From Agromyces terreus (lineage in GTDB: Bacteria; Actinomycetota; Actinomycetes; Actinomycetales; Microbacteriaceae), in assembly GCF_009749465.1 (NCBI RefSeq), contig NZ_WBIS01000004.1, positions 186,001 to 250,000 of the forward strand: DNA of 64,000 bases, written 5' to 3'. Numbering within the stretch: position 1 is the first letter of the stretch; each line of letters starts with the position of its first letter. Made by a program: the position numbers and the translations under genes. Positions 1 to 64,000 of this stretch are shown piece after piece. Under the pieces are notes generated by a model that worked only from the letters and a program-made list of their open reading frames with translations, did no database searches and had not been told where the DNA came from.

Positions 1-1872
1 GGCATCATCGCTGTCGAGCTCGGCATGCAGTTCGCCCTGCACCGTGGCGGTCTCATCGGTCGGGACGCTCGGGATGGTCACGGCACCCCGCCCGATATGG
101 TCGAACCCATCTCGAATCACCAGGGCGATGAGCTTTCGCCGTTGCGCCAGGAACTCGGAGTACTCCAGCTCCTCCCAGCCATCGGGAAGGGCGTGCCAAT
201 ACCGCTGCCGCTCGAGCCAGGTGGTATCTCCATTTACACGATCACGGAGGAGATCGGCCCAGTACTCCTTCGGAGGCCGGTCGGAGATGAGGATGTTCGT
301 AGCCCAGTCGGTCGGTGCGAAGTTCGCCGCCTGATTGATTCGCTTGAGATCCGTCGTGCCGAGCGTATTCTCCTGATACTTCCGTGGAAAGAGATGGTGG
401 CCTTCCATTCCCTTGATGGCAGGCATCGTCGGGTTCATCCACTGCGAAATCGGCATCCTGATCATGAAGAGGTCAGCCCCGAGATTGTTCAACGAGGCCA
501 GGTAGCACTGGTACGACGGCGACATCGCCGCCCCTGATGTGATGAGCGACTCGGGAATCCGGTACGTCCATACGTCCGAGGTGAGCTCGTTCGCGATGAT
601 GTCGTCGAGCGTGCGCGCGAACCCTCCCGCGTCGCCATCCGTGACTTCGCTGAGTCGATCGAGATCCTTCTGCAGCTGAGTCTCACCGCTTCCCGTGTAG
701 CGAGACGTGAGCTGGGCCATGAAGAACCATCGCGCAATGAGCGGGCGAAGCGCTTCGAGCCCGACTTTGAACCGGCTTCGTCCCAACAGGAACAGGATGT
801 AACTCGTGATCAGGTTGGTCGACGATGTGATGCCTTTTCGGTCGGTGAACCCGGCCAGCTTGATCGCGTGAATGAACTCCTGCCAATGCAGCGGGTTGGT
901 CACGATCGGGAGTGCGCTCTTCAACAGGTTGAGCTCGCGCTCCTGCTTCAGCGCGTCGACCGAACCGGTGGTGCGGTCTTTCGCCTGCAAGGCGGCATAC
1001 GCGTCTGGAAGCTTTCCGCGGTTCTGGCCGACCGCCACGACCATCCGCACCAGCTGGCCGGGCTCCACCTTGATGAACGGGTTGTGTGGCGTCCATCGAA
1101 CGACGCGATGGGCGACGTGGGAGGCCGTCTCAGGCGAGAGTCGCGAATCGCGAGCGAAAGCTTCGATCTCGTCGCGGCCTTCGGGCCAGAAGACACTGAG
1201 CCACGTCAGGATGTAGTCGTAAGCCTTGAGGCTCACGCCCTCGGAGTTGATACGCACGAAAATGTCGGCAACCGTCGCCTTCGTCACGCCCTTCAAAATG
1301 TGCACGACCTCGAACTGATACTTCTGCAAGTCGCTGAGTCGCTCGAAGATGTCGCCCAGATCGTCTTCTTCGTCCTCGGTGAGTTCGCCACCGCTTGCCT
1401 TGTACCGGCGGATGAATGCCTTCTGCGCACGGATCGCGGAGTCGAAGCACGAGGAGATGTCGTCGACCCACTGCGCGGACTTCACAATGCTCGCGTTGCG
1501 CACTTCAAACTTCTCAGTGAACGGGTTGAAGGCGATCCGTATTTCTTTGCTGCGGTAGTTCTCGTCGACGACCGAGCGACCCTTCATCGCGGCGTAGAGG
1601 CTCGTAAGTCGTTGCTGTCCATCGACGATCTGATGGGATGCGCCGAACTTGGCAGCGTCGCTGATAGCTCGCGTCTCGCCATCAGCAGCGACGTCCCAGA
1701 ACATCAGTTCCCCGACTGGGTATCCGCGGTACATCGAATCGAAGAGGTCGCGGACTTTCGGCGCGGGCCAGACGAACGGGCGCTGGAGGTCGGGCAACTG
1801 GATCGTGCCATCATCGACGCCGTCGACGAGGGAGCTCACGCTCCATTCGATCGTCTTGAAAATCGCGCTCAT
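1..1872 (-). CDS. DUF262/DUF1524 (GmrSD-like) putative type IV restriction protein, C-terminus cut by window edge
   Basis: I translated this minus-strand frame by hand. It is open without a stop for 624 codons from the ATG at 1872 to the window edge. The N-terminal part has the DUF262 signature: QLPDLQRPFVWP near residue 25, then IVDGQQRLTSLYA at 82-94, the DGQQR nucleotide-handling motif of GmrS/DndB-like proteins. HHLFPRKY at about 492-499, followed by an N-rich stretch and ISDRPPKEYW, matches the HNH-type DUF1524 domain of GmrD. Single-chain fusions of this kind act as NTP-dependent nucleases, often against modified phage DNA; that activity is inferred from the family. Base use is less GC-biased than in the neighbouring genes, which suggests acquisition. 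The ATG is chosen from where the domain begins; no strong Shine-Dalgarno is visible. Confidence 0.85.
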   Translation of the reverse strand, partial: MSAIFKTIEWSVSSLVDGVDDGTIQLPDLQRPFVWPAPKVRDLFDSMYRGYPVGELMFWDVAADGETRAISDAAKFGASHQIVDGQQRLTSLYAAMKGRSVVDENYRSKEIRIAFNPFTEKFEVRNASIVKSAQWVDDISSCFDSAIRAQKAFIRRYKASGGELTEDEEDDLGDIFERLSDLQKYQFEVVHILKGVTKATVADIFVRINSEGVSLKAYDYILTWLSVFWPEGRDEIEAFARDSRLSPETASHVAHRVVRWTPHNPFIKVEPGQLVRMVVAVGQNRGKLPDAYAALQAKDRTTGSVDALKQERELNLLKSALPIVTNPLHWQEFIHAIKLAGFTDRKGITSSTNLITSYILFLLGRSRFKVGLEALRPLIARWFFMAQLTSRYTGSGETQLQKDLDRLSEVTDGDAGGFARTLDDIIANELTSDVWTYRIPESLITSGAAMSPSYQCYLASLNNLGADLFMIRMPISQWMNPTMPAIKGMEGHHLFPRKYQENTLGTTDLKRINQAANFAPTDWATNILISDRPPKEYWADLLRDRVNGDTTWLERQRYWHALPDGWEELEYSEFLAQRRKLIALVIRDGFDHIGRGAVTIPSVPTDETATVQGELHAELDSDDA

Positions 1873-2032
1873 TCCACACACGCTATTCGGCTTTGCTGAC
1901 TGTCGCCATGGTTCGACGATGCATGCGGGTGATGCGGATGCTTCGCCGGCGGAGTGATGCATTCCACACCGCGGCCCGCATCGTTTGCGCGCGGCCGTAT
2001 TGCTAGTGTCGGCGACGGGGGTGGCGTTGGCG
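1873..2032. promoter_or_regulatory. Divergent intergenic region between the GmrSD-like gene and addB-like gene
   Basis: This 160-bp gap separates two divergent starts, so it must hold both promoters. On the plus strand a -10-like TATTGCTAGTGT lies near 1997-2008, and a G-rich stretch GGGGGTGG around 2018-2025 could act as ribosome binding site for the ATG at 2033. I see no clear operator. Confidence 0.35.
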
Positions 2033-5000
2033 ATGCGAACTCGGACCACGTTGTACGGGCACCAGGCCGTCGCTGCACTGAGAGCGGTGGTCGGCGACGC
2101 GAAGCGGGGCGATCCGCTCGCTCCGGTCACGGTCGTGGTGCGTGACAACATCGGGGCGGTCGGCACGCGGCGGGCGCTCGCGCGTGGGGTCGGCGGGCGG
2201 CCCGGGGTGGCGGCCGTCGATGTGGTCACGTTGCGGCGGGTGGCCGAGCAGGTGCTCGCGGCGGCGGGGGAGACGCGGCCGCCCGTGACATCCGCTCGGC
2301 TGACCGCGATCTGGCGCGGCCGACTGGTCGAGGCGGCCGGATGCTTCGAGCCGGTCGTGCACCATGCGGCGACCGTGCGGGCGCTCGTTCGGGCGCACGG
2401 CGAATTGCGGGAAGCGGATGGCGCGGCGCTCGCCGCGGTCGCGGCATTGGGCGAGCTCGGGGCCGACCTCGTGCGCCTGCACCGCGAGGTCACGCGCATC
2501 GCGCTCGACGGGCGGCGCGACGAGGTCGCCGTGCTCGAGGATGCGGCGGGGCTCATCCGCGGCGGCAGCGCCGGCGTGTACGGCTTCGGCGAGGTGATCC
2601 TGTACCTGCCGGATGAGCCGTCGCCGGTCGAGCGGTCCTTCGTCGAGGCGATGGATGCCGCGGCGGCACGCCCGGTCACGGTGCTGCTCGGCATGTGCGG
2701 CGTGGCCGAGGTCGATGAGCCGCTCGTGGCGGCGTTCGGCGGCGGGCGCGGGAGCGAGAGCTGGCGCGAGAGCGGGAACGACACGACACACGCTCGTGCA
2801 GAGACGGATGGCGCACCCGAGCACCCGTGCGAGCCCCACGCCACCCGCATCCTGCACGCGTCGGACTCCGACGACGAGGTACGGGCCGTCATCCGCGAGG
2901 TGCGGGCGCTGCTGGCCGACGGCGCCGCTGCGCACCGCATCGCCGTGCTGCACGCGCAGCAGGTGCCGTACGGGCGGCTGCTGCACGACCACCTCGCGGG
3001 CGCCGGCATCGCCGCCAACGGTCCCGGCGTGCGGGCGCTGCGCGATCGGGCTGTGGCCGACGCGTTCCTCACTCTGCTCGCGCTCGACCCCGACGACCTG
3101 CGGCGCGCGGCGTTCTTCGACTGGCTCGGGCGGGCACCGATTCGGTTGAGCGAGCGAGCGGATGCCGCATCCGCGCCCCGCACGCGATGGGAACGCCTGA
3201 GCCGCGAGGCCGGCGTCACCGCCGGCGATTGGGGCGAGCGGCTCGCCGACCACGAGGCCCGGCAGCGGGCGCGGCTCGCCGAGGAGACGGCCGAACAGGA
3301 GCGCACTGGCGGCACCGAGCGCGACGGCACCGACCGCGACCGCAGCGGCTCGATCGCGTACCGCGAGCGCGCCATCGCCGAGACGCAGGCGCTCGCCGGG
3401 TTCGTCGCCGAGCTGCGCACCCGACTCGCGGCGGGCCGCGAGCTCGCCGATTGGGCGGCGTTCGGGGCGTGGGCGCTCGAGCTGTTCCACCGCTATCTTG
3501 GTCGATCCGACCGCATGAACCGGCTGCCCGAAGACGAGCAGCGCGCCGCGACCGGGATCGAGCAGGCGCTGGGCGCGATCACCGAGCTCGACGGCATCGG
3601 CATGCCGCCGACGCTCGAGCATCTCGTCGAGATCCTCGAGGTCGATCTCGACGGGCGCCGGTCGCGCGTCGGGCGCTTCGGCGACGGCGTGTTCGTCGGA
3701 CCCGTCGACAGCGCGCCCTCGCTCGACGTCGATCACGTGTTCGTGCTCGGTCTCGACGAAGACCTCTACCCCGGGCGGGCGCACGTCGACCCCCTGCTGC
3801 CCGACGCGCTGCGCGTGCAGACCGGTGGCGCGCTCGACACGGCGCGCGACCGCCTGCGCCGGCGGCACCGGGCACCGCTCGCGGCGTTCGCGGTGGGCGG
3901 GAGCACCGCCACGATCGACGACAAGATCGACAGTACGAGCGACGGTACGACCGACGACATGACCGACAGCGCGAGCAGCACGGCGGCTGACGCACCGCCC
4001 ACCAGCGTCACCGCCACCTTCCCCCGCGGCGACCTGCGTCGCGGCGCCGAACGACTGCCGAGCCGATGGCTCATGCCGACCCTGCGGGCGATCAGCGGCA
4101 GGCCCGACCTCGAGGCCACACGCTGGAGCGAGGCATCCGGTCAGGCGATGCACTCGGTCGCCTCGCACTGGGCGGGCATCGCCCGAGCCGACCGCCCCGC
4201 CACCGAGCAGGAGTGGCGGCTGCGCACCCTGGCAGACCGGCGCGACGCCGACCGCATCGGCGCAGCCGGCACCAGCACCAGCACCAACGGCAACGCCACC
4301 GCCGACGCCGCCGGAAACGACCACGACGCCGACGCCGCCCTCCCCGGCGACACCGCCTTCGCCGCCGCCGTCGCCCTCATCGCCGCCCGCCGCGGCGACG
4401 CCTTCACCCGCTTCGACGGCAACCTCGCGGGCGTCGACGGACTGCCCGACTACGCCGGCGGCATCCAACTGGTCTCGCCGACGGCGCTCGAGAAGTACGC
4501 CGGATGCTCGCACGCGTTCTTCGTCGAACGGCTGCTCGGCGTGCGTCCGCTCGAGAGCCCCGAGGAGATCCTGCGCCTCAGAACCGTGGACTCCGGATCG
4601 ATCATCCACACCGTGCTCGACCGTCTCGTCACCGAGTCGCCGAGTCTGCCGGGCTACGGTGAGGCCTGGACTGCCGGGCACCGCGAGCGCATGCGCGAGA
4701 TCGCCGACCAGGTCATGGACGACTTCGAGCGACGCGGGCTCACGGGGCATCCGCGGCTCTGGGCGACCGACCGCGAGGCGCTCCACCGCACGCTCGATCG
4801 CATCCTCGACATCGACGACCAGGCGCACGCCGAACGCGACTCGCGCATCATCGCGAGCGAACTGCCGTTCGGCATGCGTGACGCGCCGCCAGTGCGCATC
4901 ACGATCGACGGAGGCGCCGTCGCGATGCGCGGCAGCGCCGACCGTGTCGACGAGACCCTCGACGGCACGCTGCTCGTCACCGACTTCAAGACCGGCAGCG

Positions 5001-5440
5001 CCGGCAACTTCAAGGGCATCTCGAACGATCCCGTCGCTGCCGGCACCAAGCTCCAGCTGCCGCTCTACGCGCATGCCGCGCGCGACGCCTTCGGGCGCGA
5101 CCGGGTCGAGGCCGCCTACTGGTTCGTCGGCAAGCGTGACCACGGCACGCGCATCCCTGTCGTGCTCGACGACACCCTCGAACGCACCTACGCCGACGCG
5201 CTCGCGACGCTCGTGGGCGGCATCCGCGACGGCCACTTCCTCGCGAAACCGCCGGCGACCGACGACTTCATGTACGTGCAGTGCCCGTTCTGCAACCCCG
5301 ACGGCGTCGGCTACGGGCACGTGCGCGGGCCCAGCGAACGCAAGCGAACGGATGCCGCGCTCCGCCGCCTGTACGGCCTGATCGACCCTTCGGCGCTGCC
5401 GCCCGAGCCCGCCGCCGTCGATCAGGAGGCCCGCGGATGA
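2033..5440 (+). CDS. AddB/RecC-like PD-(D/E)XK exonuclease subunit
   Basis: A 1135-aa partner of the helicase encoded next, overlapping it by 4 bp (ATGA). Together they resemble an AddAB/AdnAB-type double-strand break resection machine. The C-terminal nuclease is clear: SPTALEKYAGC near residue 815, VTDFKTG with D984 and K986 as catalytic residues, and a QLPLYAHAAR QxxxY-like segment after it. Cysteines C825, C1084 and C1087 (CPFC) match three of the four Fe-S ligands of AddB; no fourth Cys follows. The N-terminal motor-like region begins TTLYGHQAVAAL and shows no Walker A, so it is probably a degenerate, DNA-scanning helicase fold. The ATG at 2033 is preferred over an upstream GTG at 1985 because conserved sequence begins there. 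A low-complexity DDKIDSTSDGTTDD insert lies near 630-640. Confidence 0.85.
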   Translation: MRTRTTLYGHQAVAALRAVVGDAKRGDPLAPVTVVVRDNIGAVGTRRALARGVGGRPGVAAVDVVTLRRVAEQVLAAAGETRPPVTSARLTAIWRGRLVEAAGCFEPVVHHAATVRALVRAHGELREADGAALAAVAALGELGADLVRLHREVTRIALDGRRDEVAVLEDAAGLIRGGSAGVYGFGEVILYLPDEPSPVERSFVEAMDAAAARPVTVLLGMCGVAEVDEPLVAAFGGGRGSESWRESGNDTTHARAETDGAPEHPCEPHATRILHASDSDDEVRAVIREVRALLADGAAAHRIAVLHAQQVPYGRLLHDHLAGAGIAANGPGVRALRDRAVADAFLTLLALDPDDLRRAAFFDWLGRAPIRLSERADAASAPRTRWERLSREAGVTAGDWGERLADHEARQRARLAEETAEQERTGGTERDGTDRDRSGSIAYRERAIAETQALAGFVAELRTRLAAGRELADWAAFGAWALELFHRYLGRSDRMNRLPEDEQRAATGIEQALGAITELDGIGMPPTLEHLVEILEVDLDGRRSRVGRFGDGVFVGPVDSAPSLDVDHVFVLGLDEDLYPGRAHVDPLLPDALRVQTGGALDTARDRLRRRHRAPLAAFAVGGSTATIDDKIDSTSDGTTDDMTDSASSTAADAPPTSVTATFPRGDLRRGAERLPSRWLMPTLRAISGRPDLEATRWSEASGQAMHSVASHWAGIARADRPATEQEWRLRTLADRRDADRIGAAGTSTSTNGNATADAAGNDHDADAALPGDTAFAAAVALIAARRGDAFTRFDGNLAGVDGLPDYAGGIQLVSPTALEKYAGCSHAFFVERLLGVRPLESPEEILRLRTVDSGSIIHTVLDRLVTESPSLPGYGEAWTAGHRERMREIADQVMDDFERRGLTGHPRLWATDREALHRTLDRILDIDDQAHAERDSRIIASELPFGMRDAPPVRITIDGGAVAMRGSADRVDETLDGTLLVTDFKTGSAGNFKGISNDPVAAGTKLQLPLYAHAARDAFGRDRVEAAYWFVGKRDHGTRIPVVLDDTLERTYADALATLVGGIRDGHFLAKPPATDDFMYVQCPFCNPDGVGYGHVRGPSERKRTDAALRRLYGLIDPSALPPEPAAVDQEARG

Positions 5441-8400
5441 CGCAGCCCACGCCCCTGACCGACGATGCCGCCCGCGCCGAGATCCGCGAGCAGCTCGGCG
5501 AGAGCCTCTTCGTCGACGCCGGCGCCGGCACGGGCAAGACCTCGGCCCTCGTGGATCGCGTGGTCAACTCGGTGCTGCGCGACGGCGTGCCGCTCGCGAA
5601 GACCGCCGTCGTCACGTTCACCGAGAAGGCGGGCACCGAACTGCGCGACCGGCTGCGCGCGGCGTTCGAACGGGCGCATCGGGGCGCAGCGGATGCGGGC
5701 ACAGTGGATGCAGGCGCTGCGGATCTCGCACGCGCGCATCGCGCCCGCCAGGCCCTCGACGACCTCGACGGGGCCCCGATCGGCACGCTGCACTCGTTCG
5801 CGCAGCGCATCCTCGCGGCGTTCCCGATCCAGGCGGGCATGCCGCCGCTCGTCGAGGTGCTCGACGAGGTCGGGTCGTCGGTCGCGTTCGACGACCGCTG
5901 GTCGACGATGTGGCGGCGCCTGCTCGACGACGACGAACTCGTCGAACCGCTCGAGCTCGCCCTCGAAGCGGGCGTGAAGCCAGACCAGCTGCGCTCGCTC
6001 GCCAGGGCGTTCGGCAGCGACTGGGACCTCATCGAGGCGCACGTGCTCGCCGAGCCGACGCGCGGCGTGGTGCTGCCCGACACCGATGCGCTGCTGCGCC
6101 AGGCGGTGCTCCTGAGCGAGGCAGCCGCCGACTGTCGCAACGACGACGACCTGTTCCTCGTGCATGTGGTGCACCCGGTGACCGCGTGGGTCGAGTCGAT
6201 GCGGCGAGCGGTCGACGATCGCGAGCGGTTCACGGCCGTGCGCGCGCTCGCCGCACTCAAGACCGGCAAGGGCGGCCGAGGCGCCAACTGGACCGACCTG
6301 CCGACGCTCAAGGCCGACGCGAAGGCGCTCACCACCGAGGCCGTTGAGATCACCGCACGGTACGCGGATGCCGCGCTGCGCCCGCTCGCCCGCTGGATCG
6401 CCCAGGCCGTGCTCGACGGTGCGCGCGAGCGCGTGGCATCCGGATCGCTCGAATTCCACGACCTGCTCGTCGCCTCGCGCGACCTGCTGCGCCGTGACCC
6501 CGAGGCGCGCGCCCAGCTGCAGGCCGCGTATCCGCGACTGTTGCTCGACGAGTTCCAAGACACCGACCCCATCCAGATCGAACTCGCGGTGCGCATCGCC
6601 GGCGGTCGCGAGGCCGACGCGCCCGACTGGCGCGACGTCGCCGTGCCCGCCGGGTCACTGTTCGTCGTGGGGGACCCGAAGCAGTCGATCTACCGGTTCC
6701 GGCGCGCGAACATCGCCACCTACCTCGAGGCCGGCGGATGGTTCGGTCGCCGCGTGTCGCTCGTGACGAACTTCCGCACCGTGCCGCCCGTGATCGACTG
6801 GGTCAACGCCGTGTTCGGGCAGGTCATCGTCGAGCAGCCGGGCCTGCAACCCGCCTACGAGGCGCTCGCCCCGCACCGCGCCGCCGAGTCGCACGGCGGT
6901 GCGCTGATCGGCCCGCCCGTCACCGTGCTCGGCGCCGACCCCCACCCGCCCAAGACGACCGTCGGCCCGCAACGCGAAGCCGAGGCATCCGAGGTCGCCG
7001 CCGTCATCACCGCCGCGCTCGACGAAGGCTGGACCGTGTTCGACGAGCGGGCAGAGCGCTGGCGGCCGATCACCGCGCGCGACATCGCCGTGCTCATCCC
7101 GGCGCGCTCATCGCTGCCGATGCTCGAAGATGCGCTGGATGCCGCGGGCATCCCGTACCGCGCCGAATCGAGCTCGCTCGTCTACCAGTCGATCGAGGTG
7201 CGCTCGCTCATGGCCGCCGCACGCGCCATCGCCGACCCGAGCGACCAGCTCTCGACCGTGACCGCACTGCGGTCGGCGATCTTCGGATGCGGCGACGACG
7301 ACCTCTTCGCCTACCGACGCGACGGCGGCAGCTTCACCGTCGGCGCGCCCGTGCCCGACGAGCTCGCCGACACGCCCGCCGGAGCATCCATGGCCTACCT
7401 CGGCGACCTCGCCCGACGCAGCCGATGGATGTCGCCCGCCGACTTGCTCACGACCCTCGCCGTCGACCGCAGAGTGCTCGAAGCGGCATCCGTCACCGAA
7501 CGCCCCTCGCGTGTGCGCGACCACTGGGGACGCGTGCGATTCGTGATCGACCAAGCGCGCGCCTGGTCGGAGGTCGAGCACGGGGGACTGCGCGAATACC
7601 TCGCCTGGGCGGCGCACCAGGCCCTCGACTCGGCCCGCGTCGCGGAATCGCTGCTGCCCGAGACCGACCTCGACGTCGTGCGCATCATGACCGTGCACGC
7701 CGCGAAGGGCCTCGAGTTCGGCATGGTCGTGCTGTCGGGCATGACGAGCCACCCACGGCGCTCGAACGGTGTGCGCCTGCTCTGGAAGGACCGCGGCTAC
7801 GCCGTGAAGCTCTCGGGCCCGATTGAGACCAACGACTTCGCCGACGCCGCCCCGCTCGACGAGCAGATGGACGACGAAGAACGCCGCCGCCTGATCTACG
7901 TCGCCGCGACCCGGGCGCGCGACCACCTCGTGGTGTCGCTGCACCGGGCTGAACGACCGTCGATCGCAACCCCGGCGGAGATTCTCGTGGCGGCCGGGGC
8001 GCTGGAGGTGCCGGGGGTGGTGCGGTTCTCGGGTGTTGCTGGGGCTGCGGCTTCTGGGCCTTCTGGGCTTGGGTCTGGCCGTGGCGGTGCGCGTGCCGGG
8101 GCTGCCGCGCCGGCCGGTCTGGCGCCGGCGCCCTCGTACGAGGCGTGGGCCAGTGAAACGGATGCCGCGCGGCAACGCTCGCGGCGCCCGTCGGCGCAGT
8201 CCGCGTCGGGCCTCGAAGGCACCGAACCCGAGGTCGTGTGGGCTGTGCTCGACGCGCTGGACTCCAGCGACCCGGATGCCGCAGCCGTCGCCGCAGGCAC
8301 CGCGAAAGGCGCGCGCGACGTCGAACTCGCCCCCTGGCTGAAGGGCCGCTACGGCAACCTCATCGGACGCGCAGTGCACGGAACCCTGCAGGCCGTCGCC

Positions 8401-8832
8401 GGATCGGCCGACCTCGTCGACACGGTCGCGGTCGCCCAGGCGCTCGCCGAAGGCATCCCGAACCTCGGCCCGGTCGTCGCCGCCTACGTGCGCTCGGCGC
8501 TCGCGACCGACGTCGTGCGCCGCGCCTTCGCCTCGGAACACTGGAGCGAGCTCTACGTCGGCGCCGACCAGGGCGACGGCACCGTGCTCGAGGGATTCAT
8601 CGACCTGCTCTTCCGCGACGCCGACGGTTCCCTCGTCATCGTCGACTACAAGACCGACGCGGTCACGGATGCCGCAGCCCTCGCCGACCGCTCCCGCCAT
8701 TACGCCCCGCAGCTCGACGCCTACGTGCGCGCCCTGCACGCCGCGACCGGCGAGACTGCTCGTGCCGAGCTGGTGTTCCTGGATGCGGGTGGGGGCGCGG
8801 GGAAGGGTGTGCGGGTGGGCGTGCCGGCCTGA
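5437..8832 (+). CDS. AddA/RecB-like UvrD-family helicase-nuclease
   Basis: A 1131-aa superfamily 1A helicase with a C-terminal nuclease. The motifs appear in order: Walker A GAGTGKT at 29-35, TFTEKAGTEL (Ia), DEFQDTD at about 371-377 (II), VVGDPKQSIYRFR (III), TNFRT (IV), VRIMTVHAAKGLEFG (V) and RRLIYVAATRARDHL (VI). The C-terminus has VDYKTD with D1070 and K1072 plus RHYAPQLDAY, the PD-(D/E)XK and QxxxY motifs. It should unwind and resect broken or linear DNA together with the preceding AddB-like subunit. A glycine/alanine-rich linker near 870-905 separates motor from nuclease. The start overlaps the upstream stop (ATGA), indicating translational coupling. The pair may be core repair rather than defence; its position beside restriction-like genes does not decide this. 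Confidence 0.9.
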   Translation: MTQPTPLTDDAARAEIREQLGESLFVDAGAGTGKTSALVDRVVNSVLRDGVPLAKTAVVTFTEKAGTELRDRLRAAFERAHRGAADAGTVDAGAADLARAHRARQALDDLDGAPIGTLHSFAQRILAAFPIQAGMPPLVEVLDEVGSSVAFDDRWSTMWRRLLDDDELVEPLELALEAGVKPDQLRSLARAFGSDWDLIEAHVLAEPTRGVVLPDTDALLRQAVLLSEAAADCRNDDDLFLVHVVHPVTAWVESMRRAVDDRERFTAVRALAALKTGKGGRGANWTDLPTLKADAKALTTEAVEITARYADAALRPLARWIAQAVLDGARERVASGSLEFHDLLVASRDLLRRDPEARAQLQAAYPRLLLDEFQDTDPIQIELAVRIAGGREADAPDWRDVAVPAGSLFVVGDPKQSIYRFRRANIATYLEAGGWFGRRVSLVTNFRTVPPVIDWVNAVFGQVIVEQPGLQPAYEALAPHRAAESHGGALIGPPVTVLGADPHPPKTTVGPQREAEASEVAAVITAALDEGWTVFDERAERWRPITARDIAVLIPARSSLPMLEDALDAAGIPYRAESSSLVYQSIEVRSLMAAARAIADPSDQLSTVTALRSAIFGCGDDDLFAYRRDGGSFTVGAPVPDELADTPAGASMAYLGDLARRSRWMSPADLLTTLAVDRRVLEAASVTERPSRVRDHWGRVRFVIDQARAWSEVEHGGLREYLAWAAHQALDSARVAESLLPETDLDVVRIMTVHAAKGLEFGMVVLSGMTSHPRRSNGVRLLWKDRGYAVKLSGPIETNDFADAAPLDEQMDDEERRRLIYVAATRARDHLVVSLHRAERPSIATPAEILVAAGALEVPGVVRFSGVAGAAASGPSGLGSGRGGARAGAAAPAGLAPAPSYEAWASETDAARQRSRRPSAQSASGLEGTEPEVVWAVLDALDSSDPDAAAVAAGTAKGARDVELAPWLKGRYGNLIGRAVHGTLQAVAGSADLVDTVAVAQALAEGIPNLGPVVAAYVRSALATDVVRRAFASEHWSELYVGADQGDGTVLEGFIDLLFRDADGSLVIVDYKTDAVTDAAALADRSRHYAPQLDAYVRALHAATGETARAELVFLDAGGGAGKGVRVGVPA

Positions 8833-8920
8833 TGCGATCCGGGCGGAGGTCGCTGGCGCGCGATTCCGTGTTCCGATATGGTCGCCGAATACGCCCGATT
8901 CGAGTGGGGAAGGTGCGCCG

Positions 8921-10129
8921 ATGCAGGTGGATCTCATGACCGGGCTGCTGCCGGTGCTCGGCCGATCGCTGGAGCCCGGGTTCAACGTCTTCGACGTGAT
9001 GCATCACGGCGTTCACGAGAAGCAGATCTCGAATGTGTTCAGGTGGCTGCTCGAGGCCGACGGAACGCACGGGTTCGGCGACCGGTTCGTGCGCATCTTC
9101 ATCGAACAGATCAACGCATCCCTGCCTGCTGAGGAGCAGCTCCCATACGAGACCTACTGGGTGCGGCAGGAGGTGAACACCTCGGTCTCTGGAGTCGGCC
9201 CGGACATCGCCGATCTCGTCTTGGAGAGCAAGACCACCTGCATCGTCGTCGAGAACTACTTCACCTCAGACGGTCACGGGCACAGCTTCGACGGGTACCT
9301 GGGCTATGCGCTGGGGAGAAGAGCGCGCGGCATCGTCGTACTGCTTTGCCGCGACCACCATGTTTCGCTTCAGACACAGGGCTGGCAGCGCGCACCGGTC
9401 GCAACCTACAGCGGGCTCGTCGGCCGGCTTCACGCGGATCTTGAGCAAGACCCTGCGTATCAGCGCAATCACGCCGAGGCGTACTCGTTCATCGAGCAGA
9501 TGCACCGCAAATTCGTTACCGGAAGGGGTCGCATGAACGACGACGACGTGTTGGGGTTCGTAGTCGCCATGTGCGACACCGGTGAGGCGCGGCGATATCA
9601 GGAACAGAAGCAGCATGCAGCTGCAGAGCGGTTTGCGAGCGATCTTGCAGAGCAGGCGCGAGAACGCTTCGGAGAAGGCCGTGAGCTGCTGCACCAAGTC
9701 AAGCGTCTCGTCAAGGAGTTCGGGAGCGGGGTTCTCGCCGCTCAACTGGAGCAGACCCTAGGTGATGGATTCGTGCGGAACGTCTCCGCGACCTTCAGTG
9801 GCATCTATCAGTGGACCGTCAACTTCGACATCGACGACCGTGGGCCCGAATTCGGTGAGGCGAGGCTCCAGCTGAAGTTCGGGCCGTCGGCGTGGTTCGC
9901 GATCGAGAACGACCCGAACTGGAATTTCATCGGTGATTCGCTCGGCGCCGACTATTCGCGTCTGTTCATCACGCGCGCCGCGACGAAGGAGATCCGTCAA
10001 TCCGCTGTGACGCTTCAGGAGGTACTCGACGGGCTGGAACCCACCGATCGTCGGCTTCACGACGAGGTGGTGGCGATCCTGCAGCCGGGTCGCGGTAGCT
10101 CGGGTCATCCCGTCAGCGCGAACCAGTGA
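8921..10129 (+). CDS. PD-(D/E)XK nuclease superfamily-like protein with atypical active site
   Basis: A 402-aa protein resembling the PDDEXK_4 group that is common in defence loci. The core reads GPDIADLVLESKTTCIVVENYFTSD: an acidic residue, a beta strand, then ENY where related nucleases have ExK. This is followed by a GHGHSFDGYLGYAL helix like the QxxxY helix. A long alpha-helical, charged region follows (residues about 210-290). The ATG at 8921 is preceded by GGGGAAGG about 8 nt upstream, so the longer upstream reading frame is rejected. Codon use is visibly less GC3-biased than in the addAB-like genes, consistent with horizontal transfer. Whether it cuts DNA is uncertain because the catalytic lysine is not where expected. 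Confidence 0.65.
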   Translation: MQVDLMTGLLPVLGRSLEPGFNVFDVMHHGVHEKQISNVFRWLLEADGTHGFGDRFVRIFIEQINASLPAEEQLPYETYWVRQEVNTSVSGVGPDIADLVLESKTTCIVVENYFTSDGHGHSFDGYLGYALGRRARGIVVLLCRDHHVSLQTQGWQRAPVATYSGLVGRLHADLEQDPAYQRNHAEAYSFIEQMHRKFVTGRGRMNDDDVLGFVVAMCDTGEARRYQEQKQHAAAERFASDLAEQARERFGEGRELLHQVKRLVKEFGSGVLAAQLEQTLGDGFVRNVSATFSGIYQWTVNFDIDDRGPEFGEARLQLKFGPSAWFAIENDPNWNFIGDSLGADYSRLFITRAATKEIRQSAVTLQEVLDGLEPTDRRLHDEVVAILQPGRGSSGHPVSANQ

Positions 10130-10213
10130 GACTCGGTCGACGTGCCAGCATCGGCGTGACCTTTCTGGAGGTGCTGTAGCGCGCAGCTGGATAGAGGTGA
10201 GACCGGGACGGCG

Positions 10214-10624
10214 TCAACTTTCGGGCGACAGTGCCTGAAGCGCCGCCTCGATCGCATCGAGCAGCGCCGGCGCATGGGTCGACACCGTGGCCCACAGGCG
10301 CAGGTTGTCGAGGGCCGCGTAGTTGTGGGCGGCGAGGTTTCGGGTGGCGCGCAAGCCCTCGCGGGCGACCTCGGGAAGCTCGGCGGCGACGGACGCCGGG
10401 AGCTGCCGCGCCACGAGGTCGGCGAGGTGGATGACGGCGAGCATGCCGATGTCGTAGGCGTCGGAGTCGGCGTCGGCGAACGCCTCGCGGCCGTCACGCC
10501 TGGCGCGCTCGAAGCGCAAGCGCAGCCGGGTGACCTCGTCGAGAAGGCGCTCGCGCGAGCGTTCGGTGTCATCGCGCTCCGCGCGTGGGCGGGCGGTGAA
10601 GCGAGGGCGGGGCTCGTCGGTCAC
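10214..10624 (-). CDS. hepT: HepT-like HEPN toxin (putative RNase)
   Basis: A 136-aa helical protein with the exact RX4HXY HEPN motif: R95-NLAA-H100-N-Y102. HEPN toxins of HepT/MntA pairs cleave RNA or tRNA and are neutralised when the partner nucleotidyltransferase AMPylates the tyrosine of this motif. The partner is directly upstream and overlaps by 4 bp (10621-10624), as expected for a toxin-antitoxin operon. The first 25 residues are Arg/Asp-rich and look disordered. The symbol is by family only; substrate and role (phage defence or stress) are inferred. Confidence 0.85.
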   Translation of the reverse strand: MTDEPRPRFTARPRAERDDTERSRERLLDEVTRLRLRFERARRDGREAFADADSDAYDIGMLAVIHLADLVARQLPASVAAELPEVAREGLRATRNLAAHNYAALDNLRLWATVSTHAPALLDAIEAALQALSPES

Positions 10625-11088
10625 AGCGGCACGGCCTCGAGCCGGAGCGCACGCACGACCGGGTCCGCCTCGTCGTCGACCACGGCGTCGACCGGGAAGC
10701 CGATGAGGCCGGCCACCTCCTGGCGGAACGCGGCGAGGGTGAGGAAGTCGACCTCGGGGCCGGCCTCGACGAGGAGGTCGACGTCGCTCTCGGCCGTGTC
10801 GGTTCCGCGGGCAGCCGAGCCGAAGACGCGGATGTCGCTCACGCCGTACTTCGGGGCGAGTTCGAGGATGCGCTCGGCGAAAAGCTCGAGCGGGATCGAC
10901 GGGCGCATGCGCGCGGCGCGCAGGATGCGTTCGCGGAGCTCGTCACTCGGTACCCGGGCGCCCGACTCGATCATCGCGAGGTTCGGTTGCTTGATGCCGG
11001 CCAGCGCCGCCAGGGCGCGTTGCGACAGTCCGGCGTCTTCGCGCGCGCGCCGAACGAGCGCTGCTGCGTCCGAAGCCCGCCCGGTCAT
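10621..11088 (-). CDS. mntA: MntA-like nucleotidyltransferase antitoxin fused to an XRE helix-turn-helix
   Basis: A 155-aa protein in two parts. Residues 8-58 are an XRE/Cro helix-turn-helix (GLSQRALAALAGIKQPNLAMIE). Residues 65-150 are a minimal nucleotidyltransferase with GSAARG at 90-95 and D102/D104 (SDVDLLVE), the metal-binding pair that performs AMPylation in MntA. The HTH should give DNA binding and autoregulation, which stand-alone MntA proteins lack. It is first gene of the operon, with the toxin downstream and overlapping. A perfect 10-bp palindrome lies 19 bp before its start. Assignment to the HEPN/MNT system is secure; autoregulation is inferred. Confidence 0.88.
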   Translation of the reverse strand: MTGRASDAAALVRRAREDAGLSQRALAALAGIKQPNLAMIESGARVPSDELRERILRAARMRPSIPLELFAERILELAPKYGVSDIRVFGSAARGTDTAESDVDLLVEAGPEVDFLTLAAFRQEVAGLIGFPVDAVVDDEADPVVRALRLEAVPL

Positions 11089-11106
11089 GGCGCCGAGTAT
11101 ATCGCG

Positions 11107-11116
11107 GTGATATCAC
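11107..11116. promoter_or_regulatory. Palindrome GTGATATCAC upstream of the mntA-hepT operon
   Basis: A perfect 10-bp palindrome just upstream of the XRE-containing antitoxin start, next to a related GTATATC half at about 11097-11103. It is a candidate autoregulatory operator for the fused helix-turn-helix; this is an inference. Confidence 0.4.
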
Positions 11117-11165
11117 GACCAAGTGTCCCGAACGGCGAACCGACCCTTGTATCCTTCGGACATTG

Positions 11166-11180
11166 TGGAATAGCATTCCA
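11166..11180. promoter_or_regulatory. IclR-type operator candidate TGGAATAGCATTCCA
   Basis: A 15-bp palindrome with 6-bp arms and a 3-bp centre, 30 bp before the first gene of the uronate cluster. The architecture is close to the TGGAAAT-N-ATTTCCA consensus known for E. coli IclR. An IclR-family regulator is encoded in the same cluster at 18928. An A-rich AAAAATCG follows. Binding is inferred. Confidence 0.55.
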
Positions 11181-11210
11181 AAAATCGCCTAACGAGGGAA
11201 TGGTGGTCGA

Positions 11211-12323
11211 GTGGCCGGGATGCAGGACGTGAACAGCGGGCAGCCGCTGCTCGAGGTGCTCGACTCGTCGTACGGCAGTGTCGACGTTGAGGCGGCGGCC
11301 GCGGCATCCGTCTATATCCGCGTTCGCGACGCACGCGAGGCACGCACCGAGGGCGACGAAAACGCCAGCATCATCCCTGCCGACGGCGTGCTCGTGCAGT
11401 ACGCGAACATCACCGCCGAGGTCATGGACGCGAACCCCACGTGGAAGGTAATCGGCCGATACGGCGTGGGCGTCGACACGATCGATCTGGCCGCGGCATC
11501 CGCTCGGTCGATCGCCGTGGTGAACGTGCCCGACTACTGCGAGGAGGAGGTCGCGACGCACGCGGCCGCCCTCGTGCTCGACGCGAACCGGCGCATCACG
11601 GCCGCCGACGCGCTCGTGCGCCGCGGCGAGTGGGCCGACTGGGCGCAGCTGCGGCCCATCGCGCCGCTGTCGACGGCGACGCTCTCGCTCATCGGGGTGG
11701 GGCGCATCGGGCGTGAGGTGATTCGCCTTATGCGTCCGTTCGTCGGGCGCATCATCGCGCACGACCCGTACGCCGGCGCGATCGAGGGCGTCGAGCTCGT
11801 CGACCTCGACACCGCGCTCGCCGAGGGCGACGTCGTGAGCCTGCACCTTCCGCTCAGCGCCGCCACGCATCACCTCATCGGCGCCGACGCCATCGCGCGC
11901 ATGAAGCCGACCGCGACGCTCGTGAACGTCTCGCGCGGCGGACTCGTCGACGGCGCCGCGCTCGCGGCGGCCCTGCACGACGGGCGCCTCGCGTCCGCCG
12001 CCCTCGACGTGCTCGAGACCGAGCCGCCCGCGGCCGACGACCCGCTGCTCGCCGCGCCCAACACGATCATCACGAACCACCTCGCGTGGTACTCCGAGGC
12101 CTCCGAGCAGCGACTGCGCGCGCGCCTCGCCGAACGCTGCGCGGCGGTGCTGCGCGGGCGGGACATCCCCTCGCTCGTCAATCGCCAGGGACTCGCGGAT
12201 GCCGCGGGCGCCGCATCATCCGAAGCAGGCCGCCACGCGGCATCCGTCACCACCGAAACCATCGGGGCCGAAGCGCCCACCGAGCCCGCCACCGCCGCAG
12301 TTCCCACCCTGGAGCACTCATGA
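11211..12323 (+). CDS. D-2-hydroxyacid dehydrogenase (CtBP/PGDH-like)
   Basis: A 370-aa NAD(P)-dependent D-isomer-specific 2-hydroxyacid dehydrogenase. The Rossmann motif GVGRIGREV lies near residue 162. The catalytic triad is visible as Arg in VNVSRGGLVDG, Glu in DVLETEPP and His in NHLAWYS. The start is GTG at 11211 with GAGGGAATGG upstream. The C-terminal 50 residues are Ala/Glu/Thr-rich and look disordered. It opens a cluster with kduI, kduD and an ABC transporter, so it probably interconverts a 2-keto acid and 2-hydroxy acid derived from a sugar acid; the substrate is not evident. It overlaps the next gene by 4 bp. Confidence 0.85.
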   Translation: MAGMQDVNSGQPLLEVLDSSYGSVDVEAAAAASVYIRVRDAREARTEGDENASIIPADGVLVQYANITAEVMDANPTWKVIGRYGVGVDTIDLAAASARSIAVVNVPDYCEEEVATHAAALVLDANRRITAADALVRRGEWADWAQLRPIAPLSTATLSLIGVGRIGREVIRLMRPFVGRIIAHDPYAGAIEGVELVDLDTALAEGDVVSLHLPLSAATHHLIGADAIARMKPTATLVNVSRGGLVDGAALAAALHDGRLASAALDVLETEPPAADDPLLAAPNTIITNHLAWYSEASEQRLRARLAERCAAVLRGRDIPSLVNRQGLADAAGAASSEAGRHAASVTTETIGAEAPTEPATAAVPTLEHS

Positions 12324-12727
12324 GCCTCGCCGCCGACTACACGCCCGCAGAACTGCGCGACCTCGCGCTCGAGCCGACCGGAGCACCGGCCCGGGTGCTC
12401 GCGGGCGACCCCCAGACCGCCGAGCACGTGCTCGCCGTGCGCGACGGACTCGAGATCGGCGTCTGGGAGGTCACGCCCGGGGAGTTCGCCTCGGCAAAGC
12501 CCGAGAGCGGCGAGGTCATGCAGTTCCTCTCGGGGGAGGGCTCGATCACGCACGCAGACGGGTCGGTCACGCGCATCGCGCCCGGCTCGGTGCTCGTGCT
12601 CGAGCCGGGCTGGACCGGCATCTGGCGGGTCACGGCGACCGTGCGCAAGATCTACACGATCTTCGACGCGGCGCCCGGGGCCGCACCCGCGACATCCGAA
12701 ACCCAACGGAACACCGCTGACATCTGA
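12320..12727 (+). CDS. Small cupin-domain protein (DUF861/cupin_3-like)
   Basis: A 135-aa single-domain cupin. EIGVWEVTPGEFASAKPESGEVMQFLSGEGSI carries a shortened cupin motif 1, and GSVLVLEPGWTGIWRV is the motif-2 strand pair typical of cupin_3 proteins. Metal-binding histidines are sparse, so it may be a binding protein rather than an enzyme. It is translationally coupled to the preceding dehydrogenase (ATGA at 12320-12323). Cupins of this size often accompany sugar-acid pathways as isomerases or mutarotase-like helpers; no specific reaction can be assigned here. Confidence 0.75.
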   Translation: MSLAADYTPAELRDLALEPTGAPARVLAGDPQTAEHVLAVRDGLEIGVWEVTPGEFASAKPESGEVMQFLSGEGSITHADGSVTRIAPGSVLVLEPGWTGIWRVTATVRKIYTIFDAAPGAAPATSETQRNTADI

Positions 12728-12745
12728 CCGAAATCAGATTTCGGT
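12727..12745. promoter_or_regulatory. Palindrome ACCGAAATCAGATTTCGGT before the ABC transporter
   Basis: A 19-bp palindrome with perfect 8-bp arms and centre CAG, starting at the cupin stop codon and 35 bp before the permease start. It has the same 3-bp-spaced GAAT/ATTC-like layout as the site at 11166, so it could be a second IclR-family operator. It could also fold as a short hairpin attenuating readthrough. Sequence downstream (CAAAATCAC-AACGAG) resembles that after the first site. Confidence 0.5.
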
Positions 12746-12780
12746 ACGGTGTTTCAAAATCACGAACGAGAGGAGCTGAC

Positions 12781-14550
12781 ATGACCGCGACGACGGATGC
12801 GCCGCCTGCCACGACCCCCTTGGCGATCAACGCAGCCCCCGTCATCCGGCGACGAATCGGCACCATCGCCGGGCGCGTCGCGCTGCTCGCACCGGTCGTC
12901 GCGATCTACGTCATCTTCTTCGTCTGGCCGGTCGTCAGCGTCCTGCTGCGATCGCTGAGCCCCGACGGCCGCTTCGACGCGGCGGCGCCCGTGATCGACT
13001 TCTCGAACTACCAGAAGATCTTCGTCGACGACTTCCTGCTGCGCATCGAGTGGCGCACGGTGCTGCTCGCCATCAACTCGACGCTGCTCACCGTGCTGCT
13101 TGCGTTCCCGACCGCGTACTTCATCTCGCGGCTCTCCAAGCGCACCGCCGGTCTGCTGCTGCTGCTCATCCTCGTGCCGTTCTGGGTCTCGATCGTCGTG
13201 CGCCTCTTCGCAGTCACCTCGATCCTCAGCCCCAATGGCATCGTCAACCAGCTCAGTCTCGCGCTCGGCTTCGGCGAGGCATCCCTTCTCTACACGCAGG
13301 CCGGCACGCTCGTCGGCACCGTCATGTACCTGCTGCCCTACATGGTGCTCGTGCTCTACGCGGGCATGACCTCGGTCGACGACAACCTCGTGCTCGCGGC
13401 CCGCACGCTCGGGGCATCGTCGGTGCGTACCTTCTTCACGGTCTACCTGCCGATGGTGCGCGGCTCGATCGTCAGCGGCGCGCTGCTCGTCTTCATCCTC
13501 GGGCTCAGCTTCTTCCTCGTGCCCGCGATTCTCGGCGGCCCACAGGAGCAGACGATCTCGGTCTACATCCAGCAGCAGATCGACGTGTACCAGTGGGGCA
13601 TCGCCAGCGCCATGGGCATCCTCCTGCTCGTCGCCACGATCATCTGCTACGTCGGTGTGGTGAAGGTCGCGGGCAGTTTCCAGCCCGGCGGCGTCGGGCC
13701 GGCGCAGGCCAAGGGCGTCAGCACCTCGCTGCCGTTCCGCTGGTCGCCGTGGATGGCCGTCTCGGCCGTCGTCAGCGTCATCACCATCGCGTTCCTCGTG
13801 ATTCCGGTGCTCTTCGTCTTCCCGCTCGCGGTCGGCGAGACCGGCACCGTCGTCTTCCCGCCGCGCGGATTCACGCTGCGCTGGTTCGGCGAGGTCTTCA
13901 CCAGCCAAACCTGGCTCGGCCCCATCTGGCAGAGCATCATCGTCGCCGTCGGCACCGCGGTGCTCTCGGTCGGCATGGCGCTCATCCTGGCGCGGGTCAC
14001 CAGTCGCATGACCTCGACCCTCGGCAAGGCACTCATCGGCGGCCTCGCCTTCGCGCCCATCGTGACCCCGGCGATCCTCCTCGCCATCGGCATCTTCGAC
14101 GTCGAGCTGAAGCTCGGCCTCACGGGCACGACGATCGGCCTCATCTTCGCCCACACGATCATCGCCGCGCCGCTCAGCTACGCCCTCATCTCGGCCGCCA
14201 TGAGCTCGGCCGACCGAGGCATCGAGGCCGCCGCGTGGACCCTCGGGGCCTCGCGGACGCGCGCCTTCTGGACCATCGTCGTGCGCGGCATCATGCCGAG
14301 CGTCATCGGCGCCTTCGCAATCGCGTTCGTCACGTCGTGGGACGAGGTCGTGCTCGCCCTCTTCATTCAGACCGGCCCCACCAAGACCCTGCCCGTCACG
14401 ATCTACAAGTACCTCGAGAGCGGCATCGTGCCGACCGTGCCCGCCGTGGCCTCGTTGCTCGTGCTCGTCGTCGTGGTCATCGTCGTCGTGCGCAGCGTGA
14501 CGAGCCGGGCGATCAGCCGCCGTGCCACGGCCCGACAGGAGAACTCATGA
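12781..14550 (+). CDS. Fused double permease of a spermidine/putrescine/iron-type ABC transporter
   Basis: A 589-aa membrane protein made of two tandem binding-protein-dependent permease domains. The first half (about 35-290) has its EAA-like loop at AARTLGASSVRTFFTVYLPMVRGS. The second (about 315-585) has it at AAWTLGASRTRAFWTIVVRGIMPS. The two halves correspond to PotB and PotC joined in one chain, as in some iron and 2-aminoethylphosphonate transporters. AGGAG precedes the ATG at 12781. The ATPase start overlaps its stop by 4 bp. The substrate is unknown; the location among kdu genes suggests a sugar acid or an oligouronide-like anion. Confidence 0.9.
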   Translation: MTATTDAPPATTPLAINAAPVIRRRIGTIAGRVALLAPVVAIYVIFFVWPVVSVLLRSLSPDGRFDAAAPVIDFSNYQKIFVDDFLLRIEWRTVLLAINSTLLTVLLAFPTAYFISRLSKRTAGLLLLLILVPFWVSIVVRLFAVTSILSPNGIVNQLSLALGFGEASLLYTQAGTLVGTVMYLLPYMVLVLYAGMTSVDDNLVLAARTLGASSVRTFFTVYLPMVRGSIVSGALLVFILGLSFFLVPAILGGPQEQTISVYIQQQIDVYQWGIASAMGILLLVATIICYVGVVKVAGSFQPGGVGPAQAKGVSTSLPFRWSPWMAVSAVVSVITIAFLVIPVLFVFPLAVGETGTVVFPPRGFTLRWFGEVFTSQTWLGPIWQSIIVAVGTAVLSVGMALILARVTSRMTSTLGKALIGGLAFAPIVTPAILLAIGIFDVELKLGLTGTTIGLIFAHTIIAAPLSYALISAAMSSADRGIEAAAWTLGASRTRAFWTIVVRGIMPSVIGAFAIAFVTSWDEVVLALFIQTGPTKTLPVTIYKYLESGIVPTVPAVASLLVLVVVVIVVVRSVTSRAISRRATARQENS

Positions 14551-15707
14551 GCATCTCGACCGCCAGCCGCCCGAACGGCGCGAACGCCGACGGCTCCGCC
14601 GCGACCGCAGGCGACCGCCGCGGCGAGGTCGTCGTCTCCGACATCGGCCTCGACTACAACGGCGTGCCCGCCCTCGCCGACACCGACCTGCACGTGCACG
14701 CCGGCGAGTTCTTCACGCTGCTCGGCCCGAGCGGCTCCGGCAAGACGACCCTGCTGCGCATCATCGCAGGCCTGCTCGACCCCGCCCGCGGCACCCTGCA
14801 CATCGACGGCACGGATGTCACGCGAACGCCCACCCAGAAGCGCGACATCGGGTTCGTCTTCCAGAACTACGCCCTGTTCCCGCACCTCACGGTCGCCGAG
14901 AACATCGAGTACGGCCTCAAGGTGCGAAAGCTCCCCGCCGCGAAGCGAGCGGCCCGCGTCGCCGAGATGGTCGACCTCGTCGCGCTCGGCGGATACGCCG
15001 ACCGCTACCCCGCCCAGCTGAGCGGCGGCCAGCAGCAGCGCGTCGCCCTCGGCCGCGCGCTCGCGCAGAATCCGCGCGTGCTGCTGCTCGACGAACCGCT
15101 CGGCGCGCTCGACCGGGGCTTGCGCGAGGAGCTCGGCGCGGAGGTGCGACGCATCCAGCAGGAGTCGAACACGACCGCCGTCTACGTCACGCACGACCAG
15201 GAGGAGGCGTTCATCCTCTCCGACCGCATGGGCGTCATGCGCGACGGCCGCATCTGCCAGCTCGGCACGCCCGAAGAGCTCTACCGCGAACCGAAGGACC
15301 TGTTCGTCGCGAAGTTCCTCGGCAAGACGAACCTGTTCCCGGGCCGGTTGACCGGCACCGATGCCGGCTCGGCGCACGTGCGCGTCGGCGACCACGACCT
15401 CACCGCACGCGCCAACCCGGCCATCGCCGGCGCCGACGTCGTCTGCTCGGTGCGACCCGAGCAGCTGATCCTCGGCGGCGCGGGCGCGGCCGTGCCGGCC
15501 GGGCTCCAGCGCATTGCCGACGCGGCCATCACCGAGGTGCGCTTCCTCGGGCAGCGCCGCAGCATCCACCTCGACGCCGACGGCATCGCCTGCTCGGTCG
15601 ACCTCGACCCGGCCGCCCCCGCACCCGCGGTCGGCGACCGCGTGTCCCTGCTCGTGCGACCGGGCGAGATCGCCCTCGTCGCCGCCGAGCCGGCAGCGGG
15701 CGCCTGA
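14547..15707 (+). CDS. ABC transporter ATP-binding protein (PotA/FbpC-like)
   Basis: A 386-aa ATPase with Walker A GPSGSGKTT near residue 65, Q-loop FQNYALFP, signature LSGGQQQR, Walker B VLLLDEPLGALD and H-loop VTHDQEEA. The C-terminal 100 residues form a TOBE regulatory domain (VRPEQLIL onward). It energises the fused permease directly upstream, overlapping it by 4 bp. The first 28 residues are a low-complexity Ala/Gly/Asn tail. The protein length is normal for PotA-type ATPases. The stop codon lies inside the first copy of a 26-bp direct repeat. Confidence 0.93.
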   Translation: MSISTASRPNGANADGSAATAGDRRGEVVVSDIGLDYNGVPALADTDLHVHAGEFFTLLGPSGSGKTTLLRIIAGLLDPARGTLHIDGTDVTRTPTQKRDIGFVFQNYALFPHLTVAENIEYGLKVRKLPAAKRAARVAEMVDLVALGGYADRYPAQLSGGQQQRVALGRALAQNPRVLLLDEPLGALDRGLREELGAEVRRIQQESNTTAVYVTHDQEEAFILSDRMGVMRDGRICQLGTPEELYREPKDLFVAKFLGKTNLFPGRLTGTDAGSAHVRVGDHDLTARANPAIAGADVVCSVRPEQLILGGAGAAVPAGLQRIADAAITEVRFLGQRRSIHLDADGIACSVDLDPAAPAPAVGDRVSLLVRPGEIALVAAEPAAGA

Positions 15708-15754
15708 CCCCGCGCCGCGGCATCCGCTCGCCTGACGCCGCGCCGCGGCATCCG
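15701..15754. repeat. 26-bp direct repeat, two copies, at the end of the ATPase gene
   Basis: Copies at 15701-15726 and 15729-15754 differ at one base and are separated by two bases. Each begins CGCCTGAC and ends CGCGGCATCCG. The first contains the ATPase stop codon, so the gene end has been duplicated downstream. Confidence 0.8.
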
Positions 15755-15815
15755 ACCACCTGAACCGCACCACAGCCAGAGCACCAACCGCATCACGAGA
15801 AATCTAGGAGCAGCA

Positions 15816-16913
15816 ATGAGAACCATCCGTCGTCACCGCCTCCTGCTCGCAGGAGCCGCGACCATCGCCTCGGCGATCGCCCTCACCTCGTGCTCATCTG
15901 ACGGCAGCGACGCGCCGTCGGAAGACGGCGCCATAAGCGGCGACATCCTCTTCTACGACACCAGCGGCGGCCAGGTCTGGGAAGAGCTCGACGCGACCCT
16001 CTTCGGCGACTTCACCGAAGACACCGGTGTCACCGTCACCGATGACTACAACGAAGCCGCGACCAAGTTCTTCGCCGCGGCCGAAGCCGGGCAGGTACCG
16101 TGGAGCCTCGCGTTCCTGCCCACCGTGAACGACGCCGAGAAGGCCGCCGACGAGGGCTTCCTCGCGAAGATCGACACCTCGATCGTGCCGGTCGACAAGC
16201 TCGTCGAAGGCACCTACAGCGACTACGGCATCGAGGTCGGTACGTTCGGCATGGTGCTCACGTGGGATGACGAGGCCTACCCCGACGAGAAGCCGTCAGA
16301 GATGGCCGACCTTTGGGACACCGAGAAGTTCCCCGGTAAGCGCTGCTTCTTCAACAACCCGCAGTACGGCTGGACCCTCGAGGCCGCCCTGCTCGCCGAC
16401 GGCGTCGCGCCCGACGAGCTGTACCCGCTCGACGTCGACCGCGCGCTCGGCAAACTCGACGAGATCAAGGACGACATCACCTGGTGGACCAGCGGCGCCC
16501 AGTCGATCGAGTCCTTCGAGAACGGCTCGTGCGACATCGGCATCCTCTGGGCGAACCGAGCGTTCGTCGCCAGCTCCGAGAACGGCTTCCCGGCATCCAT
16601 CACGTGGAACCAGGCCGGCTACTCGAACTCGGTCTGGTCGATCCCGGCCGACGCTCCGAACGCCGCGGCCGCACAGGAGTTGCTCGCCAACGTGATCGAG
16701 AACACCGACGGCCAGATCGCCTTCGCGAGCAAGGTGCCGACGCCGATCCCGGCTTCGGTCATCGGTCTGGAGCCCAGCTCGTTCCCCGAGGGCGTGCAGC
16801 AGTTCCTGCCCATCGGTGACAACGTCACGAACTCGATCAAGCAGGACGTCGGCTACTACTCCGAGAACATCGACGAGGTGCTCGACCAGTTCAACCGCTG
16901 GCTGGGCGAATGA
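15816..16913 (+). CDS. Extracellular solute-binding lipoprotein of the ABC transporter
   Basis: A 365-aa lipoprotein with a basic n-region (MRTIRRHR), a hydrophobic core and lipobox ALTSC, giving Cys26 as the lipidated residue. The mature part is a PotD/extracellular solute-binding protein family 1 fold: GDILFYDTSGGQVWEE, a long central lobe, and WSIPADAPNAAAAQEL near the hinge. It should capture the substrate outside the membrane for the upstream permease and ATPase. It is separated from the ATPase gene by 108 bp containing the 26-bp repeat, and is followed by a strong hairpin. Confidence 0.9.
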   Translation: MRTIRRHRLLLAGAATIASAIALTSCSSDGSDAPSEDGAISGDILFYDTSGGQVWEELDATLFGDFTEDTGVTVTDDYNEAATKFFAAAEAGQVPWSLAFLPTVNDAEKAADEGFLAKIDTSIVPVDKLVEGTYSDYGIEVGTFGMVLTWDDEAYPDEKPSEMADLWDTEKFPGKRCFFNNPQYGWTLEAALLADGVAPDELYPLDVDRALGKLDEIKDDITWWTSGAQSIESFENGSCDIGILWANRAFVASSENGFPASITWNQAGYSNSVWSIPADAPNAAAAQELLANVIENTDGQIAFASKVPTPIPASVIGLEPSSFPEGVQQFLPIGDNVTNSIKQDVGYYSENIDEVLDQFNRWLGE

Positions 16914-16918
16914 CCGAG

Positions 16919-16969
16919 GCCGAGCGGATGCCGCGGCGGGCTGTCCGTCGGCCACGGCATCCGCTCGGC
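16919..16969. terminator. Hairpin with perfect 15-bp stem after the binding-protein gene
   Basis: Left arm 16919-16933 (GCCGAGCGGATGCCG) pairs perfectly with right arm 16955-16969 (CGGCATCCGCTCGGC) around a 21-nt loop. It begins 6 nt after the stop codon. There is no T-tract. Each arm includes the over-represented GGATGCC/GGCATCC motif. Confidence 0.75.
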
Positions 16970-17008
16970 TGAGCACGTGAGAACCACCCGAACGAAGGAG
17001 TGACCCTG

Positions 17009-17971
17009 ATGCGCATCGTCTGCATCGACACCGAAGACCAGTACCGCGAGATCGTCGAACGCGACGTCGTGGCGCCCTTGCGCGCCGCGGGGCACGAGTT
17101 CGTCTGGATCGACGGCGGACGGTTCGACCGCCCGGACGAGGCCATCGCCGCCGCGCAGGGATTCGACGGCCTCTACATCATCGGCGACCAGGGTCCGCTG
17201 CCCGCCGGACTGCTCGAGCAGACGCCGAGCCTGAAGCTCGTGAGCTTCGTGGGCACCGGCGCGCGACGCTTCGTCGACATGGGCGAGGCCGAGCGCGCCG
17301 GCGTCGCCGTCACGAACGTGCCCGACTTCGCCAGCCAGAGCGTCGCGGAGCACGCCATCGCACTCATGTTCGCCATCGCACGCCGCGTGGTCGAGGGCGA
17401 CGGAATCGTGCGCTCCGGCGCGTGGGCCAAGCATCAGGGCCTGAAGCTCGCGGGCTCGCGCATCGGCGTCGTCGGCGCCGGCGCGATCGGTGCGCGCGTC
17501 ATCCGGCTCGCGAAGGGCCTCGGCATGGAGCCCGTGTACTGGAGCCGCACCGTCGACCCCGAGCGGAGTGCCGCGCTCGGCGCCGAGCAAGTGAGCCTCG
17601 AGGAGCTCTTCGAGACCTCGCGCGTGGTCTCGGTGCATCTCACGCACTCGCCGGAGACCGACGGGCTCGTGAGCCGCGACCTGCTCGAGCGCCTGCGGAG
17701 CGATGCGATCTTCGTGAACACCGCCCGAGCCGAGGTCGTCGACGGCGAGGCGCTCGACGAACTGCTCGCCGCGGGCCGCATCTTCGGCGCCGGCATCGAC
17801 GTCTTCACCGAGGAGCCGCCCGCCACCGACGGCCTGCCCGGCGTGTCGAGCAACGCCGTGCTCACCCCGCACATCGGGTTCCACACCGACGAAGCCGACG
17901 ACGTGTTCCGGCTCGCGGCCGAGAACATCCTCGCGTTCGCCGCCGGCGAGCCGACCAACGTCATCGACTGA
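17009..17971 (+). CDS. D-2-hydroxyacid dehydrogenase (second copy in cluster)
   Basis: A 320-aa enzyme of the same superfamily as the gene at 11211 but clearly different in sequence. The Rossmann motif is GVVGAGAIGARVI. Catalytic Arg is in NTARAEVVDG, Glu in GIDVFTEEPP and His in LTPHIGFHTDEA. AAGGAG at 16995-17000 sits 8 nt before the ATG at 17009, so that start is preferred over the GTG at 17000. It lies between the transporter and kduI. Two distinct 2-hydroxyacid dehydrogenases in one cluster suggest sequential or stereospecific reduction of keto-acid intermediates; the substrate is not evident. Confidence 0.85.
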   Translation: MRIVCIDTEDQYREIVERDVVAPLRAAGHEFVWIDGGRFDRPDEAIAAAQGFDGLYIIGDQGPLPAGLLEQTPSLKLVSFVGTGARRFVDMGEAERAGVAVTNVPDFASQSVAEHAIALMFAIARRVVEGDGIVRSGAWAKHQGLKLAGSRIGVVGAGAIGARVIRLAKGLGMEPVYWSRTVDPERSAALGAEQVSLEELFETSRVVSVHLTHSPETDGLVSRDLLERLRSDAIFVNTARAEVVDGEALDELLAAGRIFGAGIDVFTEEPPATDGLPGVSSNAVLTPHIGFHTDEADDVFRLAAENILAFAAGEPTNVID

Positions 17972-18023
17972 GCCACCTGCCGGCCCGAGTCAACGAGCAC
18001 TGAACCTGAGGGAGCACCACCGC

Positions 18024-18854
18024 ATGCAAATCCGACACGCCTCACACCCCGACGACGTCGCCGCACTTCCGAAGGCCGCCCTGCGCGAGCGCTTCGTGGC
18101 CGACTCGCTCTTCGTTCCCGGAGAGCAGGTGCTCGTCTACACGCACGAGGACCGCATGGTCATCGGCGGCGTCGTGCCGCTCGCGGGCGCGCCCATCGAG
18201 CTCGAGGCGCCCGACGAGCTGCGCAGCGAACGTTTCTGCGACCGCCGCGAACTCGCCGTCGTGCAGATCGGTGCCACCGGCACCGTCACCGTCGACGGCA
18301 TCGAGTACACGCTCGAACACCGCGACGTGCTCTACGTCGGACAGGGAACGCGCAGCGTCACCTTCGCGGCGGGGGAAGACGGTGAGGCCGCGTTCTACCT
18401 CGCGTCGGCGCTGTCGTTCGGCGGCCACCCCACGACCCTCGTGCGGCTGCAGGACGCACTCACCACCCAGACCGGCGATCAGGCCACCGCCAACCGTCGC
18501 ACCGTGCACAAGCACATCCACGCCGACGGCGTACGCAGCGATCAGCTCGTGCTCGGCATCACCTCGCTTGAGCCCGGCAGCGTGTGGAACAGCATGCCGC
18601 CGCACACGCACGACCGGCGCACCGAGATCTACCTCTACTTCGGACTGCCCGAGGGGCACCGCATCCAGCACGTCATGGGCGAGCCCGACGACACCCGCAC
18701 GTTGGTGCTCTCCGACCGCGACGCCGTCATCTCGCCGAGTTGGTCGGTGCACTTCGGGTCGGGCACGACGAACTACGCGTTCGTGTGGGTCATGGCCGGT
18801 GAGAACCAGGCCTTCACCGACATGGATCAGATCGCCGTGACCTCGCTCGTCTGA
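18024..18854 (+). CDS. kduI: 5-dehydro-4-deoxy-D-glucuronate isomerase (KduI)
   Basis: A 276-aa cupin-type isomerase that converts 4-deoxy-L-threo-5-hexosulose uronate to 3-deoxy-D-glycero-2,5-hexodiulosonate, the step before KduD in pectin or glycosaminoglycan uronate breakdown. Family hallmarks are clear: RRTVHKHIH, GSVWNSMPPHTHDRRTEIYLYF with the zinc-binding HTH and Glu, and SPSWSVHFGSG followed by FVWVMAGENQ. Length equals that of E. coli KduI. A GAGGGAG-type ribosome site precedes the ATG. It stands two genes upstream of kduD with the IclR regulator between them. Confidence 0.95.
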   Translation: MQIRHASHPDDVAALPKAALRERFVADSLFVPGEQVLVYTHEDRMVIGGVVPLAGAPIELEAPDELRSERFCDRRELAVVQIGATGTVTVDGIEYTLEHRDVLYVGQGTRSVTFAAGEDGEAAFYLASALSFGGHPTTLVRLQDALTTQTGDQATANRRTVHKHIHADGVRSDQLVLGITSLEPGSVWNSMPPHTHDRRTEIYLYFGLPEGHRIQHVMGEPDDTRTLVLSDRDAVISPSWSVHFGSGTTNYAFVWVMAGENQAFTDMDQIAVTSLV

Positions 18855-18927
18855 CGAGCCGCCCACTAACGTAGGGGCAGCCCTGCGACATCCGCCAGTC
18901 CTCTGACCTCACCGAAAGGATGCCCCG

Positions 18928-19734
18928 ATGGTCGACACGTCGGAGAGCCGCACCGACAGCGGAAACACGACTGGCACGCAGAGCGTGGACCGGGCGCTGC
19001 AGGTGCTGCTGCAGATCGCCGACAGCCCGCCACCCGGGCTGTCGCTCGCAGCGTGCAGCGGAATCCTCGGCTACTCAAAGCCGACCACGCTGCGTATCCT
19101 GCGCACGCTCGAGGCGCGCAGGTTCCTGCGGTACGACGAGGAACTGGGCGTGTACACGCTCGGTACCGCGACCGTGCAGCTCGGAGCGGAGTACCTCAAC
19201 AGACTCGACCTGCGCCGGGCGGCACTTCCGGCCATGCGGGCGCTCGTCGAGCAGACGCAGGAGACCGCGCACCTCGGCGTGCTCAGCGGTACGGATGTCG
19301 TCTACATCGAGCTCGTCGACAGCCCGCACCCCGTTCGCGTGTTCAGCCGGGTCGGAACGGCCGTACCGGCGTATGCCACCGCCATCGGCAAGGCCATCCT
19401 CGCCTGGACCCCCGTGGAGGCCCGCGACGCGCACGTGACGCGACCGCTCGCGGCCCGTACCCCGTTCACCCTCCGCACCGATGCCGAGCTCGCCGACGAT
19501 CTCGTCGTGACGCGCGATCGCGGCTTTGCCGTCGACGATCAAGAGAACCGTGAGGGCATCCGCGGGTTCGCGGCCCCCGTGTTCGACTTCCAGGGCAACG
19601 TGATCGCCGCGGTCAGCATCGCCGGACCGGCCACGCGCGTCGTTCCTGAGTCGGCAGAACACCTCGGCGCGCGCATCGTCGCGACCGCGGCCGAGATCTC
19701 CGCGTCGATGGGGGCGCCTCGGAGCTCGTCGTGA
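18928..19734 (+). CDS. IclR-family transcriptional regulator
   Basis: A 268-aa regulator. Residues 18-85 form the winged helix (QSVDRALQVLLQIA, then the recognition segment GYSKPTTLRILRTLEARRFL). Residues 95-265 form the IclR effector domain (GTDVVYIELVD, VPAYATAIGKAILAW, DDQENREGIRGFAAPVFD). KdgR, the classical regulator of uronate genes, belongs to this family, so it probably senses a pathway intermediate such as KDG. AAAGGA precedes the ATG. It overlaps kduD by 4 bp. Likely binding sites are the palindromes at 11166 and 12727. Confidence 0.9.
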   Translation: MVDTSESRTDSGNTTGTQSVDRALQVLLQIADSPPPGLSLAACSGILGYSKPTTLRILRTLEARRFLRYDEELGVYTLGTATVQLGAEYLNRLDLRRAALPAMRALVEQTQETAHLGVLSGTDVVYIELVDSPHPVRVFSRVGTAVPAYATAIGKAILAWTPVEARDAHVTRPLAARTPFTLRTDAELADDLVVTRDRGFAVDDQENREGIRGFAAPVFDFQGNVIAAVSIAGPATRVVPESAEHLGARIVATAAEISASMGAPRSSS

Positions 19735-20519
19735 GGGGGGCCGCCGAGGTCGACGACGCCGTCGTCGAGGCGCTGCCGGAAAGGCGGCTCGCGGTCGTGA
19801 CCGGCGCGAGCCGAGGCATCGGTCGGGCGATTGCGGTGCGGTTCGCGCGTGACGGTGCCGACATCGTCGGCGTGGGTTCGTCGATCGAAGGCCTGTCGGA
19901 TGTCGCAGCCGAGGTCGCATCGCTCGGCCGCCGGTTCGCGCCGTTCGCCGCCGACCTCGCCGACCCCGACGCCGCACTCGACCTGGCTGCCCGCATCACG
20001 GATGACCAGGGCGTGCCCGACGTGCTCGTGCAGGCCGCCGGCATCAACCGGCGTGCCCCCGCCGCAGAGCACGCGACCGCCGACTGGGACGACGTGCTCG
20101 GGGTGAACCTGCGGTCGCCGTTCATCCTCGCGCGCGAGCTCGGTCGCGGCATGGTCGCGCGCGGATCGGGCGCGGTGGTCTTCGTCGCGTCTTTGTTGAG
20201 TTTTCAGGGCGGCCTCACCGTTCCCGGATACGCGGCCAGCAAGGGCGGCATCGCCCAGCTCACGAAGGCGCTCGCGAACGAGTGGGCGCAGCACGGCGTG
20301 AACGTGAACGCCGTCGCACCCGGCTATGTCGTCACCGACATGAACGAGGCGCTGCAGGCCGACGAGGTGCGTTTCCGGCAGATCTCCGAACGTATTCCCG
20401 CGGGTCGATGGGCCACACCCGACGACATCGCCGGTGCTGTCGCATTCCTCTCCTCGCCCGACGCGGCATACGTGCATGGCGTCGTGCTCCCGGTCGATGG
20501 GGGATGGCTCGGTCGCTGA
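19731..20519 (+). CDS. kduD: 2-dehydro-3-deoxy-D-gluconate 5-dehydrogenase-like SDR (KduD)
   Basis: A 262-aa short-chain dehydrogenase starting with GTG that overlaps the regulator stop. TGASRGIG is the cofactor motif and YAASKGG carries the catalytic Tyr/Lys. The C-terminal half (LANEWAQHGVNVNAVAPGY, then IPAGRWATPDDI and LPVDGGWLGR) closely follows the KduD pattern. KduD reduces the KduI product to 2-keto-3-deoxygluconate. Presence with kduI and an IclR regulator makes the assignment strong. KDG kinase and aldolase are not in the window, so the lower pathway must be elsewhere. Confidence 0.88.
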   Translation: MRGAAEVDDAVVEALPERRLAVVTGASRGIGRAIAVRFARDGADIVGVGSSIEGLSDVAAEVASLGRRFAPFAADLADPDAALDLAARITDDQGVPDVLVQAAGINRRAPAAEHATADWDDVLGVNLRSPFILARELGRGMVARGSGAVVFVASLLSFQGGLTVPGYAASKGGIAQLTKALANEWAQHGVNVNAVAPGYVVTDMNEALQADEVRFRQISERIPAGRWATPDDIAGAVAFLSSPDAAYVHGVVLPVDGGWLGR

Positions 20520-20567
20520 CCGTCGGGTCGGATGCGGCGGGTGAGGGGGCTCGGTTCATGGAAGTGT

Positions 20568-20613
20568 GTAGCGATGTAGCGATGTAGCGATGTAGCGATG
20601 TAGCGATGTAGCG
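20568..20613. repeat. Octamer array (gtagcgat) x5 plus partial, copy 1
   Basis: Five perfect head-to-tail copies of GTAGCGAT followed by GTAGCG, then CCCGTTTCGGGAGCGACACCCGGG. It lies in the 192-bp gap between the convergent ends of kduD and the small membrane protein gene. A second array with the same copy number and a related right flank is at 29803. Confidence 0.95.
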
Positions 20614-20711
20614 CCCGTTTCGGGAGCGACACCCGGGAGGCGGGGCATCCGACACGTCATGCGCCGGAGGGCCCGCCTCCCGATCCGATCACTCGCCGAA
20701 CGGCGACCCGC

Positions 20712-21299
20712 TCAGCCTGCGAGCGACACCCCGAGCGAGGCGAGCACGCCGAACACCACGCCCCACAGCGAGATCGAGATGACCTGCCACAGGATCACCG
20801 TGTTGCGGTTCGCGCCGAATGAGACCATCGCGGCCGACGTGATCTGGCTCGGCAGCATCGTCTGACCGATGAGGCTGACGCCCGCGACGCCGTACTTGTC
20901 GAACGCGCGGCGCAGCTTCTCTCGGCGCGGCGACTCAGCGGGCTCGGGCGCCGCGCCCGCGGCATCCGCAGTGCTCGGGCTCGAGGCATCCGCAGGTCTG
21001 GTGCTCGCGCCATCCGCACCTCCGACACCGGCCCCGACCAGGGCACGCGAGCGGCGGCGGCTCGCCACGGCCTTCGCCTTCGTGCGGGCGCCGTGCGCGG
21101 TGAACACGAAGACGAGCATCGAGAGGATGTTGCCGACGACGGCCGCGCCGATCGCGACCGCCGGCGGCAGGCCGATGACCACGCCGATGAGGGAGCCGAA
21201 GTAGGACTCGACGAACGGGATGGCGGCGACGATCATCACGCCGAACCATTGCAGGAACTCGGGGAACGAGGAGGCGAAGTCCTGGAGGGCGTCGATCAT
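20712..21299 (-). CDS. Small multidrug-efflux/DedA-like membrane protein
   Basis: A 195-aa integral membrane protein. Hydrophobic segments are WFGVMIVAAIPFVESYFGSLIGVVIG, AVAIGAAVVGNILSMLVFVF and, after the linker, GVSLIGQTMLPSQITSAAMVSFG and ILWQVISISLWGVVFGVLASLG. A 70-residue basic, Ala/Pro/Ser-rich cytoplasmic loop with repeated ADA/DASS runs separates the two halves. The pattern resembles COG2426 small multidrug efflux proteins. GAAAGGA before the second ATG supports the start at 21299 (MIDALQDF) rather than 21314. It is divergent from the sensor kinase, which could regulate it. The function is a family guess. Confidence 0.65.
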   Translation of the reverse strand: MIDALQDFASSFPEFLQWFGVMIVAAIPFVESYFGSLIGVVIGLPPAVAIGAAVVGNILSMLVFVFTAHGARTKAKAVASRRRSRALVGAGVGGADGASTRPADASSPSTADAAGAAPEPAESPRREKLRRAFDKYGVAGVSLIGQTMLPSQITSAAMVSFGANRNTVILWQVISISLWGVVFGVLASLGVSLAG

Positions 21300-21456
21300 G
21301 GCGGGTCCTTTCATCGGGAGCGGTGCCGCGGGCCGGAGCGGTGCTGCCGGCCGGAAGAGTGCGGTGCTGAGGTCGTGTTCCCAGCCTGCTGGCCCGACGC
21401 GACGCGCGGCAGTGCCGCGATGTCAGGCGTTCACAGGCGTTTGCGCACCCCCGATC

Positions 21457-21470
21457 GTGACAAATGTCAC
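21457..21470. promoter_or_regulatory. Palindrome GTGACAAATGTCAC in the promoter of the two-component operon
   Basis: Six-bp arms around AA, 18 bp before the kinase ATG and just upstream of a -10-like TAGGCT at 21476-21481, implying a nearly leaderless transcript. It is a candidate site for the LuxR-type regulator encoded in this operon and faces the divergent membrane-protein gene. Confidence 0.45.
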
Positions 21471-21488
21471 TGCCCTAGGCTCGACCAC

Positions 21489-22727
21489 ATGCCCGCCGAA
21501 CAACCCGCCCGCAGCGTGCACGCGACGTGGCTCTACACGCTCGGCTCGATCGTGTTCTTCATCGGATTCCTCGACGTCGTCGTCGCCCTCACCATGCTCG
21601 AGACCTACCTCGCCACGCGCGATCCGCTGACCCTCTGGCTCATCGTGCTCGTCGTCATCGCGTCGGCCGTGCAGCTGCGGTACTGCTGGTTCCTCGGCGC
21701 GGGTCGCGGCGGCGGGCTGCCGCACCCCGGGTGGACGACCGCACTGCTCGTGCCCGCGGCATCCGTCTGGCTGCTCGGCCTGTTCGCCCCCGGCAACGAA
21801 CTCGCCGCCGCCGTGCCGCTCTGGGCCGCCGCCTGCGTCGTCGCATGCCTGCTGCCAAAACCACGCCGACGTCTGCTGCTGCTCGGCAGTGCGGTGCTCG
21901 CCATCGTGCACCCCACCCTCACCGCGTGGGCGACGGGCGAACCGTTCTCGCTCGCCTCGTCGTCGAATCCGTGGATGCTCGGGATCTTCTCGGCCATGCT
22001 CCCGCTCATGCTGCTGTCGAGCCTCTGGTGGTGGGACGTCGTCGTGCAACTCGACCGCAATCGCCGCACCGCCGCCGAACTCGCCGTCACCCAGGAGCGG
22101 CTGCGGTTCGCGTCCGACCTGCACGACATCCAGGGCCACCATCTGCAGGTCATCTCGCTGAAGGCCGAGCTCGCCGAACGCCTCCTCGAGGTCGACCCGG
22201 CGGCCGCGCGCGAGCACATCCACGAGACCCGGCTCATCGCCAAGCAGGCCCTCGAAGAGACCCGCTCGCTCGTCGCCGGATACCGCCACGTCGCCTTCGA
22301 CGACGAACTCGAGAACGCCCGCGAGGTGCTCACCGCCTCGGGAGCCGCCTGCGAGCTGCGCGTCGGAACCCTGCCGACGGATGCCGCCGCGCAGAGCGCG
22401 CTCGCGTCGGTCGTGCGCGAGGCGACCACGAACATCCTCCGCCACAGCGAGGCCACGGCCGTGAGCATCACGCTGAGCAGCGCCGACGGGGTCGCCTCGC
22501 TCAGCGTCGTGAACGACGGAGTGGCGGATGCCGCAGCGCCGGTGCAGAGCGATCGCCCGGGTGCTGGCGGTGCCGCTGTCGCGGTCACGCGGAGCGGGTC
22601 TGGCCTGGCGGGGCTGCGTGAGCGGCTCGCCGCGGTCGGCGGACTGCTCGAGACGTCGACGGATGCCGCAGCCGGCCGCTTCGAGCTTCGGGCGACGGTG
22701 CCCGTGGGCGAGCGGGTGGCGGCGTGA
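21489..22727 (+). CDS. DesK-like sensor histidine kinase
   Basis: A 412-aa kinase. The first 190 residues contain about five or six membrane segments (for example WLYTLGSIVFFIGFLDVVVA and SAMLPLMLLSSLWWWDVVV). The HisKA_3 dimerisation domain follows, with ERLRFASDLHDIQGHHLQVI giving the phosphorylated His. The ATPase domain has VVREATTNILRHS (N box) and GSGLAGLRERL (G box). This is the DesK/LiaS-type architecture for sensing membrane or envelope state. It overlaps the response regulator by 4 bp. No desaturase or ABC exporter is adjacent, so the target is unknown. Confidence 0.9.
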   Translation: MPAEQPARSVHATWLYTLGSIVFFIGFLDVVVALTMLETYLATRDPLTLWLIVLVVIASAVQLRYCWFLGAGRGGGLPHPGWTTALLVPAASVWLLGLFAPGNELAAAVPLWAAACVVACLLPKPRRRLLLLGSAVLAIVHPTLTAWATGEPFSLASSSNPWMLGIFSAMLPLMLLSSLWWWDVVVQLDRNRRTAAELAVTQERLRFASDLHDIQGHHLQVISLKAELAERLLEVDPAAAREHIHETRLIAKQALEETRSLVAGYRHVAFDDELENAREVLTASGAACELRVGTLPTDAAAQSALASVVREATTNILRHSEATAVSITLSSADGVASLSVVNDGVADAAAPVQSDRPGAGGAAVAVTRSGSGLAGLRERLAAVGGLLETSTDAAAGRFELRATVPVGERVAA

Positions 22728-23377
22728 GCTCGGGCGGTGCGGCGGGCGGTGCCGTCGGGGAGGGGGCGGCCCGCGGCATCCGGCTGCTGATCGCCGATGA
22801 CGAGCACCTCATTCGCGGGGCGCTCGTCGCGCTGCTGAATCTCGAGCCCGACATCGAGGTCGTGGCCAGTGCCGACAACGGCGTGGCCGCGGTGGAGCAG
22901 GCGGTCGCGACGTCGCCCGACGTGTGCCTGCTCGACCTCGAGATGCCCGAGGCCGACGGCATCGAGGCGGCGGCGCGCATTCTCGCGGCGGTGCCGACGC
23001 GCGTCGTGATCGTGACGCGCCACGCCCGGCCGGGCGTGCTGCGGCGGGCGTTGGCGTCGAAGGTGTCGGGGTTCGTGCCGAAGTCGACGCCGGCCGAGGA
23101 GTTGGCGCAGGTGATCCGTGATGTCGCGGCCGGGCGTCGGTACATCGACCCCGAGATCGCCGCCACGGCGTTGACGGCCGAGCGCTGCCCGTTGACCGAC
23201 CGCGAGCTCGACGCCCTACGGCACAGTCGTTCGACGATGAGCGTTCAGCAGATCGCCGAACGACTGCACCTCGCACCGGGCACCGTGCGCAACTACCTGT
23301 CGTCGGCCATGACGAAACTGGATGCGTCGTCGCGCCACGAGGCCGCCGAGCGCGCCTGGCAGCAGGGCTGGATCTGA
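22724..23377 (+). CDS. NarL/DesR-type response regulator
   Basis: A 217-aa regulator starting with GTG. The receiver domain shows ADDEHLIRG (acidic pair), CLLDLEMPEADG (phospho-acceptor Asp) and VPKSTP (conserved Lys). The C-terminal LuxR helix-turn-helix is CPLTDRELDALRHSRSTMSVQQIAERLHLAPGTVRNYLSSAMTKL. The first 18 residues are a Gly/Ala tail. It pairs with the overlapping kinase and should bind DNA as a phosphorylated dimer, perhaps at the palindrome 18 bp before the kinase gene. Confidence 0.92.
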   Translation: MSSGGAAGGAVGEGAARGIRLLIADDEHLIRGALVALLNLEPDIEVVASADNGVAAVEQAVATSPDVCLLDLEMPEADGIEAAARILAAVPTRVVIVTRHARPGVLRRALASKVSGFVPKSTPAEELAQVIRDVAAGRRYIDPEIAATALTAERCPLTDRELDALRHSRSTMSVQQIAERLHLAPGTVRNYLSSAMTKLDASSRHEAAERAWQQGWI

Positions 23378-23402
23378 GGCGAGCCCTCGCCGGGTCTCGG
23401 TG

Positions 23403-23430
23403 GATCGACCGGTCGGCCGACCGGTCGATC
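23403..23430. repeat. Perfect 28-bp palindrome without loop
   Basis: GATCGACCGGTCGG followed immediately by its exact reverse complement. It sits in the 94-bp gap between the convergent response-regulator and PKD-protein genes and contains two ACCGGT cores. It may be a bidirectional terminator or a protein-binding dyad. Confidence 0.85.
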
Positions 23431-23471
23431 GAGCGACGACGGATCGGGCTGCGTCGGATCCGCTTCGCGGC

Positions 23472-24335
23472 TCAGCAGCCGGGGTCGTCGGGTGCGGTGT
23501 TGCAGTCGGTGCGGGTGAGGACGGTGTCCATTTGGCCGACGCGGATGTTGCGGGGTTCGCTGGTGGTGGTGAGGGTGCCGTCGATGTGTTGCCAGTCGGA
23601 TCCGGCGAAGCGGTATGCAGCGGTGAGGGCGACTTCGAGGGTGACGGTGTAGTCGCCGGGTTCGGTGTAGGTGTGGCTGGTGTCGGTGGGGGTGAACTCT
23701 TTCTGGTCGAGGGCGGCCCAGGTTGCGCCGGGGTGGCCGGTTTGGACGGTGGCGCCGTCGCTGTGTTGCCAGCGGTAGCCGGCCGGGGTGAATCGGACGT
23801 CGGCGGGTTGGCCGAGCAGGGTGCCGGAGACGATCTGCACGGATGCTTCGGCGACGAAGTTCACCGGGAGTCCGGTGATCGCCCAGCCGCCGGGCTGCAT
23901 GCCGTTGCCGGGTTCGGCGGGTGTGAACGACGCGATGTCGCGCAGGGTCACGACGACCGGTGCCGCGGGCTGGGCGGGATCGCTCGACGGAGTTGTCGGG
24001 CCGGGAATGTCCACGCATTCGATGTGGCCGTCTTGACAAACCACTGGCCAGGCGATCGGCTCGGGCTTCGGTGCGCCGGAGTCATCCTGTTCCCCATCCG
24101 ACACGGAAGAGCGCCCGTCCTCCGACCCCTTCCCGTGAGTGCCGGGAACCGTCCGATTCTCGGTTCCCCAAATATCGACGCCATCCTTGCCGGATTTTGC
24201 GCCTGTGTCAGTTGTGCAGACGCCCGCGACGATCTTCGAGATCGGGCAAGCAAAAGCGGGGGAGGGAGCGGCAACGAGCAACGCAACGAACGTCGTCGCG
24301 ATGCCGAGCCTCAGCAGAAGTCGTCGCCGGGCCAT
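23472..24335 (-). CDS. Secreted PKD-like domain protein
   Basis: A 287-aa exported protein with a twin-basic signal peptide (MARRRLLLRLG..., cleavage after SPAFA). The N-terminal 90 residues are Gly/Asp/Ser-rich and low complexity. The C-terminal half has a PKD-type beta-sandwich signature: ADVRFTPAGYRWQHSDG, SHTYTEPGDYTVTLEVALTAAYRF. Cys pairs (CPISKIVAGVC and CVD, DCNTAPDDPGC) may form disulfides. Its start overlaps the end of the lipoprotein gene upstream by 25 nt. The role is unknown; such proteins are common in Microbacteriaceae. Confidence 0.7.
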   Translation of the reverse strand: MARRRLLLRLGIATTFVALLVAAPSPAFACPISKIVAGVCTTDTGAKSGKDGVDIWGTENRTVPGTHGKGSEDGRSSVSDGEQDDSGAPKPEPIAWPVVCQDGHIECVDIPGPTTPSSDPAQPAAPVVVTLRDIASFTPAEPGNGMQPGGWAITGLPVNFVAEASVQIVSGTLLGQPADVRFTPAGYRWQHSDGATVQTGHPGATWAALDQKEFTPTDTSHTYTEPGDYTVTLEVALTAAYRFAGSDWQHIDGTLTTTSEPRNIRVGQMDTVLTRTDCNTAPDDPGC

Positions 24336-24862
24336 ACGTCGCTGCTCGAGAGGAGAAGCTCGCCATTATCGATCTGGAAGGTGAGCTCGAGAGGAACAGA
24401 TTGCGGCCTGCCGGTGGGGGTAACATCCTTCCCATCGCCGTCGATAACTCGACTCGTGCCGACACCGACGCAGCCGTAGATGTGCACCGTGGAATCCGTT
24501 CGTTCCATCAAGGTCGCTTTGCCGAGAGTTCCGCGCCCGACGATGCGGTAATCGTTGTCGCCGAGACTCGCGTAGTTCGGGATCTCCTCGTCTGCATACT
24601 CATCGGTGACTGCCGCGCGGATTCGGTCAGGCTCTGCACCACCGTCCTCCCCGACCTGCTGCGCAACATCGAGATATGCGTCGTAGGCCGCGACCGCGGC
24701 AGCCAGTGCTTCTTCGTCGGTGGCGAAGATCGGCGCGGACTCGCTCGGCGGCGGGCTGGCGGACGGGGAGGGGTTTGCGTCAGCGAGGCATCCGCTCAGG
24801 GTGATCGTGAGCGCCGCGAGGGCAGCTGCGAGCACGAGCTGACGCGAGCGGAGGTTGGGCAT
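24311..24862 (-). CDS. Lipoprotein of unknown function, paralogue of the gene at 25012
   Basis: A 183-aa lipoprotein with signal MPNLRSRQLVLAAALAALTITLSGC (lipobox LSGC). A Pro/Ser linker follows, then a helical stretch (DEEALAAAVAAYDAYLDVAQQV) and a small alpha/beta domain ending in Cys. An alternative ATG four codons upstream (24874) is possible; GGTGGTGGG before 24862 favours the shorter form. It overlaps the PKD-protein gene downstream. Its domain order, spacing and terminal Cys match the divergent lipoprotein at 25012, indicating an old duplication. No function can be assigned. Confidence 0.7.
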   Translation of the reverse strand: MPNLRSRQLVLAAALAALTITLSGCLADANPSPSASPPPSESAPIFATDEEALAAAVAAYDAYLDVAQQVGEDGGAEPDRIRAAVTDEYADEEIPNYASLGDNDYRIVGRGTLGKATLMERTDSTVHIYGCVGVGTSRVIDGDGKDVTPTGRPQSVPLELTFQIDNGELLLSSSDVWPGDDFC

Positions 24863-25011
24863 GCCCACCACCATAGGCGCGGCTGCGGGAACGACGTCTC
24901 GGCTATCCACAGGCGGCGGCACTCGTCCTCCACAGCCTCGTTGCGCGGCGAGTATCCCGGGCCGGCAGGGAACAGCGCCCGATGCGGGAACGCGGTGCGT
25001 AGCTTCGCGGC

Positions 25012-25626
25012 ATGCGTTCTGAATCCTCTGTCCCCGCCCGACGTCGGAGTGCGAGCGTGGCCGCTGCCGCGCTCGTCGTGCTCGCGCTGAGCGGCTGCGT
25101 GCCGATGCCGTCCCAATCACCGCCGCCGCCGAGCAGCGCGGCCGAACCGGATCCGGATGAGGAGCTGACCATCACGAGCGGCGGCGAGCCGGCATACACC
25201 GAGATCATTGACGGCTACTTCGCCGACGACGAGGATGCCCTGGAGGCCTCGATCGCCACGTACGAGGCGCTGCTCGAGCAGACGCACGCGATCGCCGTCG
25301 GCGGAGACCCGCGAGGTGAAGATTTGAGCTCGGTCGCGACGCCGATGATGGAGGAGAGCATTCGCAGCCTGCTCGCCCTGTACGGCGGGGCCGAATCGGC
25401 GGATTCACGGTCGACGGTCACCGAGGCGCTGCTCGTGCGGCGCATCGAGGATGCCGGCGGCGCGCTCGTCTTCATCGCGGTCTGCCAGTCGACGACCGCG
25501 AGCGCCGGCGGTGTGGAGTGGGCGACGGAGCAGGAGAACACGGTGTCGCTGGTCTCGACCGCTGACGATCCGCGACACCTGCGAGTCGAGGCGACGCTCC
25601 CGTGGAGAGGCGAGCCGATCTGCTGA
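25012..25626 (+). CDS. Lipoprotein of unknown function, divergent paralogue
   Basis: A 204-aa lipoprotein with signal ending ALSGC, followed by a Pro/Ser/Glu linker. The helix DEDALEASIATYEALLEQTHAIAVGGDPRGEDL corresponds to the equivalent helix in the lipoprotein at 24311. The C-terminal beta-rich part ends LPWRGEPIC, again with a terminal Cys. The two genes are divergent, with 149 bp between starts. The N-terminal Arg-rich segment (PARRRSASVAAAAL) fits a Sec lipoprotein signal. Function is unknown. Confidence 0.7.
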   Translation: MRSESSVPARRRSASVAAAALVVLALSGCVPMPSQSPPPPSSAAEPDPDEELTITSGGEPAYTEIIDGYFADDEDALEASIATYEALLEQTHAIAVGGDPRGEDLSSVATPMMEESIRSLLALYGGAESADSRSTVTEALLVRRIEDAGGALVFIAVCQSTTASAGGVEWATEQENTVSLVSTADDPRHLRVEATLPWRGEPIC

Positions 25627-25688
25627 TGGGTCCGATTCCCGCCACGGCGGAGGCGCGGCGAACCCCTCGCAGCGCGCATCATGGAAGC

Positions 25689-26201
25689 ATGAGCCGCCGC
25701 CATGCCACGTTGCCGACCGACCTCGGCGACCTGCTCGTCGTCGCCGACGGCGAGGCGCTCGCCGGCATCACGTTCCCGGGGCACTGGCACCCATTGCCCG
25801 CCGATGCGATCGGCGACGCGGTCGAGACGGCCGAAGACCCGGTCGTCGTGCGCTTCGGCGCGCAGCTCCGCGAGTACCTCGGCGGCGCGCGCACCGAGTT
25901 CGACCTGCCCATGGCGCCGACCGGCGACGACTTCCAACTCGCCGTGTGGCGGATGCTGCGCGAGATCCCCTACGGCGAGACGGTCACCTACGGCGAACTC
26001 GCGGCGCGCCTCGGCGACCGCAACCTCGCGCGACGCGTCGGCAACGCCGTGGGACGCAATCCGCTCAGCATCATCGTTCCCTGCCACCGCGTCGTCGGTT
26101 CCGACGGGTCCCTCACCGGCTACGCCGGCGGTCTCGAACGCAAGCGGTTCCTGCTCGAACTCGAGGGTGCCGCGGTCGTCGCGCAGACGCGCCTCTTCTG
26201 A
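25689..26201 (+). CDS. ogt: Methylated-DNA--protein-cysteine S-methyltransferase
   Basis: A 170-aa suicide repair enzyme that moves the methyl group of O6-methylguanine to its own cysteine. The active site IVPCHRVVGSDGSLTGYAGG is intact, with Cys in PCHR. The helix-turn-helix with the arginine finger is YGELAARLGDRNLARRVGNAVGRNP. Length is normal for the single-domain Ogt type without an Ada regulatory domain. The ATG at 25689 is chosen where the N-terminal domain begins. It is 62 bp downstream of the lipoprotein gene, so co-transcription is possible. Confidence 0.95.
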   Translation: MSRRHATLPTDLGDLLVVADGEALAGITFPGHWHPLPADAIGDAVETAEDPVVVRFGAQLREYLGGARTEFDLPMAPTGDDFQLAVWRMLREIPYGETVTYGELAARLGDRNLARRVGNAVGRNPLSIIVPCHRVVGSDGSLTGYAGGLERKRFLLELEGAAVVAQTRLF

Positions 26202-26249
26202 GCAGCGGATGCCGCGGCATCCGCCAGCCCTACCGGCCCGTGGCCGGGC

Positions 26250-26435
26250 TCACTCCTCTTCGTCGCCGCTGAAGTCCGTCTCGGTGTACTCGCCGTCGGC
26301 CTCGCCGCCGGTCTCGCCGGCCTCGGTGCCGTCGCCGAGATCGACCTCGGTGTAGTTGCCCTCGACGTCGGCGCCATCGGGTGCGGGAGCGCCGCGTTCA
26401 GGGGTGTTCCGCATGGGATCCGTTGCATCCGTCAT
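26250..26435 (-). CDS. Small acidic protein with duplicated YTE(V/T)D motif
   Basis: A 61-aa highly acidic protein (over one quarter Asp/Glu) with no hydrophobic segment. NYTEVDLGDG at about 28-37 and EYTETDFSGD at about 49-58 are tandem variants of one motif separated by a Gly/Glu linker. Two adjacent ATGs occur; 26435 has better spacing from the GGAG sequence than 26438. The gene is in a convergent position to ogt. I recognise it only as a short hypothetical protein; coding is supported by the motif duplication and ribosome site. Confidence 0.55.
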   Translation of the reverse strand: MTDATDPMRNTPERGAPAPDGADVEGNYTEVDLGDGTEAGETGGEADGEYTETDFSGDEEE

Positions 26436-26562
26436 CATCGCTCCGTTCGTCAGCGCGCGAGCCGCGCACTTCGACTGTCGCTCGTCGCCGGGCCGATGGC
26501 GAGGCCTTGACAATCCGCCATGAGCGGGAATGCCCGCGGCGCGGCATCCGTTGGGCCCGACT

Positions 26563-27213
26563 ATGACAACGATCGGAATCATCGGAGCAGGACACATCGG
26601 CAGCCAGGTCGCACGCGCGGCGGTGGCGAACGGGTACGAGGTGGTCATCTCCAACTCGCGCGGGCCCGAGACGCTCGCCGAACTCGTGCACGAACTCGGC
26701 CCCAACGCCACGGCGGCCACCGCCGAAGACGCGGCGAAGGCGGCGGATGTCGCGGTCGTGACCGTGCCGTTCAAGGCGTACGACGCCGTGCCCGTCGAAC
26801 CGCTCGCCGGCAAGATCGTGATCGACACGAACAACTACTACTGGGAGCGCGACGGCCACGTTCCCGCACTCGACGAGGGCCGCGCCACCGTCAGCGGCAT
26901 GCTGCAGGAACACCTCCCGACGAGCCGCGTCGCCAAGGGCTTCAACCACATCACGGCCGCCGACATCACCGTCGCGGGTAGCCCCGCCGGCACCCCCGGC
27001 CGTCGCGCCCTCGCCACCGCGAGCGACCACGCGGATGCCGCACAGCTCGTCGCCGACCTCTACGACCAGTTCGGCTTCGACACCGTGAACATCGGCCCGC
27101 TGTCCGAGAGCTGGCGCGTCGAGCGCGACCAGCCCGCCTACGTCGTGCCCCAGAACCGCGAGGAGCTCGTCGCGAACCTCGCCAAGGCCGAGCGCGCAGG
27201 CGCCGCCGCCTAA
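26563..27213 (+). CDS. NADP-binding oxidoreductase (F420-dependent NADP reductase-like, COG2085)
   Basis: A 216-aa Rossmann protein. TTIGIIGAGHIGSQVARAAV at the N-terminus is the dinucleotide-binding loop, and VVISNSRGPETL includes the NADP-phosphate contact (SNSRG). KIVIDTNNYYWERDG and the C-terminal helix are typical of COG2085 dinucleotide-binding proteins, which resemble F420H2:NADP oxidoreductase. The substrate is not fixed by sequence. The start at 26563 is selected because the Rossmann strand begins at residue 2. A strong hairpin lies 28 nt after the stop. Confidence 0.8.
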   Translation: MTTIGIIGAGHIGSQVARAAVANGYEVVISNSRGPETLAELVHELGPNATAATAEDAAKAADVAVVTVPFKAYDAVPVEPLAGKIVIDTNNYYWERDGHVPALDEGRATVSGMLQEHLPTSRVAKGFNHITAADITVAGSPAGTPGRRALATASDHADAAQLVADLYDQFGFDTVNIGPLSESWRVERDQPAYVVPQNREELVANLAKAERAGAAA

Positions 27214-27240
27214 CAGCGCCGCACGCCGCCGCCCCCGACC

Positions 27241-27276
27241 TGAGCCGGTTACCGCCCGAGAGCGGTAACCGGCTCA
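27241..27276. terminator. Perfect 15-bp stem hairpin terminator
   Basis: TGAGCCGGTTACCGC (27241-27255) pairs perfectly with 27262-27276 around loop CCGAGA. It is correctly placed after the oxidoreductase gene. No T-tract follows, as is common in this GC range. Confidence 0.85.
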
Positions 27277-27569
27277 TCGCGTGTGCCTGGCCCGTGCCTC
27301 GGGCCCGGTGCGCGCTTGACCTCGGCGGAGTGAAAAGCACCCGTTCTGGGGGCAGGATCCGTGTCACCTCGCCCGCTCGAACCTATAGCTTCGAATGCAT
27401 ACCGATATCCGAGTCCGGCGCCGAAGCCGCACACGGAACCCGAATCGGCACAGCATCGGGGTGGCCCGAGCCGCGATCCGTCGCATCCGCTCGCTCGTCC
27501 CGACGGTGTTCGCCATGCCGTCACGGCACAGCACGGCCCTGCAGCCGGGGCCCACGAAGGAGAACAACC
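27277..27569. other. Non-coding leader region before the secreted protein gene
   Basis: About 290 bp between a terminator and the TTG start at 27570. It is less GC-rich in the middle (CGAATGCATACCGATATCC near 27391-27409), which is a plausible promoter zone. I see no convincing ORF, repeat or riboswitch. Confidence 0.4.
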
Positions 27570-29036
27570 TTGAAGAAGCTCATCGCGAGCGTCGCCGCCA
27601 CGGCCATGCTCGCCGGAGGTCTCGCGGTGCTCGCCGCCGCGGCTCCCGCCTCCGCCGACGTGGCCGCGCCCGCGGCATCCGCCACCTGTCAGGCGCTCAC
27701 CGTCGACCTCACCGGCTACGAGGCCAAGCCCGCCGTCGGCGAGCCGCAGGTCGAGGTCGCGAACCCCGACTACGTGCCGGCCGTCGACGCCGTCGCCGAG
27801 GTCAGCCACACCGACTACGAGTACAAGACGCTCGCCCGCCTGTTCCCGGTCAAGTGGACGTACCGCACCGCGCACAAGAACAGCGGCGCGACGGCGCTCT
27901 ACGACTGGAAGATCTGGGTCGCGACGGGCAAGACCGCCAAGCACGTCGAGGTGCCGGGCGTCGCCGCGAAGCCCGCGGTCGGCACGCCGACCGTGTGGGA
28001 GGCGAACCCCGCCTACGTCGCCGCCGACGAGACGCCGAACACCGTCACGGTGACGGTGAACGGCTCGGTCGTCGCGACCGAGGCCTTCGGCGCCTCCTTC
28101 GCCGACACGTTCGCGTTCGCCGACAAGGCCGTGCGCAACACCTGGTCGGTCGTCACGACAGCCTGGAACGGCGAGCCCACGACCCTCGAGGGCGTCAGCA
28201 CGGCGTGCATCACCCCCGTCGCGCCCACGTGGATCGACGAGTGCGGCCCCGCCGACAACGGTCACTGGGCGCTGCCCGCGGTCGTCGGCTACACCTACAA
28301 GGTGACGGACCACTCCACGCTCAACGGCAAGGTCGGCGTCGTCGCGACGGCAACCGACGGCTACGTCTTCAACGACGGCGTGCGCAAGCAGTGGACCGCC
28401 GTGCAGAACAACGATCGCTGCGACCAGACCGTGCCCACGGTCGTGTTCTCGAACCAGACCTGCACCCCGCCGGCCGGCTACGGGCTCGGCACGATCACGC
28501 CCGCGAGCCTCGGCATCACGAACCCCGACGGCGTCAAGGTCCTCGTCAAGCGCAAGTCCGACGGCGCCGCCATCACCGACCTGTCGAACCTCGCGCCCGG
28601 ACACTACGACGTCATCGCGACCGTGAAGAACGAGGGCGCCGACGCGTTCACGACCGTTCCCGCGGGCTGGACGGTCTTCGCCAAGGACGGATTCACGTTC
28701 AAGGTCGCGAAGGGCTTCGACGTCGTGGCGGCCGCTCCGTGCGACAACCCGGCGCCGGTCGCGACCGTCGCCGCCCCGACCAAGGTCGAGCAGTGCGGCA
28801 CCGAGCACGACGGCGTCATCTACGGCGCCTCGACCGGCGGCACCTGGAAGATCGCCAGCCGCGTCGTCGACGCACTCGGTCACGAGGGCACGACCCGCCA
28901 CCGCGTGGTCTTCACCCCGACCGACGGCCACGTGCTGCCGGCCGCGCTGCCGGGCGACGGCTTCGTGGTCGACGGCAAGGCCGTGTGGCTCGTCTACACC
29001 GACAACGGGTCCTGCGAAGCAGGCCTCGTCGCATAG
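27570..29036 (+). CDS. Large secreted protein with internal repeats, function unknown
   Basis: A 488-aa exported protein. The start is a TTG at 27570, supported by GAAGGAG 7 nt upstream and by an ideal signal peptide (MKKLIASVAATAML...APASA|DV); the longer upstream frame has no such signal. Mature residues about 45-60 and 130-145 repeat the unit KPAVG-P-V--ANP-YV-A. The rest is beta-rich, with six or more Cys in spaced pairs (ACITP, DECGP, RCDQT, QTCTP, PCDNP, EQCGT, SCEAG) suggesting disulfide-linked Ig-like modules. No catalytic motif and no LPXTG tail are visible. It is probably a surface or matrix protein. Confidence 0.8.
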   Translation: MKKLIASVAATAMLAGGLAVLAAAAPASADVAAPAASATCQALTVDLTGYEAKPAVGEPQVEVANPDYVPAVDAVAEVSHTDYEYKTLARLFPVKWTYRTAHKNSGATALYDWKIWVATGKTAKHVEVPGVAAKPAVGTPTVWEANPAYVAADETPNTVTVTVNGSVVATEAFGASFADTFAFADKAVRNTWSVVTTAWNGEPTTLEGVSTACITPVAPTWIDECGPADNGHWALPAVVGYTYKVTDHSTLNGKVGVVATATDGYVFNDGVRKQWTAVQNNDRCDQTVPTVVFSNQTCTPPAGYGLGTITPASLGITNPDGVKVLVKRKSDGAAITDLSNLAPGHYDVIATVKNEGADAFTTVPAGWTVFAKDGFTFKVAKGFDVVAAAPCDNPAPVATVAAPTKVEQCGTEHDGVIYGASTGGTWKIASRVVDALGHEGTTRHRVVFTPTDGHVLPAALPGDGFVVDGKAVWLVYTDNGSCEAGLVA

Positions 29037-29061
29037 CGCCTGACGACCCGAATCAGGCAGG

Positions 29062-29089
29062 CGGCGGCCCCGGATGACGGGGGCCGCCG
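29062..29089. terminator. GC-rich hairpin terminator
   Basis: CGGCGGCCCC (29062-29071) pairs with GGGGCCGCCG (29080-29089) around an 8-nt loop, 25 nt after the secreted-protein stop, followed by TTGTG. Confidence 0.75.
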
Positions 29090-29214
29090 TTGTGCGTTCG
29101 GGCGACGCCGGGCGGCGACGCCCTGCGCCTCGGCGCCGCGCCCGCTCGGCTGCTCGCGGCTCCTCCGGGCCCGGCGGGCTCGTCCGGCTTGCCGGCCCCG
29201 TCAGCCCGGAGGCT

Positions 29215-29739
29215 TCACCAGGCGATGAGCTTCTCGGGCGTCACGCGGATGATCGTGCTGTACTTCGCCGCCATCGACTCGAGGGTGAGCTTCAGCGGCG
29301 GCAGGTCGTGCTCGTACTTGGCGAGGTAGGCGTCGCCGATCGCGGGCAGCCAAGCCGGCGCAGCGTCGGAGAGCACCTCGGCGGTGCCCTGCACCACGGT
29401 GAGCTGCTCCTCGTCGTGGCCCGACTCGAGGTGCACGAGCACACGCGGGTCGCGGGTCGCATTGCGCACCTTGACCGCGCTCGGCTCGCTCAGCATGACG
29501 ACCGCGCCCTCGTGCCACAGGAACCAGACCGGCACCGCGTGCGGATACCCGCTGCGACTCGTCGTGCCGAGCCACGCGATGCGTTCGCTCGCGAGCCGGG
29601 CCAGCGCTCGGGCGTGCACGTCGTTCTCGGGATCGAACGCGAAGGGAACGGTGGGCTGCTGCTGCGTCGCGGCCGGGGTCGCAGGAGCTGCGGATGCCTC
29701 GGATGCTGCGGGCGAGGCGGATGCTGCGGGGTCGGTCAT
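29215..29739 (-). CDS. PPOX-class flavin/F420-dependent split-barrel protein (Rv3369-like)
   Basis: A 174-aa protein with a 30-residue Ala/Ser/Pro tail and then a split beta-barrel domain: IAWLGTTSRSGYPHAVPVWFLWHEG, VRNATRDPRVLVHLES, and the C-terminal YSTIIRVTPEKLIAW. This C-terminal motif is typical of the Rv3369 branch of pyridoxamine-phosphate-oxidase-like proteins, which bind F420 or FMN. The substrate is unknown. Its upstream region contains the second octamer array, 64 bp before the start codon. Confidence 0.85.
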   Translation of the reverse strand: MTDPAASASPAASEASAAPATPAATQQQPTVPFAFDPENDVHARALARLASERIAWLGTTSRSGYPHAVPVWFLWHEGAVVMLSEPSAVKVRNATRDPRVLVHLESGHDEEQLTVVQGTAEVLSDAAPAWLPAIGDAYLAKYEHDLPPLKLTLESMAAKYSTIIRVTPEKLIAW

Positions 29740-29802
29740 CGGTGATCCTTCCGTCGTCGTTCGAGCCTACGGCGGTCGGGCGACATCGTCCCGGTGGAGC
29801 TT

Positions 29803-29848
29803 GTAGCGATGTAGCGATGTAGCGATGTAGCGATGTAGCGATGTAGCG
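29803..29848. repeat. Octamer array (gtagcgat) x5 plus partial, copy 2
   Basis: Five perfect GTAGCGAT units followed by GTAGCG, exactly as at 20568, then CGCGTTTTCGAGCCGATATACCCGGG. It lies in the 365-bp divergent gap 29740-30104. The rest of the gap is GC-rich, with the ribosome site GGGAGGA before 30105; I see nothing else there. Confidence 0.95.
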
Positions 29849-30104
29849 CGCGTTTTCGAGCCGATATACCCGGGCGGGCCGCAGTGCGGCCGGGCTGGCA
29901 GTAGCGGCTGGGCCAGCAGCGCGCGTGGGCCGACAGTGCGCGCGGACCGGCGGGGTGCAGGGGCGGGCGCGCGCGAGGCACTTCTGCGTACCCGTTCGGG
30001 CAGTTCGCTGGTCGCGCGGGCTGCGCGGCGATACCGTGCGGGGGAGTGAGGCACGCCCCGGGGACGTGGTCCGGGGCGAACGACGTCGGGTCGGGAGGAC
30101 ATCG

Positions 30105-32201
30105 ATGGCGAAACGCGTCTGCGAGACGTGCGGCGCCGTCAACGAGGCCGCTGCACGGTTCTGCCACGCCTGCGACGCGTACCTCGGATGGGACTCGGGC
30201 GGCGCGACCCTCGACGGCGAACCGCTCACCGGACACGTGCCGACCATCGTCGAACCGAGCGAACCGAGCGAACCGGGCGAACCGGACCGGGCCGAGCCGC
30301 CGGAATCGGATGCCGCGGCCGAACCCGGCGATGCTGCGGCATCCGGCGCTGCTGCGGCATCCGCCGGCCCTGCGGCAGCCGGCGACGCTGCGGCATCCGC
30401 CGGCCCCGCGGCATCCGCCCCCACGTCGACGACCGAGCCGCGCGGCACGACCCCCGCGCGGATGGAGGCACCCGAGGCCGTGCTCGACGTGGCCGAGGCG
30501 ACGCTCGCGCCCGGGGCGCCTGTGACGGTGGGGATGCGGCTCACGAACCCGTCCTCGATCGTCGACGGCTACCGCATCGAGCCGGTCTCGCCGCCGCAGT
30601 GGCTCGAGTTCGCGCACGAGGACGCCCACCTCATGCCGGGGCAGGAACTCGCCGTGGCGCTCGAGCTCGGCGTGCGCGACGGGACCCTCGTCGCCGCGCA
30701 GCGGGTCGCGCTCACGCTCCGCATCAGCTCGCTCGCCGAGCCCGACCTCCGCACCGACGTCGCGATCCAGCTCACCGTGCCGCCGCTCGGCCCCAGCGCG
30801 ACCCTCGAGGTGCGGCCCAGCCTCATCCGGCTCGAAGACCACGCCGCAGGCGAGTTCACCGTGCGCCTGGACAACCGGGCCGCGAACTTCCCGCAGACGG
30901 TGCGCCTCACCGCCGCCGACGCCGAAGGACTCGTGCGGTTCGCGTTCGCACCCGACGTCGTCACCGTCCCGGCGGGCCAGGTCGTCGAACTCGCCGTCGA
31001 CTTCAGCGCACCGGAACCCGAACCCGGCCGCGAACTCAGCCGCCAGATCACCGTCGAAGCCGGCAACGACGCCGGACGCGCCGCCGTGCCCCTCACCCTC
31101 GTGCAACGCACCTCCGCCATACCCGTCGAGCAGCCCGTGCGCGTCCGCATCGAGCCCAGCGCCCTGCGCATCGAGCACGGCGGCACCGTCGACTTCGACG
31201 TGCTCATCGACCACCGCGGCGGGCACCTCCCCGCGACCGTCACACTCGCCGCGCGGGACCCGAGCCGCACCATCGGCTTCTCGTTCAGCACCGACCGGAT
31301 CGTCGTCGAGCCCGGCGCCGTCGTGCGCGTGCGCGGACGCCTCGCCGCACCCCCGCCGCCCCGAGGCGAGACCGCGCAGCACGCGTTCTCGGTCGTCGCA
31401 TCCGACGGAACCCAGGACGTCGAGGCCATGGGCACCGTCGAACGCTCCTCGCCGCCGGAACCCATCCTCACCGCGGCGCTTCGCATCGACCCGCCGTCGC
31501 AGCTGATCGTCAACGAGAGCCGCGCCGCCTTCGAGGTCGCCGTCGACAACCGGCGCGGCGTCGAACCGCTCGGCGTGAGCCTCCAGGGCGCGTCCGACGA
31601 CGGCACCGCCAGCCTCGTACTCACCCCCGACCAGCTCGTCGTGCCGGCCGGAGCCGTGTCGGTCGCGCGCCTCGTCGTCGACGCCCCGCGCCCGCCGCCG
31701 AACGAATCCGCCACCCGCCGCATGCGCGTCATCGCGACCGACGGCGTGCGCACCATCGAGGCGCAGACCGCGCTCACGCAGGCCACCAGCGACCGGCGCC
31801 CCACCGTGGGACGCGTGCTCGTCATCATCGGCGGCCTGCTCGTCATCGTCGGCGCCCTCGCCGAATGGTTCGCCGGGTTCACGCCGTTCCTGCCCTCGAT
31901 CGAGCTCATCGGCGCCCTCGCGCGAAACGAGGTGTTCCTCGGCGACGTCTCCCTCACCGAACCCGCGATCCGCACCCTCGTGTTCGCGTTCGCCGCGCTC
32001 ATGCTGCTCGGCCTCGTCGGCAGCTCCGGCCGCCTCACGCGCGCCAGCGCCGTGCTCATCGTGCTGATCACGGTCGCCTGGCTGATCTTCCTCGCCGTCG
32101 TCGCCGTCGTGCCCGCACTCGGACTCGGCCTGCCGCTCGTCTGGATCGGCGCCGTGCTCGGCTTCGCCGGCGGCGTGCTCGCCCGACGCCGCCCCGTCTG
32201 A
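30105..32201 (+). CDS. Zinc-ribbon membrane protein with tandem Ig-like repeats
   Basis: A 698-aa protein. An N-terminal zinc ribbon (CETCGAVNEAAARFCHAC, residues 6-23) is followed by a Pro/Glu/Ala-rich linker. Four tandem beta-sandwich repeats of about 90 residues come next; each has the pattern PS-LxxxxG-xxxFxVxxDNR...PxxVxVxxGxxVxxxVxxxAP...R-(I/F)-V-A-DG. The C-terminal 130 residues hold four membrane segments (VLVIIGGLLVIVGALAEWF, IRTLVFAFAALMLLGLVG, SAVLIVLITVAWLIFLAVVAVV, VWIGAVLGFAGGVLA). GGGAGGA precedes the ATG. It resembles COG1470-type membrane proteins; the role is unknown. Confidence 0.8.
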   Translation: MAKRVCETCGAVNEAAARFCHACDAYLGWDSGGATLDGEPLTGHVPTIVEPSEPSEPGEPDRAEPPESDAAAEPGDAAASGAAAASAGPAAAGDAAASAGPAASAPTSTTEPRGTTPARMEAPEAVLDVAEATLAPGAPVTVGMRLTNPSSIVDGYRIEPVSPPQWLEFAHEDAHLMPGQELAVALELGVRDGTLVAAQRVALTLRISSLAEPDLRTDVAIQLTVPPLGPSATLEVRPSLIRLEDHAAGEFTVRLDNRAANFPQTVRLTAADAEGLVRFAFAPDVVTVPAGQVVELAVDFSAPEPEPGRELSRQITVEAGNDAGRAAVPLTLVQRTSAIPVEQPVRVRIEPSALRIEHGGTVDFDVLIDHRGGHLPATVTLAARDPSRTIGFSFSTDRIVVEPGAVVRVRGRLAAPPPPRGETAQHAFSVVASDGTQDVEAMGTVERSSPPEPILTAALRIDPPSQLIVNESRAAFEVAVDNRRGVEPLGVSLQGASDDGTASLVLTPDQLVVPAGAVSVARLVVDAPRPPPNESATRRMRVIATDGVRTIEAQTALTQATSDRRPTVGRVLVIIGGLLVIVGALAEWFAGFTPFLPSIELIGALARNEVFLGDVSLTEPAIRTLVFAFAALMLLGLVGSSGRLTRASAVLIVLITVAWLIFLAVVAVVPALGLGLPLVWIGAVLGFAGGVLARRRPV

Positions 32202-32236
32202 GGTCGGGTGCCGGGTTCAGCGCCCGCCCGCCGGCC

Positions 32237-32680
32237 TCAGCGCTCGCGGGGCGCGTCGGGCGCGGTGCTCCAGAGCGCCCACGCCACGAGCACCGGCTGC
32301 AGGAACAGCCGCACGAACCGTGCGCGGTCGGTGCGCATGAGCGGAGCCGGGCGCCCGGTGCGCCACTGGTGCACATTGCCGGGGAAGACGGCGACGAAGA
32401 ACGCCGCGATGAGCGCCCCGACGCGGCGACGCTCGCGGGGCAGGCCGACGACGGCCGCGCCGAGCAGCACCTCGGCCGCGCCCGAGGCGACGACCACGGC
32501 ATCCTTGTCGAGGGTCGTCACCTCCTCGACCCAGTCGGGCACGACGATGCGGTAGCCGCGACGCGCCCAGAACAGGTGCGAGAGTCCGGCGAAGACGAGC
32601 AGCGCGGCGAGCAGCCAGCGCGTGAGCGAGCGGATGCCGCGGAGCGGGCTCTCGGGTCGTGCGTTCGGGTGTCGGCGCAT
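32237..32680 (-). CDS. DoxX-like membrane protein
   Basis: A 147-aa four-helix membrane protein: LTRWLLAALLVFAGLSHLFWARRGYRIVVPDWV, AVVVASGAAEVLLGAAVVGL, VGALIAAFFVAVFPGNVHQW, and FVRLFLQPVLVAWALWSTA. The pattern, including FAGLSHLFW and the FPGNVHQW loop, is that of DoxX/DUF417-like small membrane proteins often linked to redox stress. The ATG at 32680 starts at the first basic residues before helix 1. It is convergent with the zinc-ribbon gene, with 35 bp between stops. Confidence 0.8.
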   Translation of the reverse strand: MRRHPNARPESPLRGIRSLTRWLLAALLVFAGLSHLFWARRGYRIVVPDWVEEVTTLDKDAVVVASGAAEVLLGAAVVGLPRERRRVGALIAAFFVAVFPGNVHQWRTGRPAPLMRTDRARFVRLFLQPVLVAWALWSTAPDAPRER

Positions 32681-32788
32681 CGTGCAAGTCTCGCACCGAG
32701 GTATCCGCAGGTCACCCGACCTTCGAAGATCTCCCGAGCGGATGCCGCGGAGCGGTCGATTCCCGGTCGCGGCGTTCGTCGTGGGGGT

Positions 32789-33244
32789 ATGAGGACGAAG
32801 CACATGAGGCCGGGGCCGGCATCGCGGCCCGACCAGCAGGATCCAGCCCGTGCGGCCCGGATCGACGCGGCCGAGATCGCGTGGATCGTGTCCAAGCGCG
32901 GCGCGGCCATGCGCTCGCGCGACGCCGACTGGCTCGCCGCCCGATACCTGCCCGGCGCCCCGGTGATCGGGCCGACGCCGCCCGTCACGCGCATCGCCGA
33001 CCCGGCGCTCGACGCCACGCGCATCTGGGACTGGTTCGAGCTGCTGCAGGGCCGCATCCGCTGGACGGTGCGCATCGAGAGCCTGCAGCTCGCCGAGGAC
33101 ACCGCGGTCTGCCGGACCGTGGAGCGCGCGTCGTACCGCGAGCTGTGCCGCGCACGCGTGCGACCCGCGTTCGAGACCACGATCGGGCTCTGCCGCGTCG
33201 ATGGCCGGTGGCGCATCGCGTGGGAGACGGCGATCGGGGTGTGA
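32789..33244 (+). CDS. NTF2/SnoaL-like domain protein
   Basis: A 151-aa protein with a probable NTF2-like cone fold: ARIDAAEIAWIVSKRGAAMRSRDADWLAARYLPGAPVIGP, a long helix (ATRIWDWFELL), and strands IRWTVRIESLQLAEDTAVCRTVERASYR and FETTIGLCRVDGRWRIAWETAIGV. This resembles SnoaL/DUF4440 proteins, which bind small hydrophobic ligands or act as simple isomerases or dehydratases. No catalytic residues are certain. It lies 45 bp upstream of the SDR gene on the same strand. Confidence 0.65.
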   Translation: MRTKHMRPGPASRPDQQDPARAARIDAAEIAWIVSKRGAAMRSRDADWLAARYLPGAPVIGPTPPVTRIADPALDATRIWDWFELLQGRIRWTVRIESLQLAEDTAVCRTVERASYRELCRARVRPAFETTIGLCRVDGRWRIAWETAIGV

Positions 33245-33289
33245 CGGCGCCCGCGCCGTAGGCTGGTGCCTCCCACCCGAGGAGGCCCC

Positions 33290-34126
33290 GTGGCGCAGAA
33301 GATCATCGTCATCACCGGCGCGAGCGACGGCATCGGCCGTGCCGCCGCCCGAAAGCTGAGCGCCGACGGGCACGAGGTGGTCCTCGTCGGCCGGTCGCCC
33401 GAGAAGACGCGGGCGCTCGCCGAAGAGCTCGGGGCCGAGCACCACCTCGTCGACTTCGCCGACCTGGGCTCGGTGCGGGCGCTCGCCGCGGAGCTCGCGG
33501 CGTGGCATCCGCGCATTGACGTGCTCGCCAACAACGCGGGCGGCGTGTTCGGCAAGGAGCGCGAGCTGACCGGCGACGGCCACGAGATGACCTTCCAGGT
33601 GAACTACCTCGCGCCGTTCCTGCTCACGCAGGAGCTCATGCCGACCCTCGTCGCCTCGCGCGCGACGGTGATCAACACGTCGAGCCTCGCCAACCGGCTC
33701 TTCGCCCGGTTCGACCTCGACGACCTCGAGTCCGCCCGCCGGTACCGGCCCGTGCGGGCGTACGGCAACGCGAAGCTCGCGCAGATCCTCTTCACGAAGG
33801 AGCTCGAGCGGCGCCACGGCGACGACGGCGTGACGTCGACCGCGTTCCACCCCGGCGCGATCGCCACGAACTTCTCGGCCGACCGCGGATCGGGCATGGC
33901 CGGCCTCTACCGCTCGCGCCTGCGCAACCTCGTGCTCTCGACACCCGAGCAGGGCGCCTCGACGCTCGTCTTCCTCGCCGAGGGCGCCCCCGGCGATGAC
34001 TACCCGACGGGCCTCTACTTCGCAGACTCCAAGCCGGCGCGGGCGAGCCGTCGCGCCGATGACGCCGCGCTCGCGCGCGCCCTGTGGGACCGCACGGTCG
34101 CGATGCTCGACGCGGGGCGCGGCTGA
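33290..34126 (+). CDS. Short-chain dehydrogenase (retinol-dehydrogenase-like)
   Basis: A 278-aa SDR. The cofactor loop is TGASDGIG, NNAGG marks the structural Asn, and the active site is TSSLAN...YGNAKLAQ with Tyr and Lys. The C-terminal substrate region (FHPGAIATNFSADRG) follows the pattern of RDH/WW-oxidoreductase-type SDRs. The start is GTG at 33290, preceded by GAGGAGG. The substrate is unknown. The stop is immediately followed by the GGTCGAGGAG repeat cluster. Confidence 0.85.
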   Translation: MAQKIIVITGASDGIGRAAARKLSADGHEVVLVGRSPEKTRALAEELGAEHHLVDFADLGSVRALAAELAAWHPRIDVLANNAGGVFGKERELTGDGHEMTFQVNYLAPFLLTQELMPTLVASRATVINTSSLANRLFARFDLDDLESARRYRPVRAYGNAKLAQILFTKELERRHGDDGVTSTAFHPGAIATNFSADRGSGMAGLYRSRLRNLVLSTPEQGASTLVFLAEGAPGDDYPTGLYFADSKPARASRRADDAALARALWDRTVAMLDAGRG

Positions 34127-34129
34127 CGC

Positions 34130-34312
34130 TGCCGGTCGAGGAGCGAAGCGTCTCGCTGGTCGAGGAGCGGAGCGTCTCGCTGGTCGAGGAGCGGAGCGTC
34201 TCGCTGGTCGAGGAGCGGAGCGTCTCGAGACCTGGGGTCGGGGTCTCGAGACGGCGCTGGCGCGCCTCCTCGACCGGCGAGACGGCGCTGGCGCGCCTCC
34301 TCGACCGGCGGG
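34130..34312. repeat. GGTCGAGGAG-type inverted repeat cluster, copy 1
   Basis: Four head-to-tail 24-bp units (CTGGTCGAGGAGCGGAGCG then TCTCG; the first has small changes) are followed by a GAGACCTGGGG linker and two inverted units containing CGCCTCCTCGACCGG. The whole cluster could fold into long hairpins. It fills most of the 238-bp gap between the SDR and the SNF2 helicase gene. Confidence 0.9.
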
Positions 34313-34364
34313 CCGGCGCGACCGACGCAGCCGCGGGGTCGGTCGTCCGTGCGAGCATGAGGGC

Positions 34365-37300
34365 ATGACCGCCGAGCCGCCGCCCGCCCCCCGAGCGGAT
34401 GCCGCGGATGCCGCCGACTGGCGCTCGATGCTCGGCCCGCTCGCCGCGCGAGCCTCCGCCGCGGGCCGCAGCCCGGGCCAGGGCGACGCCGACGGGTCCG
34501 CACGTGGCGGGCCCGCGGCATCCGGCGCCCGTGCGCCCGCCTCGAAACGGCTGGGGCTGCAGTTCGAGCTGCGCCGCAAGGTCACCCGGCGCAACGAGCA
34601 GTGGCAGGGGCCGCGCGACGAGCCGGCGTCGCGCGCGGCATCCGTCGACCGGCTCGCGGTGCGCCCGGTCACGCAGGGTGCGCGCGGGGCGTGGATCAAG
34701 GCGCACCTCACGTGGCAGAACGTCGCCTATCAGGGCGAGGCGGGCGGCTTCGACCCCGCGCACGCCCGCTGGTTCGCGCAGTTCGCGTTGCTGAAGGGCA
34801 GCTCGCCGAGCGTGTACACGACCTACGGCTCCGAGTGGGTCACGCTCGACGAGTTCGAGAGCCCGCTGCTCTGGGCCCTGTTCGCCGAGGCCGGGCGGCT
34901 GGGCGTCGCGCTCGTCGGCTCCGACGTCACGCCCGAGGTGCTCGTGCATGCGTCGGCGACGATCGCGCTCGACGCGCGCGAGACCCCCGACGGAACCCTC
35001 ACGCTCACGCCCGAGCTCGCCTTCGACGACGTCGCGGGGGTGGTCGCGAACGCGCGACCCGTCGGCGGGCACGGCGTCTACCGGTTCGATTTCGAGCGCG
35101 GATGCCTCGAGCTCGCGCCGTTCGTCGACCCCGTGTCCGACGCGGCACGAGCCCTGCTCGACGGCGGGCAGCCGGTGCGGGTGCCGCCGTCCGAGAAGGC
35201 CGAGTTCCTCCGCGCGTACCCGGCGCTCGCCCGCTCGGTGCCCGTCACGAGCCGCGACGGGTCGTTCGCGCCGCCGCCGCCCGCACCCGCCGAGCTCGTG
35301 CTCGACCTCGCGTTCGAGCCGCGCGACGTGCTGCGCATGGCGTGGCACTGGCAGCACGCCGACGGGCGGGTCGTGTTCGTCGGCGCGCCCGAGGGCGCCG
35401 ACGGCGACGTGGGGGCGCCGGCCTCGATCGCCGCGGCCGCCGCCGACCCCGACCTCGACGACGACCTGCTCGCGCGGGTCGCCGACGTGCTCGGCTGGAT
35501 CCCGCTCGACACGGTGCTGCTCCGCGGCGTCGACGCGGCCGAGTTCTGCGCCGAACGCCTGCCGAGGCTCGAGGCGCTCGCCACGGGGCATCCGCTGCGC
35601 ATCGAGGTCGAGGGCGAACGCCCCGACTACCGGCTGCTCACCGAACCGGCGAAGGTGCGCGTCACCACGGTCGAGTCGCGCAAGACCGACTGGTTCGACC
35701 TCGGCGTCGTCATCACGATCGACGGCAAGACCGTGCCGTTCATGCCCCTGTTCCGCGCGCTCGCGAAGGGGCAGCGGCGCCTGCTGCTCGTCGACAAGAC
35801 GTACCTCATGCTGAACCAGCCGGTGTTCGAACCGCTGCGCGACCTCATCGAGGAGGCCGGCACGCTCGCCGAGTGGGAGACGGGCCTTCGCATCCACGCG
35901 AGCCGCACGAGCCTCTGGGCCGATTTCGAAGACCTGGCGGATGTCGCGGAGCCGGCGGTCTCGTGGCGGCGCACCGTCGAGGCGCTCGAGCACGAACGCG
36001 TCGAACCGCTGCCGCAGCCGCCCGGCGTCGCGCTGCCGCTGCGGCCGTACCAGCTCGCCGGGTTCCGGTGGCTCGCGTTCCTCTGGCGGGCGCGCCTCGG
36101 CGGCATCCTCGCCGACGACATGGGCCTCGGCAAGACCGCGCAGACCCTCGCGCTCATCGAGCATGCCCGGGGCTGGTCGAGGAGCGACGGAGGAGCGTCT
36201 GCTGGCTGGTCGAGGAGCGACGCAGGAGCGTCTCGAGACCTGGGCGGGGGGTCTCGAGACGGCGCTGGCGCGCCTCCTCGACCGGCGGAGGCTGGCTGGT
36301 CGAGGAGCGACGGAGGAGCGTCTCGAAACCTGGGCGAGGGGTCTCGAGACGGCGCTGGCGCGCCTCCTCGACCGGCGGAGGCGGACGGCGACGCTCGCCC
36401 GTTCCTCGTCGTCGCGCCCACGTCGGTCGCCTCGAACTGGGCACGGGAGGCGGCCCGGTTCACGCCGGGGCTGCGCGTGGCATCCGTCACCACGACCGAG
36501 GCGAAGCGCAAGGGGTCGATCGCCGAGGCCGCGGCTTGCGCCGACCTCGTCGTCACCACCTACGCCGTGCTGCGCCTCGAGGCCGAGGCGTTCGCCGCCC
36601 TCGAGTGGGGCGGGCTCGTGCTCGACGAGGCGCAGTTCGTGAAGAACGCCGCCACGAAGGTGCACGCGGCGGCCCGCGGCATCCGTGCGCCCTTCCGGCT
36701 CGCCGTCACCGGCACGCCCATCGAGAACGACCTCGGCGAGCTCTGGGCGATCCTGCAGCTCGTGGCGCCCGGGCTCTTCCCCTCGCGGCGCGCCTTCGAC
36801 GAGCAGTACCGGCGACCCATCGAACAGGACCGCAACCTCGAACGGCGCGAGCGCCTGCGGCGACGCATCCGCCCACTCCTGCTGCGCCGCACGAAAGAGG
36901 TGGTGGCGCCCGAACTGCCGCCCAAGCAGGAGCAGGTGCTCGAGGTCGCCCTCGCGCCCGCCCACCGCCGCCTCTACGACACGATGCTGCAGCGCGAGCG
37001 GCAGAAGCTCCTCGGCCTCATCGACGACCTCGACCGCAACCGGTTCATCGTCTACCGCTCGCTCACGCTGCTGCGCATGCTCGCGCTCGACGCGACGCTC
37101 ATCGACGACGATCGCTACGCGGGCATGCCGTCGGCGAAGCTCGACGCCCTCTTCGAGCAGCTCGACGACGTGATCGCGGAGGGGCACCGGGCGCTCGTGT
37201 TCAGCCAGTTCACCTCGTTCCTCGGGCGGGCCAGGGCGCGCCTCGAGGCCGCCGGCGTGCCGTACGCGTACCTCGACGGGTCGACCCCGGTTCGCCGCCG

Positions 37301-37673
37301 CGACGCCGAGATCGCGCGGTTCCGCGCGGGCGAGGCATCCGTGTTCCTCATCAGCCTGAAGGCCGGCGGATTCGGGCTGAACCTCACCGAGGCCGACTAC
37401 GTGTTCCTGCTCGACCCGTGGTGGAACCCCGCGAGCGAGGCGCAGGCCGTCGACCGCACGCACCGCATCGGGCAGACGAAGCAGGTCATGGTCTACCGGC
37501 TCGTCGCAGCCGACACGATCGAGCAGAAGGTCATGGCGCTGAAGGAGCGCAAGGGCGAACTCGTGGCGTCCATCCTCGACGCCGGCGTCGGAGGCGAGGC
37601 CGAAGCGGATGCCGCGGGCGCACGCGGCGTCGAGGCGCTCACCGCCGACGACCTGCGGAGCCTGCTCGGGTGA
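34365..37673 (+). CDS. SNF2-family DEAD/H helicase with repeat-derived insertion
   Basis: A 1102-aa Swi2/Snf2-type ATPase of the bacterial RapA/HepA-like class. The N-terminal 560 residues include an SNF2_N-associated bacterial region. Motif I is DDMGLGKTAQT near 583-593, motif II DEAQ near 750, motif III VTGTPIEND, motif IV LVFSQFTSFL, motif V LKAGGFGLNLTEADYVFLLDPWW and motif VI DRTHRIGQTK. It should remodel or translocate on DNA. Between motif I and motif Ia, residues 603-672 are encoded by the same GGTCGAGGAG repeat found in the adjacent intergenic region. They read WSRSDGGAS...DGAGAPPRPAEA twice and keep the frame open. The ATG at 34365 is the first after the intergenic repeat. Confidence 0.88.
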   Translation: MTAEPPPAPRADAADAADWRSMLGPLAARASAAGRSPGQGDADGSARGGPAASGARAPASKRLGLQFELRRKVTRRNEQWQGPRDEPASRAASVDRLAVRPVTQGARGAWIKAHLTWQNVAYQGEAGGFDPAHARWFAQFALLKGSSPSVYTTYGSEWVTLDEFESPLLWALFAEAGRLGVALVGSDVTPEVLVHASATIALDARETPDGTLTLTPELAFDDVAGVVANARPVGGHGVYRFDFERGCLELAPFVDPVSDAARALLDGGQPVRVPPSEKAEFLRAYPALARSVPVTSRDGSFAPPPPAPAELVLDLAFEPRDVLRMAWHWQHADGRVVFVGAPEGADGDVGAPASIAAAAADPDLDDDLLARVADVLGWIPLDTVLLRGVDAAEFCAERLPRLEALATGHPLRIEVEGERPDYRLLTEPAKVRVTTVESRKTDWFDLGVVITIDGKTVPFMPLFRALAKGQRRLLLVDKTYLMLNQPVFEPLRDLIEEAGTLAEWETGLRIHASRTSLWADFEDLADVAEPAVSWRRTVEALEHERVEPLPQPPGVALPLRPYQLAGFRWLAFLWRARLGGILADDMGLGKTAQTLALIEHARGWSRSDGGASAGWSRSDAGASRDLGGGSRDGAGAPPRPAEAGWSRSDGGASRNLGEGSRDGAGAPPRPAEADGDARPFLVVAPTSVASNWAREAARFTPGLRVASVTTTEAKRKGSIAEAAACADLVVTTYAVLRLEAEAFAALEWGGLVLDEAQFVKNAATKVHAAARGIRAPFRLAVTGTPIENDLGELWAILQLVAPGLFPSRRAFDEQYRRPIEQDRNLERRERLRRRIRPLLLRRTKEVVAPELPPKQEQVLEVALAPAHRRLYDTMLQRERQKLLGLIDDLDRNRFIVYRSLTLLRMLALDATLIDDDRYAGMPSAKLDALFEQLDDVIAEGHRALVFSQFTSFLGRARARLEAAGVPYAYLDGSTPVRRRDAEIARFRAGEASVFLISLKAGGFGLNLTEADYVFLLDPWWNPASEAQAVDRTHRIGQTKQVMVYRLVAADTIEQKVMALKERKGELVASILDAGVGGEAEADAAGARGVEALTADDLRSLLG
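36171..36380. repeat. GGTCGAGGAG-type repeats inside the SNF2 coding sequence
   Basis: A 30-bp partial unit (36171-36200) is followed by two near-identical 90-bp units (36201-36290, 36291-36380). Each contains GGTCGAGGAGCG near its left end and CGCCTCCTCGACC near its right end, an inverted repeat. All lengths are multiples of three and no stop occurs, so 70 codons are added in frame. Confidence 0.92.
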
Positions 37674-40379
37674 TCAGGCATCGCGACGGCGGCGACGCAG
37701 CCACTTGTCGCCCTCGACGACGACGAGCAGCACGAGCGTCAGCCCGATGCATCCGAGCCACTGCCAGCCGGTGAGCGACACCGTGCCGAGCATGCGCTGG
37801 AGCACGCCGATCTCGGTCGACGCGACGATGAGCAGCACCGGCCAGACCAGGATCTTCGCGACCGCCGCGATCGGCGCCAGCAGGCCCGACTCGGGCGTGC
37901 GCCGCATGAGCAGCGCGCTCAGCACCGTCGCGAACCCGAGCACGACGTAGGCCATCGTCATCGACGCGGTCGGCTCGACCGGGCTCGGGGTGTCGGGGCC
38001 CCAGACGAGCGGCACGAGGGCGATCAGGAAGATGACGGCGCCGTAGACGAGCCACTCGACGAGCGAGACCGGGTTCACGACGCCGATCTTCGGATCGCGC
38101 GGCGGATGGCTCATGATGCCCGGCGGGTTCGCGTCGGCCGCGATCGCGAACACCGCGAACAGTGCCACGAAGAAGTTGATGAACAGTACCTGCGCCGGGA
38201 ACAGGGCGACGCCCTCGGCGATCGAGAACGCGCTCGCCGCGAGGAAGAGCATGATCAGGCTGAGCAGCTGCGTCATCTGGAACCGCAGGTACGCGGTGAT
38301 CTTCGAGTAGACGATGCGGCCGATCTCGACCGCGTGCACGAGCGTCGCGAAGTTGTCGTCGGTGAGCACGAGCTTCGCGGCCTGCTTCGTGACCTCGGAG
38401 CCGGAGCCCATCGCGACGCCGATGTTGGCCTGCTTGATGGCGGCCGCGTCGTTCACGGCGTCGCCCGTCATCGCGACGATCGCGCCCTTCGACTGGAGCA
38501 GCCGCACCAGGCGGAGCTTGTCGTCGGGCGTGACCCGGCCGAACACGTGCAGGTTCGGCAGCCGGCCGAGCAGCTCCTCGTCGCTCATCCGCTTGAGGTC
38601 GGCGCCGCTCACCGCGCCCGTGCCGAGCCCGAGCTCGGCGCCGATCGCGCCCGCCGTGACGGCGTGGTCGCCCGTGATCATGCGCACGTCGATGCCCGCG
38701 TCGTGCGCCACGGCGACGGCGTCCTTCGCCTCGGTGCGCAGCGGGTCGACGATGCCGACGATGCCGATGAGCGAGAGCTCCTCGACCGCGGCCATCGGGT
38801 CGGCCGCGACGCGGGCCTCGTCGGCGTCGTCGAGGAAGCGGGCCGCGATCGCGAGCGTGCGCAGGCCCGTCGCCGACATCCGCTCCAGCTCCGCGGTGGC
38901 CGAATCGGAGTCGACCGGCACCGTCTCGCGCGTCTCGCCGAGCATCGAGGTGCAGCGGCCGAGCACGACGTCGGGGGCGCCCTTGACGATGAGCACGAGC
39001 CGCGTCTCGCCGTGGACCGGGATGCGCTGCAGCGTCGCCATGAACTTGTAGTCGGAGTCGAACGGCACCTCGGCCAGCCGCGGGTAGTCCTTGCGGGCCC
39101 GATCGGCGTCGATGCCGAGCCGCGCCGCGAGCACCACGAGCGCCGCCTCGGTGGGGTCGCCCACCACCTCGCCGTCGGTCGACACCGTCGCGTCGTTCGG
39201 CAGGCCGATGGCGAGCCCGAGCGTCGGCGCGTCGAGCGGTTCGTCGGAGGTGCCGAGCACCCGGCCCTCGAACGAGTAGCCCTCGCCCACGACCCGGTAC
39301 GTGCTGCCGCCGAACCAGGCCGTGCGCACGGTCATCATGTTCAGCGTCAGCGTGCCGGTCTTGTCGGAGCAGATCGCGCTCGTCGCGCCGAGCGTCTCGA
39401 CGTCGTTGAGCGAGGTGACGATGGCGCGCTCCTTCGCGAGCTTCGACGCGCCCCACGCGAGCAGGCTCTGCACGAAGACCGGCAGGCCGGTCGGGATCGC
39501 CGAGATCGCGACCGCGGTCGCGAGGAAGAGGAGCTCGTCGAGGCTCTGCCCGCGCACGAAGCCGATGATCACGATGACGAGCACCGCGCTCCAGGCGATG
39601 ATGCCGAGCACCTTCGTGAGGCCGTCGAGCTCGACCTGCAGGGGCGACTTCTTGTCGCCGACCTGCGTCAGCATCGACGCGATGCGGCCCATCTGGGTGC
39701 GCATGCCGGTCTCGACGACCACGATGCGGGCGGTGCCGCGCGTGACCGACGTGTTCTGGAACACCATCGAGGTGCGGTCGGCGAGCGCCGTCGCGGCGGG
39801 GTTCTCGGCGGAGCCCTTCGGGATGGGCAGCGACTCGCCCGTGAGCGAGGACTCCTGGGTCTCGAGGTTCGCCGAGCGCAGGATGCGGCCGTCGGCCGGC
39901 ACCAGGTCGCCCGACTCGAGGTCGACGATGTCGCCGGGCACGAGGCCGGTGGCGTCGATCTGCACGAGCACGCCGTCGCGCATGACGCGCGCCTTGGGCG
40001 TCTGCAGTTTCGCGAGCGCGTCGACGCTGCGGCGTGCCTTGACCTCCTGCTGGGTGCCCGTGACGACGTTGAACAGCACGAGGATCGCCACGATGATCGC
40101 GGTCGTGACCTGCCCGATGAGCAGCGACACGATCGTGACCGCGATGAGCATGAGCGTCATGAGCTCGAGCACCTGGCTGAGGGCGATGCGCCACACGTTC
40201 GGCGGAGGCGCGCTGTGCAGCGCGTTCGGACCCGACTCGGCGAGCCGCCGCCCGACCTCGGCCGCCGTGAGCCCGTGGGAGCTCTCGGACTCGGTTCGGG
40301 CCACCGCGTCGTCTGGGGCGAGCGCCCACCACTCGACGCCAGACTCCTCGGTCGTGCTCTGCGCTGCTTCGATGGTCAC
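37674..40379 (-). CDS. P-type cation-transporting ATPase
   Basis: A 901-aa P2/P3-like ATPase. An N-terminal cation ATPase domain (GLTAAEVGRRLAESGPNAL) is followed by TGES (actuator), DKTGTLT (phosphorylated Asp), KGAPD, MITGDHAVTA and GDAVNDAAAIKQANIGVAMG (hinge). The M4 motif is AIPTGLP rather than PEGLP, and M6 (INFFVALFAVFAIAADANPP) lacks the SERCA Asp, so calcium transport is doubtful and the ion is unknown. The GTG at 40379 has a G-rich ribosome site and a TATGGT -10-like element just upstream; a longer ATG start at 40496 is possible. Its stop touches the SNF2 stop in TGATCA. Confidence 0.88.
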   Translation of the reverse strand: MTIEAAQSTTEESGVEWWALAPDDAVARTESESSHGLTAAEVGRRLAESGPNALHSAPPPNVWRIALSQVLELMTLMLIAVTIVSLLIGQVTTAIIVAILVLFNVVTGTQQEVKARRSVDALAKLQTPKARVMRDGVLVQIDATGLVPGDIVDLESGDLVPADGRILRSANLETQESSLTGESLPIPKGSAENPAATALADRTSMVFQNTSVTRGTARIVVVETGMRTQMGRIASMLTQVGDKKSPLQVELDGLTKVLGIIAWSAVLVIVIIGFVRGQSLDELLFLATAVAISAIPTGLPVFVQSLLAWGASKLAKERAIVTSLNDVETLGATSAICSDKTGTLTLNMMTVRTAWFGGSTYRVVGEGYSFEGRVLGTSDEPLDAPTLGLAIGLPNDATVSTDGEVVGDPTEAALVVLAARLGIDADRARKDYPRLAEVPFDSDYKFMATLQRIPVHGETRLVLIVKGAPDVVLGRCTSMLGETRETVPVDSDSATAELERMSATGLRTLAIAARFLDDADEARVAADPMAAVEELSLIGIVGIVDPLRTEAKDAVAVAHDAGIDVRMITGDHAVTAGAIGAELGLGTGAVSGADLKRMSDEELLGRLPNLHVFGRVTPDDKLRLVRLLQSKGAIVAMTGDAVNDAAAIKQANIGVAMGSGSEVTKQAAKLVLTDDNFATLVHAVEIGRIVYSKITAYLRFQMTQLLSLIMLFLAASAFSIAEGVALFPAQVLFINFFVALFAVFAIAADANPPGIMSHPPRDPKIGVVNPVSLVEWLVYGAVIFLIALVPLVWGPDTPSPVEPTASMTMAYVVLGFATVLSALLMRRTPESGLLAPIAAVAKILVWPVLLIVASTEIGVLQRMLGTVSLTGWQWLGCIGLTLVLLVVVEGDKWLRRRRRDA

Positions 40380-40559
40380 GGAACCCCCGCTCGTCGTGCC
40401 GATACTGCACACCATAGCGCCGAGACCGTCGCCCGCGGCAGTGCGAATCGGCACGGACGACGGATGCCCCGAGCCGAAGCTCGGGGCATCTGTCACGGGT
40501 CACCCGGTTCGCGGGGTGCGCGTCGGGTCGACGTGGGTGCGCGGGGGTTCGCGCGGGTG

Positions 40560-40581
40560 CGCGCCGGGATCTTCCGGCGCG
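40560..40581 (-). terminator. Hairpin terminator after the anchored surface protein
   Basis: CGCGCCGG (40560-40567) pairs with CCGGCGCG (40574-40581) around GATCTT, directly after the stop codon of the minus-strand gene that ends at 40583. Confidence 0.7.
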
Positions 40582-40582
40582 G

Positions 40583-42031
40583 TCAGGCGCGTCGGCGGCG
40601 GGCGATCACGAACAGCGCCCCGGCGCCCGCGAGCAGGGTCGCGGCGAGGGCGACGATGCCGACGGTCTCGACGCCGGTCGCGGCGAGGCCGGACTCGGGC
40701 TCACCGGTCGCGGCGGTCTCGGACGACGAGGCGGTCGTGGTCGAGGGCGACTCCGTGACGGGGTCGGACTCGACGGGCGGCTCGCCGCCGCCGATGCCGT
40801 CTTCGGGGCTCTCGGGGCGCTCGGGGTTGGCGGGCTCGTCGGGGTTGCCCGGGTTCTCGGGCTCGGTCGGCGTCTCGGGCTCGGTGGGCGTCTCGGGGTT
40901 GCCGGGCTCGTCGGGGTTGCCGGGCTCCTCGGGCTCGGTCGGGGGTGCGGGGTCGACGGGCGTCTCGGGCTCGGGCGAGCACTCGAGGCCCTCGCCGCCG
41001 GTCCACGGGTAGTTGTGGTGCTCGACGCCGGAGCCGCTCACGGTGAGGTCGCCGCCCACGAGCAGGCGACCGTTCGTCGACGTCCTGACGGTGGCGTCGG
41101 CGGCCGGCGCGAGCACGGAGCCGATGAGCTGGCCGTCGGTGCCGAGCTTCACGCTGGTCGCTTCCTCGAGGTTCCAGAGGATGCGCGAGGACCACTCGCC
41201 GAAGGCCGCGCTGCTCGGGCCGTCGAAGCGAGTGGATGTGTCGGCGAAGTAGTTCGGCGCCCAGTCGAGGCTCGTGCCCGTCACGTTGACGAGCACGGGC
41301 GCGTCGGCGGGCAGGTCGAAGACGACCGCCGGCGTCGTGCCGAGGGTCGCCGCATCGATGCTGAACACGTAGAGCGAGCGGTCGGCGGCGCTCGCGAAGG
41401 TCACCGTGCTGCCGGAGATCACGGCGGTGTCGGTGGCGGCCTCGGCCGCGAGGTCGCTCGAGGTCGACTCGATGAGCGCGCCGAAGCCGGAGTTCGGGCT
41501 GGTCGCGTCGGCGCCCAGGTTCCACCGCACCGTGCCGCCGTACGTGTCGATCGAGGCGCCGGTGTCGGCTCCGCCGACGTGGACGTCGCCGCCGCCGACG
41601 AGGTTGGCGCCGACGTGCACCCGCGTGCCGTTCTGCGTCGCGAGGTCGCCGCCGACGGCGAGCATCTGCGTGCCGGCCGGCGGGACGATGCCTGAGCCCG
41701 CGCCGGCGGTGCCGACGTTGAACACGCCGCCGCCGGTCTTGGCGAACGTCGCGTCGCCGGCGACGAGGAGGAGTCCCTCGGACTCGGCGGCGCTGCCGGT
41801 GGCGAGGTAGTCGCCGCCCGCGAACACGGCGACGCCGGTGTCGGAGAACAGCGGCGTGCCGCCGATGCCGGGGATCTGGCCCTCGACCGGGCATTCGGCC
41901 ACGGGCGCGAGCGGCGCGGCGGATGCCGGGCCGGCGATCATGGCGAGGCCGGCGGCGCCGGTCACGGCGAGGCCGGCGGCGGTGAGCAGGCTCAGCGTCG
42001 AGCGGGTGCGTCGGGACGCGTGGGATGACAC
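40583..42031 (-). CDS. Choice-of-anchor A family surface protein with LAATG sortase tail
   Basis: A 482-aa cell-wall protein. The signal peptide (SSHASRRTRSTLSLLTAAGLAVTG... to GPASA) is followed by a choice-of-anchor A beta-helical domain of about 290 residues (ATGSAAESEGLLLVAGDATF, GGDLATQNGTRVHVGANLVGGGDVHV, GRLLVGGDLTVSGSGVEHHNYPW). A 90-residue wall-spanning stalk is rich in Pro/Glu/Asn (PTEPEEPGNPDEP-type repeats). The tail is LAATG, a hydrophobic helix, then ARRRRA, so a class E-like sortase probably anchors it. The start is GTG at 42031 with CGGAG upstream. Ligand is unknown; adhesion is an inference. Confidence 0.88.
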   Translation of the reverse strand: MSSHASRRTRSTLSLLTAAGLAVTGAAGLAMIAGPASAAPLAPVAECPVEGQIPGIGGTPLFSDTGVAVFAGGDYLATGSAAESEGLLLVAGDATFAKTGGGVFNVGTAGAGSGIVPPAGTQMLAVGGDLATQNGTRVHVGANLVGGGDVHVGGADTGASIDTYGGTVRWNLGADATSPNSGFGALIESTSSDLAAEAATDTAVISGSTVTFASAADRSLYVFSIDAATLGTTPAVVFDLPADAPVLVNVTGTSLDWAPNYFADTSTRFDGPSSAAFGEWSSRILWNLEEATSVKLGTDGQLIGSVLAPAADATVRTSTNGRLLVGGDLTVSGSGVEHHNYPWTGGEGLECSPEPETPVDPAPPTEPEEPGNPDEPGNPETPTEPETPTEPENPGNPDEPANPERPESPEDGIGGGEPPVESDPVTESPSTTTASSSETAATGEPESGLAATGVETVGIVALAATLLAGAGALFVIARRRRA

Positions 42032-42185
42032 GGTGGTGCTCCGTTCGGGTCGGGTGGTGCGGATGATGCGACGTCGGCGAGGCGGCGTGCCGGATCGCAG
42101 TCGTCGGGAGCTCTCGGCGGCGCCGCGGGCTGAGCGCGGCGCTGAGACCTCCGACTGGAGAGACCGGCGCACCCGCGAATCATGA

Positions 42186-42218
42186 CGCGGATAAGTCAGG
42201 TTTCTTTACTATCAGGCT
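42186..42218 (-). promoter_or_regulatory. AT-rich promoter-like island upstream of the surface protein
   Basis: A short AT-rich stretch (ATAAGTCAGGTTTCTTTACT on the plus strand) in otherwise GC-rich DNA, about 155 bp before the minus-strand GTG at 42031. It is a plausible promoter of the surface-protein gene; spacing of the elements is not convincing. Confidence 0.3.
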
Positions 42219-42317
42219 TTGCGGTTCGAGCGCCAGCCCGGATCGGCACTTCTGGGCGGCCTCGCACGGGTTCCGCGGCAGCGGGCCCGGACTTCACCCC
42301 CGTTCGGGTGGCGGCGG

Positions 42318-43706
42318 CTACTCGAGCGGGAGATCGTCGCCCGGCGAATCGCCCGCGGCGGCGACGCCGCGTCGTGGTCGCCGGCGTCTGGGGCGAGGCT
42401 CGTCGAGCCCGATGTGGACGCGGGTGCGACGGCGCTCGACGATGATGAACGTCGCCCCGAGCGCCCAGAGCGGCACCTGCGTGAGGAACGCGAGCCGGAA
42501 CGCCTCGAGGGAGTACGTGTCGGGCGATCCCGCGCCCTGGAGGTCCATCGCGAGGCCGATGAAGAAGATCGCGAGCAGCGCCGCGAGGAAGCCGCCGACG
42601 TTGACGATACCGGTCGCGGTGCTGAGCCGGTGCGCGGGGTTGAAGGTTCGCGCGTGGTCGAAGCCGATCATCGAGGCCGGGCCGCCCGTGCTCATGGCGA
42701 AGGCGAGCACGAACAGCAGCCAGAGCGGCGCCTGCCCCGGCCAGAAGATCACGACGAGCCACACGAGCGCCTGGAGGCCGATGATCGGCAGCACCAGCAG
42801 GCGCGACCTCCGCTGCGGATGCCGGCTCGAGAGCGCGCCGATCACGGGCCCGGAGGCCATGCCGAACACGACGTAGACGCTGAACACGAGCGAGGCCACG
42901 GCGGGGGAGAGGCCCTCGCCCACGGTGAGGAACGGGAATCCCCACAGCAGCATGAACGCGGTGCCCGAGAACGGCGTCGTGAAGTGCGACCAGAACGCGA
43001 GCCGGGTCGCGGGGTGCGCCCAGGACTCCGTGAACCCCTGGCGCAGGTCGACGGAGGATCGCACGATCTGGATCGCGCCGGTCTCGGTGTCGACCGAGAC
43101 GTCCTCGGAGCGGTCGGGCGGCCGGTTGCGGATGATCGCGAACGTCAGCACCGTGAACAGCACGCCGAGGCCCGCCAGGCTGCCGAAGGCGACCGACCAG
43201 CTCGTGGCGTGCAGCAGCGCCGCGAGCGGCACGATCGAGATGAGCTGGCCGGCCTGGCCGAGCAGTCCCGTCATCTGCACGAGGAACGGCGCCTGCCTGG
43301 CCGGGAACCACACCGCGACGACGCGCAGCACGCTCGGGAAGATCGCCGCGTCGCCGGCGCCGAGGAGCACCCGGGCCACGAGGGCGGTGCCGACGTCGGG
43401 GGCGAAGGCCATGACGAGCTGGCCGACGGCCATCGTCGCCATGCCGATCGTGATGATCGGGCGGGCGCCGAAACGGTCGAGCAGCAGCCCCACGGGCACC
43501 TGCATCGTCGCGTAGACGGCGAGCTGCACGACCGCGAAGAGCGAGAGCACGGATGCGTCGGCGTCGAACCTGACCGCGGCGTCGACGCCGACCGCCGAGA
43601 GCGAGGTGCGGTTCGTGATCGAGACGATGTAGGCGGCGACGCCGACTCCCCAGATGAGCCACAGGCGCCAGGACGGCGTGCTGGTGCTCGGAAGGGGAGT
43701 CGTCAC
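42318..43706 (-). CDS. MFS transporter
   Basis: A 462-aa major facilitator with about 12 helices. The A-loop motif GLLLDRFGARPIIT between helices 2 and 3 is standard, as is the helix-4 RVLLGAGDAAIFPSVLRVVAVWFP. The NarK/UhpT-like FGSLAGLGVLF and FDHARTFNPAHRLSTATGIVNVGGFLA in the second half suggest an anion or organic-acid carrier, but no substrate can be given. The C-terminal 30 residues are Arg/Asp-rich. GTG at 43706 is preferred over ATG at 43742 because the hydrophobic core begins 13 residues later. Confidence 0.85.
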   Translation of the reverse strand: MTTPLPSTSTPSWRLWLIWGVGVAAYIVSITNRTSLSAVGVDAAVRFDADASVLSLFAVVQLAVYATMQVPVGLLLDRFGARPIITIGMATMAVGQLVMAFAPDVGTALVARVLLGAGDAAIFPSVLRVVAVWFPARQAPFLVQMTGLLGQAGQLISIVPLAALLHATSWSVAFGSLAGLGVLFTVLTFAIIRNRPPDRSEDVSVDTETGAIQIVRSSVDLRQGFTESWAHPATRLAFWSHFTTPFSGTAFMLLWGFPFLTVGEGLSPAVASLVFSVYVVFGMASGPVIGALSSRHPQRRSRLLVLPIIGLQALVWLVVIFWPGQAPLWLLFVLAFAMSTGGPASMIGFDHARTFNPAHRLSTATGIVNVGGFLAALLAIFFIGLAMDLQGAGSPDTYSLEAFRLAFLTQVPLWALGATFIIVERRRTRVHIGLDEPRPRRRRPRRGVAAAGDSPGDDLPLE

Positions 43707-43849
43707 CGTTCCATCTTCCCCCGGCGTGCGGCGATCCCCCATCCGACACCGGGAATCCCGTTCGCGCGCCGTGCGCCCGATCGAACGGGGTTCGGACGCA
43801 AGTACGGGATTCCGGTCGAGTCGCTGGCGTCAGGGGTGCGAGTTTGCGT

Positions 43850-43869
43850 CATACCGTCTAGTCGGTATG
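43850..43869. promoter_or_regulatory. TetR-type operator CATACCGTCTAGTCGGTATG, site 1
   Basis: A palindrome with perfect 7-bp arms around TCTAGT. It fills the spacer of a promoter: -35-like TTTGCG at 43843-43848 and -10 TATGCT at 43866-43871, 17 bp apart. It precedes the operon that contains the tetR gene at 44756, so repression with autoregulation is likely. Confidence 0.75.
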
Positions 43870-43909
43870 CTGGCTTCACCGCACGACCGCGAACTCGAAG
43901 GAGAGACGC

Positions 43910-44650
43910 GTGCACAGGTTCGAATCGAGCGTAGCCCTCATCACCGGCGGAAGCCGCGGCATCGGTCTGGCGATCGCGAGACGCCTCGTCGACGAGGGCG
44001 CGCGGGTGGTGATCACCGGCAGGTCGCAGGAGTCCCTCGACGCCGCCGTCGCCGAGCTCGGCGCCGACCGGGCGACGGGCGTCGCGGGCAAGGCCGACGA
44101 TCCCGAGCACCGCGCGGCCGTGTTCGCCCACATCGCCGAACGGCACGGCCGGCTCGACCACCTCGTGAACAACGCGGGCATCAACCCCGCCTACGGCCCG
44201 GCGCTCGAGATCGAGGCATCCGCGATCCGCAAGATCCTCGAGGTGAACGTCGTCGCCGCGCTCGAGTGGACCCGCGCCGCCGTCGCCGCCGGACTCAGCC
44301 GATCGATCGTCAACCTCTCCTCGATCTCCGCCGTGTCGGCGGCGCCCGGCATCGCGTTCTACGGCGTCTCCAAGGCGGCGCTCATGAACCTCACGATCCA
44401 GCTCGCGCACGAGCTGGCGCCCGGCATCCGCGTCAACGCCGTCGCCCCCGCGGTCGTGAAGACGGCCTTCGCCCGCGCGCTCTACGAGGGCCGGGAGGCC
44501 GAGGTGGCCGCCGAGTACCCGTTGCGGCGACTCGGGGTTCCCGACGACGTCGCGGGTCCGGTGGCGTTCCTGCTCTCCGAGGACGCAGCATGGATCACCG
44601 GGCAGACCATCCTCATCGACGGCGGCGCGAGCCTGCGGCCGATCGGCTGA
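43910..44650 (+). CDS. SDR-family oxidoreductase, first gene of the tetR operon
   Basis: A 246-aa classical SDR: TGGSRGIG cofactor loop, NNAGIN, NLSSISAV with catalytic Ser, and YGVSKAA with Tyr/Lys. The ending LLSEDAAWITGQTILIDGG is FabG/3-hydroxyacyl-CoA dehydrogenase-like. GTG at 43910 has GAAGGAGAG upstream. It follows the TetR operator directly and precedes tetR, so it is likely induced by the regulator's ligand. A role in oxidising a 3-hydroxyacyl-CoA is plausible from the surrounding acyl-CoA genes but is not proven. Confidence 0.85.
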   Translation: MHRFESSVALITGGSRGIGLAIARRLVDEGARVVITGRSQESLDAAVAELGADRATGVAGKADDPEHRAAVFAHIAERHGRLDHLVNNAGINPAYGPALEIEASAIRKILEVNVVAALEWTRAAVAAGLSRSIVNLSSISAVSAAPGIAFYGVSKAALMNLTIQLAHELAPGIRVNAVAPAVVKTAFARALYEGREAEVAAEYPLRRLGVPDDVAGPVAFLLSEDAAWITGQTILIDGGASLRPIG

Positions 44651-44659
44651 GACCCGAGT

Positions 44660-44740
44660 CCAGACACCCGGCACCAGGCATCCGGCACCAGACATCCGGC
44701 ACCAGACATCCGACACCAGACATCCGACACCAGACATCGA
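44660..44740. repeat. 14-bp tandem repeat array before tetR
   Basis: A partial unit at 44660-44670 and five units of RCACCAGACATCCG at 44671-44740, with one or two substitutions between units. It occupies nearly all of the 105-bp gap between the SDR stop and the TetR start, ending 15 bp before the ATG. Confidence 0.92.
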
Positions 44741-44755
44741 CAGAGACGAGAACCG

Positions 44756-45355
44756 ATGAAGGAGACCAGCGTCGCCGACGACGTGATGCGAGCGGCCGTC
44801 GAGCTGTTCGCCGCGAATGGGTACGCGAACACGAGCGTGCAGCAGGTCGTGGAGGCGGCCGGCGTCACCAAGGGCGCGATGTACCACTACTTCCAGTCGA
44901 AGGACGACCTGCTCTTCGGCATCTACGACCGCATGCTCTCGCTGCAGAAGGAGCACCTCGACGCGATCATCGGCCGCGGCGGCGGAACCGCCGAGACCGT
45001 GCGCGCGGTGTGCGTCGACGTGATCGAGACCTCGATCGACTTCCTGCCGGAGGGCACCGTGTTCTTCCGCAGCATGCACATGCTCACGGCGCCGCGGCAG
45101 TCCGAGGTCACCCGCCGCCGCCGCGACTACAACGACACGTTCGCGGCGCTCATCGAGCAGGGCCAGGCCGAGGGGCTGTATCGCACCGACATCCCGCGCC
45201 CGGTGCTCATCGCGAACTTCTTCGCCGACGTGCACTACCTCTCGCACTGGTATTCGCCCGAGGGCCCGGAGGGCAAGACACTCCTCGCCGAGCAGCTGAC
45301 CGATCTGTTCCTCACCGGCATCGATGCGAGCGCCGCGAAGGGCGAGGGGCGATGA
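44756..45355 (+). CDS. TetR/AcrR-family regulator of the acyl-CoA regulon
   Basis: A 199-aa regulator. The helix-turn-helix is ELFAANGYANTSVQQVVEAAGVTKGAMYHYFQSKDDLLFGIYDRM, the standard TetR N-terminus. The C-terminal ligand domain (VFFRSMHMLTAPRQSEVTRRRRDYNDTFAALIEQG...LSHWYSPEGPEG) resembles KstR2/FadR-like TetR regulators that sense acyl-CoA. It should bind the CATACCG-N6-CGGTATG palindromes at 43850, 49366 and 58999. It overlaps the next gene by 4 bp. The ligand is inferred from context only. Confidence 0.88.
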   Translation: MKETSVADDVMRAAVELFAANGYANTSVQQVVEAAGVTKGAMYHYFQSKDDLLFGIYDRMLSLQKEHLDAIIGRGGGTAETVRAVCVDVIETSIDFLPEGTVFFRSMHMLTAPRQSEVTRRRRDYNDTFAALIEQGQAEGLYRTDIPRPVLIANFFADVHYLSHWYSPEGPEGKTLLAEQLTDLFLTGIDASAAKGEGR

Positions 45356-46443
45356 GCGAGCGGATGCCGCAGCCGGGCCCCTCCTCGGAGGGCGCGCGCG
45401 AGACCGCCGGCCCGCTGTCCGAGACCATGCGCGCCTGGCGCGTCACGCGCCACGGCGAACCCGTCGACGTGCTCGAGCTGCACGAGATCCCGGTGCCGAC
45501 GCCCGGAACCGGGGAGCTGCTCGTGCGCACCGGGGCGGTCGCCGTGAACTTCCCCGACGTGCTGCTCTGCCGCGGCGAGTACCAGGTGCGCCCCGAGCTG
45601 CCGTTCGTGCCGGGCATCGAGCTGGTCGGCGAGGTCGTGGCGGTGGGCGACGGCGTCGCGTCGGCGGCCGCCGTGAGCGGCATCCGGCCCTTCGAGCCGG
45701 GCGATCGGGTCGTCGCCTCGCGCATCGGCGTGCTCTCGGAGTACGCGATCGTCGAAGCGGATGCCGCGCACCTCGCGCCCCCGTCGCTCGACGACGTGCA
45801 GGCGTCGGGGCTCGTGATCGCCTACCAGACGGCCTGGTTCGGGCTGCACCGACGTGCGAACCTGCAGGCCGGGGAGACGCTGCTCGTGCACGCGGCAGCC
45901 GGCGGCGTCGGCACCGCGGCCGTGCAGCTCGGCGTCGCGGCCGGAGCACGCGTCATCGCCGTCGTCGGATCGGCCGCGAAAGCCGAGACGGCCCGCGCCG
46001 CGGGTGCCGAGACCGTCATCGTGCGCGCCGACACCCCCGACTTCGCGGCCGTGGTCAACGACCTCACGAACGGGCGCGGCGCCGATGTCGTGTTCGACCC
46101 GGTGGGCGGCGACTCATTCACGCGCACCACGAAGTGCATCGCGTTCGAGGGGCGCATCGTCGTGGTCGGCTTCGCGAGCGGCGAGATCCCGCCGGTGCGC
46201 GCCAACCACGCCCTCGTGAAGAACTACTCGGTGCTCGGCCTGCACTGGGCGCTGTACCAGCAGACCCGCCCCGAGCTCGTGCGGGAGGCGCACGCCGAGC
46301 TCGTGCGGCTCGCGGATGCCGGTGCCATCTCGCCCGTCGCCGGCGGCGTGGTCGACTTCGAGGCGGCGCCCGACGCGATCCGGGAGCTCGCCGGCGGCGC
46401 CACCGTCGGACGCCTCGTCGTGCGCGTCGGGGCGGCATCGTGA
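45352..46443 (+). CDS. NADPH:quinone oxidoreductase-like (MDR) enzyme
   Basis: A 363-aa medium-chain reductase of the zeta-crystallin/quinone oxidoreductase branch. It lacks the zinc-binding cysteines. NFPDVLLCRGEYQVRPELPFVPGIE is the N-terminal motif and HAAAGGVGTAAVQLGVAAGARVIAVVGS the NADPH-binding loop. GADVVFDPVGGD follows. Enzymes of this branch may also reduce enoyl-CoA double bonds, which would fit the operon. The first 24 residues are a low-complexity leader; a start at the later ATG (MRAWRVTRHG) is possible, but the ATGA overlap supports 45352. Confidence 0.88.
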   Translation: MSERMPQPGPSSEGARETAGPLSETMRAWRVTRHGEPVDVLELHEIPVPTPGTGELLVRTGAVAVNFPDVLLCRGEYQVRPELPFVPGIELVGEVVAVGDGVASAAAVSGIRPFEPGDRVVASRIGVLSEYAIVEADAAHLAPPSLDDVQASGLVIAYQTAWFGLHRRANLQAGETLLVHAAAGGVGTAAVQLGVAAGARVIAVVGSAAKAETARAAGAETVIVRADTPDFAAVVNDLTNGRGADVVFDPVGGDSFTRTTKCIAFEGRIVVVGFASGEIPPVRANHALVKNYSVLGLHWALYQQTRPELVREAHAELVRLADAGAISPVAGGVVDFEAAPDAIRELAGGATVGRLVVRVGAAS

Positions 46444-47192
46444 GCGGGCGCCCCGCGGCCGTCGACCTCGGCGGCCGCGTCGCGCTGGTCACGGGCGGCG
46501 CCCGCGGCCTCGGCGAGGCGTACGCGCGCGCCCTGCACGCCGCCGGCGCCCGCGTCGTGATCGCCGACCTGCTGCGCGATGAGGGCGAGACGCTCGCCGC
46601 CGAACTCGGCGTCGACGCGTGCTTCGTGCCGCTCGACGTGACCGACGAGGAGTCGTGGGCCTCCGCCGTCGAAGCGGCGCTCGAGGCGTTCGGCGCCGTC
46701 GACGTGCTCGTGAACAACGCGGGCATCGCGAACGCCGCGCCGCTCGAGCACTACAGCCTCGAGAAATGGAACGCCGTCATCGCGGTGAACCTCACCGGTG
46801 TGTTCCTCGGCTGCCGCGCGGTCGTGCCCGTCATGAAGGCGCAGGGCTCGGGGTCGATCATCAACATCTCCTCCGTCGAGGGCATGCGCGGCTCGCCCCA
46901 CCTCGTGGGCTACACGGCATCGAAGTTCGGCGTGCGCGGCCTCAGCCAGGCGCTCGCGGTCGAGCTCGGGGCATCCGGCATCCGCGTGAACTCCGTGCAT
47001 CCCGGGCTGATCCTGACCGACATGACCACGCGCATCGACCCGGCGAAGCTCGACATCCCGCTCGGGCGCCCGTCGGTGCCCGACGAGGTCGCGGGCACCA
47101 TCGTGTTCCTCGCGAGCGACGCGTCGTCGTTCACGAGCGGCGCCGAGTTCGTGGTCGACGGCGGGATGATCGCGGGCATCCCGCACCATTGA
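46440..47192 (+). CDS. SDR-family oxidoreductase, last gene of the tetR operon
   Basis: A 250-aa classical SDR beginning with GTG and overlapping the previous stop by 4 bp. TGGARGLGEAYARAL is the cofactor loop, NNAGIAN, ISSVEG and YTASKFGVRGLSQALA follow, and the end is GAEFVVDGGMIAG. The pattern is close to 3-alpha/20-beta-hydroxysteroid or 3-hydroxyacyl-CoA dehydrogenases. With the SDR at 43910 it makes two dehydrogenases in one operon, so they probably act on different hydroxy intermediates. Confidence 0.87.
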   Translation: MSGRPAAVDLGGRVALVTGGARGLGEAYARALHAAGARVVIADLLRDEGETLAAELGVDACFVPLDVTDEESWASAVEAALEAFGAVDVLVNNAGIANAAPLEHYSLEKWNAVIAVNLTGVFLGCRAVVPVMKAQGSGSIINISSVEGMRGSPHLVGYTASKFGVRGLSQALAVELGASGIRVNSVHPGLILTDMTTRIDPAKLDIPLGRPSVPDEVAGTIVFLASDASSFTSGAEFVVDGGMIAGIPHH

Positions 47193-47270
47193 CGCCGGTC
47201 CGCGGCATCCGTCGGCTCGCGTAGGGTGGGAGCTTCCCCACCCGCCCCACCTCTTCGAGGGAGCTGCACC

Positions 47271-48791
47271 GTGCCCAGAACCGAGCAGGCCGTCGACGCG
47301 GCACGATACGCACCGAACCCGTCGGTGCTGACGGCGCTGCGCAGCCCGAAGATCCTGACCCGCGAGGTGCTCGCCGGCCTCGTGGTCGCCCTGGCCCTCA
47401 TCCCCGAGGCGATCTCGTTCTCGATCATCGCGGGCGTCGACCCGCGCGTCGGCCTGTTCTCCTCGTTCATCATGGCCGTGTCGATCGCGTTCCTCGGCGG
47501 CCGCCCCGCGATGATCACCGCGGCCACGGGCGCGGTCGCGCTCGTGATCGCGCCGGTCGCCCGCGACTACGGCATGGACTACTTCATCGCGACCGTGATG
47601 CTCGCCGGCGTGTTCCAGGTGGTGCTGGGACTGCTCGGCGTCGCGAAGCTCATGCGCTTCATCCCGCGCAGCGTCATGATCGGCTTCGTCAACTCGCTCG
47701 CGATCCTCATCTTCACGGCCCAGCTGCCGAACCTCATCGGCGTGCCGTGGCTCGTCTACCCGCTCGTCGCGGTCGGCATCCTGATCATGGTGTTCATGCC
47801 GCGCCTGACCAAGGTGGTGCCGGCGCCGCTCGTGGCGATCGTGCTCATCACGGTGGCCACCGTCGTGACGGCCGCCAATGTCCCGACCGTCGGCGACCAG
47901 GGCGAGCTGCCGCAGAGCCTGCCCGAGCTGTTCATCCCGAACGTGCCGCTCACGTGGGAGACCTTCCAGACCATCGCGCCGTTCGCGCTCGCCATGGCGC
48001 TCGTCGGCCTCATGGAGTCGCTCATGACGGCCAAGCTCGTCGACGAGATCACTGACACCCACTCGCGCAAGACCCGCGAGTCGCTCGGCCAGGGCGTCTC
48101 GAACATCCTCTCGGGCCTGTTCGGCGGCATGGGCGGATGCGCCATGATCGGCCAGACGATGATCAACGTGAAGGCGTCGGGAGCGCGCACACGCATCTCG
48201 ACCTTCCTCGCGGGCGTGTTCCTGCTGATCCTCGTGCTCGTGCTCGGCGACATCGTCGCGGTCATCCCGATGGCGGCGCTCGTCGCGGTGATGGTCATGG
48301 TCTCGGTCGGCACGTTCGACTGGCACAGCATCCGCCCGTCGACCCTGAAGCGGATGCCGCTGGGCGAGACCCTCGTCATGGTGCTCACGGTCGTCGTGGT
48401 CGTCATCACCCACAACCTCGCCATCGGGGTCGTCATCGGTGTCGTGGCCGCGATGATCGTGTTCGCGCGTCGCGTGGCCCACTTCGCCTCGGTCGAGCGC
48501 ACCGTCGACCTCGAGGCCGAGGAGCCGACCGCGCACTACGTCGTCACCGGCGAGCTCTTCTTCGCATCGAGCAATGACCTCACCACCCAGTTCGAGTACG
48601 CCGACGACCCCGAGCGCGTCGTCATCGACCTCTCGCGGTCGCACGTGTGGGACGCCTCGACCGTCGCCGCGCTCGACTCGATCACCACGAAGTACGCCCA
48701 GCACGGCAAGACCGCGGTGATCAAGGGCATGAACGAGGCCAGCGCGCGCATGCACACGCGTCTCGCCGGAAACCTCGGCGCCGGGCACTGA
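47271..48791 (+). CDS. SulP-family anion transporter with STAS domain
   Basis: A 506-aa permease. Residues 25-400 contain the SulP core: LTREVLAGLVVALALIPEAISFSIIAGVDPRVGLFSS, then GGRPAMITAATGAVALV and GLFGGMGGCAMIGQTMINVKASGARTRISTFLAG. The C-terminal 95 residues are a STAS domain with DLSRSHVWDASTVAALD. The family carries sulfate, bicarbonate or dicarboxylates; the substrate cannot be fixed. GTG at 47271 has GAGGGAG upstream. It lies 78 bp downstream of the SDR gene and could be co-transcribed with the tetR operon. Confidence 0.9.
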   Translation: MPRTEQAVDAARYAPNPSVLTALRSPKILTREVLAGLVVALALIPEAISFSIIAGVDPRVGLFSSFIMAVSIAFLGGRPAMITAATGAVALVIAPVARDYGMDYFIATVMLAGVFQVVLGLLGVAKLMRFIPRSVMIGFVNSLAILIFTAQLPNLIGVPWLVYPLVAVGILIMVFMPRLTKVVPAPLVAIVLITVATVVTAANVPTVGDQGELPQSLPELFIPNVPLTWETFQTIAPFALAMALVGLMESLMTAKLVDEITDTHSRKTRESLGQGVSNILSGLFGGMGGCAMIGQTMINVKASGARTRISTFLAGVFLLILVLVLGDIVAVIPMAALVAVMVMVSVGTFDWHSIRPSTLKRMPLGETLVMVLTVVVVVITHNLAIGVVIGVVAAMIVFARRVAHFASVERTVDLEAEEPTAHYVVTGELFFASSNDLTTQFEYADDPERVVIDLSRSHVWDASTVAALDSITTKYAQHGKTAVIKGMNEASARMHTRLAGNLGAGH

Positions 48792-48879
48792 GCCGCGGGC
48801 ACTGCGCCGCGGGCGGTTGCGCCGCGGACGGCTGCACGCCCGCCCGACGGCCGTGCTGCGGCGCGCCCGCCCGCCGGCG

Positions 48880-49266
48880 TCAGAGGCGCTCGAACACCAG
48901 CGTCGCCTGGATGCGGTCTCCGCCGCCGAACCCGCCGCTGCCCGAGGACGCCGTCGTGATCGTGTGCAGGCGGTAGCCGAGGGCGGCCTGCTTGTTGATG
49001 ACCTTCTCGAGTTCGGTGAGGTTGCCCGAACCCGTGCCGAAGAACTTCTCCTTGAGCACCACCTGCAGCACCACGTAGCTCATGCCCGCGGGGGCCGGAC
49101 GAGGCTGCGCGCCTGAGACGGCGTCGGCCTGCGCCCGGCTGATCATGCCCTCGAGACCGCCGGTCTTGGGCGCGGGCGGCTGCACGGACTCGGTCCACTT
49201 CTGGCCGTCCCACCAGCGCATCGTGCCAGATCCGTCGTCGTACCAACCGGCCTGCGTCTCAGCCAT
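48880..49266 (-). CDS. DUF2510 / DUF4177-like small protein
   Basis: A 128-aa protein. The N-terminus AGWYDDGSGTMRWWDGQKWTE is the DUF2510 motif, a short Trp-rich domain common in Actinobacteria. The C-terminal half, YVVLQVVLKEKFFGTGSGNLTELEKVINKQAALGYRLHTITTASS, matches the DUF4177 pattern of a small alpha/beta domain. GAGGAG lies 9 nt before the ATG. No enzymatic function is known. It is divergent from the Liv-type transporter, whose TetR operator lies about 100 bp away. Confidence 0.8.
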   Translation of the reverse strand: MAETQAGWYDDGSGTMRWWDGQKWTESVQPPAPKTGGLEGMISRAQADAVSGAQPRPAPAGMSYVVLQVVLKEKFFGTGSGNLTELEKVINKQAALGYRLHTITTASSGSGGFGGGDRIQATLVFERL

Positions 49267-49365
49267 GGGGCTCCTCATTCTTCTGCGGGCCCTTGGGGCC
49301 CTCGGGGTGCCAGCGTATCGACGGCCGCCGTCAGCCGTGGCGCCGATCACGATTGCGAATCGGAC

Positions 49366-49383
49366 ATACCGTCTGGTCGGTAT
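49366..49383. promoter_or_regulatory. TetR-type operator ATACCGTCTGGTCGGTAT, site 2
   Basis: Identical to site 1 over 18 positions except one central base (A to G). It is 41 bp before the start of the Liv-type transporter operon; a -10-like TACAGT at 49390-49395 follows. This places the transporter in the same regulon. Confidence 0.75.
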
Positions 49384-49423
49384 CTGTTGTACAGTGACCT
49401 GAAACCGACACGAAGAGGTGCCG

Positions 49424-50220
<797 letters not shown>

Positions 50221-50224
<4 letters not shown>

Positions 50225-50988
50225 GCGCCGAACGAACCGATGCCCGCGGCGCCCTCCGTGCCGCCGAGCGGACCGGCGCCGAACTGCGCCTCGAGGGGCT
50301 CACCGTCGGCTACGGCGGGGCTCCGGTGCTGCGCGGCGTCGACGTGCGGGTTCCGGCCGGCACGATCGTCGCGCTGCTCGGCGCGAACGGCGCGGGCAAG
50401 ACCACCCTGCTGCGCACGGTGTCGGGGCTCCTGCCCGCGGCATCCGGCCGCATCGTGTTCGACGGGGTCGACCTCGCCGGCGTCTCCGTCGAGGACCGCG
50501 CCCGCGCCGGACTCGCGCAGGTGCCCGAGGGGCGCAGCGTCGTCGCCGAGTTGACCGTCGACGAGAACCTGCGGCTCGGCGGGCTGCAGCGGTTCCGCGG
50601 GCGCCGGCTCACGGCCGCCGTCGACGGGATCTACGGCATGTTCGAGCCGCTCGCGCGCCGTCGCCGCGCCGCCGGGCACCAGCTGTCGGGCGGCGAGCGG
50701 CAGATGCTCGCCCTCGGCCGCGCCATCATCGCGGAGCCGCGCGTGCTGCTGCTCGACGAGCCCTCGCTCGGGCTTGCGCCCCGCGTGGTCGCCCAGATCA
50801 TGGCCGTGCTGCGCGGCCTGCGCGACGAGCGCGGCCTCACCGTGCTGCTCGCCGAGCAGAACGTCACGAGCGCGCTCGCCGTCGCCGACCACGGCGTCGT
50901 GCTGAACCTCGGCGAGGTCGTCGCCGACCGCCCGGCCGAAGACCTCCGCACCGACTCCGCCCTCCGCCACGCCTACCTGGGATTCTGA
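50221..50988 (+). CDS. Branched-chain amino acid-type ABC transporter ATPase (LivF-like)
   Basis: A 255-aa second ATPase of the transporter. Walker A is GANGAGKTT, the Q-loop region PEGRSVVAELTVDENL, the signature LSGGERQML and Walker B VLLLDEPSLGLAP, followed by LAEQNV. This is the LivF pattern. The ATG overlaps the livG-like stop. The first 22 residues are Ala/Arg-rich and not conserved. LivG- and LivF-type proteins form the ATPase heterodimer under the two permeases encoded downstream. Confidence 0.92.
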
Positions 50989-51866
50989 TGGACCGCCTCC
51001 TCTTCCTCCTCGCCACCGGCCTCGCGCGCGGCGCGATCTTCGCGCTGTTCGCCCTCGCCCTCGTGCTCATCTGGCGCGCCGCCCGCGTCGTGAACTTCGC
51101 CCAGGGGGCGATGGCGGTCGTCGCCGTCTACGTCGCCTTCGCGGTCACGGGGCTCACCGGCTCGTACTGGATCGGCCTCGCGAGCGCGCTCGTCGCGGGC
51201 GGGCTCATGGGCCTCGTCGTCGAACGCGGCGTGATGCGCTTCGCGAGCCACGCCTCGCCGCTGTCGGGCGTCATCATCGCGATCGGCGTCGTCATGGTGC
51301 TGCAGTCGGCGCTCGGCATCGCGTTCGGCTCGAACACCCGGCCCATGGAGGCGCCCTTCTCGGAGTCGCCCATCGTGATCGGCGGGGTTCCGGTGCTCTC
51401 GCCGTACGACCTGTTCGTGCTGATCCTCGCCGTCGGGCTCATGGGCGTGCTCGCCCTGCTCTTCACGCGCACCTCGCTCGGGCTGCAACTGCGGGCCTCG
51501 GCGTTCGCCCCCGAGGTGTCACGTCTGCTCGGCGTGCGCGTGACGCGCATGGTCACCGCCGGATGGGTGCTCGCCTCCGCCGTCGGCGCGCTCGCCGCCC
51601 TGCTGCTCGTGCCCACCGAACTCGGACTCAACCCGCACTCGGCCGACATGCTCTTCGTCTCGGCCTTCACGGTCGCGGTCGTCGGCGGGCTCGACTCCCC
51701 GCCGGGCGCGCTCATCGGCGGCCTCGCCGTCGGGGTGCTCATCAGCCTCGTCACCGGATACCTCGGCGCGACCGTCGCCCCGATCGCGGTGCTCGTGCTG
51801 CTCGTGGCCGTGCTGCTCGTGCGGCCGGGCGGCCTCTTCGCGACGACCGAGGCGAGGACCGCATGA
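50988..51866 (+). CDS. Branched-chain amino acid-type ABC permease (LivH-like)
   Basis: A 292-aa permease with about eight hydrophobic helices: FLLATGLARGAIFALFALALVLIWRAARVVNFAQGAMA is the classic LivH start. LGVRVTRMVTAGWVLASAVGALAALLL and FTVAVVGGLDSPPGALIGGLAVG carry the loop contacting the ATPases. The start shares one base with the previous stop. The substrate is not evident from the permease; the regulon context suggests an organic acid rather than an amino acid. Confidence 0.92.
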   Translation: MDRLLFLLATGLARGAIFALFALALVLIWRAARVVNFAQGAMAVVAVYVAFAVTGLTGSYWIGLASALVAGGLMGLVVERGVMRFASHASPLSGVIIAIGVVMVLQSALGIAFGSNTRPMEAPFSESPIVIGGVPVLSPYDLFVLILAVGLMGVLALLFTRTSLGLQLRASAFAPEVSRLLGVRVTRMVTAGWVLASAVGALAALLLVPTELGLNPHSADMLFVSAFTVAVVGGLDSPPGALIGGLAVGVLISLVTGYLGATVAPIAVLVLLVAVLLVRPGGLFATTEARTA

Positions 51867-53119
51867 GCGCCGACACGAACGCCCGCCCCGCGGCATCCGC
51901 AACGCCCCCGGCCGGCATCGAGGCCGCGACCCCGTCGCCGCGCACGAGCGGGCCGCTCACCACGAGCATCCGCGCCCCGCGCGAGCGCCGACGCCGCTCG
52001 ACGCCCCGCCTGCTCGTCACGGCCCTCGTGCTCACGCTCGTCGCGATCGGCGCGACCTTCCTGCTCGACCCGTACCGCAACTACCAGTTCGCCCTCATCG
52101 CGGCGACGTTCTGCGCGACCGCCGGGCTCACCCTGCTCATCGGCCTCACCGGCCAACTCTCGCTCGGGCACGCCGCGCTCATGGCGGCGGGCGGCTACGG
52201 CTACGCGCTCACCGCGAACGCGCTGACCGACGCGGGCGTCGACGGCGTGCCGAGGTTCGTGGTCTCGCTCGCGGCGGCGGCCGCGGCATCCGCTCTGCTG
52301 GGGCTCCTGCTCGGCCTCGCCGCAGCGCGCCTCAAGGGGCCGTACCTCTCGGGCGTCACGCTCGTGCTCGTCATCGCGCTGCCCGCGTTCACCTCGGTGT
52401 TCTCGGGGGTGTTCCGCGGGGACCAGGGCGTGCAGATCGCGTACGACGGGGTGCCCGAGGTGCTGCGCCGGATCATCGCGGTCGAGCAGTGGCAGGCGTG
52501 GGTCGCGATCCTCGTGGCCGCCGTGTTCGTGACCTGGCTCGCGGCACTCCGCAACGGCCGCGCGGGGCTGCGCATGCGCGCCGTGCGCGACGACGAGACC
52601 GCCGCCCGCCTGCAGGGCGTGCGCGCCGGCCGCGTCAAGGTCCTCGCGTTCACCGCCAGCTCGGTCACCGCGGGCGCGGGCGGCGCGGTGCTCTGCTTCG
52701 TCACCCAATCGGTCAGCCCCGGCGCGTACACGCTCGCGTTCTCGCTGCTGCTCCTCGTCGCCGTCGTCATCGGCGGACTCGGGAGCCTGCTCGGCGCGTT
52801 CCTCGGATCCATCGTGATCGTCATGCTGCCCTGGCTCATCCAGACCGCGACCGGCGCGCTCGACCTCTCGGCCGACGCCGCCCAGCGCCTCACCGGCAAC
52901 CTGCCCGTGCTCGTGTTCGGCGTGCTGCTCATCGTCGTGACCGCGGCGTGGCCCGGCGGCATCCGCGCGACGCTGCCGAAGCGGCTGTTCTCGAAGCGGA
53001 TGCCGCGGGCCGCCGCTGCTCCCGCCGCGGGCCCCGACGCGGCCGTCGCCGCGGACTCCGACCTCGAACCTCGCACCGATTCCGCAGCAGAACCCATCCC
53101 CACCACAACAGAGAGGTGA
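51863..53119 (+). CDS. Branched-chain amino acid-type ABC permease (LivM-like)
   Basis: A 418-aa permease. The N-terminal 45 residues are Pro/Thr/Arg-rich. Helices begin with LLVTALVLTLVAIGATFLL; LIGLTGQLSLGHAALMAAGGYGYAL and LRMRAVRDDETAARLQGVRAGRVKVLAF are LivM hallmarks, the latter being the coupling loop. VVIGGLGSLLGAFLGSIVIV follows. The C-terminal 60 residues form an acidic Ala/Asp tail beyond the last helix. The ATG overlaps the livH-like stop by 4 bp. Confidence 0.92.
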   Translation: MSADTNARPAASATPPAGIEAATPSPRTSGPLTTSIRAPRERRRRSTPRLLVTALVLTLVAIGATFLLDPYRNYQFALIAATFCATAGLTLLIGLTGQLSLGHAALMAAGGYGYALTANALTDAGVDGVPRFVVSLAAAAAASALLGLLLGLAAARLKGPYLSGVTLVLVIALPAFTSVFSGVFRGDQGVQIAYDGVPEVLRRIIAVEQWQAWVAILVAAVFVTWLAALRNGRAGLRMRAVRDDETAARLQGVRAGRVKVLAFTASSVTAGAGGAVLCFVTQSVSPGAYTLAFSLLLLVAVVIGGLGSLLGAFLGSIVIVMLPWLIQTATGALDLSADAAQRLTGNLPVLVFGVLLIVVTAAWPGGIRATLPKRLFSKRMPRAAAAPAAGPDAAVAADSDLEPRTDSAAEPIPTTTER

Positions 53120-53124
53120 CCGTC

Positions 53125-54420
53125 ATGTCCCACGCACCAACCCGCTCCGCACCCCGCCGCACCGTCGCGGCGGTGTCCGCGGCATCCGCCCTGCTGCTCG
53201 CGATGAGCGCCTGCAGCACCCCCAGCGGCGGCGGCGACCCCGCCGAGGCCGCGCCAGGCGTCACCGACGACACCGTGACGATCGGCACCCACCAGCCGCT
53301 CACCGGCCCGGCCGCCGCCGGCTACTCGTCGATCTCGGCCGCGACCACGGCGTACTTCGCGTACCTCAACGAGAACGGCGGCGTGAACGGCCGCGAGATC
53401 GAGTACCTCGTCAAGGACGACGGGTACAACCCGGCCAACACGCAGACCGTGGTGCGCGAGCTCGTGCAGGACGACGAGGTCTTCGCGATCCTCAACGGCC
53501 TCGGCACGCCCACGCACACCGCCGTGCTCGACTACCTCAACCAGAACGAGGTGCCCGACCTGTTCGTGGCATCCGGGTCGACGAGCTGGAACCAGCCCGA
53601 GGAGTACCCGTGGACCTTCGGGTTCAACGCCGATTACGTCACCGAGGCCGAGGCGCTCGCGCAGTACGCCGACGACGAGTTCGCGGGCCAGTCGGTCTGC
53701 ATGCTCGGGCAGGACGACGACTTCGGCGACGAGTTCCTCGAGGGCCTCGAGAACGTGCTCGGCGAGGGCTCGCTCGCGAGCGTGCAGCGCTACTCGGTGT
53801 CGAACCAGGACGTCGTGGCCCAGATCGGCGCCATGCAGGCCGCCGGCTGCGAGGTGAACATGCTCGCGACCGTCAACGGCTTCACCGCCCTCGCGATCGG
53901 CACGGCCGCCAAGCTCGGCTACCAGGCGCAGTGGATGTCGTCGTCGTCGGGCGGCGACTACGTGACCCTGGCCGGATTCCTCGGCGAGGCCGCCCCGCTG
54001 CTCCTCGAGGGCTTCGTCACGACGAACTACCTGCCCTACGCGCCGGGTAACGAGTGGGACGACCTGTTCCGCCAGATCAACGACGACTACAACGACGGCG
54101 CCCCGTTCGACGGCAACACCGTGTTCGGCATGTCGGTCGGCTACCTCTTCGCCGAAGCCCTGGCGAAGGCCGGCGACAACCCGACGCGGCAGGGCATCGT
54201 CGACGCCATCGCGTCGGGCGACCTCGTCGGCAACGGCCTCGTGCCGCTCGCCTTCGGCTCGGACAGCCACTCCGCGTACAAGGGCGTGTCGATCACGACC
54301 GTCACCGCCGGCGTGCAGGACTTCATCGGCGTGACCTACGTGAGCGATGGAGACGGCGGCGTCGAACCCTACGACGGCGACGCCGTGCCGCTCGAGAATG
54401 ACGGCGTCCCCACGTCATAG
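53125..54420 (+). CDS. Liv-type substrate-binding lipoprotein (LivK/amide-binding-like)
   Basis: A 431-aa lipoprotein with signal MSHAPTRSAPRRTVAAVSAA... and lipobox MSAC. The mature type I periplasmic-binding fold shows VTIGTHQPLTGPAAAGYSSISAATTAYFAYLNENGGVNGREIEYLVKDDGYNPANTQTVVREL, then GQDDDFGDEFLEGL. It belongs to the broad family that binds branched amino acids, amides, aromatic or fatty acids. GAGAGG precedes the ATG. It completes the operon and is followed by a strong hairpin. The ligand should be the inducer acid of the TetR regulon or a precursor. Confidence 0.92.
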   Translation: MSHAPTRSAPRRTVAAVSAASALLLAMSACSTPSGGGDPAEAAPGVTDDTVTIGTHQPLTGPAAAGYSSISAATTAYFAYLNENGGVNGREIEYLVKDDGYNPANTQTVVRELVQDDEVFAILNGLGTPTHTAVLDYLNQNEVPDLFVASGSTSWNQPEEYPWTFGFNADYVTEAEALAQYADDEFAGQSVCMLGQDDDFGDEFLEGLENVLGEGSLASVQRYSVSNQDVVAQIGAMQAAGCEVNMLATVNGFTALAIGTAAKLGYQAQWMSSSSGGDYVTLAGFLGEAAPLLLEGFVTTNYLPYAPGNEWDDLFRQINDDYNDGAPFDGNTVFGMSVGYLFAEALAKAGDNPTRQGIVDAIASGDLVGNGLVPLAFGSDSHSAYKGVSITTVTAGVQDFIGVTYVSDGDGGVEPYDGDAVPLENDGVPTS

Positions 54421-54432
54421 CCTCGAGCATGA

Positions 54433-54479
54433 GAACGGCGGATGTCTCGGGCCCGACCGGCCCGGGGCATCCGCCGTTC
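54433..54479 (+). terminator. Hairpin terminator of the Liv-type operon
   Basis: GAACGGCGGATG (54433-54444) pairs perfectly with CATCCGCCGTTC (54468-54479); the inner CGGGCC/GGCCCG segment can extend the stem. It starts 13 nt after the stop codon. Confidence 0.8.
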
Positions 54480-54516
54480 CGCGTGGTCTGCCGGGGTCAG
54501 CGGCGCTATCGGGGCT

Positions 54517-54786
54517 CTACCAGATCGTGCCGCCGCCGATCGAGATGCCGCCCCACGTGAGCGCGATGAAGATCGCCGCGAACACGACGGGCGCGATGCC
54601 CTTGCCGCCGCGGGCGAGCCCCTTCAGGAGGCCGATCACGGCGAGGATCGCGGCGATGACCGAGAGGCCGCCGCCGACGATCAGGCCGATGAACAGCGGG
54701 ATGGGCATGAGGACGAGACCCGCCAGCGCGACCCAGAAGGCGGCCCAGGCGGTCGGGTTCGAGCGGTGTTCGACAGAAGAGGACAT
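54517..54786 (-). CDS. Small membrane protein (DUF4190-like)
   Basis: An 89-aa protein with a short hydrophilic N-terminus (MSSSVEHRSNPTAWAAF) and three membrane helices: WVALAGLVLMPIPLFIGLIVGG, LSVIAAILAVIGLLKGLA and GIAPVVFAAIFIALTWGGISIG. The GLLKGLARGGKG loop is typical of small actinobacterial membrane proteins annotated as DUF4190. No function is known. It is separated from the upstream acyl-CoA ligase gene by the 21-bp-stem hairpin, so it is likely an independent unit. Confidence 0.7.
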   Translation of the reverse strand: MSSSVEHRSNPTAWAAFWVALAGLVLMPIPLFIGLIVGGGLSVIAAILAVIGLLKGLARGGKGIAPVVFAAIFIALTWGGISIGGGTIW

Positions 54787-54823
54787 GCTTCATTCTCTCG
54801 CGTCGGTGTCGGCAATGTGCCGT

Positions 54824-54870
54824 GGACACGAATGGTCGCTTCCGCGGCTCGGAAGCGACCATTCGTGTCC
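54824..54870. terminator. Hairpin with perfect 21-bp stem and 5-nt loop
   Basis: Left arm 54824-54844 (begins GGACACGAATGG) is exactly complementary to right arm 54850-54870; the loop is CGGCT. It lies between the stop of the minus-strand acyl-CoA ligase gene (54886) and the start of the small membrane protein gene. It is the longest perfect short-loop stem I found in the window. Confidence 0.85.
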
Positions 54871-54885
54871 GCGAGCGGCGGCGCG

Positions 54886-56550
54886 TCAGCGCGCGTCCGG
54901 CGCCGTGACCGGCGAGTACTGCTCGACGAGCTGGCGCTTCAGCACCTTGCCGCTGCCGCCGAGCGGCAGGGAGTCCGTGACGTGCACCACGCGCGGGTAC
55001 TTGTAGGCGGCGATGCGCTCGCGGGTGAACGCGACGAGCGCCTCGGGGTCGACCTCGTGCCCGTCGAGGGCGACCACCGCGGCGTGCACCTCCTGCCCGT
55101 GGGTGTCGTCGGCGACGCCGAAGACGGCGGCCATGGCGACATCCGGATGCCGCATCATCACGGCCTCGACCTCGGTCGGGTACACGTTGTAGCCGTTGCG
55201 CACGATCATGTCCTTCTTGCGGTCGACGATCGTGATGATGCCGTCGACGATGGTGCCCAGGTCGCCCGTGCGGAACCAGCCGTCGACCACGGCCTCGGCT
55301 GAGGCATCCGGGCGCCCGAGGTAGCCCTTGAAGAGGTTGTGGCCGCGCACGACGATCTCGCCGAGGGCTTCGGGCCCGTCGAGGAACACGATGCGCCCCT
55401 CGATCTCGGAGTCGGCGATCGCCGCGTCGATGCCCCAGTAGGTGCGTCCGACGGTGCCGGGGCGGATGGGCTCGCCGACCATGTTGAACGACACCGTGGG
55501 GGAGGTCTCGGTGAGTCCGTACCCCTCGTGCACCTCGGCGCCGTACGCGCGCTCGAACGCCTCGAGCAGCGCGACGGGCAGGGCCGCGCCGCCCGAGACG
55601 GCGTAGCGCAGCGGGGGTGTGGAGTCGGCGCGGGCGGCGGCCTCGACCATGCCGACGAACATCGTCGGCACCGCGGTGAAGACCGTGGCGCCGTGCGCGT
55701 TCATGAGGTCGAGCGCCTGGTCGGGGTCGAACTTCGGCAGCAGGATGATCGACGCGCCCTTGCGGAACGCGATGTTCATGACCGCCGTCTGCCCGAACGT
55801 GTGGAACAGCGGCAGCCCGCCGAACACCACGTCGTCCGCGCGCATGTCGAACGCGTCGATGAGCGCGCAGTGCACCTGCTCGACGATCGCGAGGTGCGAG
55901 CCGACGGCGCCCTTCGGCGTACCGGTCGTGCCGCTCGTGTAGAGGATCGTCGCGGCATCCGTCGGTCGCACCGACACGTGGCGTTCGATGGGGGCGGATG
56001 CCGCGGCCTCCGCCTCGAGGCGGGGCAGGTCGGGGCCGCCGGACTCGACGGGCGGCGTGAGCACGGTCACGAGCGGCACGCCGGCGGATGCCGCGGCGGG
56101 CACGGCTTCGACGAGCAGCGGTCCGGCGGCGATGAGCACGTCGGCGCCCGAGTCGCGCAGCACGTACGCGATTTCCTCGGCCTTGAAGAGCAGGTGCACG
56201 GGCACGACCACGGCGCCGAGGGCGAGGGCGGCGTAGTACACGCGCGGGAAGTCGGGCACGTTCGGCACGAGCATCGCGACCCGGTCGCCGCGGCCGATGC
56301 CCCGATCGCGCAGGGCGCCCGCGTAGGCGCGGCTCTCGTCCCAGAGCGTGCCGTAGTCGATGGTGCGTCCCATGAAGTGCAGGGCCGGCCGGGTCGGCGT
56401 GCGCACGGCGGACTCGGCGAGCATGCTCGCGACCGAGAGGGTGCCGAAGCCGTCGCCGTCGACGGCGGGGTCGGGGGCGTGGGTGCGGGGCGGGGTGCGG
56501 GCCTCGGTGCGGGGCTCGGTGCGGGGCTCGGTGCGGGTCGTCGAAGTCAT
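54886..56550 (-). CDS. Acyl-CoA synthetase (AMP-forming)
   Basis: A 554-aa adenylate-forming ligase that activates a carboxylic acid to acyl-CoA. Motifs are ILYTSGTTGTPKGAV (P-loop, A3), GLPLFHTFGQT, VHEGYGLTETSP (A5), WFRTGDLG (A7), VDRKKDMIVRNGYNVYPTEVE (A8), and LPLGGSGKVLKRQL with the catalytic A10 Lys. The N-terminal 25 residues contain Arg/Thr/Pro-Glu repeats. GAAAGGA precedes the ATG. It is the last gene of the kinase-ACAD-ligase operon. Chain-length specificity cannot be read; FadD3- or LvaE-like medium or short acids are plausible. Confidence 0.92.
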   Translation of the reverse strand: MTSTTRTEPRTEPRTEARTPPRTHAPDPAVDGDGFGTLSVASMLAESAVRTPTRPALHFMGRTIDYGTLWDESRAYAGALRDRGIGRGDRVAMLVPNVPDFPRVYYAALALGAVVVPVHLLFKAEEIAYVLRDSGADVLIAAGPLLVEAVPAAASAGVPLVTVLTPPVESGGPDLPRLEAEAAASAPIERHVSVRPTDAATILYTSGTTGTPKGAVGSHLAIVEQVHCALIDAFDMRADDVVFGGLPLFHTFGQTAVMNIAFRKGASIILLPKFDPDQALDLMNAHGATVFTAVPTMFVGMVEAAARADSTPPLRYAVSGGAALPVALLEAFERAYGAEVHEGYGLTETSPTVSFNMVGEPIRPGTVGRTYWGIDAAIADSEIEGRIVFLDGPEALGEIVVRGHNLFKGYLGRPDASAEAVVDGWFRTGDLGTIVDGIITIVDRKKDMIVRNGYNVYPTEVEAVMMRHPDVAMAAVFGVADDTHGQEVHAAVVALDGHEVDPEALVAFTRERIAAYKYPRVVHVTDSLPLGGSGKVLKRQLVEQYSPVTAPDAR

Positions 56551-56610
56551 CGGGGAGTTCCTTTCATCGTCATTGATGGGTGCCGTGATGGCGGCGCGGT
56601 GGTGCTGCGG

Positions 56611-57819
56611 TCAGCGGGGCGTGCGGAGTTCGGCCTTGCCGAGGGCGCTCAGGTGCACCTCGTCGGGGCCGTCGGCCAGGCGCAGCACGCGCGCCCCGGC
56701 GAACATCTCGGCGAGCGGGGCGTCGCTCGAGACGCCCGCAGCGCCGAAGACCTGGATCGCCCGGTCGAGGATCTGCTGCACCGCGCGCGGCACGGCGATC
56801 TTGATCGACTGGATCTCGGTCATCGCCTGCCGGTTGCCGACCGTGTCCATGAGCCAGGCGGTCTTCAGCACGAGCAGGCGCAGCGACTCGACCTGGATGC
56901 GCGACTCGGCGACCCACTCGCGCACGACGCCCTGCTCGGCCAGCGTGCGCCCGAACGCGACGCGGCTGTTCGCGCGCTCCCGCACGAGCGACAGGGCGCG
57001 TTCGGCCATGCCGAGCGCGCGCATGCAGTGGTGGATGCGGCCGGGCCCGAGCCGCGCCTGCGCGATCGCGAAGCCGTCGCCCTCGCCCGCGATGAGGTTC
57101 GACGCGGGCACGCGCACGTCGTCGAACACGATCTCGGCGTGGCCGCCGTGGTCGCGGTCGTCGTATCCGAACACGCTCAGCCCTCGCACGACGGTGACGC
57201 CGGGGGCGTCGCGCGGCACGAGGATCATCGACTGCCGGCGGTGGCGTGCGGCATCCGGATCGGTCTGGCCCATGACGATGAAGATCGCGGCATCCGGGCT
57301 CATCGCGCCCGTCGACCACCATTTGCGCCCGCTGATCACGTACGAGTCGCCGTCGCGGCGGATGCGGGTCGCGATGTTCGTCGCGTCGCTCGACGCGACC
57401 TCGGGCTCGGTCATGCAGAAGGACGAGCGGATGTCTCCCGCGAGCAGCGGATCGAGCCACTCGCGCTGCTGCTCGGGCGTGCCGAAGTCGGCCAGCACCT
57501 CCATGTTGCCCGTGTCGGGCGCCGCGCAGTTCATCGCGACCGGCGCGAGGCGCGGCGACCAGCCCGTGGCCTCCGCGAGCGGCGCGTACTGCAAGTTCGT
57601 GAGGCCCGCGCCGCGCTCGCCCGGCAGGAACAGGTTCCACAGGCCCTCGGCACGGGCGGCCGTGCGCAGTTCGCCGACGACGGGGCGGAACCGCCACTCG
57701 TCGGGCGTCGCCGCGAGCTGCTCGTCGAGCACCGGCTCGGCCGGGATCGCCCGGTCGCGCACGAACGCCTCGACCCGGTCGATGAGGGCGAGCGTGCGGG
57801 CGTCGTGGCTGAAGTCCAT
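56611..57819 (-). CDS. ACAD10/ACAD11-like acyl-CoA dehydrogenase
   Basis: A 402-aa flavin-dependent acyl-CoA dehydrogenase. APDTGNMEVL, CMTEPEVASSDATNI (FAD loop), GRKWWSTGA, SMILVPRDAPGV, VFGYDDRDHGGHAEI, LGPGRIHHCMR and the C-terminal GAAGVSSDAPLAEMF then VLRLADGPDEVHLSA follow the ACAD11 branch closely. Human ACAD11 carries a fused N-terminal phosphotransferase; here that partner is the adjacent gene, two bases upstream. In 4-hydroxyacid catabolism this dehydrogenase class acts on the phosphorylated acyl-CoA, leading to 3-hydroxyacyl-CoA. The ATG at 57819 is set by family length. Confidence 0.9.
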   Translation of the reverse strand: MDFSHDARTLALIDRVEAFVRDRAIPAEPVLDEQLAATPDEWRFRPVVGELRTAARAEGLWNLFLPGERGAGLTNLQYAPLAEATGWSPRLAPVAMNCAAPDTGNMEVLADFGTPEQQREWLDPLLAGDIRSSFCMTEPEVASSDATNIATRIRRDGDSYVISGRKWWSTGAMSPDAAIFIVMGQTDPDAARHRRQSMILVPRDAPGVTVVRGLSVFGYDDRDHGGHAEIVFDDVRVPASNLIAGEGDGFAIAQARLGPGRIHHCMRALGMAERALSLVRERANSRVAFGRTLAEQGVVREWVAESRIQVESLRLLVLKTAWLMDTVGNRQAMTEIQSIKIAVPRAVQQILDRAIQVFGAAGVSSDAPLAEMFAGARVLRLADGPDEVHLSALGKAELRTPR

Positions 57820-57821
57820 GG

Positions 57822-58916
57822 TCAGGCTCCTGTGGTCGTGGCGGGCGTGGTCGGTGAGTCGGTCGTGTGCGACAGTCCGGTGCTCGCGAGCGGCTCGACG
57901 AGCTGGCCGATGCGGTCGAACCCCTCGCCGAGGGTCTGCCCCTGCCGGTAGCGGTAGTGGATGCCTTCGAGGATCACGGCGAGCTTGTACGCCGCGAACG
58001 CCCGGTACCAGGTGAGGTCGGGCGTGCGGATGCCGGCGGCGTGCGCGTAGCAGTCGACGAGCTCGTCGAACTCGGGGTACCCGGCCGCCGGATCGACGGC
58101 GCTGCGCGTGAGGCCGACCGCGTCGGGCGCGAGCGAGGCGATGTTCCAGTACATGCCGAGCATGCCGAGGTCGACGAGCGGGTCGCCGAGCGTGGCCATC
58201 TCCCAGTCGAGGATCGCCGCGATGCGGGGCGCGTCGGCCGGCCCGGCGATGATCGCGTTGTCGAGGCGGTAGTCGCCGTGCACGATGCCGCTCCGGATGC
58301 CGCCCGCGGGAGGCATCCGCTCCTCCAGTCGCTGCTGCAGTCGGTCGAGCTCGGGCAGGTCGCGGCTGCGCGAGGCCTCGAGTTGCCGGCGCCAGGTGCG
58401 CAGCTGCCGGTCGAGGTAGCCGTCTGGGCGCCCGAAGTCGGCGAGGCCGACGGATGCCGCGTCGACCGCATGCAGGCGGGCGAGCGTCTCCGCGAAGGCG
58501 AGTCCGAGCCCGTGCAGGCCCGCGGGCGTGTAGTCGGCGTTCTGGCGGGGGCTCGCGAGCACGACGCCCTCGACGACGCGCATCACGAAGAACGCGGTGC
58601 CGGTGACCCGCCCGGCCTCGGAATCGTCGACGAGGTCGACCGCCGGCGGCACCGGCACGCCCGACCCCGCCAGCGCGCTGATCACGCGGTGCTCGCGGCC
58701 CATGTCGTGGGCGCTCGCGAGCACGTGCCCGAGCGGCGGGCGGCGCACGATGAGCGGCACGGCCGGCCCGTCGACGCGGTACGTGAGGTTGCTGCGGCCC
58801 CCGGCGATGAGCGTGGCCGTGAGCGGGGCGGCCGGCGTCGCGGCGACGAGCTCGGGGTGCGCCTCGGCGAGCCACGCGGAGAAGCCCGCGAGGTTCAGCC
58901 CTGGGGTGTCGGTCAT
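57822..58916 (-). CDS. Phosphotransferase (APH/LvaA-like) partner of the ACAD
   Basis: A 364-aa kinase of the aminoglycoside-phosphotransferase fold. GGRSNLTYRV is the nucleotide loop, VRRPP contains the conserved basic residues, IVHGDYRLDN is the catalytic loop with Asp, and AILDWEMATLGDP the metal-binding Asp segment. The family (LvaA, and the N-terminal domain of ACAD10/11) phosphorylates the 4-hydroxyl of 4-hydroxyacyl-CoA. It is first gene of the operon under TetR operator site 3. The start at 58916 (AAGGCG upstream) is preferred over 58952. Antibiotic resistance is unlikely given the partners. Confidence 0.9.
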   Translation of the reverse strand: MTDTPGLNLAGFSAWLAEAHPELVAATPAAPLTATLIAGGRSNLTYRVDGPAVPLIVRRPPLGHVLASAHDMGREHRVISALAGSGVPVPPAVDLVDDSEAGRVTGTAFFVMRVVEGVVLASPRQNADYTPAGLHGLGLAFAETLARLHAVDAASVGLADFGRPDGYLDRQLRTWRRQLEASRSRDLPELDRLQQRLEERMPPAGGIRSGIVHGDYRLDNAIIAGPADAPRIAAILDWEMATLGDPLVDLGMLGMYWNIASLAPDAVGLTRSAVDPAAGYPEFDELVDCYAHAAGIRTPDLTWYRAFAAYKLAVILEGIHYRYRQGQTLGEGFDRIGQLVEPLASTGLSHTTDSPTTPATTTGA

Positions 58917-58998
58917 CGTCGATCGCCTTCCTGCACCGCCGTGGTGCCGCACCGCGAGGTGCCGTTCCGGGTGGTCGTCGACCGGCCCGTCGCATCAG

Positions 58999-59018
58999 CA
59001 TACCGCGCGGTCGGTATG
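58999..59018. promoter_or_regulatory. TetR-type operator CATACCGCGCGGTCGGTATG, site 3
   Basis: The same 7-bp arms as site 1 around CGCGGT. On the minus strand the right arm runs into TATGCT (-10) with TTCGCG 18 bp upstream, so the operator again fills the promoter spacer. The kinase gene starts 83 bp downstream. Confidence 0.75.
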
Positions 59019-59066
59019 TGCGCGAACCGGATGTCGCGACACCCGCGCGCCCCGTTGCTGAGACCT

Positions 59067-59152
59067 TTTTCAGGAGGGGGTGTGGCGAAGCGGGCCGTTT
59101 TCGTCGCTCACGCGCGCGTTTCGGCCCCCGATCGGCGAGGGTCTCCTGAAAA
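59067..59152. terminator. Inverted repeat between thioesterase gene end and kinase operon promoter
   Basis: TTTTCAGGAG (59067-59076) is complementary to CTCCTGAAAA (59143-59152), enclosing about 66 nt with further internal GGGGG/CCCCC pairing. It lies just after the minus-strand thioesterase gene; the T/A runs flanking the arms suit a terminator. It may also be part of a larger interspersed element. Confidence 0.45.
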
Positions 59153-59206
59153 GTGCACAGGGCGCGGGCAAGGGTCGGTCTGGCGGGCGGCGGCCTGGCG
59201 TGCGGC

Positions 59207-59653
59207 TCAGGCGAGCAGGCGGGACTCGATGGCCGAGCGGATGCCGGTGGGAATCGGCACGGGGCGGCGGGTCGCGGCATCCACGAAGACGTGCACGAAG
59301 CGGCCCTCGGCCAGCGGCTCGTCGTCGCCCGCGCGGTGGATGCCGAGCGACCACGTCACGCTCGACGAGCCGAGCCGTTCGATGCCGAGCGCGACCTCGA
59401 GCGGCTCGGGAAAGCTCGCCGACGCGCGGAACTCGCAGCTCGACGACACGACGAGCCCGATCGGGGCGTCGCCATGGGGGTCGAGGCCGGCGTGCTCGAT
59501 CATCCACGTGTTGACGGCCGTGTCCATCGCCTCGTAGTAGACGGTGTTGTTCACGTGCCCGTACTGGTCGTTGTCGTTCCAGCGGGTCGTGAACGGCCGT
59601 CGCTCGGGGCGATGCGGCCGGGTGACGGCGGGCTGGGGCATCCGCTCGCCCAT
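59207..59653 (-). CDS. 4HBT-family acyl-CoA thioesterase
   Basis: A 148-aa hot-dog thioesterase. RWNDNDQYGHVNNTVYYEAMDTAVNTWM is the YbgC/4HBT active-site segment with the conserved Asp-x-x-x-His-Val-Asn-Asn pattern. SCEFRASASFPEPLEVALGIERLGSSSVTW is the second conserved strand pair. It hydrolyses acyl-CoA, probably to recycle CoA or relieve acyl-CoA build-up. Its GTG or ATG start overlaps the regulator stop by one base (59653), so it is in one operon with the QsdR-like regulator. Confidence 0.9.
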   Translation of the reverse strand: MGERMPQPAVTRPHRPERRPFTTRWNDNDQYGHVNNTVYYEAMDTAVNTWMIEHAGLDPHGDAPIGLVVSSSCEFRASASFPEPLEVALGIERLGSSSVTWSLGIHRAGDDEPLAEGRFVHVFVDAATRRPVPIPTGIRSAIESRLLA

Positions 59654-60297
59654 CAGTCGGCCCGTAGCAGGATGCGGAACGCGCGCCGGGCCCGCGTCTC
59701 GCTCGGGGTGTCGCCGGCGATGAGGTCGGCGTAGGTGAACGACTCCGAGACGCGCACCAGAAGGTAGGCGAGTTCGTCGGGCGTGATCGCGCCGCCGAGG
59801 GGGCGCTCGCCGAGTTCTCGCTCGACGAGCCAGCGCGCGGTCGCGACGTAGCGGCGCTGGATCTCGCTCTCGGTCGTGGTGAGCAGCCGCAGCGCGCGGG
59901 CGGGTTCGCGGCGCAGGAAGTCGCGGAAGTAGTCGGCACTGATCAGCGCGCCCGCGAAGCTCGAGAGCTGTTCGGCCACGCGTTCGGCGCCGTGCAGCGA
60001 CTCGGTCGCGTGCTCCGAGAGCACGAGCGTGGGAACGGCGAGCGACCAGAGCACCTCGCTGAGCAGCGCGTCGCGGTTGCCGACCCAGCGGAACAGCGAC
60101 GTGCGGTCGACGCCGAGGCGGGTCGCAAGCGCGCCCATGTCGATGCGCCGGCCGTCGATGAAGGTCTCGCGGGCGAGGTCGAACGCGCGCACGGCGTCGG
60201 CGTGGGCGCCGTCGGCGAGCCGTTCGGAGAGCCAGGACGGTGCCGCGCGCAGGCCGATCTCGGCGATCTCGTGGGTGGGGGCGCTCGTCGTCGGCAT
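59653..60297 (-). CDS. QsdR-type TetR regulator
   Basis: A 214-aa TetR-like regulator. The DNA-binding part DMGALATRLGVDRTSLFRWVGNRDALLSEVLWSL has the RTSLFRWVG variant of the usual TLYYHFxxKE, as in QsdR-family regulators known from Rhodococcus. The C-terminal part (YLLVRVSESFTYADLIAGDTPSETRARRAFRILL) matches that family's ligand domain. It is divergent from the acyl-CoA dehydrogenase at 60388, with a 26-bp imperfect palindrome between them. It likely represses that dehydrogenase and itself in response to an acyl compound. Confidence 0.85.
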   Translation of the reverse strand: MPTTSAPTHEIAEIGLRAAPSWLSERLADGAHADAVRAFDLARETFIDGRRIDMGALATRLGVDRTSLFRWVGNRDALLSEVLWSLAVPTLVLSEHATESLHGAERVAEQLSSFAGALISADYFRDFLRREPARALRLLTTTESEIQRRYVATARWLVERELGERPLGGAITPDELAYLLVRVSESFTYADLIAGDTPSETRARRAFRILLRAD

Positions 60298-60329
60298 GTC
60301 GGAACTCTAACCCGCCTCCGAGGATTCAC

Positions 60330-60355
60330 ATGCAACATTCTGGAAAATGATGCAT
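60330..60355. promoter_or_regulatory. 26-bp imperfect palindrome between qsdR-like regulator and ACAD gene
   Basis: ATGCAACATT at the left is matched by AATGATGCAT at the right (ATGCA-n-CATT...AATG-n-TGCAT). It is in an AT-rich patch midway in the 90-bp divergent gap. A likely operator of the regulator encoded at 59653. Confidence 0.65.
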
Positions 60356-60387
60356 AGTGGACGTGTTCACCGACGAACGGAGAAGCG

Positions 60388-61620
60388 ATGACGCTCACAC
60401 TCGACCCCCAGTCCCAGGCCGCCACGGCCCCCGCCGACGTGCTCGACGCCGACTTCTACGGCTTCCAGCGCCGGCTCACGGAGGCCGAGCAGATCTCGGT
60501 CGCCGAGATCCGCGACTACCTCGAACGCGAGGTGCGCCCCGGCGCCGACGACCGCTGGGAGGCGACGACGAGCCCGCGCCACCTGATCCCCGGCTTCGCC
60601 GAGCTCGGCCTCTTCGGCTCCGGCATCCCCGAGGTCGCCCACTTTGAGAACTCGGCCGTGTACCGCGGCTGGATCGCCCTCGAGATCGCGCGCGTCGACC
60701 CGTCGACCGCGACGTTCATCGGCGTGCACTCGGGCCTCGCGATGAACGCGATCGCCGTCGGCGGCTCGCCCGAGCAGAAGTCCGAGTGGCTCGAGCCCAT
60801 GGCCCGCGGCGAGCTCATCGGCGCGTTCGGCCTCACCGAGCCGCTGCACGGCTCCGACACGGCGAAGGGCCTGGAGACCACGGCGACCCGGCGCACGAAC
60901 GCCGACGGCGCCGACGAGTGGGTGCTGAACGGCGCCAAGCGCTGGATCGGCAACGCCACCTTCGCCGACGTCGTCGTCATCTGGGCGCGCGACACGGCCG
61001 ACGACCAGGTCAAGGGGTTCCTCGTGCGCCAGCCCGCCACGGGCTTCACGGCCACGAAGATCGAGCGCAAGCAGTCGCTGCGCGCCGTCGAGAACGCCGA
61101 CATCGTGCTCGAGGACGTCATCGTGCCCGAGTCCGATCGCCTGCAGGAGATCCACGGCTTCCGCGACGTCGCGATCGTGCTGCGCCTGACGCGGGCGGAT
61201 GTCGCGTGGCAGGCCATCGGCGTCGCGGTCGGCGCCTACGAGGCCGCCCTCGCCTACGCGAAGACCCGGGTGCAGTTCGGCAAGCCGATCGCGTCGTTCC
61301 AGCTCGTGCAGCAGAAGCTCGCCGACTCGCTCGCCGACATCACGGCCTCGATTGCGCTCTGCGTGCGGGTCAGCGAGATGCTCGACGAAGACGCCCAGAA
61401 GGACCACCACTCGGCCATGGCCAAGGCCTTCGCGACGAAGAAGATGCGCGAGGTCGTCGCCCGCAGCCGCGAGCTCATGGGCGGCAACGGCATCCAGCTC
61501 GACCACGGCGCCGCCCGGTTCTTCGCCGACGCCGAGGCCGTCTACACGTTCGAGGGCACGTACGACATGAACACGCTCATCGTCGGCCGCGCCATCACCG
61601 GCATCGCCGCCTTCGTCTGA
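60388..61620 (+). CDS. Acyl-CoA dehydrogenase (glutaryl/short-chain-like)
   Basis: A 410-aa flavoprotein. AFGLTEPLHGSDTAKGLETTA is the FAD loop, NGAKRWIGNATFADVVVIWAR follows, and the C-terminal FEGTYDMNTLIVGRAITG holds the catalytic Glu in the glutaryl-CoA dehydrogenase position. RELMGGNGI contributes to FAD binding. It should oxidise an acyl-CoA to enoyl-CoA. ACGGAG precedes the ATG. It is followed by the third GGTCGAGGAG repeat cluster and a thiolase, so a short beta-oxidation unit is likely. The substrate is not certain. Confidence 0.9.
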   Translation: MTLTLDPQSQAATAPADVLDADFYGFQRRLTEAEQISVAEIRDYLEREVRPGADDRWEATTSPRHLIPGFAELGLFGSGIPEVAHFENSAVYRGWIALEIARVDPSTATFIGVHSGLAMNAIAVGGSPEQKSEWLEPMARGELIGAFGLTEPLHGSDTAKGLETTATRRTNADGADEWVLNGAKRWIGNATFADVVVIWARDTADDQVKGFLVRQPATGFTATKIERKQSLRAVENADIVLEDVIVPESDRLQEIHGFRDVAIVLRLTRADVAWQAIGVAVGAYEAALAYAKTRVQFGKPIASFQLVQQKLADSLADITASIALCVRVSEMLDEDAQKDHHSAMAKAFATKKMREVVARSRELMGGNGIQLDHGAARFFADAEAVYTFEGTYDMNTLIVGRAITGIAAFV

Positions 61621-61633
61621 GCGCCGGTCCCGT

Positions 61634-61776
61634 CGGTCGAGGAGGCGCGCTGTACTCCCGCCGGTCGAGGAGGCGCCCCAGCGCCGTCTCGAGACCAACC
61701 CGCTCCCGCCGCCGGTCGAGGAGGCGCCCCAGCACTCCCGCCGGTCGAGGAGGCGCGCCAGCGCCGTCTCGAGACC
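61634..61776. repeat. GGTCGAGGAG-type repeat cluster, copy 3
   Basis: Four copies of GGTCGAGGAGGCGC (at about 61635, 61662, 61713, 61742) and two of GCGCCGTCTCGAGACC. It fills the 238-bp gap between the ACAD and thiolase genes. Unlike the cluster at 34130, all GGTCGAGGAGG arms point the same way. Confidence 0.9.
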
Positions 61777-61858
61777 CTCGCCCGGCCCCGAGGCATCCGC
61801 CCCGCGCACTCGAATCCGCACACCCGCACCCGCCCCACCAGCTTGAGAGGACAACCTC

Positions 61859-63115
61859 ATGACCGAGGCCTACATCGTCGCCACCGCCCGCTCGCCCATC
61901 GGCCGCGCCCGCAAGGGGTCGCTCGCCGGCATCCGCGGCGACGACCTGACCGTGCAGATGGTCGAGGCCGCGCTCGCCCAGGTGCCCGCGCTCGACCCCG
62001 CGCGCGTCGAGGATCTGCTGCTCGGCTGCGGACAGCCCGGCGGAGAGCAGGGCATGAACATGGCCCGCATCGTGGCCGTGCTGCTCGGGCTCGACGGCCT
62101 GCCCGGCACCACCGTGAATCGCTACTGCTCGTCGAGCCTGCAGACGACGCGCATGGCGTTCCACGCGATCAAGGCCGGAGAAGGCGACGTGTTCGTCTCG
62201 GCCGGTGTCGAGTCGGTCTCGAACATGGGCGTCGGGTCGAGCGACTACATCCCGGGCGCGAAGCTGACCAACCCCCGCTTCGACGACGCCGAGGCGCGCA
62301 CGGCTGCGCGTGCCGCGGGCGGGGCGGATGCCGCGGGCGAGCCGGATGCCGCGAGCCTCCGCCCCTGGCGCGACCCACGTGAAGACGGGCTGCTGCCCGA
62401 CGCGTACATCGCCATGGGTCAGACGGCCGAGAACGTCGCGGAGCTGCGCGGCGTCACCCGCGAGGAGCAGGACGCCTTCGCCGCCCGCAGCCAGCAGCGC
62501 GCCGAGGCGGCGATCGCGTCGGGCTTCTGGGCGAACGACATCACGCCCGTCACGCTCGCGGACGGCACGGTCGTCTCGGCCGACGACGGCCCGCGCGCGG
62601 GCGTCACCGTTGAGGCACTCGCCGGGCTCGACCCGGTGTTCCGCCCCGACGGAACGGTGACCGCCGGCAACTGCTGCCCCCTGAACGACGGCGCCGCAGC
62701 GGTCGTCGTGGTCAGCGACCGCATCGTCGACGAGCTCGGCCTGCAGCCACTGGCCCGCATCGTGTCGACCGGCGTCTCGGGGCTCTCGCCCGAGATCATG
62801 GGACTCGGACCCGTCGAGGCCTCGCGCCGGGCCCTCGCCCGCGCCGGACTCTCGATCGACGACATCGACCTCGTCGAGCTCAACGAGGCGTTCGCCGCCC
62901 AGGTGATCCCGTCGGCGCGCGAGCTCGGCATCGACGAGGAGCGCCTCAACGTGCACGGCGGCGCCATCGCCGTCGGACACCCGTTCGGCATGACCGGCGC
63001 CCGCATCACGTCGACCCTCATCAACGGGCTCGCCGCGACCGGCGGCCGCTACGGGCTCGAGACGATGTGCGTCGGCGGCGGCCAGGGCATGGCCCTCGTG
63101 CTCGAGCGCGTCTGA
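61859..63115 (+). CDS. Acetyl-CoA C-acyltransferase (thiolase)
   Basis: A 418-aa thiolase. The acylated Cys is in VNRYCSSSLQ; the second active site is GGAIAVGHPFGMTGAR with His, and CVGGGQGMALVLE carries the third Cys. ELNEAFAAQVIPS is the conserved dimer segment. It cleaves 3-ketoacyl-CoA to acetyl-CoA in beta-oxidation. GAGAGGA precedes the ATG. A 25-residue Ala/Asp-rich insert (ARTAARAAGGADAAGEPDAAS, near 150-170) contains two ADAAG/PDAAS units encoded by the over-represented GCGGATGCCGC motif. Confidence 0.93.
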   Translation: MTEAYIVATARSPIGRARKGSLAGIRGDDLTVQMVEAALAQVPALDPARVEDLLLGCGQPGGEQGMNMARIVAVLLGLDGLPGTTVNRYCSSSLQTTRMAFHAIKAGEGDVFVSAGVESVSNMGVGSSDYIPGAKLTNPRFDDAEARTAARAAGGADAAGEPDAASLRPWRDPREDGLLPDAYIAMGQTAENVAELRGVTREEQDAFAARSQQRAEAAIASGFWANDITPVTLADGTVVSADDGPRAGVTVEALAGLDPVFRPDGTVTAGNCCPLNDGAAAVVVVSDRIVDELGLQPLARIVSTGVSGLSPEIMGLGPVEASRRALARAGLSIDDIDLVELNEAFAAQVIPSARELGIDEERLNVHGGAIAVGHPFGMTGARITSTLINGLAATGGRYGLETMCVGGGQGMALVLERV

Positions 63116-63278
63116 CCCGCCGCCCGCTGCGCCCGCCCACGCCGTCCGCCCTCGCCGGTCGGAGCCCGCGAGCGCAGCGGGCAGCCGCCTCGAGACCCGC
63201 CTTCCCGCGCCCGGTCCTCGCCCGTCGCGCGCACCCGCGCACCCGCGCACCTCCGTACGCAAACGGACACCGCATTTC

Positions 63279-63325
63279 GGCGCCAGAGTGCCGGATCGGC
63301 GGCCCCGATCGGGCACTCCGGCACC
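63279..63325. repeat. Large imperfect hairpin, copy 1
   Basis: GGCGCC-A-GAGTGCCGGATCGG at 63279-63299 pairs, with a few mismatches, to CCGATCGGGCACTC at 63305-63318 followed by CGGCACC. The right arm is also the first unit of the 19-bp array. Confidence 0.8.
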
Positions 63326-63445
63326 GTTCACGCACTCCGGCGCCGTTCACGCACTCCGGCACCGTTCGCGCACTCCGGCACCGTTCGCGCACTCCGGCGC
63401 CGATCACGCACTCGCGCACCGATCGCGCACTCCAGCGCCGATCGG
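63313..63445. repeat. 19-bp tandem repeat array, seven units
   Basis: Seven contiguous 19-bp units with consensus GCACTCCGGCRCCGWTCRC, 133 bp in total. Units differ mainly at two or three positions. The unit equals the 3' arm of the neighbouring hairpin. Confidence 0.93.
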
Positions 63446-63539
63446 TGTCCGGTTCGGCGTTCTCCGGGCACCCTGGCGGCCGCACCCCTCGACCGTTCGC
63501 GTAGCGCCGGCTCGTGACCCGGCCTTCCCGACGCATTTC

Positions 63540-63586
63540 GGCGCCTGAGTGCCGGATCGGTGGCCCCGATCGGGCACTCGGGCGCC
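63540..63586. repeat. Large hairpin with 21-nt arms, copy 2
   Basis: The arm GGCGCCTGAGTGCCGGATCG plus G (63540-63560) pairs with 63566-63586 with one mismatch and one G-T position around TGGCC. It is near-identical to copy 1 at 63279. Confidence 0.85.
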
Positions 63587-63618
63587 GATTCCGCACTCGG
63601 GCGGCGACGCGCGCTCCG

Positions 63619-64000
63619 TCAGGCCGCGGGCACGAGCAGGGTCACCCACTGCGCGATGAGCGCGGGCTTGTCGGATCCGTCGATCTCGATCGTGAGGTCC
63701 TGCACGACGCGAACGCCGGTCGAGGTGAGCTCGGCCGACCCGATCGTGCCGACCGCGCGCACGCGCGAGCCGACGGCGACGGGCTGCAGGAACCGCACCC
63801 TCTCGAAGCCGTAGTTCACGCCCATCGCGACGCCGTCGACGTCGAGCAGGGGGGCCGCGAGGAAGCTCAGCAGCGACAACGTGAGGAATCCGTGGGCGAT
63901 CGGCCCGCCGAACGGTCCGGCGGTCGCGCGCTCGACGTCGACGTGGATCCACTGGCGATCCTCGGTGGCCTCGGCGAACGCGTCGATACGGGCCTGGTCG
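63619..64000 (-). CDS. MaoC-like enoyl-CoA hydratase, N-terminus cut by window edge
   Basis: 127 residues are visible; the start lies beyond 64000. TEDRQWIHVDVERA corresponds to the MaoC hydratase motif with the catalytic Asp/His, and GPFGGPIAHGFLTLSLLSFLAAPLL is the following central hot-dog helix. The C-terminal strands VRFLQPVAVGSRVRAVGTI and VQDLTIEIDGSDKPALIAQWVTLLV are typical. The reading frame is open to the edge without a stop, so the short TTG start at 63879 is not real. It probably adds water to the enoyl-CoA made by the dehydrogenases in this block. Confidence 0.88.
   Translation of the reverse strand, partial: DQARIDAFAEATEDRQWIHVDVERATAGPFGGPIAHGFLTLSLLSFLAAPLLDVDGVAMGVNYGFERVRFLQPVAVGSRVRAVGTIGSAELTSTGVRVVQDLTIEIDGSDKPALIAQWVTLLVPAA

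Follow-up and report, generated by a model that had tools for sequence, protein, structure and literature searches.

A putative TetR-controlled regulon of Agromyces terreus joins an ACAD11-like kinase and dehydrogenase to a Liv-type importer

In the Pseudomonas putida operon for levulinic acid, lva (LvaABCDEFG), the cited sections of the published descriptions name a separate kinase LvaA, acyl-CoA dehydrogenase (ACAD) LvaC, short-chain dehydrogenase (SDR) LvaD and ligase LvaE, and propose a 4-phosphoacyl-CoA chemistry (PMC6692424, PMC11342911). The same parts and the same proposed chemistry recur in a locus of Agromyces terreus that we analyzed within a stretch of 64,000 nucleotides (the window), the likeness being one of published description. 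The kinase, ACAD, SDR and ligase genes are clustered here in the lva manner, but transport and control differ: the cited sections give lva a permease of the ActP type together with a small protein (LvaF/LvaG) and a sigma54-type regulator, LvaR (PMC6692424), whereas the present locus has a Liv ABC importer and a TetR-type regulon, and is further set apart from the lva of those sections by MaoC, FabG-like SDR3, thiolase, thioesterase, QOR, Zn-ADH and esterase genes. Among the cluster proteins scanned we found neither LvaF/LvaG-type transport nor a sigma54-type regulator, both regulators found being of the TetR family. A search of the genome for DUF6285, the family to which we take LvaB, the small partner of LvaA, to be assigned, gave no match.

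Mammalian ACAD10 and ACAD11 carry kinase and ACAD parts in one chain; here these parts are homologous along their length and keep the phosphate-site residues, but are encoded by two genes. To our knowledge, mammals have nothing comparable to an operon that brings along its own importer. The Rhodococcus erythropolis qsd operon for lactone and AHL catabolism is likewise actinobacterial and TetR-controlled and has an acyl-CoA ligase, but the cited part of its description, which gives the lactonase QsdA and a cluster of qsdR, qsdA and qsdC, names no kinase, ACAD or Liv genes (PMC6262395).

Our main reading, to which we give a probability of roughly 0.7, is that the cluster (Table 1) is a TetR-controlled regulon whose products take up a 4-oxo or 4-hydroxy acid and carry it through complete beta-oxidation. 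Its chemistry is known, while the importer and the regulatory packaging are apparently new; we found no report of a Liv importer with 4-hydroxyacid kinase-ACAD chemistry in the open-access papers searched.

Table 1. Genes and repeats of the cluster, with positions in the window
Feature	Position	Strand	Remarks
Operator-like palindrome ATACCGTCTAGTCGGTAT	43851..43868		before SDR1-TetRA-QOR-SDR2
SDR1, short-chain dehydrogenase	43910..44650	+	Pfam; nearest solved structure DHRS4
TetRA, TetR-family regulator (TetR_C_24)	44756..45355	+	
QOR, zinc-type NAD(P)H:quinone oxidoreductase family	45352..46443	+	
SDR2, short-chain dehydrogenase	46440..47192	+	
Operator-like palindrome ATACCGTCTGGTCGGTAT	49366..49383		before LivG
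LivG-type ATPase	49418..50224	+	Pfam ABC_tran + BCA_ABC_TP_C
LivF-type ATPase	50221..50988	+	
LivH-type permease	50988..51866	+	BPD_transp_2
LivM-type permease	51863..53119	+	BPD_transp_2
SBP, substrate-binding protein	53125..54420	+	Peripla_BP_6
Lig, acyl-CoA ligase	54886..56550	-	554 aa; AMP-binding 2.3e-87; nearest solved structure FadD13
ACAD, ACAD11/LvaC-type	56611..57819	-	402 aa
Kin, APH-fold kinase	57822..58916	-	364 aa; Pfam APH 1.3e-45
Operator-like palindrome	59000..59017		84 bp upstream of kinase start
TE, 4HBT_2 thioesterase-like protein	59207..59653	-	
TetRB, second TetR regulator (TetR_C_36)	59653..60297	-	
Second inverted repeat ATGCAACATTCTGGAAAATGATGCATAG	60330..60357		between TetRB and ACAD2
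ACAD2, conventional acyl-CoA dehydrogenase	60388..61620	+	
Thio, acetyl-CoA C-acetyltransferase	61859..63115	+	NF005890 above cut-off
MaoC-like hydratase	63619..64000	-	runs on beyond window end

A reading made earlier from the sequence only had proposed a split version of ACAD11 within a row of kinase, ACAD and ligase genes. The three genes are consecutive on the minus strand exactly where it placed them, kinase and ACAD are separate genes with 2 bases (57820-57821) between the kinase stop and the ACAD ATG, and the motifs it quoted (GRIHHCMR, LRLADGPDEVHLSA, HGDYRLDN and LDWEMATLGDP) are all present. The ACAD10/ACAD11 pattern that it saw in the ACAD was borne out by the phosphate-site residues and by the closest solved structures, all of them ACAD11 (2wbi, 6e-137; 8v3u, 3e-135; 8v3v, 2e-134); next come the uncharacterized ACAD 4hr3 (6e-125) and, from 7e-41 down, the remaining ACADs. 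Identity to ACAD11 8v3u is about 55% (218 of 393 residues). In ACAD11, Arg626, His634 and Arg637 contact the 4-phosphate, Arg631 and the catalytic Asp753, which replaces Glu, are also key, and these residues are experimentally needed (PMC12440821). The equivalents of R626, R631, H634, R637 and D753 in the window ACAD are R256, R261, H264, R267 and D383. All five are kept in 22 of 22 ACADs of the family set. Among the best 80 of 571 confirmed loci, R256, R261, R267 and D383 are kept in 56 of the 57 ACADs that are at least 50% identical, and H264 in 54 of the 57, one not being covered; no ACAD was found at E 1e-40 in 18 of these 80 loci, some of whose stretches end early. The control ACAD2 is without all three 4-phosphate contacts and has Glu at the catalytic position. 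Judged by fold, similarity and residues, the ACAD belongs to the ACAD10/11-LvaC subgroup, and it is a putative enzyme for conversion of 4-phosphoacyl-CoA to 2-enoyl-CoA.

The kinase aligns to ACAD11 8v3v with 97 of 292 residues identical (33%; E 2e-46). It keeps the ACAD11 kinase residues D220, N225 and R176 and the helix-C Arg-Glu pair; its own residues are the catalytic D215 and N220, D237, and the CoA-contact arginines R170 and R74, the latter in an R74-E75 pair. The counterpart of the published R86 was identified from the stated place of that residue next to the helix-C Glu; chain numbering differs from print by 3 at this point and by 1 at the other residues. These key residues are invariant in 22 of 22 kinases of the family set and in 80 of 80 among the best 80 of 571 confirmed loci. 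With its APH fold, catalytic Asp/Asn and CoA-contact arginines, Kin is a putative 4-hydroxyacyl-CoA kinase, and the diagnostic residues of both proteins lend support to the ACAD11/LvaA-LvaC-type chemistry suggested earlier. The expected structural likeness of the kinase to ACAD11 held in part: the predicted model does match 8v3v (Z 21.4 over 229 residues), but among the matches listed, where a missing family is not evidence, it scores higher against 3dxp, Rv3168 (Z 29.9) and the 25-hydroxysteroid kinase 9ft5 (Z 28.9), the last two over more residues than ACAD11. The kinase might accordingly be thought to target another hydroxyl, such as a tertiary or ring alcohol, on a larger branched or cyclic acid, with the ACAD-fold partner removing that phosphate and a simple 4-hydroxy fatty acid not being the substrate; the additional SDRs, QOR, ADH and esterase also suggest a more complex compound. 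We consider this distinctly unlikely, as identity in the fold alignments is 33% for ACAD11 versus 20-21% for the steroid kinase and Rv3168, and the ACAD carries the entire 4-phosphate site.

For a 4-oxo or 4-hydroxy acid, the proposed route would begin with uptake by the Liv-type importer and formation of the CoA thioester by the ligase, as its family suggests; in the case of a 4-ketone, an SDR, probably SDR1, would reduce carbon 4. The APH-fold kinase, judging from its residues and operon partner, would phosphorylate the 4-hydroxyl of the 4-hydroxyacyl-CoA, and the residues of the ACAD11-type enzyme predict elimination of the phosphate to give 2-enoyl-CoA, FAD being used without net oxidation. 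MaoC would then hydrate this product to 3R-hydroxyacyl-CoA, FabG-like SDR3 would oxidize it and the thiolase would cleave it. SDR1 and the kinase occur together in 28 of 33 genomes; SDR1 is a candidate 4-oxoacyl(-CoA) reductase with an LvaD-like role, and the MaoC-like protein is a putative R-specific 2-enoyl-CoA hydratase. A gene for a beta-lactamase-fold/LipL-like esterase lies just beyond the window. Of the cluster proteins scanned, none was identified as a lactonase and this esterase is the sole hydrolase, so that the gamma-lactone origin considered in the sequence-only reading is a guess. Transporters among the same proteins are the Liv ABC system, one MFS protein and one sulfate permease; the permease (47226-48791) was dropped as a cluster member, having no tblastn match in the neighborhoods of 21 relatives. 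A scan for sigma-70 promoters and terminators gave one promoter-like and one terminator-like site.

An 18-bp palindrome precedes the kinase operon, the LivGFHM-SBP importer and the SDR-TetR-QOR-SDR operon. Its copies at 43851, 49366 and 59000 amount to 6 strand matches in the window, a number reached in 0 of 100 shuffles, and a further copy lies beyond the window between an ADH-SDR-MaoC operon and the esterase. Two-strand matches with at most one mismatch are confined, genome-wide, to the three window sites, C22:252088 and C12:516782. One-strand matches with 1 mismatch occur at 7 further places in the genome, which is the background level, since a reversed control pattern also gives 7. In relatives, the 350 bp before the gene contain the palindrome for Kin in 20 of 24 cases, for LivG in 11 of 16, for ADH in 11 of 18 and for SDR1 in 8 of 23, and for internal genes in 0 of 198 (raw counts, kinship ignored). 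An own site is thus absent before LivG in 5 of 16 relatives, before SDR1 in 15 of 23 and before Kin in 4 of 24, namely G139 (where TetRA is present), G066, G130 and G254. The earlier claim of a regulon is strengthened by this shared palindrome at three window operons and its recurrence in relatives.

Across the best 80 of 571 confirmed loci, the palindrome lies upstream of the kinase in 31, compared with 8 sites in 1.45 Mb elsewhere; it does so in 27 of the 30 loci with a TetRA homologue versus 4 of the 50 without. From sequence we infer that TetRA, whose PDB matches include KstR2, MbdR and DarR, acts on these sites as candidate operators; it would repress the operons via ATACCGnCYGnnCGGTAT and be released, probably, by a CoA thioester of the pathway. 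TetRB would govern TE and the ACAD2-thiolase divergon via its own repeat. According to the cited part of its description, Burkholderia PaaR has the TetR fold and an operator core in common with the present TetRA system, the B. cenocepacia operator being ACCGACCGGTCGGT (PMC2770484). One could take this, the hydroxybenzoate and coumarate binders among the SBP fold matches and the presence of paa genes on the same contig to mean that a PaaR-like TetR controls a regulon for aromatic acids of the phenylacetate type. We find it very improbable: none of the sites that differ from the 16-base pattern at no more than one position lies near the paa genes (C22:30.8-33.2 kb), the cluster proteins scanned include no paa ring-oxygenase domain, and we know of no role for the ACAD11 phosphate site in the phenylacetate pathway.

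The importer of the 4-oxygenated acid regulon that we favor (49418-54420, plus strand) is a complete row of LivG/F/H/M and SBP genes, convergent with the ligase gene. This row is what HAAT/Liv importers share; what sets the present one apart is a kinase-ACAD operon as genomic partner. Cys30 of the SBP, invariant across 15 aligned rows, is the putative lipoprotein cysteine. By sequence, the best solved relative of the SBP is 4n03 of Thermomonospora curvata, titled a fatty acid ABC transporter SBP; the predicted model matches it with Z 40.5 over 366 residues at 22% identity, a score practically equalled by 4kv7 (Z 40.4). Among the matches listed, amino-acid, aromatic and urea binders also appear in the top 50 of the model. 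The solved Liv-type SBPs listed are mostly amino-acid or aromatic-acid binders, and the importer could be a mere neighbor serving another nutrient, such as branched-chain amino acids or aromatic acids, while the kinase and ACAD act on 4-hydroxyacyl-CoA. That LivG is preceded by the same operator-like palindrome as the kinase operon, and that 4n03 ranks first among solved relatives by sequence and shares first place by fold, argue against it. The remaining evidence on both sides comes from other genomes.

Of 21 relatives, 11 have Liv genes no more than 20 kb from the kinase, 3 more have them 28-40 kb away, and 7 have the kinase without the present importer; these relatives are a non-random, strongest-match subset of 32 other kinase-bearing family genomes, with 11 left out and with G254 and G180 covered by one shorter stretch only. 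A close SBP (at least 59%) occurs in 15 of 299 family genomes, and the kinase in 15 of those 15 (raw counts, kinship ignored); distant SBPs (29-41%) occur in another 8 genomes, of which G180 alone carries the kinase. One genome of the same genus as the window, G653, has kinase and ACAD and no SBP match. At class level, with the SBP taken at the lax threshold of E 1e-50, there is no association (kinase in 67 of 103 SBP genomes versus 252 of all 394; Fisher p 0.81), because f33, a family of small genomes, carries distant SBPs (33-39%) and hardly any kinase; the 20 genomes of the class sample with the best SBP matches all carry the kinase, compared with 64% at large. Seventeen SBP relatives (38-57%) have no kinase within the stretch examined. 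Outside the family, Liv genes are again linked to the kinase in some but not all families, and these are scattered across the SBP tree, in which L245 and L259 are unlabelled and L189-L191 (Liv genes 28-40 kb from the kinase) form a third group; the count of linked loci sets aside L149 and L156 (28% SBP match) and L165 (Liv genes, no SBP match), and the stretch of L251 ends 0.6 kb past the middle of its kinase match. In family f21, Liv genes adjoin a related kinase beside which no ACAD was found.

The palindrome before LivG, synteny and co-occurrence within the family all weaken the case for a chance neighbor, which we hold to be unlikely. Of the earlier proposal that importer and chemistry are tied, the shared cluster and the same kind of site stand; the class-level non-association, the SBPs with no kinase in the stretch examined, the f21 arrangement and G653 speak against an exclusive tie. 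A tentative extension of the main reading, possible but short of an even chance, is that the close Liv subfamily imports 4-oxo/4-hydroxy fatty acids, whether oxylipin-like or lactone-derived, and forms, with a CoA-thioester-sensing TetR, an actinobacterial regulon for scavenging oxidized lipids. Such a regulon would have its central chemistry and enzymes in common with the route of mammalian ACAD11. If the importer does bind 4-oxygenated acids, an orphan Liv subfamily would have its class of ligands, and parts would become available for biosensors and for levulinate or lactone upgrading. The ACAD10/11-LvaA/LvaC chemistry, tied in the cited literature to mammalian and proteobacterial enzymes, gains a complete, testable actinobacterial gene context of importer, sensor with candidate operator, entry enzymes and MaoC/FabG-type beta-oxidation tail, in which operator and binding protein are direct handles on the natural substrate.

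In Gammaproteobacteria, an ACAD match was present in 14 of 114 genomes, on 16 stretches; the kinase was detected in 8 of these 16, and none had a match to the present SBP. On one of the stretches, L237, LivF, LivG and LivH gave weak matches (27-37%) at a distance of 5-9 kb from the ACAD and kinase genes. Separately, in one plasmid neighborhood, kinase, ACAD and SDR genes are flanked by IS3 genes.

The APH-fold kinase (Kin), ACAD11-type acyl-CoA dehydrogenase (ACAD) and acyl-CoA ligase (Lig) lie in a row, with gaps of 2 bases between Kin and ACAD and 60 bases between ACAD and Lig. Coordinates and family matches agree on this arrangement and confirm the sequence-only observation. No NCBIfam model scored above cut-off for any of the three.

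Features of the cluster in window coordinates
Feature	Position	Strand	Remarks
Operator before SDR1	43851		
SulP-type sulfate permease	47226-48791		STAS domain; between SDR2 and LivG; no match in neighbourhoods of 21 relatives
Operator before LivG	49366		
Hairpins	54433-54479; 54821-54873		arms 90% and 96% complementary; 5-nt loops; just 3' of convergent importer and ligase genes
Small ORF	54517-54786	-	89 aa, hydrophobic; between convergent importer and ligase operons; no Pfam match
Lig	56550-54886	-	Pfam AMP-binding 2.3e-87
ACAD	57819-56611	-	acyl-CoA dehydrogenase domains
Kin	58916-57822	-	Pfam APH 1.3e-45
Operator before Kin	59000		
Second inverted repeat	60330-60357		between TetRB and ACAD2
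Tandem repeats	61628-61776; 63300-63444		29/80-bp unit with CCGGTCGAGGAGGCGC; 19/57-bp unit; flanking thiolase gene

In a sequence search against solved structures, ACAD was nearest to ACAD11 (2wbi, 6e-137; 8v3u; 8v3v), followed by the uncharacterised 4hr3 (6e-125), with the remaining ACADs only from 7e-41. ACAD11 holds the 4-phosphate through R626, H634 and R637, with a general role for R631 and D753 as catalytic base, and the ACAD step suffers most from non-conservative substitutions at the three phosphate contacts (PMC12440821). After correction for an offset (the printed chain numbering is that of the paper minus one), R626, R631, H634, R637 and D753 correspond to R256, R261, H264, R267 and D383 of the window protein. 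The proposed ACAD10/ACAD11 type was thus borne out, by a 55%-level match to 8v3u (218 of 393 aligned residues identical) and by retention of all five residues. These are invariant in the 22 ACADs of the family set, window included. Among the best 80 of 571 kinase loci, the best ACAD match reached at least 50% in 57; R256, R261, R267 and D383 are present in 56 of these, one not being covered, and H264 in 54, with Tyr in 2. Five further ACADs at 33-40% carry all five residues, and 18 of the 80 loci gave no match at E 1e-40. The control, the conventional dehydrogenase ACAD2 of the same window, shares 27% identity with ACAD; in place of R256, R261, H264, R267 and D383 it carries Val, Arg, Val, Gln and Glu.

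The solved sequences nearest to Kin are 9o56 (3e-54), 3dxp (1.5e-48) and ACAD11 8v3v (1.9e-46; 97 of 292 aligned residues identical). In Kin, D215 and N220 take the places of ACAD11's catalytic Asp and the Asn that goes with it, R170 that of R176, and R74-E75 corresponds to the helix-C Glu with its adjacent Arg; all are invariant in 22/22 family-set kinases and in all of the best 80 of 571 loci. The suggestion of ACAD11/LvaA-LvaC-type chemistry therefore looks largely right, given the residues kept in both proteins, with a 4-hydroxyacid as candidate substrate. The AlphaFold model of Kin (pLDDT 87.6) does match the ACAD11 structure 8v3v (Z 21.4, 229 residues, 33% identity), but three other folds score higher: 3dxp (Z 31.0), Rv3168 (Z 29.9) and 25-hydroxysteroid kinase (Z 28.9). 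The fold alone does not settle the kinase substrate; most of that evidence comes from the ACAD partner.

A kinase, ACAD, SDR and ligase are common to the lva operon and the window cluster, whereas the ActP-type permease and sigma54 regulator of lva are not (PMC6692424; PMC11342911). The window cluster would work like lva, but its different regulator and transporter keep us from calling it an lva operon. Listings and abstract openings of the open-access literature yielded no report of a Liv importer with this chemistry.

We compared 21 relatives, picked among the strongest kinase matches of the family sample. The full order, SDR1-TetRA-QOR-SDR2 / LivGFHM-SBP (importer and substrate-binding protein) / Lig-ACAD-Kin / TE-TetRB / ACAD2-Thio / MaoC-SDR3-ADH, is largely conserved in 10 of them (including G194, cut by a contig end) and looser in the others. 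Liv genes lie at most 20 kb from the kinase in 11 relatives and 28-40 kb away in three more (G143, G080, G241); seven have no close SBP. In those three, Liv directly follows SDR1-TetRA-QOR and SDR2 was not found, while Kin-ACAD-SDR3-MaoC-Lig stand together in one direction, which points to core steps that would comprise activation, phosphorylation, phosphate removal, hydration and oxidation.

The palindrome ATACCGnCYGnnCGGTAT, a candidate operator and here called the operator, gives 6 strand matches in the window, a number reached by 0 of 100 shuffles. Genome-wide, places matching on both strands with at most one mismatch are the three window sites, C22:252088 and C12:516782, and no others; one-strand matches elsewhere number 7, equal to the 7 of a control pattern. 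The site at C22:252088 (about 6088-6105 of stretch L021), 2.1 kb beyond the window, separates a Zn-ADH-SDR3-MaoC operon from a LipL-like/beta-lactamase-fold esterase (Bla); the cluster continues past the window end. The C12 site (L022), on another contig, differs slightly in sequence (TACCAACTGGACGGTA); it is flanked by an MFS-like ORF and a different TetR-like ORF (both read from translation), and may be the operator of this TetR.

Across 28 stretches, made up of the window, the 21 relatives and 6 others, and allowing at most 350 bp and one mismatch in 12 half-site bases, the operator was found upstream of Kin in 20/24, LivG in 11/16, ADH in 11/18, Bla in 7/14, SDR1 in 8/23 and MFS in 1/3. 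It preceded 0 of 198 internal genes (TetRA 20, QOR 16, SDR2 15, Lig 18, ACAD 25, TE 16, TetRB 15, ACAD2 15, Thio 14, MaoC 22, SDR3 22). The idea of a shared regulon was largely correct. In G143, G080 and G241 no operator stands directly before SDR1 or LivG; one lies about 2 kb upstream of SDR1, past a divergent esterase gene. Among the best 80 of 571 loci, 31 have the operator upstream of the kinase, with 8 sites elsewhere in 1.45 Mb. Where a TetRA homologue (at least 38% identity, 70% covered) is present, 27 of 30 loci have the operator, versus 4 of 50 where it is absent (Fisher 6.6e-14, the loci not being independent since many are Streptomyces), which makes TetRA the likely regulator acting on these sites. 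The second inverted repeat, resembling ATGCAnCATTnTnnnrAATGnTGCA, recurs in 10 of 15 stretches holding both flanking genes and perhaps marks a second TetR circuit within the cluster.

Of 299 family genomes, 33 have the kinase (E at most 1e-40). An SBP with at least 59% identity occurs in 15, all with the kinase (hypergeometric 1.4e-16, uncorrected for ancestry); another 8 carry distant SBPs (29-41%), and of these G180 alone has the kinase. SDR1 (E at most 1e-80) is found in 33, of which 28 also have the kinase (Fisher 2.8e-29). Within the window's genus, searches found no kinase, SBP or SDR1 in G142 and G280; G653 has kinase, ACAD, SDR1 and TetRA, with no SBP match. In a class control at E 1e-50 (394 genomes), the kinase was present in 252, SBP in 103 and both in 67, with no association (Fisher p 0.81), because 33 genomes of the small-genome family f33 have distant SBPs without the kinase. 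In the 20 class genomes where the SBP match is best (from about 43% upward), the kinase is always present. The importer-kinase tie is therefore confined to the close SBP subfamily and does not extend to all its relatives; the kinase and ACAD themselves are ordinary across the class.

The SBP model (pLDDT 85.8) best matched, equally well, 4n03 (Z 40.5), a Thermomonospora curvata protein that its entry title calls a fatty acid ABC transporter SBP, and 4kv7 (Z 40.4). Binders of amino acids, hydroxybenzoate, coumarate and urea come next. By sequence, too, 4n03 ranks first among solved structures (5e-17). These matches lean towards a fatty-acid-like ligand and do not decide it.

In a wider search, an SBP match of at least 39% lies near the kinase in 7 of the best 80 of 571 loci: two Microbacterium, four with an ACAD of at least 65% (Virgisporangium, Winogradskya, Paractinoplanes, Nocardioides terrae) and Actinomadura bangladeshensis, without ACAD. 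Fetched class genomes combine importer, kinase and ACAD in families f8 (G536) and f34 (G665, G672, G361 at about 10 kb, G421 at about 17 kb). The proposed link of a Liv importer to this chemistry thus stood for the close SBP subfamily and some other families, and is limited to these. In five f21 genomes (L248, L249, L251, L252, L254) a related kinase comes after the Liv operon and no ACAD turned up next to it, possibly a different use of importer plus kinase. For 17 SBP relatives, the stretch covered around the gene contains no kinase. When linkage to the kinase is mapped on a 49-row SBP tree, 7 changes are needed (at least 5 on starred branches) versus 15.3 in shuffles (0/500 as low); linkage is clustered, but with several gains or losses. 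L237, from the Gammaproteobacteria sample, has an ACAD11-type ACAD and kinase with LivF/G/H-like genes (27-37%) at a distance of 5-9 kb, and no match to the window SBP.
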